This document shows positions 1 through 40,035 of a DNA stretch of 40,035 nucleotides, piece after piece; position 1 is the first letter of the stretch; every line of letters begins with the position of its first letter. This stretch comes from Oscillospiraceae bacterium. Lineage in GTDB: Bacteria > Bacillota > Clostridia > Oscillospirales > Ruminococcaceae. The position numbers were made by a program, and so were the translations under genes. The notes under the pieces were generated by a model. That model saw only the letters and a list, made by a program, of their open reading frames with translations, ran no database searches and was not told the DNA's origin. Location of the stretch: NCBI GenBank assembly GCA_016288755.1, contig JAEELE010000070.1, positions 1 through 40,035 of the forward strand. Reading direction: 5' to 3'.

Positions 1-71
1 GCAGCGCCCTGCTGACCGTAGCTCGATGCGAGTGTGCGGACCTCATCCGGGGAAATTCTGATTTTTGCCAT
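1..71 (-). CDS. WXG100-family T7SS substrate, second tandem copy (partial, runs off left edge)
   Basis: Only the first 23 codons are present; the rest lies beyond the left edge. The translation (MAKIRISPDEV...) is identical over that length to the complete WXG100 protein at 168-455, and the upstream DNA with its ribosome binding site is also duplicated. WXG100 proteins are about 100-residue helical hairpins exported as dimers by EssC-type machines. This would be the seventh gene of the T7SS operon. Whether the missing part stays identical cannot be seen. Confidence 0.85.
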   Translation of the reverse strand, partial: MAKIRISPDEVRTLASSYGQQGA

Positions 72-106
72 GATAATATCCTCCTATCAGATCGTTGTGG
101 ATTGAA

Positions 107-155
107 CCTGCGGATGCAGGAATTCAAACTGTTTCATTGCAGGCGGCTTGCCTGC
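107..155 (-). promoter_or_regulatory. Leader hairpin pair between the two WXG100 copies
   Basis: Two short inverted repeats: CCTGC/GCAGG (107-111 with 116-120) and GCAGGC/GCCTGC (139-144 with 150-155). They sit in the untranslated gap between the two WXG100 genes and are repeated upstream of the first copy. There is no T-run after either stem, so RNA-stability or processing elements are more likely than strong terminators (inference). Confidence 0.45.
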
Positions 156-167
156 GCGGCAAGGGGA

Positions 168-455
168 TCACTGGAACGAATCTGCGATCGAATCGTCGGT
201 CTGCTCCTGCAGATTGGCGCTCTTGGTCAGTGCCTTGTTGATGTCCTCGATCAGCTCTCTCATCTTGACGAAGCTGGGTCTGAGCTCGTCATACTTGCCG
301 GCGAATGCGTCTGCGGCATTGCCCTCCCAGACGCCCATGAGCTGCTCCTTGAGCCCGTCCATCGTGCCGATGACCTGCTCGACGGCAGCGCCCTGCTGAC
401 CGTAGCTCGATGCGAGTGTGCGGACCTCATCCGGGGAAATTCTGATTTTGGCCAT
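168..455 (-). CDS. WXG100-family T7SS substrate (EsxA-like)
   Basis: A 95-residue protein with the central WXG motif as W43-E44-G45 in a GVWEGNAADAF turn, flanked by two predicted amphipathic helices, the standard EsxA/WXG100 layout and length. It has no signal peptide, as expected for a type VII substrate that EssC recognises and exports as a helical-hairpin dimer. A GGAGGAT ribosome binding site precedes the ATG. It lies 110 bp downstream of the degenerate WXG100 gene in the same orientation as essC, and is followed by a near-identical copy. In known systems such proteins are secreted partners, chaperones of larger effectors, or part of the machine; which applies here is not visible. Confidence 0.9.
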   Translation of the reverse strand: MAKIRISPDEVRTLASSYGQQGAAVEQVIGTMDGLKEQLMGVWEGNAADAFAGKYDELRPSFVKMRELIEDINKALTKSANLQEQTDDSIADSFQ

Positions 456-488
456 GATAATATCCTCCTAAAGATCGTTGATGATTGA

Positions 489-537
489 TCCTGCGATGCA
501 GGAATTCAAACTGTTTCAATGCAGGCGGCTTGCCTGC
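489..537 (-). promoter_or_regulatory. Leader hairpin pair upstream of first WXG100 copy
   Basis: TCCTGC/GCAGGA (489-494 with 498-503) and GCAGGC/GCCTGC (521-526 with 532-537). Same arrangement as at 107-155. No convincing sigma-A promoter is visible in this gap, so the WXG100 genes are probably expressed by read-through from essC, with these hairpins perhaps trimming or stabilising the mRNA (inference). Confidence 0.4.
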
Positions 538-565
538 GCGGCGCCGGAAATCAGGGCGGGGACGG

Positions 566-859
566 CTACATAAATTCCTCCCAGATCGGTCTGGGCGGGG
601 ACGGCGCATATACTTCTGCCATTTTCCTCAACTCCCGGCACAGTGCCTCGGCGAACGCTTCCATGTGGACCCAGTCGGTACGGAGCGCGTCATATCTGCT
701 CCGGAATTCCTGACCGGTCTGATCCTCCCAGACGCCCGGGAGCTGTCCTGCAAGCCCGTCCAGCGTTTCGGCGGTGCTGCTCATATCTGCACACAGCCGG
801 CTGCAGACGTCCGAGAGCTCGCGCATTATCCTGTAAAGAATCATGTACCGATCTGTCAC
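566..859 (-). CDS. WXG100-like protein with degenerate motif (WED)
   Basis: A 97-residue helical protein in which the expected WXG turn reads W44-E45-D46 (GVWEDQTGQEF), so the glycine is replaced by aspartate. The length, the position after essC and the F/Y pattern after the turn match the WXG100 superfamily. The start is GTG at 857-859, overlapping the essC stop as GTGA, behind a strong AGGAGG site, so translation is probably coupled to EssC. It may be the heterodimer partner (EsxB-like) of the downstream WXG100 proteins; this is inference. Confidence 0.8.
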   Translation of the reverse strand: MTDRYMILYRIMRELSDVCSRLCADMSSTAETLDGLAGQLPGVWEDQTGQEFRSRYDALRTDWVHMEAFAEALCRELRKMAEVYAPSPPRPIWEEFM

Positions 860-3800
860 GTTGTCCTCCTGTTCTCGTTCTGCGGCGCCAGAACGGTCTT
901 AAGCTTGATGACCTCATTGTTGATCATGTAATAGGCATCGCCGCGCCCGAGCGGCTTTTTGAACTGACGGATTGCCGGGAGCGGCATATCGGTCACCTTG
1001 ATGTTGGGGATGTCGTCGAACAGCACGAAATGCTTCCTGTCTCTCAGGAGCCGCATCGTTTCCGGGCTGGAGTAGGGAATCTGCGCATTTTCGAGATCGG
1101 AGAAGATCACGCAGAATTTCATGCCCCGGAAGCGTCCGATCATCTCCTGAAACAGCTTCAGGATCTCGGGGTCGCCCGAGATCGCGCTGTGCACATCGTT
1201 ATTCTGGACGATGAGCAGCAGCAGCGGTTCGCTGTCCGGGTCTCCGGTGCTATTCGTCAGGCTGTCAAAGCGCGCCTGCAGGATGCCGTGCCATTTGCGG
1301 ATCAGCTCCTTGATGTCATCCGGCATGAACATGTAGGTGCGGACGATATCCAGCTCCTTCAGATCGGCGAATTTGCGCGACACATCGTCGGCGACCGCGA
1401 CCTCGACCGGTGCGGAGCCGTCTTCCAGCGCTTGGCAGATCAGCCGGATCAGATTGCCCTTTCCGCCGCCGGGCTTTCCCGAGAGCGCCAGCACCGGCAG
1501 TGTGCTGATATCCAGCGTGACGCAGCTCACATCGCGGTAATTCAGACCGACCGTGACGTGATAGGGCTGTTCCGGCAGACCGTAGCTGCGCTCGATGTAT
1601 TCGGTATTGAGCACATCCGGGATCACCGGGATGACCTTGGCTTTTTCACGCGGGTATTTGCCGTTGATGCTTTCGATGAAGGTTTTGATCTTTGCGACGC
1701 GCTGATATTCCTTTTCGCCCTCAAACGCCAGATAGGTCTGGCATTCGTAATAATCCTTCTCGATCTCAATGATCGCTCTGCCCGGCACTGCGGCGGGTCT
1801 GACCCGGCAGGAGCCGAACAGGCTGGAATACTCCCCGGCGTCGTTGCAGTACAGCGCGATCTTGTTCGCAAAGCTCGAGAGGTATTTGTAGCCGATGCCG
1901 TGGAGCTGCGCATTTGCCGCGATGACGCTGATGCCGACCGCGGAGCCCTCTCTGCACAGATAGAGCAGCGGATCGTTGTCGACATTGAGATACAGCTCCT
2001 TCAGTGCCGTGAGATTGTCGACCATGACGATGATCTGCGGCAGATCGCTGTGACCGGCTTCCTTATAGGAGCTGAACGAGCTGACACCGGCTGCGACCAG
2101 CTTCTCCTTCCGCGTGCTGATCTCCTCATTCAGCAGCTTGAACAGATTGTTGAATTTCTCATCCTCGGATGCGCGGACCACGCCGCCGACATGGCGGAGC
2201 GGCTCGAAATTCGTCAGCACCATCGAGCCGAAATCCAGAATGTAGAGATTCAGCTCGGCGGGCGAATATTTCGATGCCAGATTCCGGATGATCCACTGCA
2301 GCAGATTGGTCTTGCCGAACTGCGAGGAGCCGATGATCATGGTGTTCTGCGCACCGAGCTCGTAGGAAACGATTCCCTGATACTGATTGTCGGGATCGTC
2401 ATACATGCCGATCTCACAGCGCATGCCCGATTCGCTCTGCTCCGCGAAGGCATCGACAAAGATTGTTTCAGGGAGCGACGGCAGACAGATGTCCGGCAGC
2501 TTGGGGATGCCCGCTTTCTCGCAGTGCTCCTTGATATAGCTGACGATCGCATTGAGCTGGGTGCTGTCAGAGCCCTCCTGCTTCGGGTTGCGCTGCTCGT
2601 AGACCGTCTCACGCTGCCCGGAGAGGCTGAGCCGGGAGACGCAGAATTCCCTGACGCGGGAGGCTTCGTCCGCCTTTTCCGGACCGCCGCTGTATGCGGA
2701 CTGGAACAGCTCGAAGATCTCATTGTTGCCGACCTGCAGATATGCTCTGCCGGGCTCCTTGATCTCAGCCGCCAGCGGAGATTTCAGCACCTCGTTGCTG
2801 TCATTCTGCGACTGCACCTTCAGGCAGAGCCTGAATCTCGAGTTGCTCCAGATCTGCTCGTTGACCTGACCGGCGGGCTTCTGCGTCGCAAGGATCAGAT
2901 GCACGCCGAGGCTGCGCCCGATACGCGCTGCACTGATCAGCTCACCCATGAATTCAGGCTGCTCCGCTTTGAGCTCCGCAAATTCATCCACAATGACGAT
3001 CAGGTGCGGAAGCGGCTCGCGGACCTCCTTGCGATGATACTTCTGGATGTATTTGTCAATGTGATTGACCTCGCTTTCGGCGAAGAGCCTCTGGCGCTTG
3101 CGCAGCTCCGCCTTGATGGATTTCAGGGAGCGCTCGATCTCGCGCCCGTCGATATTGGTGATCGAGCCGACCAGATGCGGGAGCGCAAGGAACTGGTTGA
3201 CCATGCCGCCGCCCTTGAAATCAATGATGAGGAAGCTGACCTCATAGGGATGGAAGCGCGCTGCCATCGAGAGAATGTAGGTTTGCAGAAGCTCCGATTT
3301 TCCGGAGCCGGTCGTGCCGGCGACCAGACCGTGCGGACCGTGGAATTTATCGTGCAGATCGAGAAAAACGGTCTCATTCCCCTTCCGCACGCCGATGGGC
3401 GCGGACATGGAGCGGGAGACGTCCGAGTTGCGCCACAGCGCATCCAGATCGAGGTCCTTTGCGGCGACGATGCCGAGCAGCTGGAACAGCGAGATATTTC
3501 TCGTCAGCGTGCTCTCCAGACTGATCTCATCGCTGTAGACCGGCGCCAGACGCATCGAGGCATACTGCACATAGCTCTCGCTGAGCTGATGATATGTGAA
3601 GCGCTGTGCGTCGTTTTCGTTTTCGCTGGAGACCAGCGTTCCGGTGTTGGAATCGCTGTCGAGGAAGATGATGCGGTCGCAGTGCTGCGGGATCATCCGC
3701 TTTTCGTTCTCCAGAAAGACGAAGGTGACGCCGAGGTCCTTCGCCGTGCCGATGAAGCGCGAGATCGGGTGACTGGTGATGCCGTAATCCGCGCAGACAA

Positions 3801-5379
3801 AGACCGCGATATGCGGTGCGGTCCGCTTGCTGGTCTCGCGCGCGGAAAGCTCCTTGTAGAGATACTCGAAGATGACGTTCTTGCTGCGCTCGTCGCAGAC
3901 GATGCTGCGGATGCCGAGCTCGTCGTTGCCGACATGCGGCAGCATGCGGAGCCAGCGGTATTTCGGGTCATCGCTGAGCGTGAAGCACAGCCGCAGATCG
4001 GTGTGATACTGTCTGACGCACAGGTCGCAGATCATCACCTTGAGCATCTCATAGAGGGCGCTGTCACTGCCGACGATCCCGACCGCGCTGCACTCCTTCA
4101 TCCTGCAGATGACCGGAATCTGCGCGATCATCCGGTAGGTCTCCGCGACCTCCTTCGGGAGCGGCAGCAGCTCATCGTCGATCTCCAGCCGCTCCTGCTC
4201 CTTGTATTCAATGACCCGCCGTGCAGGCACATCCCCGAGCCCCAGTCTGACATCCAGAAAATCGGCGTCGTCTGCCTGCCGGTCGAACAGCTCCGCCGAG
4301 AATTCGGTCAGCATCGCCCGTTCGCGCTCCGGCGACGGATAGACCTTCTGCAGCGCGGACCGCTCCTGCTCGCGGAGCGCTTCGATCTCCTGCTTTTTCT
4401 GTTCGATATATTTGGTGTATTTCTCCTTCCGGTCGGCAACGCTCTGGCGGTATTCCTTCTTCCCGTTGAAATAGTTGAAGATCGAGGTGCCGATGCCGAT
4501 CGCCATCGAGCAAGCGCTGAATATGACGTACATGCCGCCGCCGCCCATCACGCCGCGCAGGAGAATGATCATCGCCAGCATGGCGAGCGACGGGATCAGC
4601 GAGGTGAGCAGCTTGTTTTTCGGCTCCGCCGGCTTCTGCGGCGGGTCCAGAATGCTGATCGGCTCCTCTGAGACCTCCGTTTTGATGCGGGTGTTCCTGT
4701 GAAATTTCGGATAGTCCCGGTCGCGCGGCAGCCGGACGGTCGGGAACGCGGTGCACTGCAGGGGCTTTTCCGAATCGGTATACAGCTTCCCGTCCTGATA
4801 GCAGAAGCTGAAATCGGCGATCGAGAAAAAGTCGTGATCCTCGAGCATGACGGTGCCCTGCACGTTTTTGCCGTTGTGCATCACACCGTATACGGAATCG
4901 CGGCTCTCCAGCGCGGTGCTGCCGTCCGCGCGGCGCAGAATCACGCAGTCATCGTTGATATACTGGCTGCTGATGAAGATCTGGCTGTTTGCCTTTCCGG
5001 AGACCGTGACCTCCGCCGCCTTGGAAATGTCAATCTCCAGATCATACGCATGCTTTTCGTAGTCAAAATCGATCGTAAACCGGCATGAGAACATTTCGGC
5101 GGTGTTTTTCTCGTAGCGGACGCAGAACAGGTCGCCGTGCTGCAGCGAGGCGGTCAGCTTCTTGTTGTTATCGAAGCTGAAACAGATGCTCTCGGATGCG
5201 GTGATGATCCATTCTCCCTCCCGCTGCTCCAGAATGATCTCATAGTCCGCAAAGTCGCGGTTCATGCGGACATCGCAGCCCATACGGGTGCCGATCCGCA
5301 CGGATTTCGCGTCGGGCGGCAGCTCGATCTCGCGGTACAGCGTCCGGCTGAACATCGTGAATTTATACCTTTTCTCCAC
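856..5379 (-). CDS. essC: EssC-type T7SS FtsK/SpoIIIE ATPase
   Basis: About 1507 residues, the membrane-bound motor of Firmicutes type VII secretion. Order: two N-terminal FHA-like beta domains (about 5-190), two transmembrane helices (about 257-305), a linker, then three FtsK-like ATPase domains. Walker A motifs are GTTGSGKS (688-695), GSSQFGKT (1017-1024) and GKPGGGKG (1301-1308). The first domain has a proper Walker B (VIVDEF). The second has VMVDN and the third lacks both a Ser/Thr after the Walker lysine and a clear acidic pair, so only the first looks fully catalytic. The frame opens at an ATG at 5419-5421, but GTG at 5377-5379 sits 5 nt after GGGGAGG, overlaps the yukD-like stop by 17 nt and is the better start. 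The stop overlaps the next gene by 4 nt. Confidence 0.95.
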   Translation of the reverse strand: MEKRYKFTMFSRTLYREIELPPDAKSVRIGTRMGCDVRMNRDFADYEIILEQREGEWIITASESICFSFDNNKKLTASLQHGDLFCVRYEKNTAEMFSCRFTIDFDYEKHAYDLEIDISKAAEVTVSGKANSQIFISSQYINDDCVILRRADGSTALESRDSVYGVMHNGKNVQGTVMLEDHDFFSIADFSFCYQDGKLYTDSEKPLQCTAFPTVRLPRDRDYPKFHRNTRIKTEVSEEPISILDPPQKPAEPKNKLLTSLIPSLAMLAMIILLRGVMGGGGMYVIFSACSMAIGIGTSIFNYFNGKKEYRQSVADRKEKYTKYIEQKKQEIEALREQERSALQKVYPSPERERAMLTEFSAELFDRQADDADFLDVRLGLGDVPARRVIEYKEQERLEIDDELLPLPKEVAETYRMIAQIPVICRMKECSAVGIVGSDSALYEMLKVMICDLCVRQYHTDLRLCFTLSDDPKYRWLRMLPHVGNDELGIRSIVCDERSKNVIFEYLYKELSARETSKRTAPHIAVFVCADYGITSHPISRFIGTAKDLGVTFVFLENEKRMIPQHCDRIIFLDSDSNTGTLVSSENENDAQRFTYHQLSESYVQYASMRLAPVYSDEISLESTLTRNISLFQLLGIVAAKDLDLDALWRNSDVSRSMSAPIGVRKGNETVFLDLHDKFHGPHGLVAGTTGSGKSELLQTYILSMAARFHPYEVSFLIIDFKGGGMVNQFLALPHLVGSITNIDGREIERSLKSIKAELRKRQRLFAESEVNHIDKYIQKYHRKEVREPLPHLIVIVDEFAELKAEQPEFMGELISAARIGRSLGVHLILATQKPAGQVNEQIWSNSRFRLCLKVQSQNDSNEVLKSPLAAEIKEPGRAYLQVGNNEIFELFQSAYSGGPEKADEASRVREFCVSRLSLSGQRETVYEQRNPKQEGSDSTQLNAIVSYIKEHCEKAGIPKLPDICLPSLPETIFVDAFAEQSESGMRCEIGMYDDPDNQYQGIVSYELGAQNTMIIGSSQFGKTNLLQWIIRNLASKYSPAELNLYILDFGSMVLTNFEPLRHVGGVVRASEDEKFNNLFKLLNEEISTRKEKLVAAGVSSFSSYKEAGHSDLPQIIVMVDNLTALKELYLNVDNDPLLYLCREGSAVGISVIAANAQLHGIGYKYLSSFANKIALYCNDAGEYSSLFGSCRVRPAAVPGRAIIEIEKDYYECQTYLAFEGEKEYQRVAKIKTFIESINGKYPREKAKVIPVIPDVLNTEYIERSYGLPEQPYHVTVGLNYRDVSCVTLDISTLPVLALSGKPGGGKGNLIRLICQALEDGSAPVEVAVADDVSRKFADLKELDIVRTYMFMPDDIKELIRKWHGILQARFDSLTNSTGDPDSEPLLLLIVQNNDVHSAISGDPEILKLFQEMIGRFRGMKFCVIFSDLENAQIPYSSPETMRLLRDRKHFVLFDDIPNIKVTDMPLPAIRQFKKPLGRGDAYYMINNEVIKLKTVLAPQNENRRTT

Positions 5380-5665
5380 TGCTGCCTCCCCGTTTCGTGA
5401 CATGGATGACCGTTCCGTCATACAGTCCGAATTCTGCGACCGTTTTGCCGCCCTTGACCAGTGTCACTGGATTTTCCGTCCGCAGATAGGCGTCCGGCGC
5501 ATTGTCTGCGTCCATGCCGAGCTGAAAGCCGTGGTTCAGCGCTGTCACAAGGTCATTGGCAGTGATGTGCAGCGGCACCTCGATATCAATGTCTTCTTCC
5601 CGGCTCTCTGCGTCGTTTTCATCCTTATAATGGATGCGCAGGATCATAACGGCAGTATTTTTCAT
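5363..5665 (-). CDS. YukD/EsaB-like ubiquitin-fold protein
   Basis: A 100-residue acidic protein starting MKNTAVMILRIHY, with a beta-grasp pattern and the segment DLVTALNHGFQLGMD followed by a G-L-Y-D-G-T turn near the C terminus, typical of the small ubiquitin-like YukD/EsaB proteins of T7SS loci. In known systems this protein is cytosolic and needed for, or regulates, secretion. It lies between the ParA-like ATPase (12-nt gap) and essC, whose start is inside its last codons. Assignment rests on fold pattern, size and position more than on strong identity. Confidence 0.8.
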   Translation of the reverse strand: MKNTAVMILRIHYKDENDAESREEDIDIEVPLHITANDLVTALNHGFQLGMDADNAPDAYLRTENPVTLVKGGKTVAEFGLYDGTVIHVTKRGGSSGEKV

Positions 5666-5677
5666 GTGTCCCCTTTC

Positions 5678-6727
5678 TCAAAGCAGGTCGAGCGCGATTC
5701 TCTGAATCTCCCCGACAGCGGTCAGCCGTTCGACCGTCGGCACCGGTCCCATGTCGGTCTGCCCGATATAGCTGCTGATCATATATCTGCCGGAGCTGTC
5801 CAGCAGCGCATTGGGCCTGTCGCTCTGAAAGCGGTTGCAGACAAACATGAACTTGCTGTCATCCGTCAGGTCGGCGCAGTTCAGCAGGACATCAGTCTTC
5901 ATCGCGGAATACGCATCCTGCATCGTGATCAGCACGACCCTGTTCGCAGCGGAGAGCAGCGCATTCTTTTCCGTATCAAAGATGCTGTCCGTATCAACCA
6001 CGATATCGTCATACTGTCTGGTCGCCTTGATATTGCGGATCAGGTCCAGATAGAACGAATAGGACAGATTCATCGCACTGAGCGAGCCGCGGAACGGCGG
6101 CAGATAGTCAAACATCTCGTGCCGGCAGTAGGGACGGATCAGCTGAAACATATTGTCGCCCTGCAGCCTCGCCTTCGTAATGACCTCGGTCGGAACGGCA
6201 CTGCCGTCACGGAAGAAGAAATGCGCGTCCTGCACATACTCCGCGTCGATGAACAGCACCTTCCGGAAGTTCTGCGTCAGGCACCCGCACAGTCCCATCG
6301 CAACGGAGGTTTTGCCGGCGCCGCCGATCGCGGAATGCACGACGATGACCTGTGTCTCCTTCGCAGCCGCCTCGCCGGATTCAGCATCGCCGGTCAGGGA
6401 AAACATGACCTGACTGTAGATGTATCGCAGGCTGGTGTATTTATAGATGTTCTGAACGGTGCCGTCCGGCTCATCCGGCGCGTCGTCTGCTTCCGTCAGA
6501 ACGAAAATGCGTTTGAAGCTGTGCTTTTTCAGCTCCGGGCTGTAGAGCTCGCGCGAGACGATCAGGATCTCGGCATTCACCGGCTGCGCAAAAAAGCTGC
6601 GGAAATACTCCGGCTCCGTAATGACCTCAAGCTCGGTATCGGACGGAAGCTCCTCCAGAAACCTGAGCTCCAGCGGGATCACATATTCCGGATCTGTCTC
6701 TGCAATGATGATCTTATGCTTTGCCAT
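5678..6727 (-). CDS. ParA/MinD/CpaE-like P-loop ATPase of the T7SS operon
   Basis: 349 residues. The N-terminal 110 residues resemble a receiver-like alpha/beta domain as in CpaE. From about residue 125 a MinD/ParA-type ATPase begins with VVHSAIGGAGKTS (P-loop 134-140) and then FIDAEYVQDAHFFF. The signature lysine of the deviant Walker motif (KGGxGKT) is isoleucine here, while the second GKT lysine is kept. Such ATPases position large complexes at membranes or poles in other systems (Cpa/Tad pili). A role in placing the secretion machine is inference from context. It lies 14 nt downstream of the FHA gene and 12 nt upstream of the yukD-like gene. Confidence 0.8.
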   Translation of the reverse strand: MAKHKIIIAETDPEYVIPLELRFLEELPSDTELEVITEPEYFRSFFAQPVNAEILIVSRELYSPELKKHSFKRIFVLTEADDAPDEPDGTVQNIYKYTSLRYIYSQVMFSLTGDAESGEAAAKETQVIVVHSAIGGAGKTSVAMGLCGCLTQNFRKVLFIDAEYVQDAHFFFRDGSAVPTEVITKARLQGDNMFQLIRPYCRHEMFDYLPPFRGSLSAMNLSYSFYLDLIRNIKATRQYDDIVVDTDSIFDTEKNALLSAANRVVLITMQDAYSAMKTDVLLNCADLTDDSKFMFVCNRFQSDRPNALLDSSGRYMISSYIGQTDMGPVPTVERLTAVGEIQRIALDLL

Positions 6728-6741
6728 ATATCCGGCTCCTC

Positions 6742-7665
6742 TCAGAATTCCGCACGGAATTCAACATCTGCCAGCTTGATATAGCTGCCGTTCTGCAGTG
6801 CGACCTCCTCGAACGCCGCGAGCCGGTCGCCGTAGCTGTCGGCTTCGGTCTGCCTGACAAATGTTCCGTATTTGCTGTTCAGGTCCATGATCAGATAGCT
6901 GCCGCCGCGGAAGATGATCTTGCAGTGCTCGCGGCTGACTGCTTTGGAGCAGTTCACGATGCCGTCGTTGTTATCCTTTCTGCCGAGCCGGAACACCGGC
7001 TGCGTGATCCGGAAGCTGATCTGAAAGCCGGTCCCGACGAGATGCAGCGGAGGCTGTGCCGGCGCGCTCCCGGGCTCTGCGGGCTGGGCGGTGTTTCCTC
7101 TGCCCGAAAGCCTTCCGCAGAGCTCCTGCAGGGTCACTGTGCCGTTCAGCAGCGCGCCCGCCCATTCCGACACCTGCGGACTGCCCGCCAGCTGCGGACA
7201 GGACTGGATGAACTGAAACAGCATCGAGCGCAGCCCGCTCAGGAATTCCGCGGGCCTTTGCTGGATGCTCATGCTGTTGAGCGGCAGGCAGATGATGCGG
7301 ACCGTCAGTGTCTGCGGTTCAATATAGATACGGTCCGGGGCAATGTCGATATCGGTGCAGCTGAGAAAGCCGTTGTTCATGACCTCGAGCACCGCGCCGA
7401 GCAGGTTTGCCGCAACGGTCATGAAGTGATCGGGCGTGAGCCTGCCTGCGGTCTCCTCCAGTGTCTCATAGGGCGCCGTGAAGTACACGATCTTGATCTT
7501 GCCGTTATACATGAGACGTGCGCATTTCACAAAGCAGTTTTTCTCGTTTGACTGCAGGACGCGGTAGCCTGTCAATGAAAAGCTCTGCTGCTGATTCAGA
7601 ATATAGGCGCGGTTCTGCGCGCAATCCATTTCTGTAAAGAGACCCTGCTCTGAAAGCCCCTGCAT
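6742..7665 (-). CDS. DUF6382-like N-domain protein with C-terminal FHA domain
   Basis: 307 residues, first gene of the T7SS operon. The N-terminal 190 residues resemble the DUF6382 type often found before FHA domains in Firmicutes; I infer a possible pseudokinase-like fold as in EssB/YukC, but this is not proven. A Pro/Ala/Gly-rich linker (about 190-210) leads to an FHA domain with FRLGRK, SREHC and NSKYGTF, the canonical phosphothreonine-binding residues. No transmembrane helix is evident. The start is supported by GGAGGTGG 6 nt before the ATG. It may read phosphorylation to control assembly of EssC, which also has FHA domains. Confidence 0.8.
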   Translation of the reverse strand: MQGLSEQGLFTEMDCAQNRAYILNQQQSFSLTGYRVLQSNEKNCFVKCARLMYNGKIKIVYFTAPYETLEETAGRLTPDHFMTVAANLLGAVLEVMNNGFLSCTDIDIAPDRIYIEPQTLTVRIICLPLNSMSIQQRPAEFLSGLRSMLFQFIQSCPQLAGSPQVSEWAGALLNGTVTLQELCGRLSGRGNTAQPAEPGSAPAQPPLHLVGTGFQISFRITQPVFRLGRKDNNDGIVNCSKAVSREHCKIIFRGGSYLIMDLNSKYGTFVRQTEADSYGDRLAAFEEVALQNGSYIKLADVEFRAEF

Positions 7666-7767
7666 CTGTTTCCACCTCCGGCGTGATTCTTTCAGCTTTT
7701 TGCGCTCACAGCTCCGTTCCCCTGAGGACAGACGAACAAGGGCACTGATCCTTTGCCGAATGGTTTT

Positions 7768-7796
7768 ATTATACTATAAAAGCCAAATATTGTCAA
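7768..7796 (-). promoter_or_regulatory. Sigma-A promoter of the T7SS operon
   Basis: On the minus strand TTGACA (7791-7796), a 17-nt spacer and TATAAT (7768-7773), a perfect consensus. Transcription would start near 7761, leaving about 95 nt of leader before the FHA gene. The rest of the 315-nt gap 7666-7980 is AT-rich and holds the palindrome at 7830-7849 and the hairpin at 7929-7959; no gene is seen. Confidence 0.9.
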
Positions 7797-7829
7797 GCGT
7801 TTTTGGTGAAGAGTATCCTATATATATCA

Positions 7830-7849
7830 AACATTTTGTACAAATTGTT
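7830..7849. promoter_or_regulatory. 20-bp near-perfect palindrome upstream of T7SS promoter (putative operator)
   Basis: A dyad with core TTTGTACAAA (7835-7844) and outer arms AACA/TGTT; only one of the ten base pairs is mismatched. Its centre is about 79 nt upstream of the predicted start point, a usual distance for an activator site. The regulator is unknown. Confidence 0.6.
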
Positions 7850-7928
7850 CCAAATCCGTGCATGCACGGCAGGAGGGTCCTGTTCCGCAGAGCTCATACG
7901 GCGCGGTCGCGGAGAGCGGTACAGCCAA

Positions 7929-7959
7929 AGCGGGAGCCCCCGAAGCAGGAGCTCCCGCT
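7929..7959 (-). terminator. GC-rich hairpin downstream of the metallo-hydrolase gene
   Basis: AGCGGGAGC (7929-7937) pairs with GCTCCCGCT (7951-7959), 9 bp with a 13-nt loop, about 20 nt after the stop of the gene at 7981-8610. No T-run follows on either strand, so it is at best a weak or Rho-assisted terminator or an mRNA 3' end structure. A separate short palindrome, TCCGTACGGA, is adjacent at 7961-7970. Confidence 0.45.
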
Positions 7960-7980
7960 GTCCGTACGGACACGCTGCAT

Positions 7981-8610
7981 TCAGAATTTCTGCACCTTGC
8001 GCACGACCTGAATCCCGCGGTCAACGAGCTGCGCAAAGGTGTCGGCGTCCTCGGGCTTTCCGGCGACGCTGCCGTAGTGCACGGGGATCACGAATTCCGG
8101 GCGGATGATGTTTGCGAGCTTTGCCGCCTGCTTTGCGTCGGCGGTGAACGTGCCGCCGATCGGCAGCATTGCAATGCGGCACTGCACGCGGCTGTTCTCG
8201 TCGGTCAGGTCGGTGTCGCCAGCGATGTAGATGCGCCCGTGCTCTGCGGTGCTGATGATATAGCCGACCCAGCCCTTGGACCGCGGGTGAAAGGGCTTGA
8301 GCCTGTTATACGCCGGGACAGTTTCCATTGCGATGCCGTTCACCTGAAACTGCTCCGCGGCGCCGACCTTCTGCACCGCCGGTGCGAGCGCATCCGCCTC
8401 CGTCACCGATTCCGGGCAGACGAGCAGGGTCTCCGGCTTCATGACCCTGCCGATGTCCTCGGGCGACAGATGGTCATAATGGCTGTGCGTGATGAGGATG
8501 AGATCGGCGTCGTGCGGTGCACTGCCGATCCGGAACGGGTCGATATAGATGACCTGACTGAGGGCGATGCGGATGCTGCTGTGTGTGTTGATCTCGATAA
8601 AATCCAGCAT
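7981..8610 (-). CDS. Metallo-beta-lactamase-fold hydrolase (UPF0173/UlaG-like)
   Basis: 209 residues with the metal-binding HxHxDH motif as HSHYDH (42-47), a second-shell GDTD (D132) and IPVHYGS (H178) near the C terminus, all in the order of the metallo-beta-lactamase superfamily. Length and the G-W-V-G-Y-I strand resemble the small UPF0173/UlaG-like group, predicted cytosolic metal-dependent hydrolases of unknown substrate. An AAAGGAG site precedes the ATG. It is separated from the upstream gene by a heptamer repeat element, so it may be transcribed alone. The substrate cannot be told from sequence. Confidence 0.88.
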   Translation of the reverse strand: MLDFIEINTHSSIRIALSQVIYIDPFRIGSAPHDADLILITHSHYDHLSPEDIGRVMKPETLLVCPESVTEADALAPAVQKVGAAEQFQVNGIAMETVPAYNRLKPFHPRSKGWVGYIISTAEHGRIYIAGDTDLTDENSRVQCRIAMLPIGGTFTADAKQAAKLANIIRPEFVIPVHYGSVAGKPEDADTFAQLVDRGIQVVRKVQKF

Positions 8611-8663
8611 GATTCCGGCTCCTTTCGGTTTGATGTACAGTTACATGCGGGGCTGAGGGGAAA

Positions 8664-8794
8664 GCAGGAGGGAGGAGGGAGAAGGGAGGAGGGAGGAAGT
8701 CGAGTTAGCAGTTAGCAGTGAGGAGTTAGGAGTGGTTCAAACCTTCACTGCTCACTCCTCACTGCTCACTCCTCACTGCTCATTTCTCACTTGT
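8664..8794. repeat. Heptamer repeat element with inverted arms
   Basis: Left arm 8664-8733 is ten consecutive 7-bp units (GCAGGAG, GGAGGAG, ..., TAGCAGT, GAGGAGT, TAGGAGT). A 12-bp centre (8734-8745) contains GGTTCAAACC. The right arm 8746-8794 is seven units of the opposite strand type (CACTGCT, CACTCCT alternating, then CATTTCT, CACTTGT). The 13-mers at 8714-8726 and 8754-8766 are exact reverse complements, so the element can fold into a hairpin. No coding capacity. Confidence 0.85.
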
Positions 8795-8802
8795 CATTCT
8801 GC

Positions 8803-9045
8803 TCAGTCTGACATCAGACGGCGCAGGGTCTCCGGGTCCGGCGTGAGCCCATAGCGTGCAAAAAAATCCAGCACATCCTGCTCGGAGCGCACAAGCTCCG
8901 CAAACCGCAGCTTATGCGACCCGCGGTCATAGAAGCCGACGGTTTTCTCTCCGGTGCAGATGCTCGATTCCACGCGGATATCCTCCGCCGAGAACGGTTC
9001 CGGGATCGGCTGGATCTCCGGCTTGCGTCTGCGAAACAGTGCCAT
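8803..9045 (-). CDS. Small unknown protein, 80 aa
   Basis: Not recognised. An 80-residue soluble, charged protein beginning MALFRRRKPEI and ending in a helical ARYGLTPDPETLRRLMSD. A strong GGGGGGAGG site stands before the ATG, and the gene lies 18 nt downstream of the flavoprotein gene in the same direction, so it is very likely translated and co-transcribed with it. No cysteine pairs, membrane segments or signal peptide that would suggest a role. Confidence 0.75.
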   Translation of the reverse strand: MALFRRRKPEIQPIPEPFSAEDIRVESSICTGEKTVGFYDRGSHKLRFAELVRSEQDVLDFFARYGLTPDPETLRRLMSD

Positions 9046-9063
9046 AACAGACCTCCCCCCGAT

Positions 9064-9693
9064 TCAATCCGGCTCACTGCGGATGAAATTTGTCGGCTGC
9101 CACGGCTCCTTCTCCGGCAGACCGTACTGTGCCTTTCCGAGCGCGATCGACTTCATCAGAAAGCTCATATTCCGCGCCAGCACGCGCATGGTCTGCAATC
9201 CCTCTGCGTCCCTTGCGGCGTCTCCCGGCTCCCTGCCGTGCACGCTGTTCCAGTATTGGCTCGAGACGACCGGCATCCCGCAGATCGTGAAATACTTGTT
9301 GAGCCCGTCGAAGGTCGCGGAGCAGCCGCCGCGCCGCGCGACCGCGACACTCGCGCCGACCTTCATGGTCTTGTCGAAATGCGTGCTGTAGAAGAGCCGG
9401 TCCAGACATGCGATCAGCGTGGCATTTGCCGAGGCGTAGTAGACCGGTGTGGCGGCGATCAGACCGTCTGCCGCTTCAAATTTCGGCGCGATCGCATTGA
9501 CCGCGTCGTCAAAGGCGCATCTGCCCAGCTCCGCGCACCGCCTGCACGCGATGCAGCCGCGGATATCCTGACTGCCGACCCGGACGACCTCCGTGCTGAC
9601 GCCCTCCGCGTCAAAGGCTCTGACCAGCTCGCTGACTGCGATCGCAGTGTTGCCGTTCGGGTGCGGGCTTCCGTTGAGAATCAGAACATTCAT
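9064..9693 (-). CDS. Iron-sulfur flavoprotein / NADPH-dependent FMN reductase family
   Basis: 209 residues with a flavodoxin-like N terminus: MNVLILNGSPHPNGNT is the FMN phosphate loop. It is followed by the cysteine set C47-x2-C50-x2-C53-x5-C59, the compact motif of iron-sulfur flavoproteins that holds a 4Fe-4S cluster, and then a TPVYYASANATL segment. It probably moves electrons between ferredoxin or NAD(P)H and an unknown acceptor in the cytosol, perhaps in oxidative-stress defence. The frame extends further upstream, but the ATG at 9691-9693 has CAGGGAGGT at good spacing and starts the family homology. It has its own promoter at 9776-9804. Confidence 0.88.
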   Translation of the reverse strand: MNVLILNGSPHPNGNTAIAVSELVRAFDAEGVSTEVVRVGSQDIRGCIACRRCAELGRCAFDDAVNAIAPKFEAADGLIAATPVYYASANATLIACLDRLFYSTHFDKTMKVGASVAVARRGGCSATFDGLNKYFTICGMPVVSSQYWNSVHGREPGDAARDAEGLQTMRVLARNMSFLMKSIALGKAQYGLPEKEPWQPTNFIRSEPD

Positions 9694-9775
9694 CTGTGTG
9701 ACCTCCCTGACAGTGATAGCATATGATATGTGCATGCCGGAGCGTATGACAGCGGAGCATTCCGCCGCCGCTTTC

Positions 9776-9804
9776 ATTATACACCCGAATGCGGCGTTCG
9801 TCAA
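9776..9804 (-). promoter_or_regulatory. Sigma-A promoter of the flavoprotein gene
   Basis: On the minus strand TTGACG (9799-9804), 17-nt spacer, TATAAT (9776-9781), about 75 nt before the start codon. It is divergent from the promoter at 9835-9863, with 30 bp between the -35 boxes. Confidence 0.75.
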
Positions 9805-9834
9805 TGCGCGTCTGCATGAAATGTGGCGGACCCG

Positions 9835-9863
9835 TTGCGTTTCCCGTCGCAATATGATATAAT
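9835..9863 (+). promoter_or_regulatory. Sigma-A promoter of the S41 peptidase gene
   Basis: TTGCGT (9835-9840), 17-nt spacer, TATAAT (9858-9863). The AAAGGAGG ribosome site (9883-9890) and ATG at 9899 follow, giving a leader of under 30 nt. Confidence 0.8.
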
Positions 9864-9898
9864 GCGAAGGAACACAACTGACAAAGGAGGCTTGCTGA

Positions 9899-11641
9899 AT
9901 GAAGGTATTCTTCGGTGTACTGGTGCATTTACTGGCAGCTGCGAACAAAACCCACTGGCTCTGGTGCGGGGCGGTTCTGCTGGTGCTGCTTTTGCTCGCC
10001 GTGCTGCATCACCGTTGGAAGGACACGCCCGGGAAGCTCCGGCTCTGGCGGCTGCTCTGCCTGCTCCCGCTGCTGATCTGCGCGCTGCACGAGTGGGTCT
10101 GTGTCGGCAGAGACCTGCTGACGCTGCCGTGGTTTATCCCGATGTATCTGATTGCCGTGCTCGCGCTCGTGCCGGTGCCCTTTGCAAAACGGAAGACCGG
10201 CTACCGCATCGCAGCCGTGCTGACCGGGAGCCTCTCTGTGCTGTGCGGGCTCGTGTTTTTCACGATCTCCCCGAACCGCTTCAACCACATGCGCGAAAGC
10301 TATACCGAATCCTTTCACAGCATGGTGCAGGACCTCGACCGCACCTATGTGCTCAAGGAGTGGAAGGAGGTCGATTTCGCAGCGCTGGAGGCAAAATATA
10401 TGCCCGCGGTGGAGCAGGCAGAGCACGCGCAGAATCCCACGGCGTTTTACGAGATCGTGCTGCTGTTCTGCTATGAGCTGCACGACGCGCATATTTCCGT
10501 CGCGGGCGGCATGGGCGCGGGCACAGTCGCATCCGATATCATCCCGAAGGCGCATGAATACGGGCTTGCGATGATCGGGCTCGACAGCGGCGAGGTCATT
10601 GCCGTCTGCACGACCGAAGCGGTTCAGCGCCTCGGCATCTCCGACGGCACGGTCATCACGGAATGGAACGGCAAGCCCGTGCAGCAGGCTGCCGAAGAGG
10701 ACGTCGCAGACCGCGGCTTTCCGGTCAAGGCGAATGCCGACCGCGTCGCGGCGATCTATCTCTCCGGCACGGGCGGCGATACCGTCGAGGTCTCCTTTCT
10801 CGATGCGGCGGGCACAGAACAGACCGTCACGCTGCGCGATCTGGGGCAGCGGCACACGCAGAACGAAGCGCTCGCCCTGTTCCGGCACAGACCTCAGACA
10901 ACGACTGACGAGGAACGGCAGGCTTACCGGGCGCAGAATTTCTCCGCGTACATGCTGGACGGCAAATGCGGGTATCTCAGACTGCAGGAGATGACCTACA
11001 GCGACAGTCTGGTGAGCCTGCAGCATGTCAGAGCCGAGCTGACCGGCGCGCAGCCGGAGGTTCAGGCGATGTTCCGCGAAAAGCTGCTTGATCTGCAGGC
11101 GCAGGGCATGGAATATCTGGTGATCGACCTGCGGAACAACACCGGCGGCTTCGACGAGATCGGCAGAGGGCTCTGCGAGCTGCTGACCGATCAGGACTGG
11201 TATGCACAGGGGCTCGGCATCCGCAAAAACGGCACCTGCCGCAGCACGGCGGATTTCATCATCCGCGGCACCGGCGAATTTGCCGGGCTGCCGGTCGTCG
11301 CGCTGACGAACTTCCGGTGCTGCAGCGCAGGCGATGCCGCCGCGCTCTATCTCTCGCGCCTGCCGAATGTCACGCTGGCAGGCATCACCGACCCCTGCGG
11401 CATCGATCAGGGCATCGGCGGCGGCAGCATGCTGTCGGGCGGGACCGTGCAGGTGAGCTATCCCTTTGAACTGGTTCTGAACGAAGTGCAGGAACCGAAC
11501 ATCGACACCCGCGCAGACCGCGTCAGCCGCAACCCCGTCGAGGTGCGCATTCCCTTCGACCGGGAAGCGGCAATGCGGATGTTCAGCGGGAAAGAGGATT
11601 ACGAGCTGCAGTGGGCGGTCCGCTTCCTCGAGGAAGAATAG
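9899..11641 (+). CDS. Membrane-anchored S41 (tail-specific protease family) peptidase
   Basis: 580 residues. Four predicted transmembrane helices (about 21-37, 50-67, 75-93, 104-123) are followed by an extracellular part with a PDZ-like region (about 225-315, LGISDGTVITEWNGKPV) and an S41 core with DLRNNTGG (410-417) and a nucleophile-type Ser in CCSAGDAAA (S476). In classical C-terminal processing peptidases a Lys lies 25 residues after the Ser. Here that position is Gly/Ile and no nearby Lys is seen, so it is closer to the S41 subgroup with another base, or it is inactive. Monocistronic: own promoter, hairpin after the stop. Substrates unknown. Confidence 0.85.
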   Translation: MKVFFGVLVHLLAAANKTHWLWCGAVLLVLLLLAVLHHRWKDTPGKLRLWRLLCLLPLLICALHEWVCVGRDLLTLPWFIPMYLIAVLALVPVPFAKRKTGYRIAAVLTGSLSVLCGLVFFTISPNRFNHMRESYTESFHSMVQDLDRTYVLKEWKEVDFAALEAKYMPAVEQAEHAQNPTAFYEIVLLFCYELHDAHISVAGGMGAGTVASDIIPKAHEYGLAMIGLDSGEVIAVCTTEAVQRLGISDGTVITEWNGKPVQQAAEEDVADRGFPVKANADRVAAIYLSGTGGDTVEVSFLDAAGTEQTVTLRDLGQRHTQNEALALFRHRPQTTTDEERQAYRAQNFSAYMLDGKCGYLRLQEMTYSDSLVSLQHVRAELTGAQPEVQAMFREKLLDLQAQGMEYLVIDLRNNTGGFDEIGRGLCELLTDQDWYAQGLGIRKNGTCRSTADFIIRGTGEFAGLPVVALTNFRCCSAGDAAALYLSRLPNVTLAGITDPCGIDQGIGGGSMLSGGTVQVSYPFELVLNEVQEPNIDTRADRVSRNPVEVRIPFDREAAMRMFSGKEDYELQWAVRFLEEE

Positions 11642-11707
11642 CGCTTCGCTGGGGGATCGCTGAATCAGGTGTCTCCGACGGATTATATTGGGGGCTTTGC
11701 CTCCGCC

Positions 11708-11734
11708 CCCGCACCGGTCGGATGCCGGTGCGGG
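11708..11734 (+). terminator. Hairpin after the S41 peptidase gene
   Basis: Perfect 10-bp stem CCCGCACCGG (11708-11717) with CCGGTGCGGG (11725-11734), 7-nt loop, 67 nt after the stop, followed by a weak T-containing tract (CATCTTGT). Confidence 0.65.
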
Positions 11735-11774
11735 CATCTTGTCGGTCATGATATGCGGGACAGGACCGCGCGCA

Positions 11775-11814
11775 TACAAAACGACCGCCCGCCGGGAAGG
11801 ATACCGGCGGGCGG
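11775..11814 (-). terminator. Rho-independent terminator of the xylanase gene
   Basis: On the minus strand a perfect 11-bp stem (11804-11814 with 11785-11795), 8-nt loop, then TCGTTTTGTA. It lies 37 nt after the xylanase stop codon. Confidence 0.85.
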
Positions 11815-11851
11815 CTGCTGTGGGGGGGACCGGAGGGAATCCGGTTTTCTG

Positions 11852-14050
11852 TCAGAGGTCTCTGAGTCCTGCGAGGAACTCGAGCAGATAGGTCAGGTCG
11901 TCCTGATTGATGTCGCCGTCCGCACAGGTATCGGCGTTTGCCTTGCCCTGCGCCGAGACTGTAACGTCTTTGTCCTCGGCATTGTACCGCGCAAGCACGA
12001 TCGCATCCGCGATGTCGACGGAGCCGCTGCAGTCCACGTCGCCGAGCAGCGTCACTTCAGGTGTGGGCTCCCCGGGCTCAATGACCTGCACGGTGTTGCG
12101 CAGTGCCGCGATGTCATAGTAGAAATCCTTGGCTCTGCAGCTGGAATCGAAGGGGAGCGGATCGCCGCCCTGCGTGCCCTTGCCGTCGTCCTCCGTATAG
12201 GAACGGCGCCAGCTTGCTGCATCGCAGTGACCCCAGAGCGTCAGGCTGGAGATGCTCTTCGAGCGCTCCATCGCGACCTTGAAAATGTCGACGAAGAGGT
12301 CCTTGCCTTCCTGCTTGGAGCAGGTGGTCACGTCGAGCTCGGTGATCTGGACATCCAGACCGAGGCTGTTGAATTTGTCGATCGCGTCTGCGTACGGCAT
12401 GAACTTCGAGTCCTTCGAGACCGTTGCGCTGCCGGAGAAGCCGAAATCGCAGTAGTGCATGTGCGACTGCATGCCGATGCCGTCGATGTAGTTGCCCTCA
12501 GCGAGGATCTTCTTCGCCATGTTGTAGAGGTCATCGCACTTCGCAACGAAATACTCGTTGTAGTCGTTCATGTAGAGTTTGCAGCCCTCCGGAGCATACT
12601 GTCTCGCATACTTGAATGCGTTGACAACGAATTCGTCGCTGTGATAGACGCTCCACCAGTTCGAGAATTCCTTGCCGTCGCCGCGGAAGCCGCCGCCGTC
12701 GTTCTGGAAGAGCTCGTTGCAGACGTCATAGGCGTAGAGCTTCAGATTCGGGTAGTTCTTCTTGATCTCATCAAAGGTGTTCTTGATCATGCTCTCGAGA
12801 CGTGCGTTCATGCGTTCCTTCGAGACAAATGCGCCGTTGTCGTTAAAGTTCTCCCTGAAGATCCAGCCGGGCGTCTGGGAATACCACACGAAGGTATGAC
12901 CGCGCACGCCGAGCCCGTTCTTCTCTGCAAACTTCAGAATGCTGTCTGCGCGCGAGAGGTTGATGCCGATGTTGTCGCCGTAGGATCTGCTCTTGTCGCA
13001 GATGTAGTCGGGCTTCATCTCGTTTTCGCAGGTGATCGAGTTGAAGTTTTCGAGGATGAATCTTGTGGCATTTCCATCGTTGACCGTGTTGCCGCTGATG
13101 CAGGTGCCGAGGCGGAAGAATTTGCCCATGTAGTCCTTGAATTTGTCGCCGTTCTCGTCATAGGTGTAGTCGTTGTTCTGGTGCGAAGCGATCGTCGTCA
13201 GATCGCCGGCAGGCGTCTGCGGGTCGGTCTGCTGCGGATTGTCCTGATTCGGGTCATCCTGATTCGGGTCATCCTGATTCGGGTCCGGGTTCGAATCGCC
13301 GACCGTCACGATGTTCTTGGTGACGTTTGCCTTGCCGCTGCTCTCCCAGCCCTCGATGTTCAGTGCGACCTCGTAGAGCTTCTGGAGCTTCAGATTGCAG
13401 GATTCCCAGGCCTTGAAATGCTCGGAAACGCTGATCTTGCCGGAATGCCGCGGCGTCGAGCGGACGCTGAAATACTGCTGGAAGGTCTTGGTGCCGAAGA
13501 TCGACGGCTCATTGGTGCGCGTCGCCGTGTAGATCTTATACTGTGCGTCGTCGATCGTGACGGTCTTGAGCGGCTGCGAGTTGCCGTTGTCCGGCGGATA
13601 CCAGTTTGCCCAGTCCTCGACGATGTAGTATTCGACGAGCTCGTTGTGCGAATCGTCGGTCGTCCAGCCGTAGACGCAGACGCGCGAATTGCCCGAATTG
13701 CTCGCCGACCATTCGCAGTCGTATTCGCAGGTGATCGTGCCGTACTGGTCGTAGGTCTTGGTGCAGTCAAAGCGTCTGCCGCGGCGTGCGAGGAAGTTGC
13801 CGCGCGAGACCTGACAGTTCCACTCCGTGCTGAAATTGCCGCCCTCGCCGAGTGTCATGGAGCCGTTGCCGCCGGTCGTGTCCTGCCAGATCTCGTAGCT
13901 GTAGCCGTTCAAGTCGGCTGCCTGCTCCTGCTGGTGTCCCGGGTTGACCTGGAGCACGTCTCCCACGCTTGCCGCAGATGCGCTCAGCGGGAATGCCGTG
14001 AGGCTCATCACGCATGCGGTCATAAGTCCGAATAGCCTTTGCTTTTTCAT
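11852..14050 (-). CDS. Secreted bifunctional xylanase: GH11 - linker - GH10 - dockerin
   Basis: 732 residues. Signal peptide 1-27 (MKKQRLF..., cleavage after ASA). GH11 jelly-roll domain about 46-250, with nucleophile E140 (ELVEYYIVEDW) and acid/base E233 (NIEGWESSG). Asp/Pro/Asn/Gln-rich linker 252-282 with DDPNQ repeats. GH10 barrel about 285-655, with acid/base E446 (YDVCNELF), nucleophile E571 (QITELDV) and the RGHTFVWYSQ substrate loop. Type I dockerin 667-730: GDVDCSGSVDIADAI, then a second calcium loop ADGDINQDDL. It should cut beta-1,4-xylan with two catalytic modes and dock onto a cohesin scaffold, like the GH11-GH10 xylanases of Ruminococcus flavefaciens. Own promoter (14133-14161) and terminator. 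Confidence 0.97.
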   Translation of the reverse strand: MKKQRLFGLMTACVMSLTAFPLSASAASVGDVLQVNPGHQQEQAADLNGYSYEIWQDTTGGNGSMTLGEGGNFSTEWNCQVSRGNFLARRGRRFDCTKTYDQYGTITCEYDCEWSASNSGNSRVCVYGWTTDDSHNELVEYYIVEDWANWYPPDNGNSQPLKTVTIDDAQYKIYTATRTNEPSIFGTKTFQQYFSVRSTPRHSGKISVSEHFKAWESCNLKLQKLYEVALNIEGWESSGKANVTKNIVTVGDSNPDPNQDDPNQDDPNQDNPQQTDPQTPAGDLTTIASHQNNDYTYDENGDKFKDYMGKFFRLGTCISGNTVNDGNATRFILENFNSITCENEMKPDYICDKSRSYGDNIGINLSRADSILKFAEKNGLGVRGHTFVWYSQTPGWIFRENFNDNGAFVSKERMNARLESMIKNTFDEIKKNYPNLKLYAYDVCNELFQNDGGGFRGDGKEFSNWWSVYHSDEFVVNAFKYARQYAPEGCKLYMNDYNEYFVAKCDDLYNMAKKILAEGNYIDGIGMQSHMHYCDFGFSGSATVSKDSKFMPYADAIDKFNSLGLDVQITELDVTTCSKQEGKDLFVDIFKVAMERSKSISSLTLWGHCDAASWRRSYTEDDGKGTQGGDPLPFDSSCRAKDFYYDIAALRNTVQVIEPGEPTPEVTLLGDVDCSGSVDIADAIVLARYNAEDKDVTVSAQGKANADTCADGDINQDDLTYLLEFLAGLRDL

Positions 14051-14132
14051 GAGTACCCCTCCGTTTTTCTATAGATAGTGCCTGTATTTCGTGCAAGATA
14101 CTATTCCCCATTTTGCACCTTTGCACATTTTT

Positions 14133-14161
14133 AATGTACCATAAGGCGGCGTGCATGTCAA
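14133..14161 (-). promoter_or_regulatory. Sigma-A promoter of the xylanase gene
   Basis: On the minus strand TTGACA (14156-14161), 17-nt spacer, TACATT (14133-14138), with a leader of about 75 nt before the ATG at 14050. Confidence 0.8.
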
Positions 14162-14176
14162 GCGAAAAACCGGCAG

Positions 14177-14208
14177 TTTCGCAAAAAGTGTCGACAATTT
14201 CGCAAAAA
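14177..14208. promoter_or_regulatory. Direct repeat with 21-bp phase upstream of xylanase promoter (putative activator site)
   Basis: TTTCGCAAAAA occurs at 14177-14187 and again at 14198-14208, exactly 21 bp (two helical turns) apart, with a GTCGAC palindrome between them (14190-14195). The pair lies directly upstream of the -35 box, where a dimeric activator would touch RNA polymerase. Confidence 0.55.
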
Positions 14209-14264
14209 ATACAGAGTTTCTGCGCAGCAAACGCCGCATCCCCCAGCGCATACCGCGGGCAGAG

Positions 14265-14297
14265 CTGAGCGCCGGAGCATGACACTCCGGCGCTCAG
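14265..14297 (-). terminator. Hairpin after the CE1 esterase gene
   Basis: Perfect 13-bp stem (14265-14277 with 14285-14297), 7-nt loop, beginning 7 nt after the stop codon. No T-run follows, so termination may be partial. Confidence 0.65.
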
Positions 14298-14303
14298 GAT
14301 CGA

Positions 14304-15857
14304 TTATGCCTTGAAGATCGCGCGCACGAAATTATAGATGTGCGCGGTGATGCAGTTGTCGCCGTGGTAGCCGCCCTGCACGACATGCCAGACATGCGGC
14401 GTACCCGCCTTGACAAAATTGTCGTGATAGCCCTGCGGCGTATTCAGACCGACCACGTCGTCGTTGGTGCCGCCGGTCAGCATGATCAGCGAGGGTGCAG
14501 CCTCCTCGCTGCCCCAGCTCCACGGACCCTCGACGCCCGGTGCCGGGCAGATCGCGCCGACGTAGGCGAAATGATCCGCGTACTTCATGCCGATGCGGAG
14601 CGACTCTCTGCCGCCCATGGAGAAGCCCGTGACCGCCGTGTTCTCCCTGCCGGTCGCAACGCTGTATTTGCTCTCGATATGCGGCATCAGGCTGTCCACA
14701 ATGTCATCGACGAAGTTGTCGTAGCCGACGCTGGATTCATAATCCTGAAAACTGGTCGCATCCTGCTTGGTCGGGTGCGTGAATACCCACGGCACGACCA
14801 CGATCATTTCCTCCGCCTCGCCCGCCGCGATCGCGTTGCAGATGATCTCCTTGGTGCGGATCGGCGGATTGTTGCCGGTCTTGATCATGCGGTCCTCGTT
14901 CTCGAAGAAGCCGTGCAGGATATACAGCACCGGATACTCCTGACTCTCGTCGTAGTCGGCGGGCAGCATGATGTTGTAGGGCTTTTGCTTGTTCGCCTTT
15001 TTGGAGAAGTAGGTCTCCTTTGTGATGGTACGGTCCGGAACGCCCGCGTGCAGGCTGTGCGAGTCATTCGGCTCCATCATGATCATCTGCTCCTCAACGA
15101 CCGGGGTATACTCCGAAATGGTGCGCAGCTCGCCCTTCGGCGGGGTCACGCGCTCCGGGAATTCCTTTGTCTGTGCGGTCAGATACTTCACGAACCATTC
15201 AATATCCGCCCTGTCGACCGTTCCGCTGAAATCGACGTCTGCCGCCTTCTGCACCTTCTTGTCGGAGAAGCCCTTGATCGCGCCCTTCTTGGCAAGCGAC
15301 AGGTCGCCGCCGGTGATGCAGCCGTCGCCGTCGAGATCGCCGAGCTTGATATAGGCGGACATGTCGCCCGATGCCTTCTGCTTGCTGAAGACGAAGCTGT
15401 CAATGTTCATCAGATAGCTGCTGCCGCCGGTGAACTTGATGTAGAGGTCGTGCTGCCCGACCGCGCCGCTGACATTGGCGGACACATCCTTGAAGGTCTG
15501 GAAGGCGCCGGTGCTCGGGACGGCAACAAAGCCGATCTGTGTGCCGGTCAGCGAGTCGATCCAGAATTCTGCCTTGCAGCCGCCGTCGGGAGAGCCGACC
15601 CTTGCGGACACGCTCTTCGCGCCGTCGCCGAAGTCGACATCGCTGAAAACGATGTAATCGCCGTTCTGGATATAGCCGACATCCTTGCCGCCGCTGTCCA
15701 GCGTTTCGATCTCAATGCCCTCCATCGCGGTGTAGTCCTCTGCCTCGATCCGTTCAAACGCATCGAACGATGCGGCTTCGGCGGAAATGCTGCCCAATGC
15801 CGCAAAGGACACGGCACCTGCCGCCAGAACGGAGATCATACGCCCCTTTTTTCTCAT
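14304..15857 (-). CDS. Secreted CBM6 - dockerin - CE1 esterase (feruloyl/acetyl-xylan esterase type)
   Basis: 517 residues. Signal peptide about 1-29. CBM6-like beta-sandwich about 31-157 (FERIEAEDYTAMEG..., NIDSFVF). Internal type I dockerin about 171-228 with loops GDLDGDGCITGGD and ADVDFSGTVDRAD. C-terminal alpha/beta hydrolase about 255-517 with oxyanion HGFFEN, nucleophile S413 (GFSMGG), probable Asp near 466 and His498 (GGYHGD), as in CE1 feruloyl or acetyl-xylan esterases. It would remove ferulate or acetyl groups from xylan beside the adjacent xylanase. The frame is open for 89 codons upstream, but the ATG at 15855-15857 begins the signal peptide and has AAGGGGA before it. Own weak promoter. 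Confidence 0.93.
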   Translation of the reverse strand: MRKKGRMISVLAAGAVSFAALGSISAEAASFDAFERIEAEDYTAMEGIEIETLDSGGKDVGYIQNGDYIVFSDVDFGDGAKSVSARVGSPDGGCKAEFWIDSLTGTQIGFVAVPSTGAFQTFKDVSANVSGAVGQHDLYIKFTGGSSYLMNIDSFVFSKQKASGDMSAYIKLGDLDGDGCITGGDLSLAKKGAIKGFSDKKVQKAADVDFSGTVDRADIEWFVKYLTAQTKEFPERVTPPKGELRTISEYTPVVEEQMIMMEPNDSHSLHAGVPDRTITKETYFSKKANKQKPYNIMLPADYDESQEYPVLYILHGFFENEDRMIKTGNNPPIRTKEIICNAIAAGEAEEMIVVVPWVFTHPTKQDATSFQDYESSVGYDNFVDDIVDSLMPHIESKYSVATGRENTAVTGFSMGGRESLRIGMKYADHFAYVGAICPAPGVEGPWSWGSEEAAPSLIMLTGGTNDDVVGLNTPQGYHDNFVKAGTPHVWHVVQGGYHGDNCITAHIYNFVRAIFKA

Positions 15858-15924
15858 GTGAATTCCCCTTTTCCGTGTGTATTTGTTAATAGTGCGGGAT
15901 GATTTGGTATATATCCCCATCATT

Positions 15925-15953
15925 ATGTTACCATTCACATTATTTTTGTACAA
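15925..15953 (-). promoter_or_regulatory. Possible promoter of the CE1 esterase gene
   Basis: On the minus strand TTGTAC (15948-15953), 17-nt spacer, TAACAT (15925-15930), about 68 nt before the start. Both boxes are imperfect. The -35 overlaps the palindrome TTGTACAA (15946-15953), the same 8-bp core as in the T7SS operator. Confidence 0.45.
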
Positions 15954-16057
15954 CTGCAAAAATGAAGAAAACATATCAAAACCGCAGATGTTTGCAGAAA
16001 AAGGGTCCCCGCCGGATGCAAGGCGGGGCAGCACTCCGGCAGCGTGCGCCCGACCGG

Positions 16058-16098
16058 CAGACAAAAACCGCCGCCTGCTCTCCCTGCAGACGGCGGTT
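16058..16098 (-). terminator. Rho-independent terminator of the small membrane protein gene
   Basis: On the minus strand AACCGCCG (16091-16098) pairs with CGGCGGTT (16066-16073), with an inner CTGC/GCAG pairing, then TTTTTGT. It starts 22 nt after the stop. A second GC stem (16007-16013 with 16022-16028) lies beyond it. Confidence 0.8.
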
Positions 16099-16120
16099 CG
16101 CTGTATGATGCATGACCGCT

Positions 16121-16396
16121 TCACTCGCGGAACAGATTGTTTTTCCGGCGGTCGACGGGATTTTTCTCATAGCGCTTTTTCCCGATCACATAGCGGATCC
16201 ATTTGATCAGCGTGATGAAAAAGGCATAGAACACCGATTCAAAGGCAATTTCACCGAAATCGAGCCGATAGGTCTCATGGATGAGGCGGAACCAGAGAAT
16301 GCGGACAAAAAACAGGACGACCAGCAAAAAGGAGAAGTGGATCATGAAGTAGAAGAGCCAGAAGGTCGGGGAGGAGCGTTTGAGGGCGATTTTCAT
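16121..16396 (-). CDS. Small membrane protein, 91 aa, two TM helices
   Basis: Not recognised by family. It begins MKIALKRSSPTFW, followed by a strongly hydrophobic aromatic-rich helix (about 11-36), a short polar loop, a second helix (about 48-68) and a basic C-terminal tail (KKRYEKNPVDRRKNN). The positive-inside rule puts both ends in the cytoplasm. It has a promoter and terminator of its own, which supports a real gene. It is divergent from the signalling operon at 16621 but there is no evidence that it takes part in it. Confidence 0.75.
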   Translation of the reverse strand: MKIALKRSSPTFWLFYFMIHFSFLLVVLFFVRILWFRLIHETYRLDFGEIAFESVFYAFFITLIKWIRYVIGKKRYEKNPVDRRKNNLFRE

Positions 16397-16453
16397 AAAT
16401 AATCATCCTTTCTGTTTTATCATGCGGCGCAGTGCACGGGATACACCAATTAT

Positions 16454-16482
16454 ATTATAGCATATTTTTCAGAAAAATACAA
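16454..16482 (-). promoter_or_regulatory. Sigma-A promoter of the small membrane protein gene
   Basis: On the minus strand TTGTAT (16477-16482), 17-nt spacer, TATAAT (16454-16459), about 58 nt before the ATG at 16396. Confidence 0.75.
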
Positions 16483-16520
16483 TAGGATACACAAATTCTA
16501 TGCCAAATTATCAAAAAGTG

Positions 16521-16549
16521 TTGAAATCGCGCTTTCTCTATGGTATAAT
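16521..16549 (+). promoter_or_regulatory. Sigma-A promoter of the signalling operon
   Basis: TTGAAA (16521-16526), 17-nt spacer, TATAAT (16544-16549). The ATG at 16621 follows a GGAGG site at about 10 nt spacing. It is divergent from 16454-16482. Confidence 0.85.
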
Positions 16550-16562
16550 ATAGATATCTATA
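16549..16562. promoter_or_regulatory. 14-bp perfect palindrome over the transcription start (putative operator)
   Basis: TATAGATATCTATA begins at the last base of the -10 box and spans the predicted start point (about 16556). That position suits a repressor site; AT-richness makes chance occurrence more likely than for a mixed sequence. Confidence 0.45.
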
Positions 16563-16620
16563 CCTCTGAACAAAAATCTTCCGCACGCACACAACAGCAT
16601 GAAACGGAGGCTGAATCACG

Positions 16621-18363
16621 ATGATCCGCATTTTTGTTGTAGATGACGATGCTGCAAACCTTCAGGTCGCTGAGCATATTCTGAACAAAAACGGCATGCA
16701 GGTGACGGCGCTGCGCTCCGGTCAGGCGCTGCTGGATCACATTGCGCCTCAGGAGCTGCCCGACCTGATCCTGCTCGATATCATGATGCCTCAGATGGAC
16801 GGCTTTGAGACGCTGAAGCGCCTGCGCCGGATGGAGCAGGAATGCGGCTTTCATGAGATTCCGGTGATCTTTCTGACCGCCGATGACACCGCCGCCACGG
16901 AGAAGCTCGGCTTTGAGGCGGGCGTCTCCGATTACATCCGCAAGCCCTTTAACCCGGAAATTCTGCTGCGGCGCGTGCACAATATTGTCTCGAAGGAGCA
17001 GCGCCTGAGCTCGCTGCGCACCGAGGCGGATACCGACAAGCTGACCGGCTTCCTGAACAAGGCTGCCTCGGCGCGTGCGATCGCCGGGTGCTGCGCCTCC
17101 GATATCGGCGCGCTGCTCATGATCGATCTGGATTCGTTCAAGCTGGTCAACGATCTCTACGGGCACAAAACAGGCGACAATGTGCTGATCTGCTTCGCGG
17201 CGATCCTGCGCGGCGCGGCGCCGAAAAACAGCAGGTTCGGGCGGATCGGCGGCGATGAGTTCATCGTCTTTGCGGGCGGCGTGCAGCGCGAGGAGGTTAT
17301 CACAGCGCTGACCGCAAAAATCAACGCGGACCTTGTCACAAAGGCAAAGGAGCTCATGGGCGACGATATGGATATCCCGCTCGGCGCCTCTGTGGGTGCG
17401 GTGTTTGTGCCGCGGCAGGGCGACGACTACGAGACACTCTTCCGCATGGCAGATCAGGCGCTCTACACGGTCAAAAAGAACGGAAAGCACGGCTGCGCGT
17501 TTTCTCACGGTGATTCCGGGCAGGCGCCCGAATCTGCAGGAAACAGCATCGAGCGCATTTCGGAGATCCTCGGCGAGCGTTCGATCCCGAATGTGGCGCT
17601 GCAGCTCGAGCGCGAAGCCTTCTCCTATGTCTACCGCTACATCATGCGCTATATGATCCGCAATCAGCGGTGCATCTATAAGGTGCTGTTCACGCTGACG
17701 CCCGCGGAGGGCAGCACTGAGCAGGTCTATACGGAGGAATGCGCGTCCTTCGGCGATCACATCCGCGAATCGCTGCGCAAGACCGACATTCTGATGCGCA
17801 GCCGGTTCAATCAGTATTTTGTGCTGCTGACCGATATCCGCGAGAGCGATATCAGCATCGTGATCGGCAATATCATGCGCAGATGGGAGCAGAACGGCAG
17901 CGGCGGGCTCTGCGTCAGCTATGAGACGGAATTTGTCAGCATGCCCTCCCGCCCGCTGCGAAAGGCATCCGAAATGCGGATCGCCGTTGCAGAGAGCGAT
18001 GATGCAGTGCTGCGGGAGATCGGCACGGCACTGAGCGGCGCGGGCTTCCGTGTCGCGGCGGTGAAGACCGGCAGGGCGCTGCAGAAATATCTCGCGGACA
18101 ATACTGTCGACCTGACCGTGCTCGACCTCACACTGCCGGACACGGACGGGCTCGCGCTTTGCAGACAGCTCTGCTCCGGCACGGCGCCGGTGCTCGTGCT
18201 GACGGACGACGCGCGCGGCAGTGCAGCCGCCGGGGCGCTGGAGCTCGGTGCGGAGGAGCTGCTGGAAAAGCCGGTCGACCGCCGTCTGCTGGTGCACCGC
18301 GTCAGACGTCTGACAGAGCTTGCGGAGCTGCGGCGAAGCTGCCGCGGCGGCAGGAAGGATTGA
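16621..18363 (+). CDS. Response regulator REC-GGDEF-(unknown)-REC, predicted diguanylate cyclase
   Basis: 580 residues, cytosolic. REC1 1-122: acidic cluster D8-D9-D10, phosphoacceptor D53, T86, K108. GGDEF domain about 130-296: DxLTGFLN at its start and an intact GGDEF at 210-214, so c-di-GMP synthesis is expected. The inhibitory RxxD site is not seen (PKNS). Residues about 310-440 form an unrecognised region that may be a degenerate GGDEF-like fold. REC2 about 452-570 keeps D502 and K550. Two receivers on one cyclase suggest integration of two phosphate inputs, likely from the kinases encoded just downstream (10-nt gap, then overlap). First gene of the operon. Confidence 0.92.
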   Translation: MIRIFVVDDDAANLQVAEHILNKNGMQVTALRSGQALLDHIAPQELPDLILLDIMMPQMDGFETLKRLRRMEQECGFHEIPVIFLTADDTAATEKLGFEAGVSDYIRKPFNPEILLRRVHNIVSKEQRLSSLRTEADTDKLTGFLNKAASARAIAGCCASDIGALLMIDLDSFKLVNDLYGHKTGDNVLICFAAILRGAAPKNSRFGRIGGDEFIVFAGGVQREEVITALTAKINADLVTKAKELMGDDMDIPLGASVGAVFVPRQGDDYETLFRMADQALYTVKKNGKHGCAFSHGDSGQAPESAGNSIERISEILGERSIPNVALQLEREAFSYVYRYIMRYMIRNQRCIYKVLFTLTPAEGSTEQVYTEECASFGDHIRESLRKTDILMRSRFNQYFVLLTDIRESDISIVIGNIMRRWEQNGSGGLCVSYETEFVSMPSRPLRKASEMRIAVAESDDAVLREIGTALSGAGFRVAAVKTGRALQKYLADNTVDLTVLDLTLPDTDGLALCRQLCSGTAPVLVLTDDARGSAAAGALELGAEELLEKPVDRRLLVHRVRRLTELAELRRSCRGGRKD

Positions 18364-18373
18364 GGGAAAGCCT

Positions 18374-21040
18374 ATGAAGCGAATTGAAAAAAATGATCTG
18401 TTTCAGGTCTCGCAGCTCACCATTCTGATCTGCTTTACGGTCTTCACCGGGCTGCTGGCCGGCGAGACCTTCCTGATGGGCTGGGAAACATGGGCGCTGC
18501 TCCCCATTGTCACCGGGCTGATCCTCTCGTGGGTCCTGCATCTGCAGCAGCGCTTCACCGCGACCGCACGGATCTGGTTCTGCGCGGCGTTCATCATGTT
18601 TGCGGTGCTGTTCCACGGCTGCCACCCCACAAGCGTCTTCGATACGGTCGCAGTGATGGCGGTGGTGCTGACCCTCTGCACCATGGCGTGCATGAAATCG
18701 CTGATCACCGTGCTGCAGCTTGTCTACTACGTCACGCTCGGGTACGGGCTGTTTGCGATGTACCGCAGCGGCGAGCAGTTTGACAGCCTGATCATTTCGC
18801 GGGCGGTGCTGCACTTTGCGGCGATCACGACGATCAGCGTGGTGTCGCGCACGACCATCGACCGCTGGCTCGCGACGGTCGAGGCATCACACGGCGAGAT
18901 CGAAAAGCTGACCGACGCAACGGAGCGGCTGAACGATTTTCTCGCGAATGTCTCGCACGAGACGCGCACGCCGATCAATGCGATCATCGGGCTGACCGGC
19001 ATCTGCATTGATGCGGAGGAGGACCCCGAGCGGCTCGAAAATCTCGATTCCGTGCGCAAGGCGGGCAGAAGGGTCGCCGAGCAGATCGGCGATATCCTCG
19101 ATTTCACGGAGATCGACCGCGGCAGGCTGACGAACAACTACGAGGACTACATGCTCTCCTCGGTGCTCAACGATCTCGTCGCGGAGATCCGCCCCTATAA
19201 GCCGAAGGAGCTCGAGCTCGTCATTGACGTCGACCCGGCGATCCCCTCGGTGATGAACAGCGATATCGGCAAGCTGCGGAAGATTCTGCGGCACCTCATT
19301 ATGAACGGGCTGAAATACACGCAGGAGGGCGGCGTTTACGTCCGGCTCTATGCGATCCCGGAGAGCTACGGCGTCAATCTGGTCATCCGCGTGACGGACA
19401 CGGGCATCGGCATGACCGAGGAGGAGACCGAGCGCGTCTTTGAGCGCTATTATCAGGTGGATTCCGGCAGAACGCGGAAGGGCGGCGGGCTCGGGCTCGG
19501 CATGACGATCGTGCGCGGCTTCACCACGGCGCTGGGCGGCTTTGTGACGATCAGCAGCGAGCCCGATGTCGGCACGACGGTCAGCGTCAGTCTGCCGCAG
19601 AAGGTCATTGCGCCCGCGAGCTGCATGTCGCTCAAGGCGCCGGAGAAGCTCTGCCTCGGCGCGTTCCTGCATCTCGACAAATACGCTGACCCCAATGTCC
19701 GCGAATATTACAACATGATGATCCACAACATCGTCAAGGGCTTCGGCATCCAGATGCACCGCGTGGACAATGCCGCAAACCTCGAAAAGCTGCTGCAGTC
19801 CGTGCGGCTGACGCATCTGTTCGTCAGCGAGGAGGAATATGAGACGGCACAGGCGATGATCGAGAAGGCGGCGGCGCAGATGGTCGTGGTCGTGGTCGCG
19901 AATCAGGATTTCGTGCTGCCTGCGGATTCCCGGGCACGGATCATGGAAAAGCCGTTCTACTGCTTCCCGGTGGCTGCCGTGCTCAATGCGGACGAATCCG
20001 AGCCGGTCACGGACGAGGTGCTCCGCTTCGACGGCGTGCGTGCGCTGGCGGTCGACGACGAGCCGATGAACCTGACCGTCGCACAGAATATCCTGCGGCG
20101 CTACGGCATCACGGTCACGTCGGCGAATTCCGGCGCGGAGGCACTGGAGCTCTGCCGCGACCGTGAATTCGACATCGTCTTCATGGACCACATGATGCCC
20201 GGCATGGACGGCATCGAGACGATGAAGCGCATCCGTGCGGGGAATCTCAAGTGCCGGAGCGATGTCCCGGTCGTCGCGCTCACTGCAAATGCCGTCAGCA
20301 CGGCGAGAGAGACCTTCCTTGCGAGCGGCTTCGACGGCTTTGTCAGCAAGCCGATCGAGCTGGTCGAGCTGGAGCGCGTGCTGCGGCGCGTGCTGCCTGT
20401 CTCCTCCGCCGCAATTCCGGCAGAGCAGCCGCAGCAGACAGTGACGCCGCCGGCGGAGGAGGACAGCGCCGCGCTCATCCGGCGGGCAGCTGCATGCGGT
20501 CTGGATACCGCATCGGCACTGACCTACTGCGCGGACGACCCGGATTTCTATGTGATGCTGCTGCGGCAGTTCATCGGCGAGACCGCGGAAAAGCTCGAAA
20601 ATATGGATGCATTTCTCAGGGAAAACGACCTTGTCAACTACGAGATCATTGTGCACGCACTGAAAAACACGCTGAAGCTGATCGGCGCCGACGCGCTCTC
20701 GGAGCAGGCGAAGGAAATGGAATTTGCCGCGAAGGCGGAGGATTCCGCACTGATCGCGGAAAAGCACGGCGCGCTCGCCGATGCCTGCCGGTTGCTGACG
20801 TCGAAGCTCGCTGCATTTCTCGGCGAACCGGAGCCTGCACAGGAAGACGGGGTGACCGAATTTGCACCTGATGAGACAGCAACCGGATCGGAAGCCGATG
20901 ACGCAGTAACTGAATTTGAACCTGCCGGTGCGGAGGACGGTGTGACGGAATCTGCACCGGACGGCGGCGGGGACGCGGATGACACCGTCATCGAATTTGC
21001 ACCGGAGGACGGAGAGGAGGATGCAAGTGAAAAGCCGTAA
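18374..21040 (+). CDS. Hybrid histidine kinase: 5-6 TM - HisKA - HATPase - pseudoREC - REC - HPt - acidic repeat tail
   Basis: 888 residues. Hydrophobic helices about 12-165 form a membrane sensor with no clear extracellular domain. A short coiled linker leads to HisKA with H195 (NVSHETRTP) and an HATPase with N311, DTGIGM (342-347) and GGGLGLG (370-376). Residues about 424-540 look like a receiver without the phosphorylation Asp. A true REC follows (D560, D561, phosphoacceptor D605, K659), then an HPt domain with H761 (HALKNTLKLIG). The last 65 residues are an acidic tail with four imperfect copies of a DGVTEFAPD-like unit (about 825-877). The HPt can pass phosphate to the REC domains of the neighbouring cyclase. 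Start at 18374 is 10 nt after the previous stop; weak GAGG site. Confidence 0.93.
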   Translation: MKRIEKNDLFQVSQLTILICFTVFTGLLAGETFLMGWETWALLPIVTGLILSWVLHLQQRFTATARIWFCAAFIMFAVLFHGCHPTSVFDTVAVMAVVLTLCTMACMKSLITVLQLVYYVTLGYGLFAMYRSGEQFDSLIISRAVLHFAAITTISVVSRTTIDRWLATVEASHGEIEKLTDATERLNDFLANVSHETRTPINAIIGLTGICIDAEEDPERLENLDSVRKAGRRVAEQIGDILDFTEIDRGRLTNNYEDYMLSSVLNDLVAEIRPYKPKELELVIDVDPAIPSVMNSDIGKLRKILRHLIMNGLKYTQEGGVYVRLYAIPESYGVNLVIRVTDTGIGMTEEETERVFERYYQVDSGRTRKGGGLGLGMTIVRGFTTALGGFVTISSEPDVGTTVSVSLPQKVIAPASCMSLKAPEKLCLGAFLHLDKYADPNVREYYNMMIHNIVKGFGIQMHRVDNAANLEKLLQSVRLTHLFVSEEEYETAQAMIEKAAAQMVVVVVANQDFVLPADSRARIMEKPFYCFPVAAVLNADESEPVTDEVLRFDGVRALAVDDEPMNLTVAQNILRRYGITVTSANSGAEALELCRDREFDIVFMDHMMPGMDGIETMKRIRAGNLKCRSDVPVVALTANAVSTARETFLASGFDGFVSKPIELVELERVLRRVLPVSSAAIPAEQPQQTVTPPAEEDSAALIRRAAACGLDTASALTYCADDPDFYVMLLRQFIGETAEKLENMDAFLRENDLVNYEIIVHALKNTLKLIGADALSEQAKEMEFAAKAEDSALIAEKHGALADACRLLTSKLAAFLGEPEPAQEDGVTEFAPDETATGSEADDAVTEFEPAGAEDGVTESAPDGGGDADDTVIEFAPEDGEEDASEKP

Positions 21041-23720
21041 AATCATGGATTATGTGCTGAACGATCACCGCGATCTGCGCGACAGGCTGTTTGTGCTGAT
21101 GTCTGCGGTCATGCTGCTGTCCTGCTGCATCACGCTGGTTGTCCATCTGTTCTCCGGCACAAATCTGCGCAGCATTCTGATTCCGGCGGCTGCCATGCTG
21201 GTACTGACCGTTGTCACCATGCTTTGCATCCGTGCGGACCGTGTCCGTCTGGGCGCAATTATCGTTTCGGCAGATATCAGCCTGATCTATGCGCCGGTGT
21301 TGTTTTTCTTCAGCGGCGGTCTGAACGGCGAAGCGCCGCTCTGGTTCCTGTTCGGATTCTTCTTCCTCAATATTTGTCTGGACGGCAAGGTCAAATATGC
21401 GGTTCTGCTGCTGGAGCTTGCCGAAGCGATCGGATGCTGGTATATTTCGCTGCAGTATCCCGCGCTGATTACCTCGAATACCTCTTTGTGGGCACACACC
21501 TTCTCATTGCTGGCGCTGCTTCTGATCGCTGCCTCCATGAGCATCATGATCGGGTTCCGCAATGCGTTCTTCCAGCGGGAGATGGCACATTCCCGCGCAC
21601 AGCAGAAGGAGATCGAGGCGCTCAGCGAGGCGCAGAATCACTTTTTCTCGAGCATGAGCCATGAGATCCGCACGCCGATCAACACGATCATCGCGCTGAA
21701 CGAAATGATCCTGCGCGAGAACATCTCCGAAGAGGTCGCGGAGGATGCGGCGAATATCCAGTCCGCGAGCAAAATGCTGCTGCATCTCATCAATGATATT
21801 CTCGACATGTCGAAGTTCGCCTCCGGTCAGATGAAGCTCACACCGACGGTCTATCATCCGGGCGACATGCTCTCCGAGATCGTCGGGATGCTGTGGATCC
21901 GGGCGAAGGAAAAGCAGCTCGATTTTCAGGTCAATGTCTCGTCGGACCTGCCCGCTGAGCTGCTCGGCGACGAGATCCGCATCAAGCAGATTCTCATCAA
22001 TGTGCTGAACAACGCGATCAAATACACCAACGAGGGCTCCGTGTCGCTGTCGATCCAGCCCGGCGAGACCGAAAACGGTCTGCTCAACGTGATCTATTCG
22101 GTCAGCGACACCGGCATCGGCATCAAGAAGGAGAATATCCCCTATCTGTTCACGGCGTTCAAGCGCGTGGACGAGCAGCAGAACCGGCATATCGAGGGCA
22201 CCGGGCTCGGGCTCTCCATCGTGCAGCAGTTCGTCGACCTCATGGGCGGGCGGATCACCGTCAACAGCATCTACACCAAGGGCTCGACCTTCATCATTGA
22301 GATTCCGCAGAAGGCGGTCGGCACGCAGCATATCGGCGAGATCACCATCGACAGCGGGCAGACCGCGTTCAAGCGGCAGACGCATTTCTCCGGGTTTGAG
22401 GCGCCCGAGGCAAAGGTGCTGGTCGTGGACGACAACGCGCCGAATCTGCTGGTCGTCTCCAAGCTCCTCCGCGACACCAAGGTGCAGGTCGACACCGTGC
22501 CGAGCGGCGAGGAGGCGCTGAAGCGCACTCTGAATCAGTATTATCATGTGATCTTCATGGATCACCTGATGCCGCACATGGACGGCATCGAGTGCCTGCG
22601 TGCGATCCGTTCGCAGATCGGCGGGCGCTGCAAGGAGTCCAAGATCGTCGCGCTGACGGCAAATGCGGGCAGCGAAAACCGCATCCTCTACGAAAAAGAG
22701 GGCTTTGACGGCTACCTGACCAAGCCGATCACCGGCGATGTGATCGAAAAGGAGCTCTACCGGCTGCTGCCGCGTGACCTGACTGTCGTGCGCGGGAGCG
22801 GCGAGGAGATTCTGCAGGAGACGATCTCGTGGATGAAGCGTGAGCAGCGCAAGAAGACGGTCGCCATCACGACCGAGAGCGTCGCCGATCTGCCGCAGGA
22901 GATCATCGAGCGATACGGGATCGCGGTGCTGCCGCATCTGGTGCGCACGGCAGAGGGCAGCTTCATGGACGGCATCGAGATCGAGACAAGGGGTCTGCTC
23001 GATTACATGCAGGACCTCTCGCGGAAGGTCGTCACGCGCGTCCCCTCTGTGGAGACTGTCGAGGCATTCTTTGCCAAGCAGCTCACCACTGCGAACAATA
23101 TCATCCACGTCTCGATCTCCGGCGACCTTGCAAACAGCGGCTGTCCGGTCGCAATGGAGGCTGCAAAGGCATTCAACAATGTGACGGTCATTGATTCGGG
23201 GCATCTCTCCAGCGGGCAGGGTCTCATGGTGATCGAGGCGTGCCGGCTGGCGGAGGAGGGCAGGAGCCCGGACGAGATCAAGGCGCATCTGGAGAAGATC
23301 AAGCCGAAAATCCACACGAGCTTTGTGGTCGACAGCCTTGATTTTCTGGCGCGCTGCGAGCAGGTCAGCAGCCGGGTCGCCCGCGTGACGAAATCGCTGA
23401 TGGCAAGACCGGTCCTGTCGCTGCGGCACGGTAAAATGGGCGTCGGCAAGGTGTATTTCGGTGCACGGGAGCGCGCATGGAAGCACTATATCGACTCGGT
23501 GCTGCGGAACCCCGCGGAGATCGACAAGCGCATCCTGTTCGTGACCTATGTCGGCATCACCAAGCGTGAAATGGACTGGATCCGGCAGCAGGTGGAGAAG
23601 CACATGACCTTTGACCGCATCTATTTTCAGCAGGCGTCGCCGGTCATTGCCGTGAACTGCGGCGACGGCACCTTCGGGCTGCTGATCCGCGAAGCAGACG
23701 GCTATGCCGGCGGACCGTGA
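21021..23720 (+). CDS. Hybrid histidine kinase fused to DegV fatty-acid-binding domain
   Basis: 899 residues. N-terminal 5-6 helices (about 23-180), HisKA with H214 (SMSHEIRTP), HATPase with N330-N331, DTGIGI (363-368) and GTGLGLS (393-399), REC with D470-D471, phosphoacceptor D514 and K568. Then residues 612-892 form a full-length DegV-like domain: TTESVADLP, TRVPS, SISGDLANSG, VIDSGHLSSGQG and RPVLSLRHGKMG line up with the DegV landmarks that cradle a fatty acid, though the Gly-Gly-Arg loop reads C-E-Q. DegV/FakB proteins present fatty acids for phosphorylation. Here it may sense lipid. The gene overlaps the previous one by 20 nt. ATG at 21021 and GTG at 21027 are both possible behind GGAGAGGAGG. 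Last gene of the operon. Confidence 0.92.
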   Translation: MQVKSRKIMDYVLNDHRDLRDRLFVLMSAVMLLSCCITLVVHLFSGTNLRSILIPAAAMLVLTVVTMLCIRADRVRLGAIIVSADISLIYAPVLFFFSGGLNGEAPLWFLFGFFFLNICLDGKVKYAVLLLELAEAIGCWYISLQYPALITSNTSLWAHTFSLLALLLIAASMSIMIGFRNAFFQREMAHSRAQQKEIEALSEAQNHFFSSMSHEIRTPINTIIALNEMILRENISEEVAEDAANIQSASKMLLHLINDILDMSKFASGQMKLTPTVYHPGDMLSEIVGMLWIRAKEKQLDFQVNVSSDLPAELLGDEIRIKQILINVLNNAIKYTNEGSVSLSIQPGETENGLLNVIYSVSDTGIGIKKENIPYLFTAFKRVDEQQNRHIEGTGLGLSIVQQFVDLMGGRITVNSIYTKGSTFIIEIPQKAVGTQHIGEITIDSGQTAFKRQTHFSGFEAPEAKVLVVDDNAPNLLVVSKLLRDTKVQVDTVPSGEEALKRTLNQYYHVIFMDHLMPHMDGIECLRAIRSQIGGRCKESKIVALTANAGSENRILYEKEGFDGYLTKPITGDVIEKELYRLLPRDLTVVRGSGEEILQETISWMKREQRKKTVAITTESVADLPQEIIERYGIAVLPHLVRTAEGSFMDGIEIETRGLLDYMQDLSRKVVTRVPSVETVEAFFAKQLTTANNIIHVSISGDLANSGCPVAMEAAKAFNNVTVIDSGHLSSGQGLMVIEACRLAEEGRSPDEIKAHLEKIKPKIHTSFVVDSLDFLARCEQVSSRVARVTKSLMARPVLSLRHGKMGVGKVYFGARERAWKHYIDSVLRNPAEIDKRILFVTYVGITKREMDWIRQQVEKHMTFDRIYFQQASPVIAVNCGDGTFGLLIREADGYAGGP

Positions 23721-23833
23721 ACCGCAGGAGGAGAAATGAGAAGTGCGGCGTTGTTCCTGTCGCTTCTTGTGCTGAATCGGAGGCGCACCGGGGTTTGGGG
23801 GCGATGCCTGCCTGCAAATGTGCAATACCACAG

Positions 23834-23882
23834 CTTCTGCCTCCTACCTTCTACCTCCTAACTTCTGCCTTCTAACTTCTAC
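23834..23882. repeat. Heptamer array, pyrimidine type
   Basis: Seven uninterrupted 7-bp units (CTTCTGC, CTCCTAC, CTTCTAC, CTCCTAA, CTTCTGC, CTTCTAA, CTTCTAC). It lies in the 312-nt gap between the DegV-kinase and the FeoB-associated gene, which otherwise contains a terminator (23922-23960) and a second array (23986-24041), and no gene that I can see from 23721 to 24032. Confidence 0.85.
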
Positions 23883-23921
23883 CTCGCAAATACATCAGAT
23901 AATCATTTATCAACAAACTGA

Positions 23922-23960
23922 GCCGCCGCCTGCACATATCGCAGACGGCGGCACATTTTC
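23922..23960 (+). terminator. Terminator of the signalling operon
   Basis: GCCGCCG (23922-23928) pairs with CGGCGGC (23946-23952), with inner CTGC/GCAG pairing, followed by ACATTTTC. The stem resembles the terminator at 16058-16098 in sequence. It may also serve the minus-strand feo genes that end at 24033. Confidence 0.65.
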
Positions 23961-23985
23961 GCGTGAAGGAACCGCTGACGGAACA

Positions 23986-24041
23986 ACTGCTCACTCATCA
24001 CTTCTAACTGCTGACTCGTCATTTCTCACTTCTCATTTTCC
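23986..24041. repeat. Heptamer array, pyrimidine type, overlapping end of small gene
   Basis: Eight 7-bp units (ACTGCTC, ACTCATC, ACTTCTA, ACTGCTG, ACTCGTC, ATTTCTC, ACTTCTC, ATTTTCC). The stop codon and last two sense codons of the FeoB-associated gene (24033-24041) lie inside it. Confidence 0.8.
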
Positions 24042-24179
24042 TGCTTTTTTGCATCCGTCGCAGCCGGAACAGCCGCAGCCGCAGCCGCAGCCGTGCTTTC
24101 TGCGGCGCACCGTCAGGACGACTGCCCCGATGACCGCCGCGGCGATCAGCACCAGCAGCACAATATCCACAGCGCTCAT
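24033..24179 (-). CDS. FeoB-associated Cys-rich membrane protein, 48 aa
   Basis: A 48-residue protein: one N-terminal transmembrane helix (about 5-24, VDIVLLVLIAAAVIGAVV), a basic RRRKHG stretch, then a CGCGCGCSGCDGC cluster of six cysteines (31-43) and a KKAGK tail. This is the layout of the small FeoB-associated Cys-rich membrane proteins that follow feoB in many Firmicutes and probably help ferrous iron transfer at the inner mouth of the channel (inference). The ATG is 1 nt after the feoB stop, and the ribosome site GGAGGG lies within the last feoB codons, so the two are translationally coupled. Confidence 0.9.
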   Translation of the reverse strand: MSAVDIVLLVLIAAAVIGAVVLTVRRRKHGCGCGCGCSGCDGCKKAGK

Positions 24180-24180
24180 G

Positions 24181-26529
24181 CTACATCCCTCCTGTGAGCA
24201 GTCCGATCAGATGCACCAGCAGCGCCGCGATCCATGCGACCGCACACTGCCAGACAGCGACCGCCGCTGCCCATTTTGTGCCGAGCTCGCGCTTCACCGC
24301 CGCGATCGCCGCGACGCAGGGCGTATAGAGCAGCGAGAACACCAGCAGGCACGCTGCCGAAAGCGCGGTCATCGACGCGGTCACGCCGCCGCTGTAGAGG
24401 ATCTCCAGCGTGGAAACGACGCTCTCCTTTGCCATGAAGCCGCTGACGAGCGCGACCAGAATCCGCCAGTCGCCGAGCCCGACCGGGCGCATGATCGGTG
24501 CGAACAGCCCCGCGGCAGCCGCCAGAATGCTCTGCTCCGCATCCTCGACCATGTGCAGATGCAGATCGAAGCGCTGCAAAAACCACACCGCGACCGTCGC
24601 GATCAGAATGACCGAGAACGCCCGCTGCAGAAAGTCCTTTGCCTTCTCCCAGAGCAGCTGCGCGACATTGCGCAGACCCGGCAGACGGTAATTCGGCAGC
24701 TCCATCACAAAGGGCACTGCCTCGCCCTTGAAGAGCGTCCCCTTATAGAACACCGCCGCGAGAATGCCGGTCACGATGCCGAGCAGATAGAGCCCGACCA
24801 TGATCAGCCCGCCGCGTCCCGGGAAGAACGCACTGACGAAAAACGCATAGATCGGCAGCTTTGCCGTGCAGCTCATGAAGGGCGTCAGCAAAATCGTCAT
24901 TTTGCGGTCGCGGTTGCTTGGCAGCGTGCGCGTTGCCATGACCGCGGGCACCGAGCAGCCGAAGCCGATCAGCAGCGGCACGATGCTCCGCCCCGAGAGC
25001 CCGATCCTGCGCAGCAGCTTATCCATGAAGAACGCGACACGCGCGATATAGCCGCTGTCCTCGAGCATCGAGAGGAAGAAGAACAGCGTCACGATGATCG
25101 GCAGGAAGCTCAGCACACTGCCCACGCCCGCGAAGATGCCGTCGATGATCAGGCTGTGTATGACGGGATTCGTGTCCGCGGCGGTCAGGGCGCTGTCTGT
25201 CCATGCGGTCAGCGCGTCGATGCCCGCCTCACAGAGCCCCTGCAGAAAGGCGCCGATCACATTGAAGGTCAGGAGGAACACCGCCGCCATGATCAGAATA
25301 AACATCGGAATGGCGGTGTATTTGCCGGTCAACACCCTGTCGATGCGGCGCGACCGGATATGCTCGCGGCTCTCGGTCGGCTTGGTCACCGCCTCGCTGC
25401 ACACGCGCATGATGTACGAAAAGCGCATGTCCGCGATCGCGGCGTTGCGGTCGAGCCCGCGCTCGCGCTCCATCTGCAGCACAAGGTGTTCGATCGCTTC
25501 GCGCTCGTTTTCGTCGAGATCAAGCTTCCGGATGATGTGGGGGTCGCCCTCGATGACCTTGCTCGCGGCAAACCGCAGCGGAAGCCCCGCACGCTCGGCG
25601 TGATCCTCGATCAGGTGAATGACGCTGTGGATGCAGCGGTGCACCGCGCCGCCGTTTTCGGATTTTTCGCAGTAATCCTGCGGCACCGGGCGCTCCTGAT
25701 TCTGCGCGATGTGCAGCGCGTGCGCGACCAGCTCGTCGACGCCCTCGTTTTTCGCCGCGGAGATCGGCACGACCGGCACGCCGAGCATCTGCTCCATGCG
25801 GTTGACGTCGATGCCGCCGCCGTTCGCACTGAGCTCATCCATCATGTTGAGCGCGACGACCGTCGGGATATCCATTTCGAGCAGCTGCATCGTCAGATAG
25901 AGATTGCGCTCGATGTTGGTGACGTCGACGATGTTGATGACCGCGTGCGGCTTTTCGTCGAGCACGAAATTGCGCGAGACGATCTCCTCGCGCGTATAGG
26001 GCGACATGGAATAGATGCCGGGCAGATCGGTGATGACGGTATCGGGGCAGCCCCTGATCGCGCCGTCCTTGCGGTCGACGGTGACGCCGGGGAAGTTGCC
26101 GACATGCTGCTTCGAGCCGGTCAGCCGGTTGAAGAGGGTGGTCTTGCCGCTGTTCTGGTTGCCGACCAGCGCGAATTTCAGCACGGTGCCCTCGGGGAGC
26201 GGGTCGCCGTCGCCCTTGGCGTGAAAGCGTCCGTCCTCGCCGAGACCGGGGTGCTCGGTCTTGCGGCGCGGGTTTTTCTTTGCCGCGGGCTTCTGCGCCT
26301 CGCCGATCGGCGTGACCTCGATCTGCGCGGCGTCGTCGAGACGGAGCGTGAGCTCGTAGCCGTGCAGCCGCAGCTCGACCGGGTCGCCCATCGGGGCATA
26401 TTTCACGACGGTGACCGCCGTACCGGGAATCAGTCCCATATCGAGGAAATGCTGCCGGAGTGCGCCGTCGCCGCCGAGCACCTCGATACGCGCAGACTGT
26501 CCGGGCTTGATCTCTCTGAGTGTGTCCAT
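24181..26529 (-). CDS. feoB: FeoA-FeoB fusion, ferrous iron transporter
   Basis: 782 residues. Residues 1-75 are a complete FeoA (SH3-like) domain, which is usually a separate protein. A basic linker (about 78-112) joins it to FeoB: G protein domain with G1 GNQNSGKT (123-130), G2 T150, G3 DLPG (168-171) and G4 NMMD (228-231), then a helical GDI-like region and a membrane domain with the two Gate segments (GSVLSFLPIIVTLFFFLSML; FGCSVPAVMATR, TPFMSCTAKLPIY). It imports Fe2+ across the cytoplasmic membrane. Own promoter at 26572-26600. I see no convincing Fur or DtxR box, though iron control is likely. Followed by the Cys-rich partner. Confidence 0.96.
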   Translation of the reverse strand: MDTLREIKPGQSARIEVLGGDGALRQHFLDMGLIPGTAVTVVKYAPMGDPVELRLHGYELTLRLDDAAQIEVTPIGEAQKPAAKKNPRRKTEHPGLGEDGRFHAKGDGDPLPEGTVLKFALVGNQNSGKTTLFNRLTGSKQHVGNFPGVTVDRKDGAIRGCPDTVITDLPGIYSMSPYTREEIVSRNFVLDEKPHAVINIVDVTNIERNLYLTMQLLEMDIPTVVALNMMDELSANGGGIDVNRMEQMLGVPVVPISAAKNEGVDELVAHALHIAQNQERPVPQDYCEKSENGGAVHRCIHSVIHLIEDHAERAGLPLRFAASKVIEGDPHIIRKLDLDENEREAIEHLVLQMERERGLDRNAAIADMRFSYIMRVCSEAVTKPTESREHIRSRRIDRVLTGKYTAIPMFILIMAAVFLLTFNVIGAFLQGLCEAGIDALTAWTDSALTAADTNPVIHSLIIDGIFAGVGSVLSFLPIIVTLFFFLSMLEDSGYIARVAFFMDKLLRRIGLSGRSIVPLLIGFGCSVPAVMATRTLPSNRDRKMTILLTPFMSCTAKLPIYAFFVSAFFPGRGGLIMVGLYLLGIVTGILAAVFYKGTLFKGEAVPFVMELPNYRLPGLRNVAQLLWEKAKDFLQRAFSVILIATVAVWFLQRFDLHLHMVEDAEQSILAAAAGLFAPIMRPVGLGDWRILVALVSGFMAKESVVSTLEILYSGGVTASMTALSAACLLVFSLLYTPCVAAIAAVKRELGTKWAAAVAVWQCAVAWIAALLVHLIGLLTGGM

Positions 26530-26571
26530 TTGGCTCTCCTTTGGCTCTGTTTGTCAATTCTAACTCCTGTT

Positions 26572-26600
26572 ATTGTATCACAACCGACGCAAAAAGTCAA
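26572..26600 (-). promoter_or_regulatory. Sigma-A promoter of feoB
   Basis: On the minus strand TTGACT (26595-26600), 17-nt spacer, TACAAT (26572-26577), about 43 nt before the ATG. Its -35 box is 17 bp from the -35 box of the divergent tRNA promoter. Each -35 region carries GCAAAAAGT (26589-26597 and 26629-26637). Confidence 0.8.
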
Positions 26601-26617
26601 CCTTTTCCGCACGGGTC

Positions 26618-26646
26618 TTGACAGAATTGCAAAAAGTTGGTACAAT
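26618..26646 (+). promoter_or_regulatory. Sigma-A promoter of tRNA-Leu
   Basis: TTGACA (26618-26623), 17-nt spacer, TACAAT (26641-26646), about 110 nt upstream of the mature tRNA 5' end. Confidence 0.8.
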
Positions 26647-26658
26647 AAAAAGGCGGCG

Positions 26659-26722
26659 GGAATGCGGAATGAAAGTGTCCGCGCAGAAATGACGGAACAA
26701 CACTTCTCACTCCTCACTTCTC
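26659..26722. repeat. Heptamer repeats between promoter and tRNA-Leu
   Basis: GGAATGC GGAATGA AA at 26659-26674 and the pyrimidine units ACTTCTC, ACTCCTC, ACTTCTC at 26702-26722, followed by a C/T-rich run to 26755. The element lies inside the predicted primary transcript, between the promoter and the mature tRNA. The two unit types are opposite-strand versions, as in the element at 30685-30804. Confidence 0.7.
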
Positions 26723-26766
26723 ACCAGACCTCCTCCCTCCTCCCCTCCCTCCCCCGCAAACCGTCT

Positions 26767-26848
26767 GCGCCTGTGGTGAAACTGGCAGACACGTTGGATT
26801 TAGGTTCCAATGTCGCAAGACGTGCAGGTTCAAGTCCTGTCAGGCGCA
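26767..26848 (+). tRNA. tRNA-Leu (anticodon UAG)
   Basis: An 82-nt class II tRNA. Acceptor GCGCCTG (26767-26773) pairs with CAGGCGC (26841-26847), discriminator A26848. D-arm TGGTGAAACTGGCA, anticodon stem TTGGA/TCCAA around loop TTTAGGT (anticodon TAG), a long variable arm (TGTCGCAAGACG) and T-arm with GGTTCAAGTCC. CCA is not encoded. It reads CUN leucine codons, chiefly CUA. Confidence 0.95.
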
Positions 26849-26857
26849 TTCCGAACG

Positions 26858-26890
26858 GGCATTCTCCCGGAAAAGGGGGGATGCCTTTTT
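26858..26890 (+). terminator. Rho-independent terminator after tRNA-Leu
   Basis: GGCATTCTCCC pairs with GGGGGGATGCC (two wobble pairs) around a short loop, followed immediately by TTTTT (26886-26890), 9 nt after the tRNA. Confidence 0.85.
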
Positions 26891-27000
26891 CTGTGCCCGC
26901 GCGCAAAACGCCCCGTGCTCTGCAAACGGTGCTGTGATACCGTATGCCGTGCGCCCTTGTCAGGCATTGCAGATTCCTTTGCGCCGGGCATGTGAAAATA

Positions 27001-27029
27001 TTGACATTTCCCGCATTTTGTGATATACT
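27001..27029 (+). promoter_or_regulatory. Sigma-A promoter of ileS, flanked by dyads
   Basis: TTGACA (27001-27006), 17-nt spacer, TATACT (27024-27029). The leader is about 45 nt, too short for a T-box. TTGACATTT (27001-27009) is repeated inverted at 27050-27058, and ATACTG/CAGTAT form a dyad over the -10 box (27025-27039). Confidence 0.8.
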
Positions 27030-27080
27030 GATACAGTATGCATTCCGCAAAATGTCAAGCAGAGAAAGGAAGCTGAAACT

Positions 27081-30000
27081 ATGCCCGCAAAACGCTATCA
27101 GCCGCTCGAGGGACGCCCGAATCTCCCGAAGATCCAGAGCGATATGCTCGCCGACTGGAAGGCAAGCGACGTCTTTGAGCGCTCCGTGCACAACGGTCAG
27201 ACCGAGGAGGTCGTCTTCTATGACGGTCCCCCCTTCCCGACCGGCATTCCGCACCACGGCACCGTGCTCGTCTCCTTCATCAAGGACCTGATCGCACGCT
27301 ACCACACCATGCGCGGCTATTCCGTCCCGCGCGTCTGGGGCTGGGACTGCCACGGTCTGCCCATCGAGACACAGGCGGAGAAGGCACTCGGCATCGACTC
27401 CAAGACCGAGATCGAGCGCTCCATCGGCATCGGCAAATTCAACGATGCCTGCCGCGACATCGTCTCGAAGAACAACGAGACCTGGCGCGAATACGTCGAC
27501 CAGATGGCACGCTGGGTCGATTACGACGGCGCCTACAAGACCATGAACCTCTCCTATATGGAGTCGGTCATGTGGGCGTTCAAGCAGTGCTATGACAAGG
27601 GGCTGATCTACCGCAACTACCGCGTCACGCCCTATTGCTGCCGCTGCGAGACCTCGCTGTCCATCTCCGATACCCGTGAGTCCGATTCCACCAGACCGCG
27701 GCAGGACAGATGGATCATCGCGAAATTCAAGACCGATGAGCAGTTCGACGGCAGACAGGTCTATTTCCTCGCATGGACCACGACCCCGTGGACGCTGCCC
27801 TCGAACCTCTGCCTCGCGGTCGGCGAGAATCTCGAATACGGCTATGTCGCAGTCGGCGACGAGGTGTTCATCGCCTGCACCGCGACGCTGAAGAGTTTCC
27901 CGAAGCTCTTCGGCAAGAAGCCGGAGATCCTGAAAACCGTGAAGGGCTCCGAGCTCGTCGGCAAGACCTATGAGCCGCTCTTCCCGTATTTTGCCGATAT
28001 GGCAAAGGAGGGCGCATTCAGAGTCGTCACGGCGGATTATGTCGGCGCCGATGAGGGTGTCGGCATTGTCCACACCGCACCGGCATTCGGTGAGGACGAC
28101 TACTGGACCTGCCGCAATCACAATATCCCGATGGTCAACCCGGTCGACGAGAAGGGGCACTTCACCAAGGAGGTCACCGATTTCTACGCCGCCGAGGACG
28201 CAAAGACCGTCATCGAGATGAACCCGACCGTCATCCGCTTTCTCTACGACAACGGCAAGGCGGTCGCGGACGGCACGATCGAGCACAACTATCCGCACTG
28301 CTGGCGCTGCCGCGAGCCGCTGATCTACAAGGCGATGGATGCGTGGTATCTCAGCATCGAAAAGCTCAAGGACAGACTGATCGAGCTCAACAACACGCAG
28401 GTCAACTGGGTGCCGGATTCGGTCAAGGATGCCCGCTTCGGCAAGTGGCTCGAGAACGCCCGCGACTGGAATATTTCGCGCAACCGCTACTGGTCGACGC
28501 CGATCCCGATCTGGGAGTGCCCGGACTGCGGCAAGCGCGTCGTGCTCGGCTCCCTCGACGAGATCGAGCAGCGCTCGGGCAAACGGCTCGACAACCTGCA
28601 CAGACAGTATGTCGACGAGATCACCTTCCCCTGCGAGTGCGGCGCGACGATGAAGCGCGTCCCCGAGGTGCTCGACTGCTGGTTTGAATCCGGCTGCGTG
28701 CTGTTTGCCCAGAAGCACTATCCCTTTGAGAACAAGGAGTGGTTTGAATCCCACTTCCCCTGCGATTTCATCGTCGAGTACACCGGTCAGATCCGCTGCT
28801 GGTTCTACTATCTGCATGTCATGGCGACCGCGCTCTTTGACCGCCCCGCGTTCAAGAACTGCGTCGTGCACGGCACGATTCTCGACGAGAACGGCAAGAA
28901 GCTCTCGAAGTCCAATCACAACTACACCGACCCGATGAAGCTGATGAAGGAATTCGGCACCGACGCCTTCCGCCTGTATCTGTTCCAGTCGAATGCGATG
29001 CTGGTCGGCGACCTGCGCTTCAAGGATTCCGGCATTCAGGAGATGCTGCAGACCTTCATTCTGCCGCTGTGGAATGCCGCGAGCTTCTTCATCACCTATG
29101 CGAACATCGACGGCTATCACCCCGAGACGCTCCCCGAGCCCGATTCCGACAATCAGCTCGACCAGTGGATCCTCGCGCTGCTGGCACAGACCGAGCAGAG
29201 CATCCGCACGAACATGGAGCAGTATGCGGTCAATCACTACACCGACAGCCTCGAGGCGCTCATGGACGGTCTGACCAACTGGTTCATCCGCCGCTCGCGC
29301 CGCCGCTTCTGGGGCAAGGACATGACCGCCGACAAGAAGAATGCGTATGATACGCTGCTCTATGTGCTGGTCAACACCTGCAAGCTCTTCGCGCCGGCAG
29401 CCCCGATCCTCTCGGATTATCTCTACCGCATCCTCACCGGCAGCGATTCGGTGCATCTCGCCGCATGGGCAGAGATTCCGGCGCGCTATCAGAATCCGAC
29501 GCTGCTCAAAGAGATCGGCATTGTGCGCGACGTCATTTCGCTCGCACACGCACTGCGCAACAAGAACAACATCAAGATCCGCCAGCCGCTCTCGACGCTG
29601 CGTGCCGCCCTCGCCTCGAAGGATGCCGCGGAGGTCGTCAGCCGCTTCACCGATATCATCGCCGACGAGACCAATGTCAAGGCGGTCTCCGTCGCGGATG
29701 ACGTCTCCGCGATCGCCGATGTGCAGTATGCACCGAACTTCAACGCGATCCGCGACAGCTACCGCGACCGCGTGCCGGTGCTCGTCAAGGCGATCAAGTC
29801 CGGCGCATTCCGCGTCACCGACGATGCCGCAATTCTGACGATCGACGGCAGCGAGGAGTCCTTCAGCCCCGATATCATCCTCGTCAACTATCAGGCGAAG
29901 GACGGCGGACACATCATGAGTGAGCACGGCATCGTCGTGTCGCTCGACCTGACGATCACCGACGCGCTCCGTGCAGAGGGCGTCGCCCGCGACATCGTCC

Positions 30001-30206
30001 GCAACATTCAGGATGCGAGAAAGCAGTCCGGGCTCGAGATTTCCGACCGCATCGTCATTCAGATCGGCGGTGCCTATCCGGCAGACTACCTCGACTATAT
30101 CTGCGGCGAGACGCTCGGCACGGTCGGCGCGGTCGCCCAGCCGCTGAGCAGCTTTGAGGTCGAGACCGAGAACGGCAGCGTGCAGATCGCGATCGCCAAG
30201 GCATAA
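27081..30206 (+). CDS. ileS: Isoleucyl-tRNA synthetase, type 2 (eukaryote-like) form
   Basis: 1041 residues, the length of type 2 IleRS (type 1 is about 930). It charges tRNA-Ile with isoleucine. Landmarks: YDGPPFPTGIPHHGT at about 47-61, where the class I HxGH motif reads H58-H59-G60-T61; WGWDCHGLPIE; an editing (CP1) domain with WTTTPWTLPSN; FESG/W-Y-Y region; KLSKS at 607-611; then a long helical C-terminal part. The Thr in place of the last motif His is noteworthy. Type 2 enzymes are usually less sensitive to mupirocin. AAAGGA site before ATG. The ybaK gene follows after 3 nt, so the two are co-transcribed. Confidence 0.97.
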   Translation: MPAKRYQPLEGRPNLPKIQSDMLADWKASDVFERSVHNGQTEEVVFYDGPPFPTGIPHHGTVLVSFIKDLIARYHTMRGYSVPRVWGWDCHGLPIETQAEKALGIDSKTEIERSIGIGKFNDACRDIVSKNNETWREYVDQMARWVDYDGAYKTMNLSYMESVMWAFKQCYDKGLIYRNYRVTPYCCRCETSLSISDTRESDSTRPRQDRWIIAKFKTDEQFDGRQVYFLAWTTTPWTLPSNLCLAVGENLEYGYVAVGDEVFIACTATLKSFPKLFGKKPEILKTVKGSELVGKTYEPLFPYFADMAKEGAFRVVTADYVGADEGVGIVHTAPAFGEDDYWTCRNHNIPMVNPVDEKGHFTKEVTDFYAAEDAKTVIEMNPTVIRFLYDNGKAVADGTIEHNYPHCWRCREPLIYKAMDAWYLSIEKLKDRLIELNNTQVNWVPDSVKDARFGKWLENARDWNISRNRYWSTPIPIWECPDCGKRVVLGSLDEIEQRSGKRLDNLHRQYVDEITFPCECGATMKRVPEVLDCWFESGCVLFAQKHYPFENKEWFESHFPCDFIVEYTGQIRCWFYYLHVMATALFDRPAFKNCVVHGTILDENGKKLSKSNHNYTDPMKLMKEFGTDAFRLYLFQSNAMLVGDLRFKDSGIQEMLQTFILPLWNAASFFITYANIDGYHPETLPEPDSDNQLDQWILALLAQTEQSIRTNMEQYAVNHYTDSLEALMDGLTNWFIRRSRRRFWGKDMTADKKNAYDTLLYVLVNTCKLFAPAAPILSDYLYRILTGSDSVHLAAWAEIPARYQNPTLLKEIGIVRDVISLAHALRNKNNIKIRQPLSTLRAALASKDAAEVVSRFTDIIADETNVKAVSVADDVSAIADVQYAPNFNAIRDSYRDRVPVLVKAIKSGAFRVTDDAAILTIDGSEESFSPDIILVNYQAKDGGHIMSEHGIVVSLDLTITDALRAEGVARDIVRNIQDARKQSGLEISDRIVIQIGGAYPADYLDYICGETLGTVGAVAQPLSSFEVETENGSVQIAIAKA

Positions 30207-30209
30207 GGC

Positions 30210-30686
30210 ATGGCAAAGCAGCAGAAAACCAATGCGATGCGCATTCTCGAGCAGAAAAAGCTCCCGCATACGGTGAATTTCTACGAGTGCAGCGAATTCA
30301 CCGATGCGGTGCACATCGCCGAAATGCTCGGGCAGGACCCGGAGCAGACCTTCAAAACGCTGATGTGCGTGGGAAAAAGCGGTGCGCATTACGCCTTTGT
30401 CATGCAGGGCACCGCGGAGATGGACCTGAGAAAGGCAGCTGCTGCGGCGGGCGAAAAATCCGTCGCGCTGCTGCCGGTGAAGGACATTCTCGCAGTCACC
30501 GGCTATATCCGCGGCGGCTGCACGGCGATCGGCATGAAGAAGGATTATCCGGTATTTCTCGATGAGACCGCGCTGCTCTATGACGAGATCATCGTCAGCG
30601 GCGGACGGCTCGGCACACAGATTTTTCTCAGCCCGGCGGTCTTTCTCGAAGCAACAAACGGCAAAACAGCAGATTTGCAAATGTGA
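30210..30686 (+). CDS. ybaK: Cys-tRNA(Pro) deacylase YbaK/EbsC family
   Basis: 158 residues, the full length of YbaK. Markers: TNAMRILEQKKLPH at the start, DPEQTFKTLM with the substrate-site Lys, LLPVKDIL, YIRGGCTAIGMKKDYPVFLDE and the C-terminal GGRLGTQIFLSP. It hydrolyses mischarged Cys-tRNA(Pro) or related aminoacyl-tRNAs in the cytosol, a quality-control task that fits its position 3 nt after ileS in the same transcript. Its stop codon lies at the first unit of a heptamer repeat element. Confidence 0.93.
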   Translation: MAKQQKTNAMRILEQKKLPHTVNFYECSEFTDAVHIAEMLGQDPEQTFKTLMCVGKSGAHYAFVMQGTAEMDLRKAAAAAGEKSVALLPVKDILAVTGYIRGGCTAIGMKKDYPVFLDETALLYDEIIVSGGRLGTQIFLSPAVFLEATNGKTADLQM

Positions 30687-30804
30687 AATGAGAAGTGAGG
30701 AATGAGAAATACGGAATGCGGAATAAAGCACCGCACCTCCTTCCTCATGAAACCGTTTCTCATTTCTCATTTCTAATTTCTCATTTCTAATTTCTAATTT
30801 CTAA
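30685..30804. repeat. Heptamer repeat element with inverted arms
   Basis: Left arm 30685-30726: six units (GAAATGA, GAAGTGA, GGAATGA, GAAATAC, GGAATGC, GGAATAA). A 29-bp centre. Right arm 30756-30804: seven units (TTTCTCA, TTTCTCA, TTTCTAA, TTTCTCA, TTTCTAA, TTTCTAA, TTTCTAA). The arms are of opposite strand type and can pair into a long imperfect hairpin. It fills the gap between ybaK and the AIM24-family gene. Confidence 0.85.
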
Positions 30805-30825
30805 ACGGAAAGGCAGGTTCTCATT

Positions 30826-31503
30826 ATGCAGTATCAAATCATCGGTCAGACAGTTCCGGCAGTGGAGGTCACGCTCCTGCGCGGCGAGTCCATGTTCACG
30901 CAGCGCGGCGGCATGATCTGGCAGACGGAGGGCATCACCATGAAGACGAACGCCCGCGGCGGCATCGGCAAGAGCCTCGCGAGAATGTTCACGGGCGAGT
31001 CGATCTTCATGTCCAGCTACACCGCGGAGGCGGACAATGCACGCATTGCCTTCGGCTCGACGGTCCCCGGCACGGTCGTCCCGGTCGACGTCGCAGCGAC
31101 CCCGCTGATCTGCCAGAAGGGCGCGTTCCTCTGCGCAGAGCAGACGGTCGATCTGAAGGCGGTCTTCACCAAGAAGCTCTCTGCGGGGTTCTTCGGCGGC
31201 GAGGGCTTTGTCCTCCAGCAGATCACGGGTGCGGGCATGGCATTCCTCGAGATCGACGGCGATATGGTCGAATACGACCTGCGTCAGGGCGAGGTCATGA
31301 AGGTCGACACAGGCAATGTGGTCGCGTTTTCTCCGACTGTGCAGTATGAGATCGAGACGGTGAAGGGGCTCGGGAATATCCTCCTCGGCGGCGAGGGGCT
31401 CTTCCTCACGCGCCTGACCGGTCCGGGGCGCATCATCCTCCAGACCCAGAACTTCAACGACTTCGCCGGCAAGATCATCGCGCTGGTGCCCAAGAGCAAC
31501 TGA
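30826..31503 (+). CDS. AIM24 / TIGR00266-family protein
   Basis: 225 residues of beta-rich sequence with the family's repeated Gly-rich strands: GGMIWQTEGITMKT, SLARMFTGESIFMSSYTAE, FGSTVPGTVVPVDV, QQITGAGMAFLEIDGD, LLGGEGLFLTRLTGPGRIILQT. The family folds as a trimeric double-stranded beta-helix-like protein. In bacteria the function is not settled; the yeast relative is a mitochondrial membrane-organisation protein. No signal peptide or membrane helix. It ends at a strong bidirectional terminator, and a repeat element separates it from ybaK. Confidence 0.92.
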   Translation: MQYQIIGQTVPAVEVTLLRGESMFTQRGGMIWQTEGITMKTNARGGIGKSLARMFTGESIFMSSYTAEADNARIAFGSTVPGTVVPVDVAATPLICQKGAFLCAEQTVDLKAVFTKKLSAGFFGGEGFVLQQITGAGMAFLEIDGDMVEYDLRQGEVMKVDTGNVVAFSPTVQYEIETVKGLGNILLGGEGLFLTRLTGPGRIILQTQNFNDFAGKIIALVPKSN

Positions 31504-31516
31504 TCCCATACATCAA

Positions 31517-31560
31517 AACGCCCGCACAGGTGCTGTCCTGCGCGGGCGTTCACTTTTTTT
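31517..31560. terminator. Bidirectional Rho-independent terminator
   Basis: AACGCCCGC (31517-31525) pairs with GCGGGCGTT (31542-31550), with an inner CAGG/CCTG, followed on the plus strand by a T-run at 31554-31560 and on the minus strand by TTTT. It serves the AIM24 gene and the convergent kinase gene ending at 31617. Confidence 0.9.
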
Positions 31561-31616
31561 GATGTACCTTCAGATAATTATCGTGGGGACGGAGCTCCCG
31601 AAATCATCCGGACATA

Positions 31617-32516
31617 TCATGCGCTGCGGAACCGCACCGTCAGCGTCAGCACATTTGCCTGCACGGCTGCGGAAACCGCTGCATTCTGGCGCTCGGCAAG
31701 CAGCCGCACGATATAGAGCCCGAGCCCGGCGCCCTGTCCGCCGCGTGCACGGTCGGCGCGGTAGCTGCGGTCAAAGAGCCGTTCGGGGTCGGGCACCTCG
31801 CCGGGCTGCACCGCATTCGCGAAGATGACCTCGGCAAAGCCGTCCTGCTGCGTGAGCCGCACCGTGAAGCTGCCGTGCGCATATTTGAGCACATTGCTCA
31901 GCAAATTGCCGAGCATCCGCTGCGTGAGCGCCGCATCTGCCTGCGCAAAGACCGCGCGCTCGGGCAGGTCGATCTCCGGTGTCAGCCCCTTCAGGCGGAT
32001 CGCCGCCTCGCTGTCGGCAAGGAGCTGCATCAGCTCGGCGGTCAGGCTGACGCGGCTGAGCGGCACGGGCGAGTGATCGCTCTCCAGCAGCGCCATCTCG
32101 AAGAAGTCGTCTGCCATGCGGCGGAGCAGGTCGCTCTTCTCGGTGCAGACGGCGAGCAGCGCTGCCGTTCGATCGCTGAGCGATGCATCCTGCACAGCGA
32201 GCTGTAAATTGCCCTGCAGTGCCGTCAGCGGCGTGCGCAGATCGTGCGCGATGTCCGAGACCGACTGCCGCAGATTCTGCTCTGCCTGCTGCTGCCGATT
32301 GCGCAGCGCCGACTGATACCGAAGATTCTCGTTGCAGGCAGAAGCGAGCGTTTCGAGCGCGCCGTTCATCAGCGTGACCGTCAGCTGCCGGTCGTAGCCG
32401 GGCTCGCGCGTCCGTTCAAGCTCCCTTGCCATGCCGCGAAGCTGGCGGCTCAGCAGCAGCAGATAGACAGTCAGCCCGGCGCAGAGCACGCCGAGCGCGA
32501 TCACAGCCGCGGTCAT
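31617..32516 (-). CDS. Sensor histidine kinase (two-component)
   Basis: 299 residues. One N-terminal transmembrane helix (about 3-23) and no sizeable extracellular domain, then a coiled linker, HisKA with H91 (SDIAHDLRTPLTAL), and HATPase with N box LLSNVLKYA and G box GQGAGLGLYIV. Such short single-helix kinases often sense membrane stress or depend on a partner transporter. None is adjacent here, so the signal is unknown. Its first codon overlaps the stop of the response regulator by 4 nt (ATGA), so they are a cognate pair. Confidence 0.93.
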   Translation of the reverse strand: MTAAVIALGVLCAGLTVYLLLLSRQLRGMARELERTREPGYDRQLTVTLMNGALETLASACNENLRYQSALRNRQQQAEQNLRQSVSDIAHDLRTPLTALQGNLQLAVQDASLSDRTAALLAVCTEKSDLLRRMADDFFEMALLESDHSPVPLSRVSLTAELMQLLADSEAAIRLKGLTPEIDLPERAVFAQADAALTQRMLGNLLSNVLKYAHGSFTVRLTQQDGFAEVIFANAVQPGEVPDPERLFDRSYRADRARGGQGAGLGLYIVRLLAERQNAAVSAAVQANVLTLTVRFRSA

Positions 32517-33193
32517 TGCGGCACCTCCCGCAGCCGGTAGCCGATGCCCCAGACCGTCTCGATGAAATCGGTGCCGGAGGCTTTTTTCAGCTTGGCGCGC
32601 AGATTGCTGACATGCACGCTGATCGTGCTGTCCTCGCAGTATTCGGCATTCCAGACCGCCTCGTAGAGGTTCGCCTTGGTGTAGACGCGCTGCGGGTGCT
32701 CCATGAAGAGCTGCAAAAGCTGCAGTTCCTTTCCCGTCAGCGGGAGGGGCTTCTCCCGCCAGCAGGCGCGGTGCTCCGCGGGGAAGAGCGTCAGCCCGTG
32801 ATACGACAGCTTCTCGGGGGCATCGGCAGCGCCCGCCCGCCGCAGCACGACCTCGATGCGCACGAGCACCTCACTGAGGTCGAAGGGCTTCATGATGTAG
32901 TCGTCGGCGCCGAGGCGGAGCACGTCCAGACGTGTCTGCAGCAGCGATTTCGCCGAGATCACGATCACCGGCGTATCGGAATGCGTGCGCAGCTCGGTCA
33001 GCAGCGATTCGCCGCTTCTCTGCGGCAGCATCAGGTCCATGAGGATCAGGTCAAAGTGCTGTGCAAGCAGGAGCTCCGCGGCAGAATTGCCGTCGAAGGC
33101 GGGCGTGACGGTGCAGCCGTTCTGCTGCAGAAAGTCCGTCAGCATGCGGCTGATCGCCGGGTCATCCTCGATCAGTGCGATCGCGGCGCGCAT
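32513..33193 (-). CDS. OmpR/PhoB-family response regulator
   Basis: 226 residues. Receiver 1-118 with E9-D10-D11, phosphoacceptor D53, S80 and K102. Winged-helix DNA-binding domain about 128-222 with LTGKELQLLQLF, YTKANLYEAVW, DSTISVHVSNLRAKL and TVWGIGYRL. It is phosphorylated by the kinase encoded next to it and binds DNA. The target is unknown. An AAAGGATG site lies about 10 nt before the ATG. No strong sigma-A promoter is evident upstream, and the gap to the next gene contains a heptamer array. Confidence 0.95.
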   Translation of the reverse strand: MRAAIALIEDDPAISRMLTDFLQQNGCTVTPAFDGNSAAELLLAQHFDLILMDLMLPQRSGESLLTELRTHSDTPVIVISAKSLLQTRLDVLRLGADDYIMKPFDLSEVLVRIEVVLRRAGAADAPEKLSYHGLTLFPAEHRACWREKPLPLTGKELQLLQLFMEHPQRVYTKANLYEAVWNAEYCEDSTISVHVSNLRAKLKKASGTDFIETVWGIGYRLREVPQ

Positions 33194-33261
33194 GGGGCAT
33201 CATCCTTTCGGTGGATTTGTGATCATTTCGGTATCGTGTTCCTGCGGAAAGTCAGAATATA

Positions 33262-33303
33262 GGTAGGAGGTAGGAGGGAGGAAGTCGGGTCAGGAGTGAG
33301 AAC
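33262..33303. repeat. Heptamer array, purine type
   Basis: Six units (GGTAGGA, GGTAGGA, GGGAGGA, AGTCGGG, TCAGGAG, TGAGAAC) between the diguanylate cyclase stop (33313) and the response regulator start. Confidence 0.7.
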
Positions 33304-33312
33304 TTGTCCGGT

Positions 33313-34392
33313 TCAGCTGCGCAGATGCAGTGCCTTGCCGCCCGCGGCTGCCTCTGCCTTGAGCCGCGCCTTGTCTGCATACATCAGCGCGTCTGCTTCC
33401 TGCATCATCGCATCGACCGGCTTGCCTGCCGAGAGCCCGAATGCACAGGAGTATCCGGCAGCCTGCACGTCCCGGCGCATCCCGTCGGTCAGCGCCTGCA
33501 TCTCCTCCGCCGAGCCGCCGCGGCAGAGCATGATGAACTCGTCGCCGCCGACGCGGTACACACGGTCCTTGCCCGTCGATGCCGCCAGAAAGACCGCCGA
33601 AATCGCCTTCAGCGCGCGGTCGCCCGCCTCGTGCCCCTGCGTGTCGTTGAGCCATTTGAGCTCGTTCATGTCGATCGACACAACGCCGGTGATCGAGTCC
33701 TCCCGCTTCTGCAGATCGCTGTAGAACGACTGCCGGTTGAAGAGCCCGGTCAGTGCGTCGCGCTTGGTGGACTGCGAATAAACGTACAGATAGTAGAGCA
33801 CAAGCTCTGCGGCAAAGGTCAGATTGACGGAGACCTCGCGTCCGTATGCGGTGAACAGCGATGCGAACGCCGCTGCCAGCGCCAGATAGAGCAGGATCAG
33901 CGCCTCCTCCGAATTGTGCATGGCAAACACGCGGAAGGAGCGTAAAAACAGCGCGAGCACATAGAAACATGTGGCAATATAGGGCGTATAGCCCAGCGGA
34001 CCGCGCTGAAATGCGTTGTCCGCACTGAAGGAATAGGAAATGCCGGTGAAAAATGCGGAAAACGCGATCAGACCGTTCAGCACCGCGGGAATGAGCAGCA
34101 GCGGACTCTGCTTTTTGCTTGAAATCAGGACCAGCAGCAAAATGATGAGCGGGCGCAGCGTGTAGCAGACCGCCGAAAACAGCACGCGCCAGACCGTCGG
34201 ATGGTCGAGCATACCGAAATAGCTCTCCGCATTGTCGACGACCGCGAGCACCGCGATCGAAATGATTGCGCCGCGCAGCAGATACAGCATCCGCTTTTCG
34301 AGGAAGACGTCAAACAGCGTCACAATATACATGCCGAGCAGCAGCAGGATCAGACAGTAATTCTGCCCCAGATAATCCAGTATTCGGTCCAT
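33313..34392 (-). CDS. Membrane diguanylate cyclase (GGDEF)
   Basis: 359 residues. Six to seven transmembrane helices (about 12-30, 38-55, 70-90, 97-117, 138-153, 163-183, 189-206) lead straight into a GGDEF domain (about 208-355) with RDALTGLFNR, DMNELKWLND and an intact GGDEF at 282-286, so c-di-GMP synthesis is expected. The inhibitory RxxD site reads T273-G-K-D276, lacking the Arg. The frame is open 35 codons upstream, but the ATG at 34390-34392 with AAAGGGGA before it fits the first helix. The membrane part probably senses an unknown signal. Confidence 0.92.
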   Translation of the reverse strand: MDRILDYLGQNYCLILLLLGMYIVTLFDVFLEKRMLYLLRGAIISIAVLAVVDNAESYFGMLDHPTVWRVLFSAVCYTLRPLIILLLVLISSKKQSPLLLIPAVLNGLIAFSAFFTGISYSFSADNAFQRGPLGYTPYIATCFYVLALFLRSFRVFAMHNSEEALILLYLALAAAFASLFTAYGREVSVNLTFAAELVLYYLYVYSQSTKRDALTGLFNRQSFYSDLQKREDSITGVVSIDMNELKWLNDTQGHEAGDRALKAISAVFLAASTGKDRVYRVGGDEFIMLCRGGSAEEMQALTDGMRRDVQAAGYSCAFGLSAGKPVDAMMQEADALMYADKARLKAEAAAGGKALHLRS

Positions 34393-34432
34393 CGGCAAGT
34401 CCCCTTTCATAAAAATGTTGCTCTGATAATTC

Positions 34433-34446
34433 GGAATGCGGAATAA
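34433..34446. repeat. Two-unit heptamer repeat (GGAATGC GGAATAA)
   Basis: Short member of the same family, identical to part of the left arm at 30713-30726. It lies in the 138-nt gap between the Nudix gene stop and the diguanylate cyclase start. Confidence 0.6.
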
Positions 34447-34530
34447 GATGTGTCCGCTTTGAGGAAGGGTTCTGAATGAGGCAGGCGCCATGCCCATTGT
34501 ATCGCTGAGGAAACGCGGTTCCCGCGGGGG

Positions 34531-35199
34531 TCAGCCGCCGAATTTTGCCTGCCAGAGCGCCAGTGCCGCGAGCGTGAAGCCGTCGGTCACGGCACCCGCT
34601 GCGATTTTTTCACGGAGCTCCTCCGCACCGAGCAGCACACAGCGCAGAATGCCCTCGTGCCCCTCTGCGCACTGCGGACGGCTCACCGTGCAGAAATAGA
34701 CCTCAGCCTGCGTGCTCATCATGCCGCTGTCCGGCGCGACCGTGCCCAGCAGCATCACGCTCTGCACCTGCGCGCCGATCTCCTCGGAAAGCTCCTTGTG
34801 CAGATTCTGCTCGGCGGTCAGCCCGGGCTCGCCGAAGCCGCGCGGAAACGCCAGCTGCTCGCCGCGGATCGCATGGCGATACTGCCGCAGCAGCACAAAT
34901 TTCCCGTCATACATCGGCAGACTGACGACCCCGCCGGTCTGCGCCGGGACCAGCCGCTCATAGGCAAAGCGGTTTCCCGCGCCGTCCTCCACCAGATCGA
35001 CGACCATCATCGAATAGCGGCTCTCATAGACCACACCGATCACGCGGCCCGTGCGGCGGCAGAATTCCCGCACTGCCTGCTCGTCGGTGATGACCCGGAG
35101 CACATCGGACGCCGCAAACAGCGCCGGGCGCTCCTCCTGCAGACGGCAGTAGCGTGCCCATGCGCGCGCCTGCGCATCACTCTGCGAATTCGTGTGCAT
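34531..35199 (-). CDS. Nudix hydrolase, ADP-ribose pyrophosphatase-like, with altered Nudix box
   Basis: 222 residues. N-terminal beta region (VIGVVYESRYSMMVVDLVED) resembles ADP-ribose pyrophosphatases, with VSLPMYDGKFVLLRQYRH before the Nudix box and PDSGMMSTQAEVYF after it. The box spans G121-A143. The metal-binding K-E-L-S-E-E-I-G part is intact apart from Lys for Arg at 135, but the first conserved Glu is L127. Likely a cytosolic hydrolase of ADP-ribose or another nucleoside diphosphate derivative. Its start lies inside the last codons of the TIR gene (23-nt overlap), so the two are co-expressed, which suggests linked NAD/ADP-ribose chemistry (inference). Confidence 0.85.
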   Translation of the reverse strand: MHTNSQSDAQARAWARYCRLQEERPALFAASDVLRVITDEQAVREFCRRTGRVIGVVYESRYSMMVVDLVEDGAGNRFAYERLVPAQTGGVVSLPMYDGKFVLLRQYRHAIRGEQLAFPRGFGEPGLTAEQNLHKELSEEIGAQVQSVMLLGTVAPDSGMMSTQAEVYFCTVSRPQCAEGHEGILRCVLLGAEELREKIAAGAVTDGFTLAALALWQAKFGG

Positions 35200-37240
35200 G
35201 TGTTGTCAACCCCTCCAGAATCTGATGATATGCCGTGCGCCCCGACTGCAGCAGAATGCCCTCGAACAGGCGCAGCTTCTCCATAAATGCGTCCTCCGCA
35301 TCGCAGACGGAGAGATAATCGCCGCAGACAAACTCGATCACGAGGTTTTCGCGGAGATTGTCCGAGAGCTTCTCCTCATGCTCGCGCCGGATGCGGATGA
35401 CATCGCTGCCCTCGCGGTAGACCGTGATGAGCCTGCACCCGCCGAAGGAATAGATCACCGACAGGCTGCCCGGCTCCTTTCGCATGCGGCAGTGCGGGAG
35501 CGCCGCGGCACATGCTGCCGTCAGCCGCCGGAAGCGCCGCCACACGACCTCCACATCGTGAAAGTCGATCTCGTTGAGGCTGGCGCGCTTGCGGGAGGCG
35601 TCGCGTGCCTCGAGATAGGCGGTCCATTCCGGCATCCGGCGAATGCATGCGATATCCGCGAGCGAGAGCGCAGGGCACTCCGCCAGATAGGATTCCTTGA
35701 GAAAGCCCGGCACAAAGTTGATGACGGCGCAGTAGAGCTCGTCTGCCGAGATCACGCGGAGATTCTGCTCGCCCCGCTGCTCGGACATGTAATAGTCCCA
35801 CAGGCAGCTCTCATAGCTCGAGATCGGCGTGATGTGCAGTGCGGTCGGCAGATTGATCATATAGGTGAAGTCGATGATCTGCTTGAGCTCGCAGACAAAG
35901 GGCTTCGTGTAATCGAGCTGACAGTCGGTAACACGCGAGCCGCTCCGCACGAGAAAATCGAGATAGACGCTGTTGCGCGTATAGCTGCCCGGGCGCTCGT
36001 CATCGCGCGCGACGGCGGTGTCGCGCAGCCTGCGCCAGAGCGCCGCAAACTCCCCTGCGCGCTCCTGCGGCACGCCCATCGCGAGCCGGAAGGATTCGAG
36101 GCGGTGCCGGTCGTTGCCGGTCGTCAGCAGCAGATTCATCATGCGCATCGAGAGCGTCCGCGCGATCTCAAAGCTGTTCGCCTCGTCGTCCGTGTCGATG
36201 CCGTCCCAGCTCATGCGGATGCAGTAGACCGCGTGCTGCCGGCAGATCTCCCGCCAGCGCGCAAACTGCTCCTCCGCGACGTCGAAGCGCGGGCGCTCGA
36301 CCGGCGTGCGCTCCTTCATCAGATACATGACGAAGGAGCCGTTCTGCAGCAGCTCGCAGAAGGCGCGCGCGTTGTCGCCGTCGCCCATGTACCAGTCCGC
36401 GATTGCCTCGGAATTGAACACCGAAGCACGGTTGATCAGCACCTGCCAGTTGTGCAGCAGTGCGCTGATCACCTCGTATTGCTGCATCTGTTTGCGCTTT
36501 TCGGTCAGCGACGGCGCACAGAAGCCCTCTGCCCGGAAAGCCGGGTCATCAAAGAATTCCGGCGGCACCCACTGGTTGTCCATGCAGATCGGGTAGACCG
36601 CGTTCGGGTCGGTCTCGCCGACATTGAGCGCATAGAACGTGATGCCGTCCTCCTCGCGCTTTTCCGGCAGCGCGTAGGGGTAGATGTAATCCGATTCGGC
36701 GTCGACCTCGCTGAGCCCGAGCAGCCCGCTCTCGGACTGACCCTGTGCAGCCTGCGCCAGCTCGTCGGGCGTCATGCAGGCGCTCCAGATGCCGGCACCG
36801 GTCAGCACCTCGAGAAAATCGACCGTGATGCCGCGGAAATTCGCGGCGGAAATATACTGCACGGTGTTGAACAGCTCAATGATATCGGCAAATTCCGGGC
36901 GCCCGAACAGATGCTGGATCGGCACGCGCTCGAGCATGATGACAAAAATCCTGTAATCGGGGTTTTCGCTGCGCTTCCCGATCGCCATGCGGATCTCGCG
37001 GATGATCTCGCCGCGCTGCTCGATGCCGTTCGTCATGAACAGGATAAAAGCGGTGCTGCTCTGCAGGCGCTCGTTGATCGCGTCCTGCCAGTCCGCGCTG
37101 TACTCGATGCCGTGGTCATACCAGAACCGTCTGCCGTTCTGGTTCAGCACGCGCAGCAGCGATTCGACCTTTGCCATATCCGCGTGGGAATAGCTGATGA
37201 ATGCGAAGGGCAGCTGCCCCTGATACGCCATAGTGCTCAT
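35177..37240 (-). CDS. TIR-domain protein with large unrecognised C-terminal region
   Basis: 687 residues. Residues about 8-150 form a TIR domain: FAFISYSHAD (box 1), RFWYDHGIEYSADW, STAFILFMTNGI, then E82 in IIREIRMAIG, a candidate for the catalytic Glu of NAD-cleaving TIRs. The remaining 500-plus residues are not recognised; they are mixed alpha/beta, soluble and rich in acidic and aromatic residues. No signal peptide. ATG at 37238-37240 lies 9 nt from GGGAGG and is preferred; ATG at 37244-37246 is also possible. A strong promoter precedes it. The Nudix gene overlaps its 3' end, and a Clp unfoldase is divergent. A stress or anti-phage NADase role is possible but unproven. Confidence 0.88.
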   Translation of the reverse strand: MSTMAYQGQLPFAFISYSHADMAKVESLLRVLNQNGRRFWYDHGIEYSADWQDAINERLQSSTAFILFMTNGIEQRGEIIREIRMAIGKRSENPDYRIFVIMLERVPIQHLFGRPEFADIIELFNTVQYISAANFRGITVDFLEVLTGAGIWSACMTPDELAQAAQGQSESGLLGLSEVDAESDYIYPYALPEKREEDGITFYALNVGETDPNAVYPICMDNQWVPPEFFDDPAFRAEGFCAPSLTEKRKQMQQYEVISALLHNWQVLINRASVFNSEAIADWYMGDGDNARAFCELLQNGSFVMYLMKERTPVERPRFDVAEEQFARWREICRQHAVYCIRMSWDGIDTDDEANSFEIARTLSMRMMNLLLTTGNDRHRLESFRLAMGVPQERAGEFAALWRRLRDTAVARDDERPGSYTRNSVYLDFLVRSGSRVTDCQLDYTKPFVCELKQIIDFTYMINLPTALHITPISSYESCLWDYYMSEQRGEQNLRVISADELYCAVINFVPGFLKESYLAECPALSLADIACIRRMPEWTAYLEARDASRKRASLNEIDFHDVEVVWRRFRRLTAACAAALPHCRMRKEPGSLSVIYSFGGCRLITVYREGSDVIRIRREHEEKLSDNLRENLVIEFVCGDYLSVCDAEDAFMEKLRLFEGILLQSGRTAYHQILEGLTTHAHEFAE

Positions 37241-37282
37241 AGACATACACCTCCCGGTTGTTGCGCGGATGCCCGCATCTCT

Positions 37283-37311
37283 ATTATACCATGTCTGCGG
37301 GGGGATTGCAA
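37283..37311 (-). promoter_or_regulatory. Sigma-A promoter of the TIR-Nudix operon
   Basis: On the minus strand TTGCAA (37306-37311), 17-nt spacer, TATAAT (37283-37288), about 43 nt before the TIR start. Confidence 0.8.
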
Positions 37312-37337
37312 GAGCCTGCGCAGACGGTTCACAAAAA

Positions 37338-37383
37338 GCGGGACCCGCTGCAAAGAGTAATCCGGCAAACTCCTGCATATACT
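37338..37383 (+). promoter_or_regulatory. Palindrome and possible -10 box of the Clp gene
   Basis: AGCGGG-A-CCCGCT (37338-37350) is a 6-bp dyad. TATACT (37378-37383) is a plausible -10 box, but no good -35 is seen at 16-18 nt, so an activator or another sigma factor may be needed. It is not the known CtsR or CIRCE operator. Confidence 0.4.
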
Positions 37384-37412
37384 AGAAAAAAGAACAACCG
37401 GAGGGATGATTT

Positions 37413-39662
<2,250 letters not shown>

Positions 39663-39687
39663 AGCATCCCTGCTGACGGATTGTGAA

Positions 39688-39789
39688 GGCAGGAGTCAGG
39701 AGGGAGCAGGGAGGAGGTGTTCCGTCACTGTTGCTTCTGCTGTGACATTCGCTGGACGCGGGGCGGGGAGAATGCGGAATGCGGAATGA
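39688..39789. repeat. Heptamer repeats, purine type, two clusters
   Basis: Units GGCAGGA, GTCAGGA, GGGAGCA, GGGAGGA at 39688-39715 and AGAATGC, GGAATGC, GGAATGA at 39769-39789. They fill most of the gap after the Clp gene. No gene is seen from 39663 to 39913. Confidence 0.7.
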
Positions 39790-39839
39790 AAAGGAAAAAG
39801 CCGGGTGAGCTTATGACGGATACCCATATAGAAGTTTTA

Positions 39840-39868
39840 CCCCGAAGCGTTTCAAAAGCGCTTCGGGG
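39840..39868. terminator. Hairpin between convergent Clp gene and right-edge gene
   Basis: Perfect 10-bp stem CCCCGAAGCG (39840-39849) with CGCTTCGGGG (39859-39868), 9-nt loop, followed on the plus strand by an interrupted T-rich tract (TTGTATTTATTTTAT). It may stop transcription from both sides. Confidence 0.7.
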
Positions 39869-39913
39869 CATTGTATTTATTTTATCTGCTCAGATAAATC
39901 AGAATTTGCCGGA

Positions 39914-40035
39914 TTATTTTCTGCATAAACAATGCAGAATCGTTCCGTCCTCCGGCTTATAAATGTTTCCTTTTTCACAAAGGAGAACCTCAAAGCCCGC
40001 CAGCTCTGCAAACTGTATCAGATCAGCCGCTTCAA
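39914..40035 (-). CDS. Unknown protein, C-terminal 39 residues (partial, runs off right edge)
   Basis: The minus strand is open from the right edge to a TAA at 39914-39916. It encodes ...DLIQFAELAGFEVLLCEKG, then NIYKPEDGTILHCLCRK, a plausible globular protein tail. Base composition is lower in GC than the neighbours. The hairpin at 39840-39868 would follow it. Family not recognised from this fragment, and the reading frame cannot be proven without the upstream part. Confidence 0.5.
   Translation of the reverse strand, partial: EAADLIQFAELAGFEVLLCEKGNIYKPEDGTILHCLCRK

Follow-up and report, generated by a model that had tools for sequence, protein, structure and literature searches.

What does a DegV domain, a fold known from free-standing lipid carriers, do at the end of a hybrid histidine kinase? 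We addressed this question for contig JAEELE010000070.1, positions 1–40,035, of an Oscillospiraceae bacterium (GCA_016288755.1); this whole stretch of 40,035 nucleotides is referred to below as the window. The fused kinase, named gene C here, belongs to a three-gene set (genes A, B and C) that is complete in the window at 16621–23720. An earlier note, made from the DNA letters, had taken gene C to be a lipid-linked kinase and had leaned towards sensing rather than delivery. We examined the architecture and fold of gene C, its recurrence and gene neighborhood, and the residues of its DegV pocket.

Architecture and fold of the fused kinase

The frame at 21021–23720 is single and open throughout, and Pfam placed four domains in it in the order HisKA (residues 205–268, 1.3e-15), HATPase_c (316–431, 6.2e-27), Response_reg (466–577, 2.3e-20) and DegV (614–889, 6.8e-44, with 150.7 bits against a cut-off of 27), in agreement with the earlier reading of one polypeptide running from membrane helices to DegV. 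The NCBIfam DegV model TIGR00762 matched as well, its score of 171.2 bits exceeding the cut-off of 99.7. Residues are numbered from ATG 21021; the likelier start is GTG 21027, as the AGGAGG at 21015–21020 abuts the ATG but sits 6 bases ahead of the GTG. The features of gene C are as follows.

21021..23720, plus strand: gene C, membrane-HisKA-HATPase-receiver-DegV hybrid kinase, 899 aa from ATG 21021, overlapping gene B
21075..21575, plus strand: six long helices read as membrane-spanning, from the secondary structure of the full-length model and the hydrophobic sequence
21633..21824, plus strand: HisKA domain (Pfam), with phospho-acceptor H214 at 21660–21662, His in 42/42
21966..22313, plus strand: HATPase_c domain (Pfam), with N331, D363 and G395 in 42/42
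22416..22751, plus strand: receiver (Pfam), with D514 at 22560–22562; D470, D514, T546 and K568 in 42/42
22791..22847, plus strand: linker between receiver and DegV, residues 591–609, of low confidence in the full-length model
22860..23687, plus strand: DegV/FakB-fold domain, residues 614–889 (Pfam, structure model, Foldseek)

Gene C carries the signature of a hybrid histidine kinase, comprising the HisKA histidine, the N and G boxes of the HATPase and the Asp, Thr and Lys of the receiver. All eight phosphorelay residues (H214, N331, D363, G395, D470, D514, T546 and K568) are kept in 42/42 near-full-length fused proteins, taken from 90 fused rows, and the assignments of H214 and D514 made in the earlier note were right. 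In the full-length model, the sixth N-terminal helix is continuous with that of the kinase, and an extracellular domain was not seen; the N-terminal helices are predicted to insert into the membrane. Two residues of the linker behind the receiver, E600 and W604, are nearly invariant. The full-length model had a pTM of 0.40, at which contacts of DegV with kinase or receiver are not reliable, and its interdomain contacts were discarded.

The DegV domain was modeled separately with AlphaFold2 from a 51-row alignment, giving a mean pLDDT of 92.1 and a pTM of 0.90. Foldseek matches 1–45 to this model were DegV-type structures, FakBs among them, and several had been solved with a fatty acid. The best match was 2dt8 (6.2e-25, TM 0.85, 27% identity), and the same 2dt8 chain was the best PDB match by sequence alone (7.7e-24). 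By this model, the C-terminal domain of gene C is a genuine DegV/FakB fold, as the earlier note had supposed; a predicted structure lacking that fold, which the note had named as grounds for refutation, was not what the modeling gave.

Spread of the fusion and order of its genes

A scan of named genomes (GTDB) gave 594 pattern matches, 573 of which were relatives. Counts of named loci below refer to the best 80 of these 573 relatives and therefore lean towards the window. The fusion was present in 80/80 of these best loci, which rules out an assembly artifact or the frameshift that the earlier note had considered; the fused architecture is real and conserved, a family rather than a singleton. 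The best 80 loci were titled Oscillospiraceae, Lachnospiraceae, Ruminococcus, Saccharofermentans and others, and many of the titles named ruminant gut sites, rumen included. Within the same family, at least 9/197 genomes, the window's own included, had a nearly full-length match. In the class sample, matching open frames of ≥700 residues occurred in at least 9/391 genomes, and of these matches, besides the window, that of one genome (G283, locus L129) was domain-checked. Within the genus, 5 of 13 genomes had an above-cut-off DegV match in an open frame of >600 residues. The phylum sample (149 genomes) was searched at a strict limit of E 1e-60, which would miss remote forms; the window's genome had the only long-frame match, and the one other match was free-standing. 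The fused family thus looks patchy and centered on gut Clostridia. No description of a DegV–kinase fusion was found in the literature searched, a body that leaves out most subscription papers, so that one could be in print elsewhere. The excerpts of PMC3146951 and PMC12688256 that were covered do not treat the fusion, and a passage of PMC12288450 states that multidomain proteins can include DegV as one domain.

Ahead of gene C, the window holds a promoter-like site and the other two genes of the set.

16521..16549, plus strand: sigma-70-like promoter, TTGAAA-17-TATAAT with TG ahead of the −10 (consensus match only)
16621..18363, plus strand: gene A, 580 aa, receiver-GGDEF-X-receiver (Pfam)
18374..21040, plus strand: gene B, 888 aa from ATG 18374 (Pfam), overlapping gene C

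The promoter-like site matches the consensus at 11/12 positions, is the best of 6 such sites found (2.5 expected in shuffles) and ends 71 bases upstream of gene A. Given the gene B start at ATG 18374, the gap between A and B is 10 bases. Gene A consists of a receiver (4–119), a GGDEF domain (136–289, with the GGDEF motif at 210–214), an unnamed stretch (about 290–420) and a second receiver; a domain search gave no HD match in the window's copy, which has no HD-GYP. An RxxD inhibitory motif is known ahead of GGDEF domains; in the window's gene A, this site was not at its usual place. The roughly 130 residues that follow GGDEF are common to gene A relatives and gave neither a Pfam match nor a PDB sequence match at E 1. 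Gene B has a hydrophobic N-terminal part followed by HisKA (H195), HATPase, an insert, a receiver (D605) and Hpt (H761). Its relay residues H195, N311, D342, D561, D605, T637, K659 and H761 are kept in 71/71 proteins, counted over those longer than 780 residues in which all three domains were matched.

Directly upstream of gene C, a gene ending in receiver and Hpt was found in 74/80 of the best loci (best 80 of 573). The full gene B order was seen in 70 of these 74; the N-terminal match was missing in 3, and one (L093) had only receiver-Hpt at a contig end. The upstream gene overlaps gene C in 54/74, and by exactly 4 bases in 47. Among the other six loci, L039 has B together with a gene C split into two frames, L089, L114 and L116 start at a contig end or close to one, L105 shows one receiver-Hpt piece and one receiver piece upstream, and in L095 nothing was seen upstream of the fused gene.

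A gene with GGDEF and/or HD-GYP stood next upstream of B in 57 of the 74 loci (again from the best 80 of 573). Its forms were receiver-GGDEF-X-receiver-HD-GYP (36/74), the window's form without HD-GYP (7/74), receiver-HD-GYP (6/74), receiver-GGDEF-X (5/74) and other GGDEF or HD-GYP forms (3/74). In 8/74, gene B lay ≤300 bases from the contig end, and in 9/74 no gene A was seen upstream despite room, one of these (L045) having a gene A relative downstream of C instead. Across the gene A proteins of these loci, the GGDEF motif was intact in 49/49 and the HD-GYP motif HHExx[DN]GxGY in 40/45. Eight relatives came from the family search; gene B was present in seven, the eighth being cut by its contig, and a lone receiver took the place of gene A in four. 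The three-gene relay probably controls cyclic di-GMP, although this would not always be its output, given the lone receiver in 4/8 relatives and the 9/74 loci in which no gene A was seen. The form of gene A varies while the order of B and C is constant (L026–L030, L032 and L037–L116). An additional kinase-receiver-Hpt gene ahead of gene A makes a four-gene block in L052, L053, L055, L056, L059, L060, L062 and L084.

The genes flanking the operon lie on the other strand. To the left (14304–16124) is an esterase with a dockerin and CBM6, a combination that suggests a cellulosome-forming bacterium, and to the right (24181–26529) a fused FeoA-FeoB gene. Elsewhere in the window, the minus strand at 859–5421 encodes a 1521-residue protein with two FtsK/SpoIIIE stretches, which we take to resemble a type VII secretion motor, and beyond it lie four plus-strand frames that Pfam did not match. 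A 733-residue TIR-domain protein is encoded at 35180–37378 on the minus strand, adjoining a gene for a ClpA/B-type ATPase.

Pocket residues of the DegV domain

The FakB carriers provide a residue-level standard for the fused domain. According to passages of PMC8892158, Arg173 is required for the kinase reaction and conserved in FakBs, Arg205 binds FakA, and His270, Thr62, Ser95 and Ser171 form the carboxylate network of FakB. Equivalent positions in gene C were assigned by alignment through FakB2.

23355..23363, plus strand: C779-E780-Q781, equivalent to carrier residues 171, 172 and Arg173 (alignment)
23457..23459, plus strand: F813, equivalent to carrier Arg205, the FakA-binding residue (alignment)
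23655..23657, plus strand: N879, equivalent to carrier His270 of the carboxylate network (alignment)

These positions were compared between 90 fused rows, which comprise 89 distinct domains (L025 and L042 are identical), and 51 free DegVs, high scorers that lean towards canonical members. The Arg173 position, Gln781 in the window, is Gln in 81/89 and Arg in 4/89 fused domains versus Arg in 51/51 free DegVs; relatives L026–L032 account for seven of the eight exceptions to Gln. At the Arg205 position, Phe813 in the window, Phe was found in 71/89 and Arg in 1/89 fused domains, compared with Arg in 49/51 free DegVs. The His270 position, Asn879 in the window, is Asn in 87/89 fused domains (of the other two, one has Gly and one is cut by a contig end) and His in 49/51 free DegVs. 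Where most free DegVs have a Gly-Gly-Arg loop, the window has Cys-Glu-Gln (779–781), as the earlier note had read it, and the residue 171 position is Ala in 61/90 fused rows versus Gly in 48/51 free DegVs.

Elsewhere in the carboxylate network, the Thr62 column, where the alignment is unsafe, holds Thr in 38, Pro in 39 and Ser in 11 of the 90 fused rows. In the SSGLSG stretch, either the first Ser, kept in 85/90, or the third, kept in 7/90, could be Ser95; as the first is a candidate for it, the network is probably not wholly gone. The fused DegV domains have a mean column identity of 68%, and the motifs HLSSGQG and NCGxGTFG are nearly invariant among them. They also have residues of their own, with H639, H728, Q781, W820, Y843 and N879 present at ≥90% in the fused clade and absent or rare in free DegVs, which argues that the substitutions are not decay.

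Judged by its residues, the fused domain is not a working FakB. That it nevertheless feeds a fatty acid kinase from the membrane is hardly credible: the DegV family match would suit such a role, as would the FakA-type domain found in 183/197 genomes of the family, fusion carriers such as G071 included, but Arg173 and Arg205 are present in 51/51 and 49/51 free DegVs as opposed to 4/89 and 1/89 fused domains, and the same genome has three free DegV genes. Those three further genes are in the window's own assembly, where no match to the FakA-type domain (PF13684) was found at 94.7% completeness. Because 183/197 family genomes have one, an assembly gap is the likelier explanation of the missing FakA, and FakA loss was set aside as the reason for repurposing.

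The earlier note had offered two roles for phosphorylation and lipid, one of them a hand-off of lipid under control of the kinase. Hand-off to a fatty acid kinase is disfavored, as the docking and catalytic arginines are lost. In its more general form, phosphorylation of D514 would open or close the DegV pocket and so control lipid delivery or storage. DegV does sit behind the receiver, a frequent place of output domains, yet we consider this improbable, with the FakA-binding Arg205 and the catalytic Arg173 gone in nearly all members and with a receiver-joined enzyme output already in the operon. The preference of the earlier note for sensing, drawn from the loop, gains in weight: the change from Gly-Gly-Arg to Cys-Glu-Gln belongs to a series of replacements seen across the clade, at Arg173, Arg205 and His270, and these hit the residues that a carrier needs for the fatty acid kinase and for the carboxylate.

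As the carboxylate residues are replaced, an ordinary free fatty acid is uncertain as ligand. With His270 changed, and residue 171 too in most members, the pocket may accept a different ligand or none at all. In the latter case, the DegV domain would have become a conserved module for docking or dimerization, bringing gene C to B, to A or to the membrane. Replacement of both functional arginines and His270, the new near-invariant residues (for example, W820, E681 and Y843) and the three loci in which an unfused DegV gene also adjoins a hybrid kinase are all compatible with such a module. Nonetheless, we regard it as unlikely, because the whole fold is predicted with high confidence, HLSSGQG and NCGxGTFG are nearly invariant, and the swapped positions include known head-group ones, a pattern that suits a changed ligand equally.

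Proposed origin and mechanism, and known systems

To place the fused domains among DegVs, a midpoint-rooted tree of 86 domains was built, with 30 of the 90 fused rows sampled. The 30 fused domains form one clade (100/99), which together with three unfused DegVs directly adjoining a hybrid kinase forms a further clade (100/99) and branches among the sampled DegVs. The kinases beside two of the unfused DegVs are nearer to gene B than to gene C (L034, 335.5 versus 267.9 bits; L035, 334.4 versus 277.7 bits) and have the gene B insert; that of L033 is alike to B and C (310.4 and 310.9 bits) and matches the insert weakly. The L035 row combines a B-like kinase, a separate DegV and a receiver-GGDEF gene. 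As the simplest history, we propose that a DegV gene was recruited beside a kinase and later fused once to a second kinase; this stays a proposal, since it draws on three unfused rows, one of them long-branched, and on midpoint rooting. The DegV domain of gene C would accordingly descend from a FakB-type carrier that was first separate beside a hybrid kinase and then joined to a HisKA-receiver kinase.

Our preferred reading, which we hold with about even confidence, is that a FakB-type carrier was uncoupled from the fatty acid kinase and repurposed as the cytosolic ligand sensor of a cyclic di-GMP phosphorelay. Genes A, B and C would be co-transcribed as one phosphorelay, in which both B (with Hpt) and C (with DegV) are membrane hybrid kinases. 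Phosphate would pass through the receivers of B and C and the Hpt of B, in an order that we can only suggest, to the receiver or receivers of A, which would set the activity of GGDEF (and, in many relatives, of HD-GYP) and thereby the cyclic di-GMP level. The DegV domain is most likely a cytosolic module for binding a lipid or amphiphile, and its loaded or empty state may shift the kinase/phosphatase balance or the receiver exchange of C, in either direction. Alternatively, the real sensor could lie in the membrane helices of B or C.

A more specific version, which we put forward tentatively, is a lipid-sensing phosphorelay to cyclic di-GMP in gut and rumen Clostridia, built on the plan of the DSF circuit RpfC/RpfG but with a retired fatty-acid carrier as receptor. 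Here, the DegV domain of gene C would sample a lipid at the inner face of the membrane, its rebuilt head-group site (N879, Q781 and perhaps H728 and H639) would select something other than an ordinary free fatty acid, and loading would gate the relay. The fused arrangement, which recurs in dozens of related gut bacteria, may represent a novel type of lipid sensor. If so, it would define a class of kinase-linked lipid sensors made from a repurposed metabolic carrier, in gut bacteria that include fiber degraders and have few characterized signals. DegV proteins of obscure role would gain a testable second function, membrane-lipid state would be joined to cyclic di-GMP, and substitutions at Arg173, Arg205 and His270 would provide a simple sequence test for telling likely sensors from carriers.

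Among known systems, the closest in fold are the FakB/DegV proteins (PF02645, TIGR00762), including 2dt8 from Thermus and FakB1 and FakB2 of S. aureus, which share it across the whole domain. The gene C domain differs from them in lying inside a hybrid kinase, in the replacement of Arg173, Arg205 and His270 and in an operon without a FakA gene. For the kinase-receiver part of gene C, the best NCBIfam matches were of BarA/TorS type, below the curated cut-offs; to our knowledge, hybrid kinases of this type do not end in DegV. A remote fold match was DhaQ, a relative of DhaK (PDB 2iu4 and 2iu6; Foldseek 7.2e-8 and TM 0.49 for 2iu6). DhaQ acts in a regulator role and is an earlier case in which a protein that holds the substrate of a kinase became a sensor, although it works with a transcription factor rather than a histidine kinase and is not a DegV protein.

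The nearest parallel in signaling is the Rpf system, in which, according to excerpts of PMC5391125, the fatty acid DSF directly activates the hybrid kinase RpfC (with receiver and Hpt), whose partner is the HD-GYP phosphodiesterase RpfG. Gene B has the same parts as Xanthomonas RpfC, namely membrane helices, kinase, receiver and Hpt, and gene A of some relatives is likewise receiver-HD-GYP as in Xanthomonas RpfG. Membership in the Rpf/DSF system was rejected: a search of the window's assembly (94.7% complete) for RpfF-type proteins (crotonase family) found nothing that matched ECH_1 at E 0.001, and the window's gene A is without HD-GYP, so RpfC/RpfG is a likeness rather than a membership. In contrast to RpfG, gene A usually contains GGDEF, the window's copy having no HD-GYP. 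The operon also differs from RpfC/RpfG in gene C itself, a second hybrid kinase with DegV, a lipid-carrier fold.
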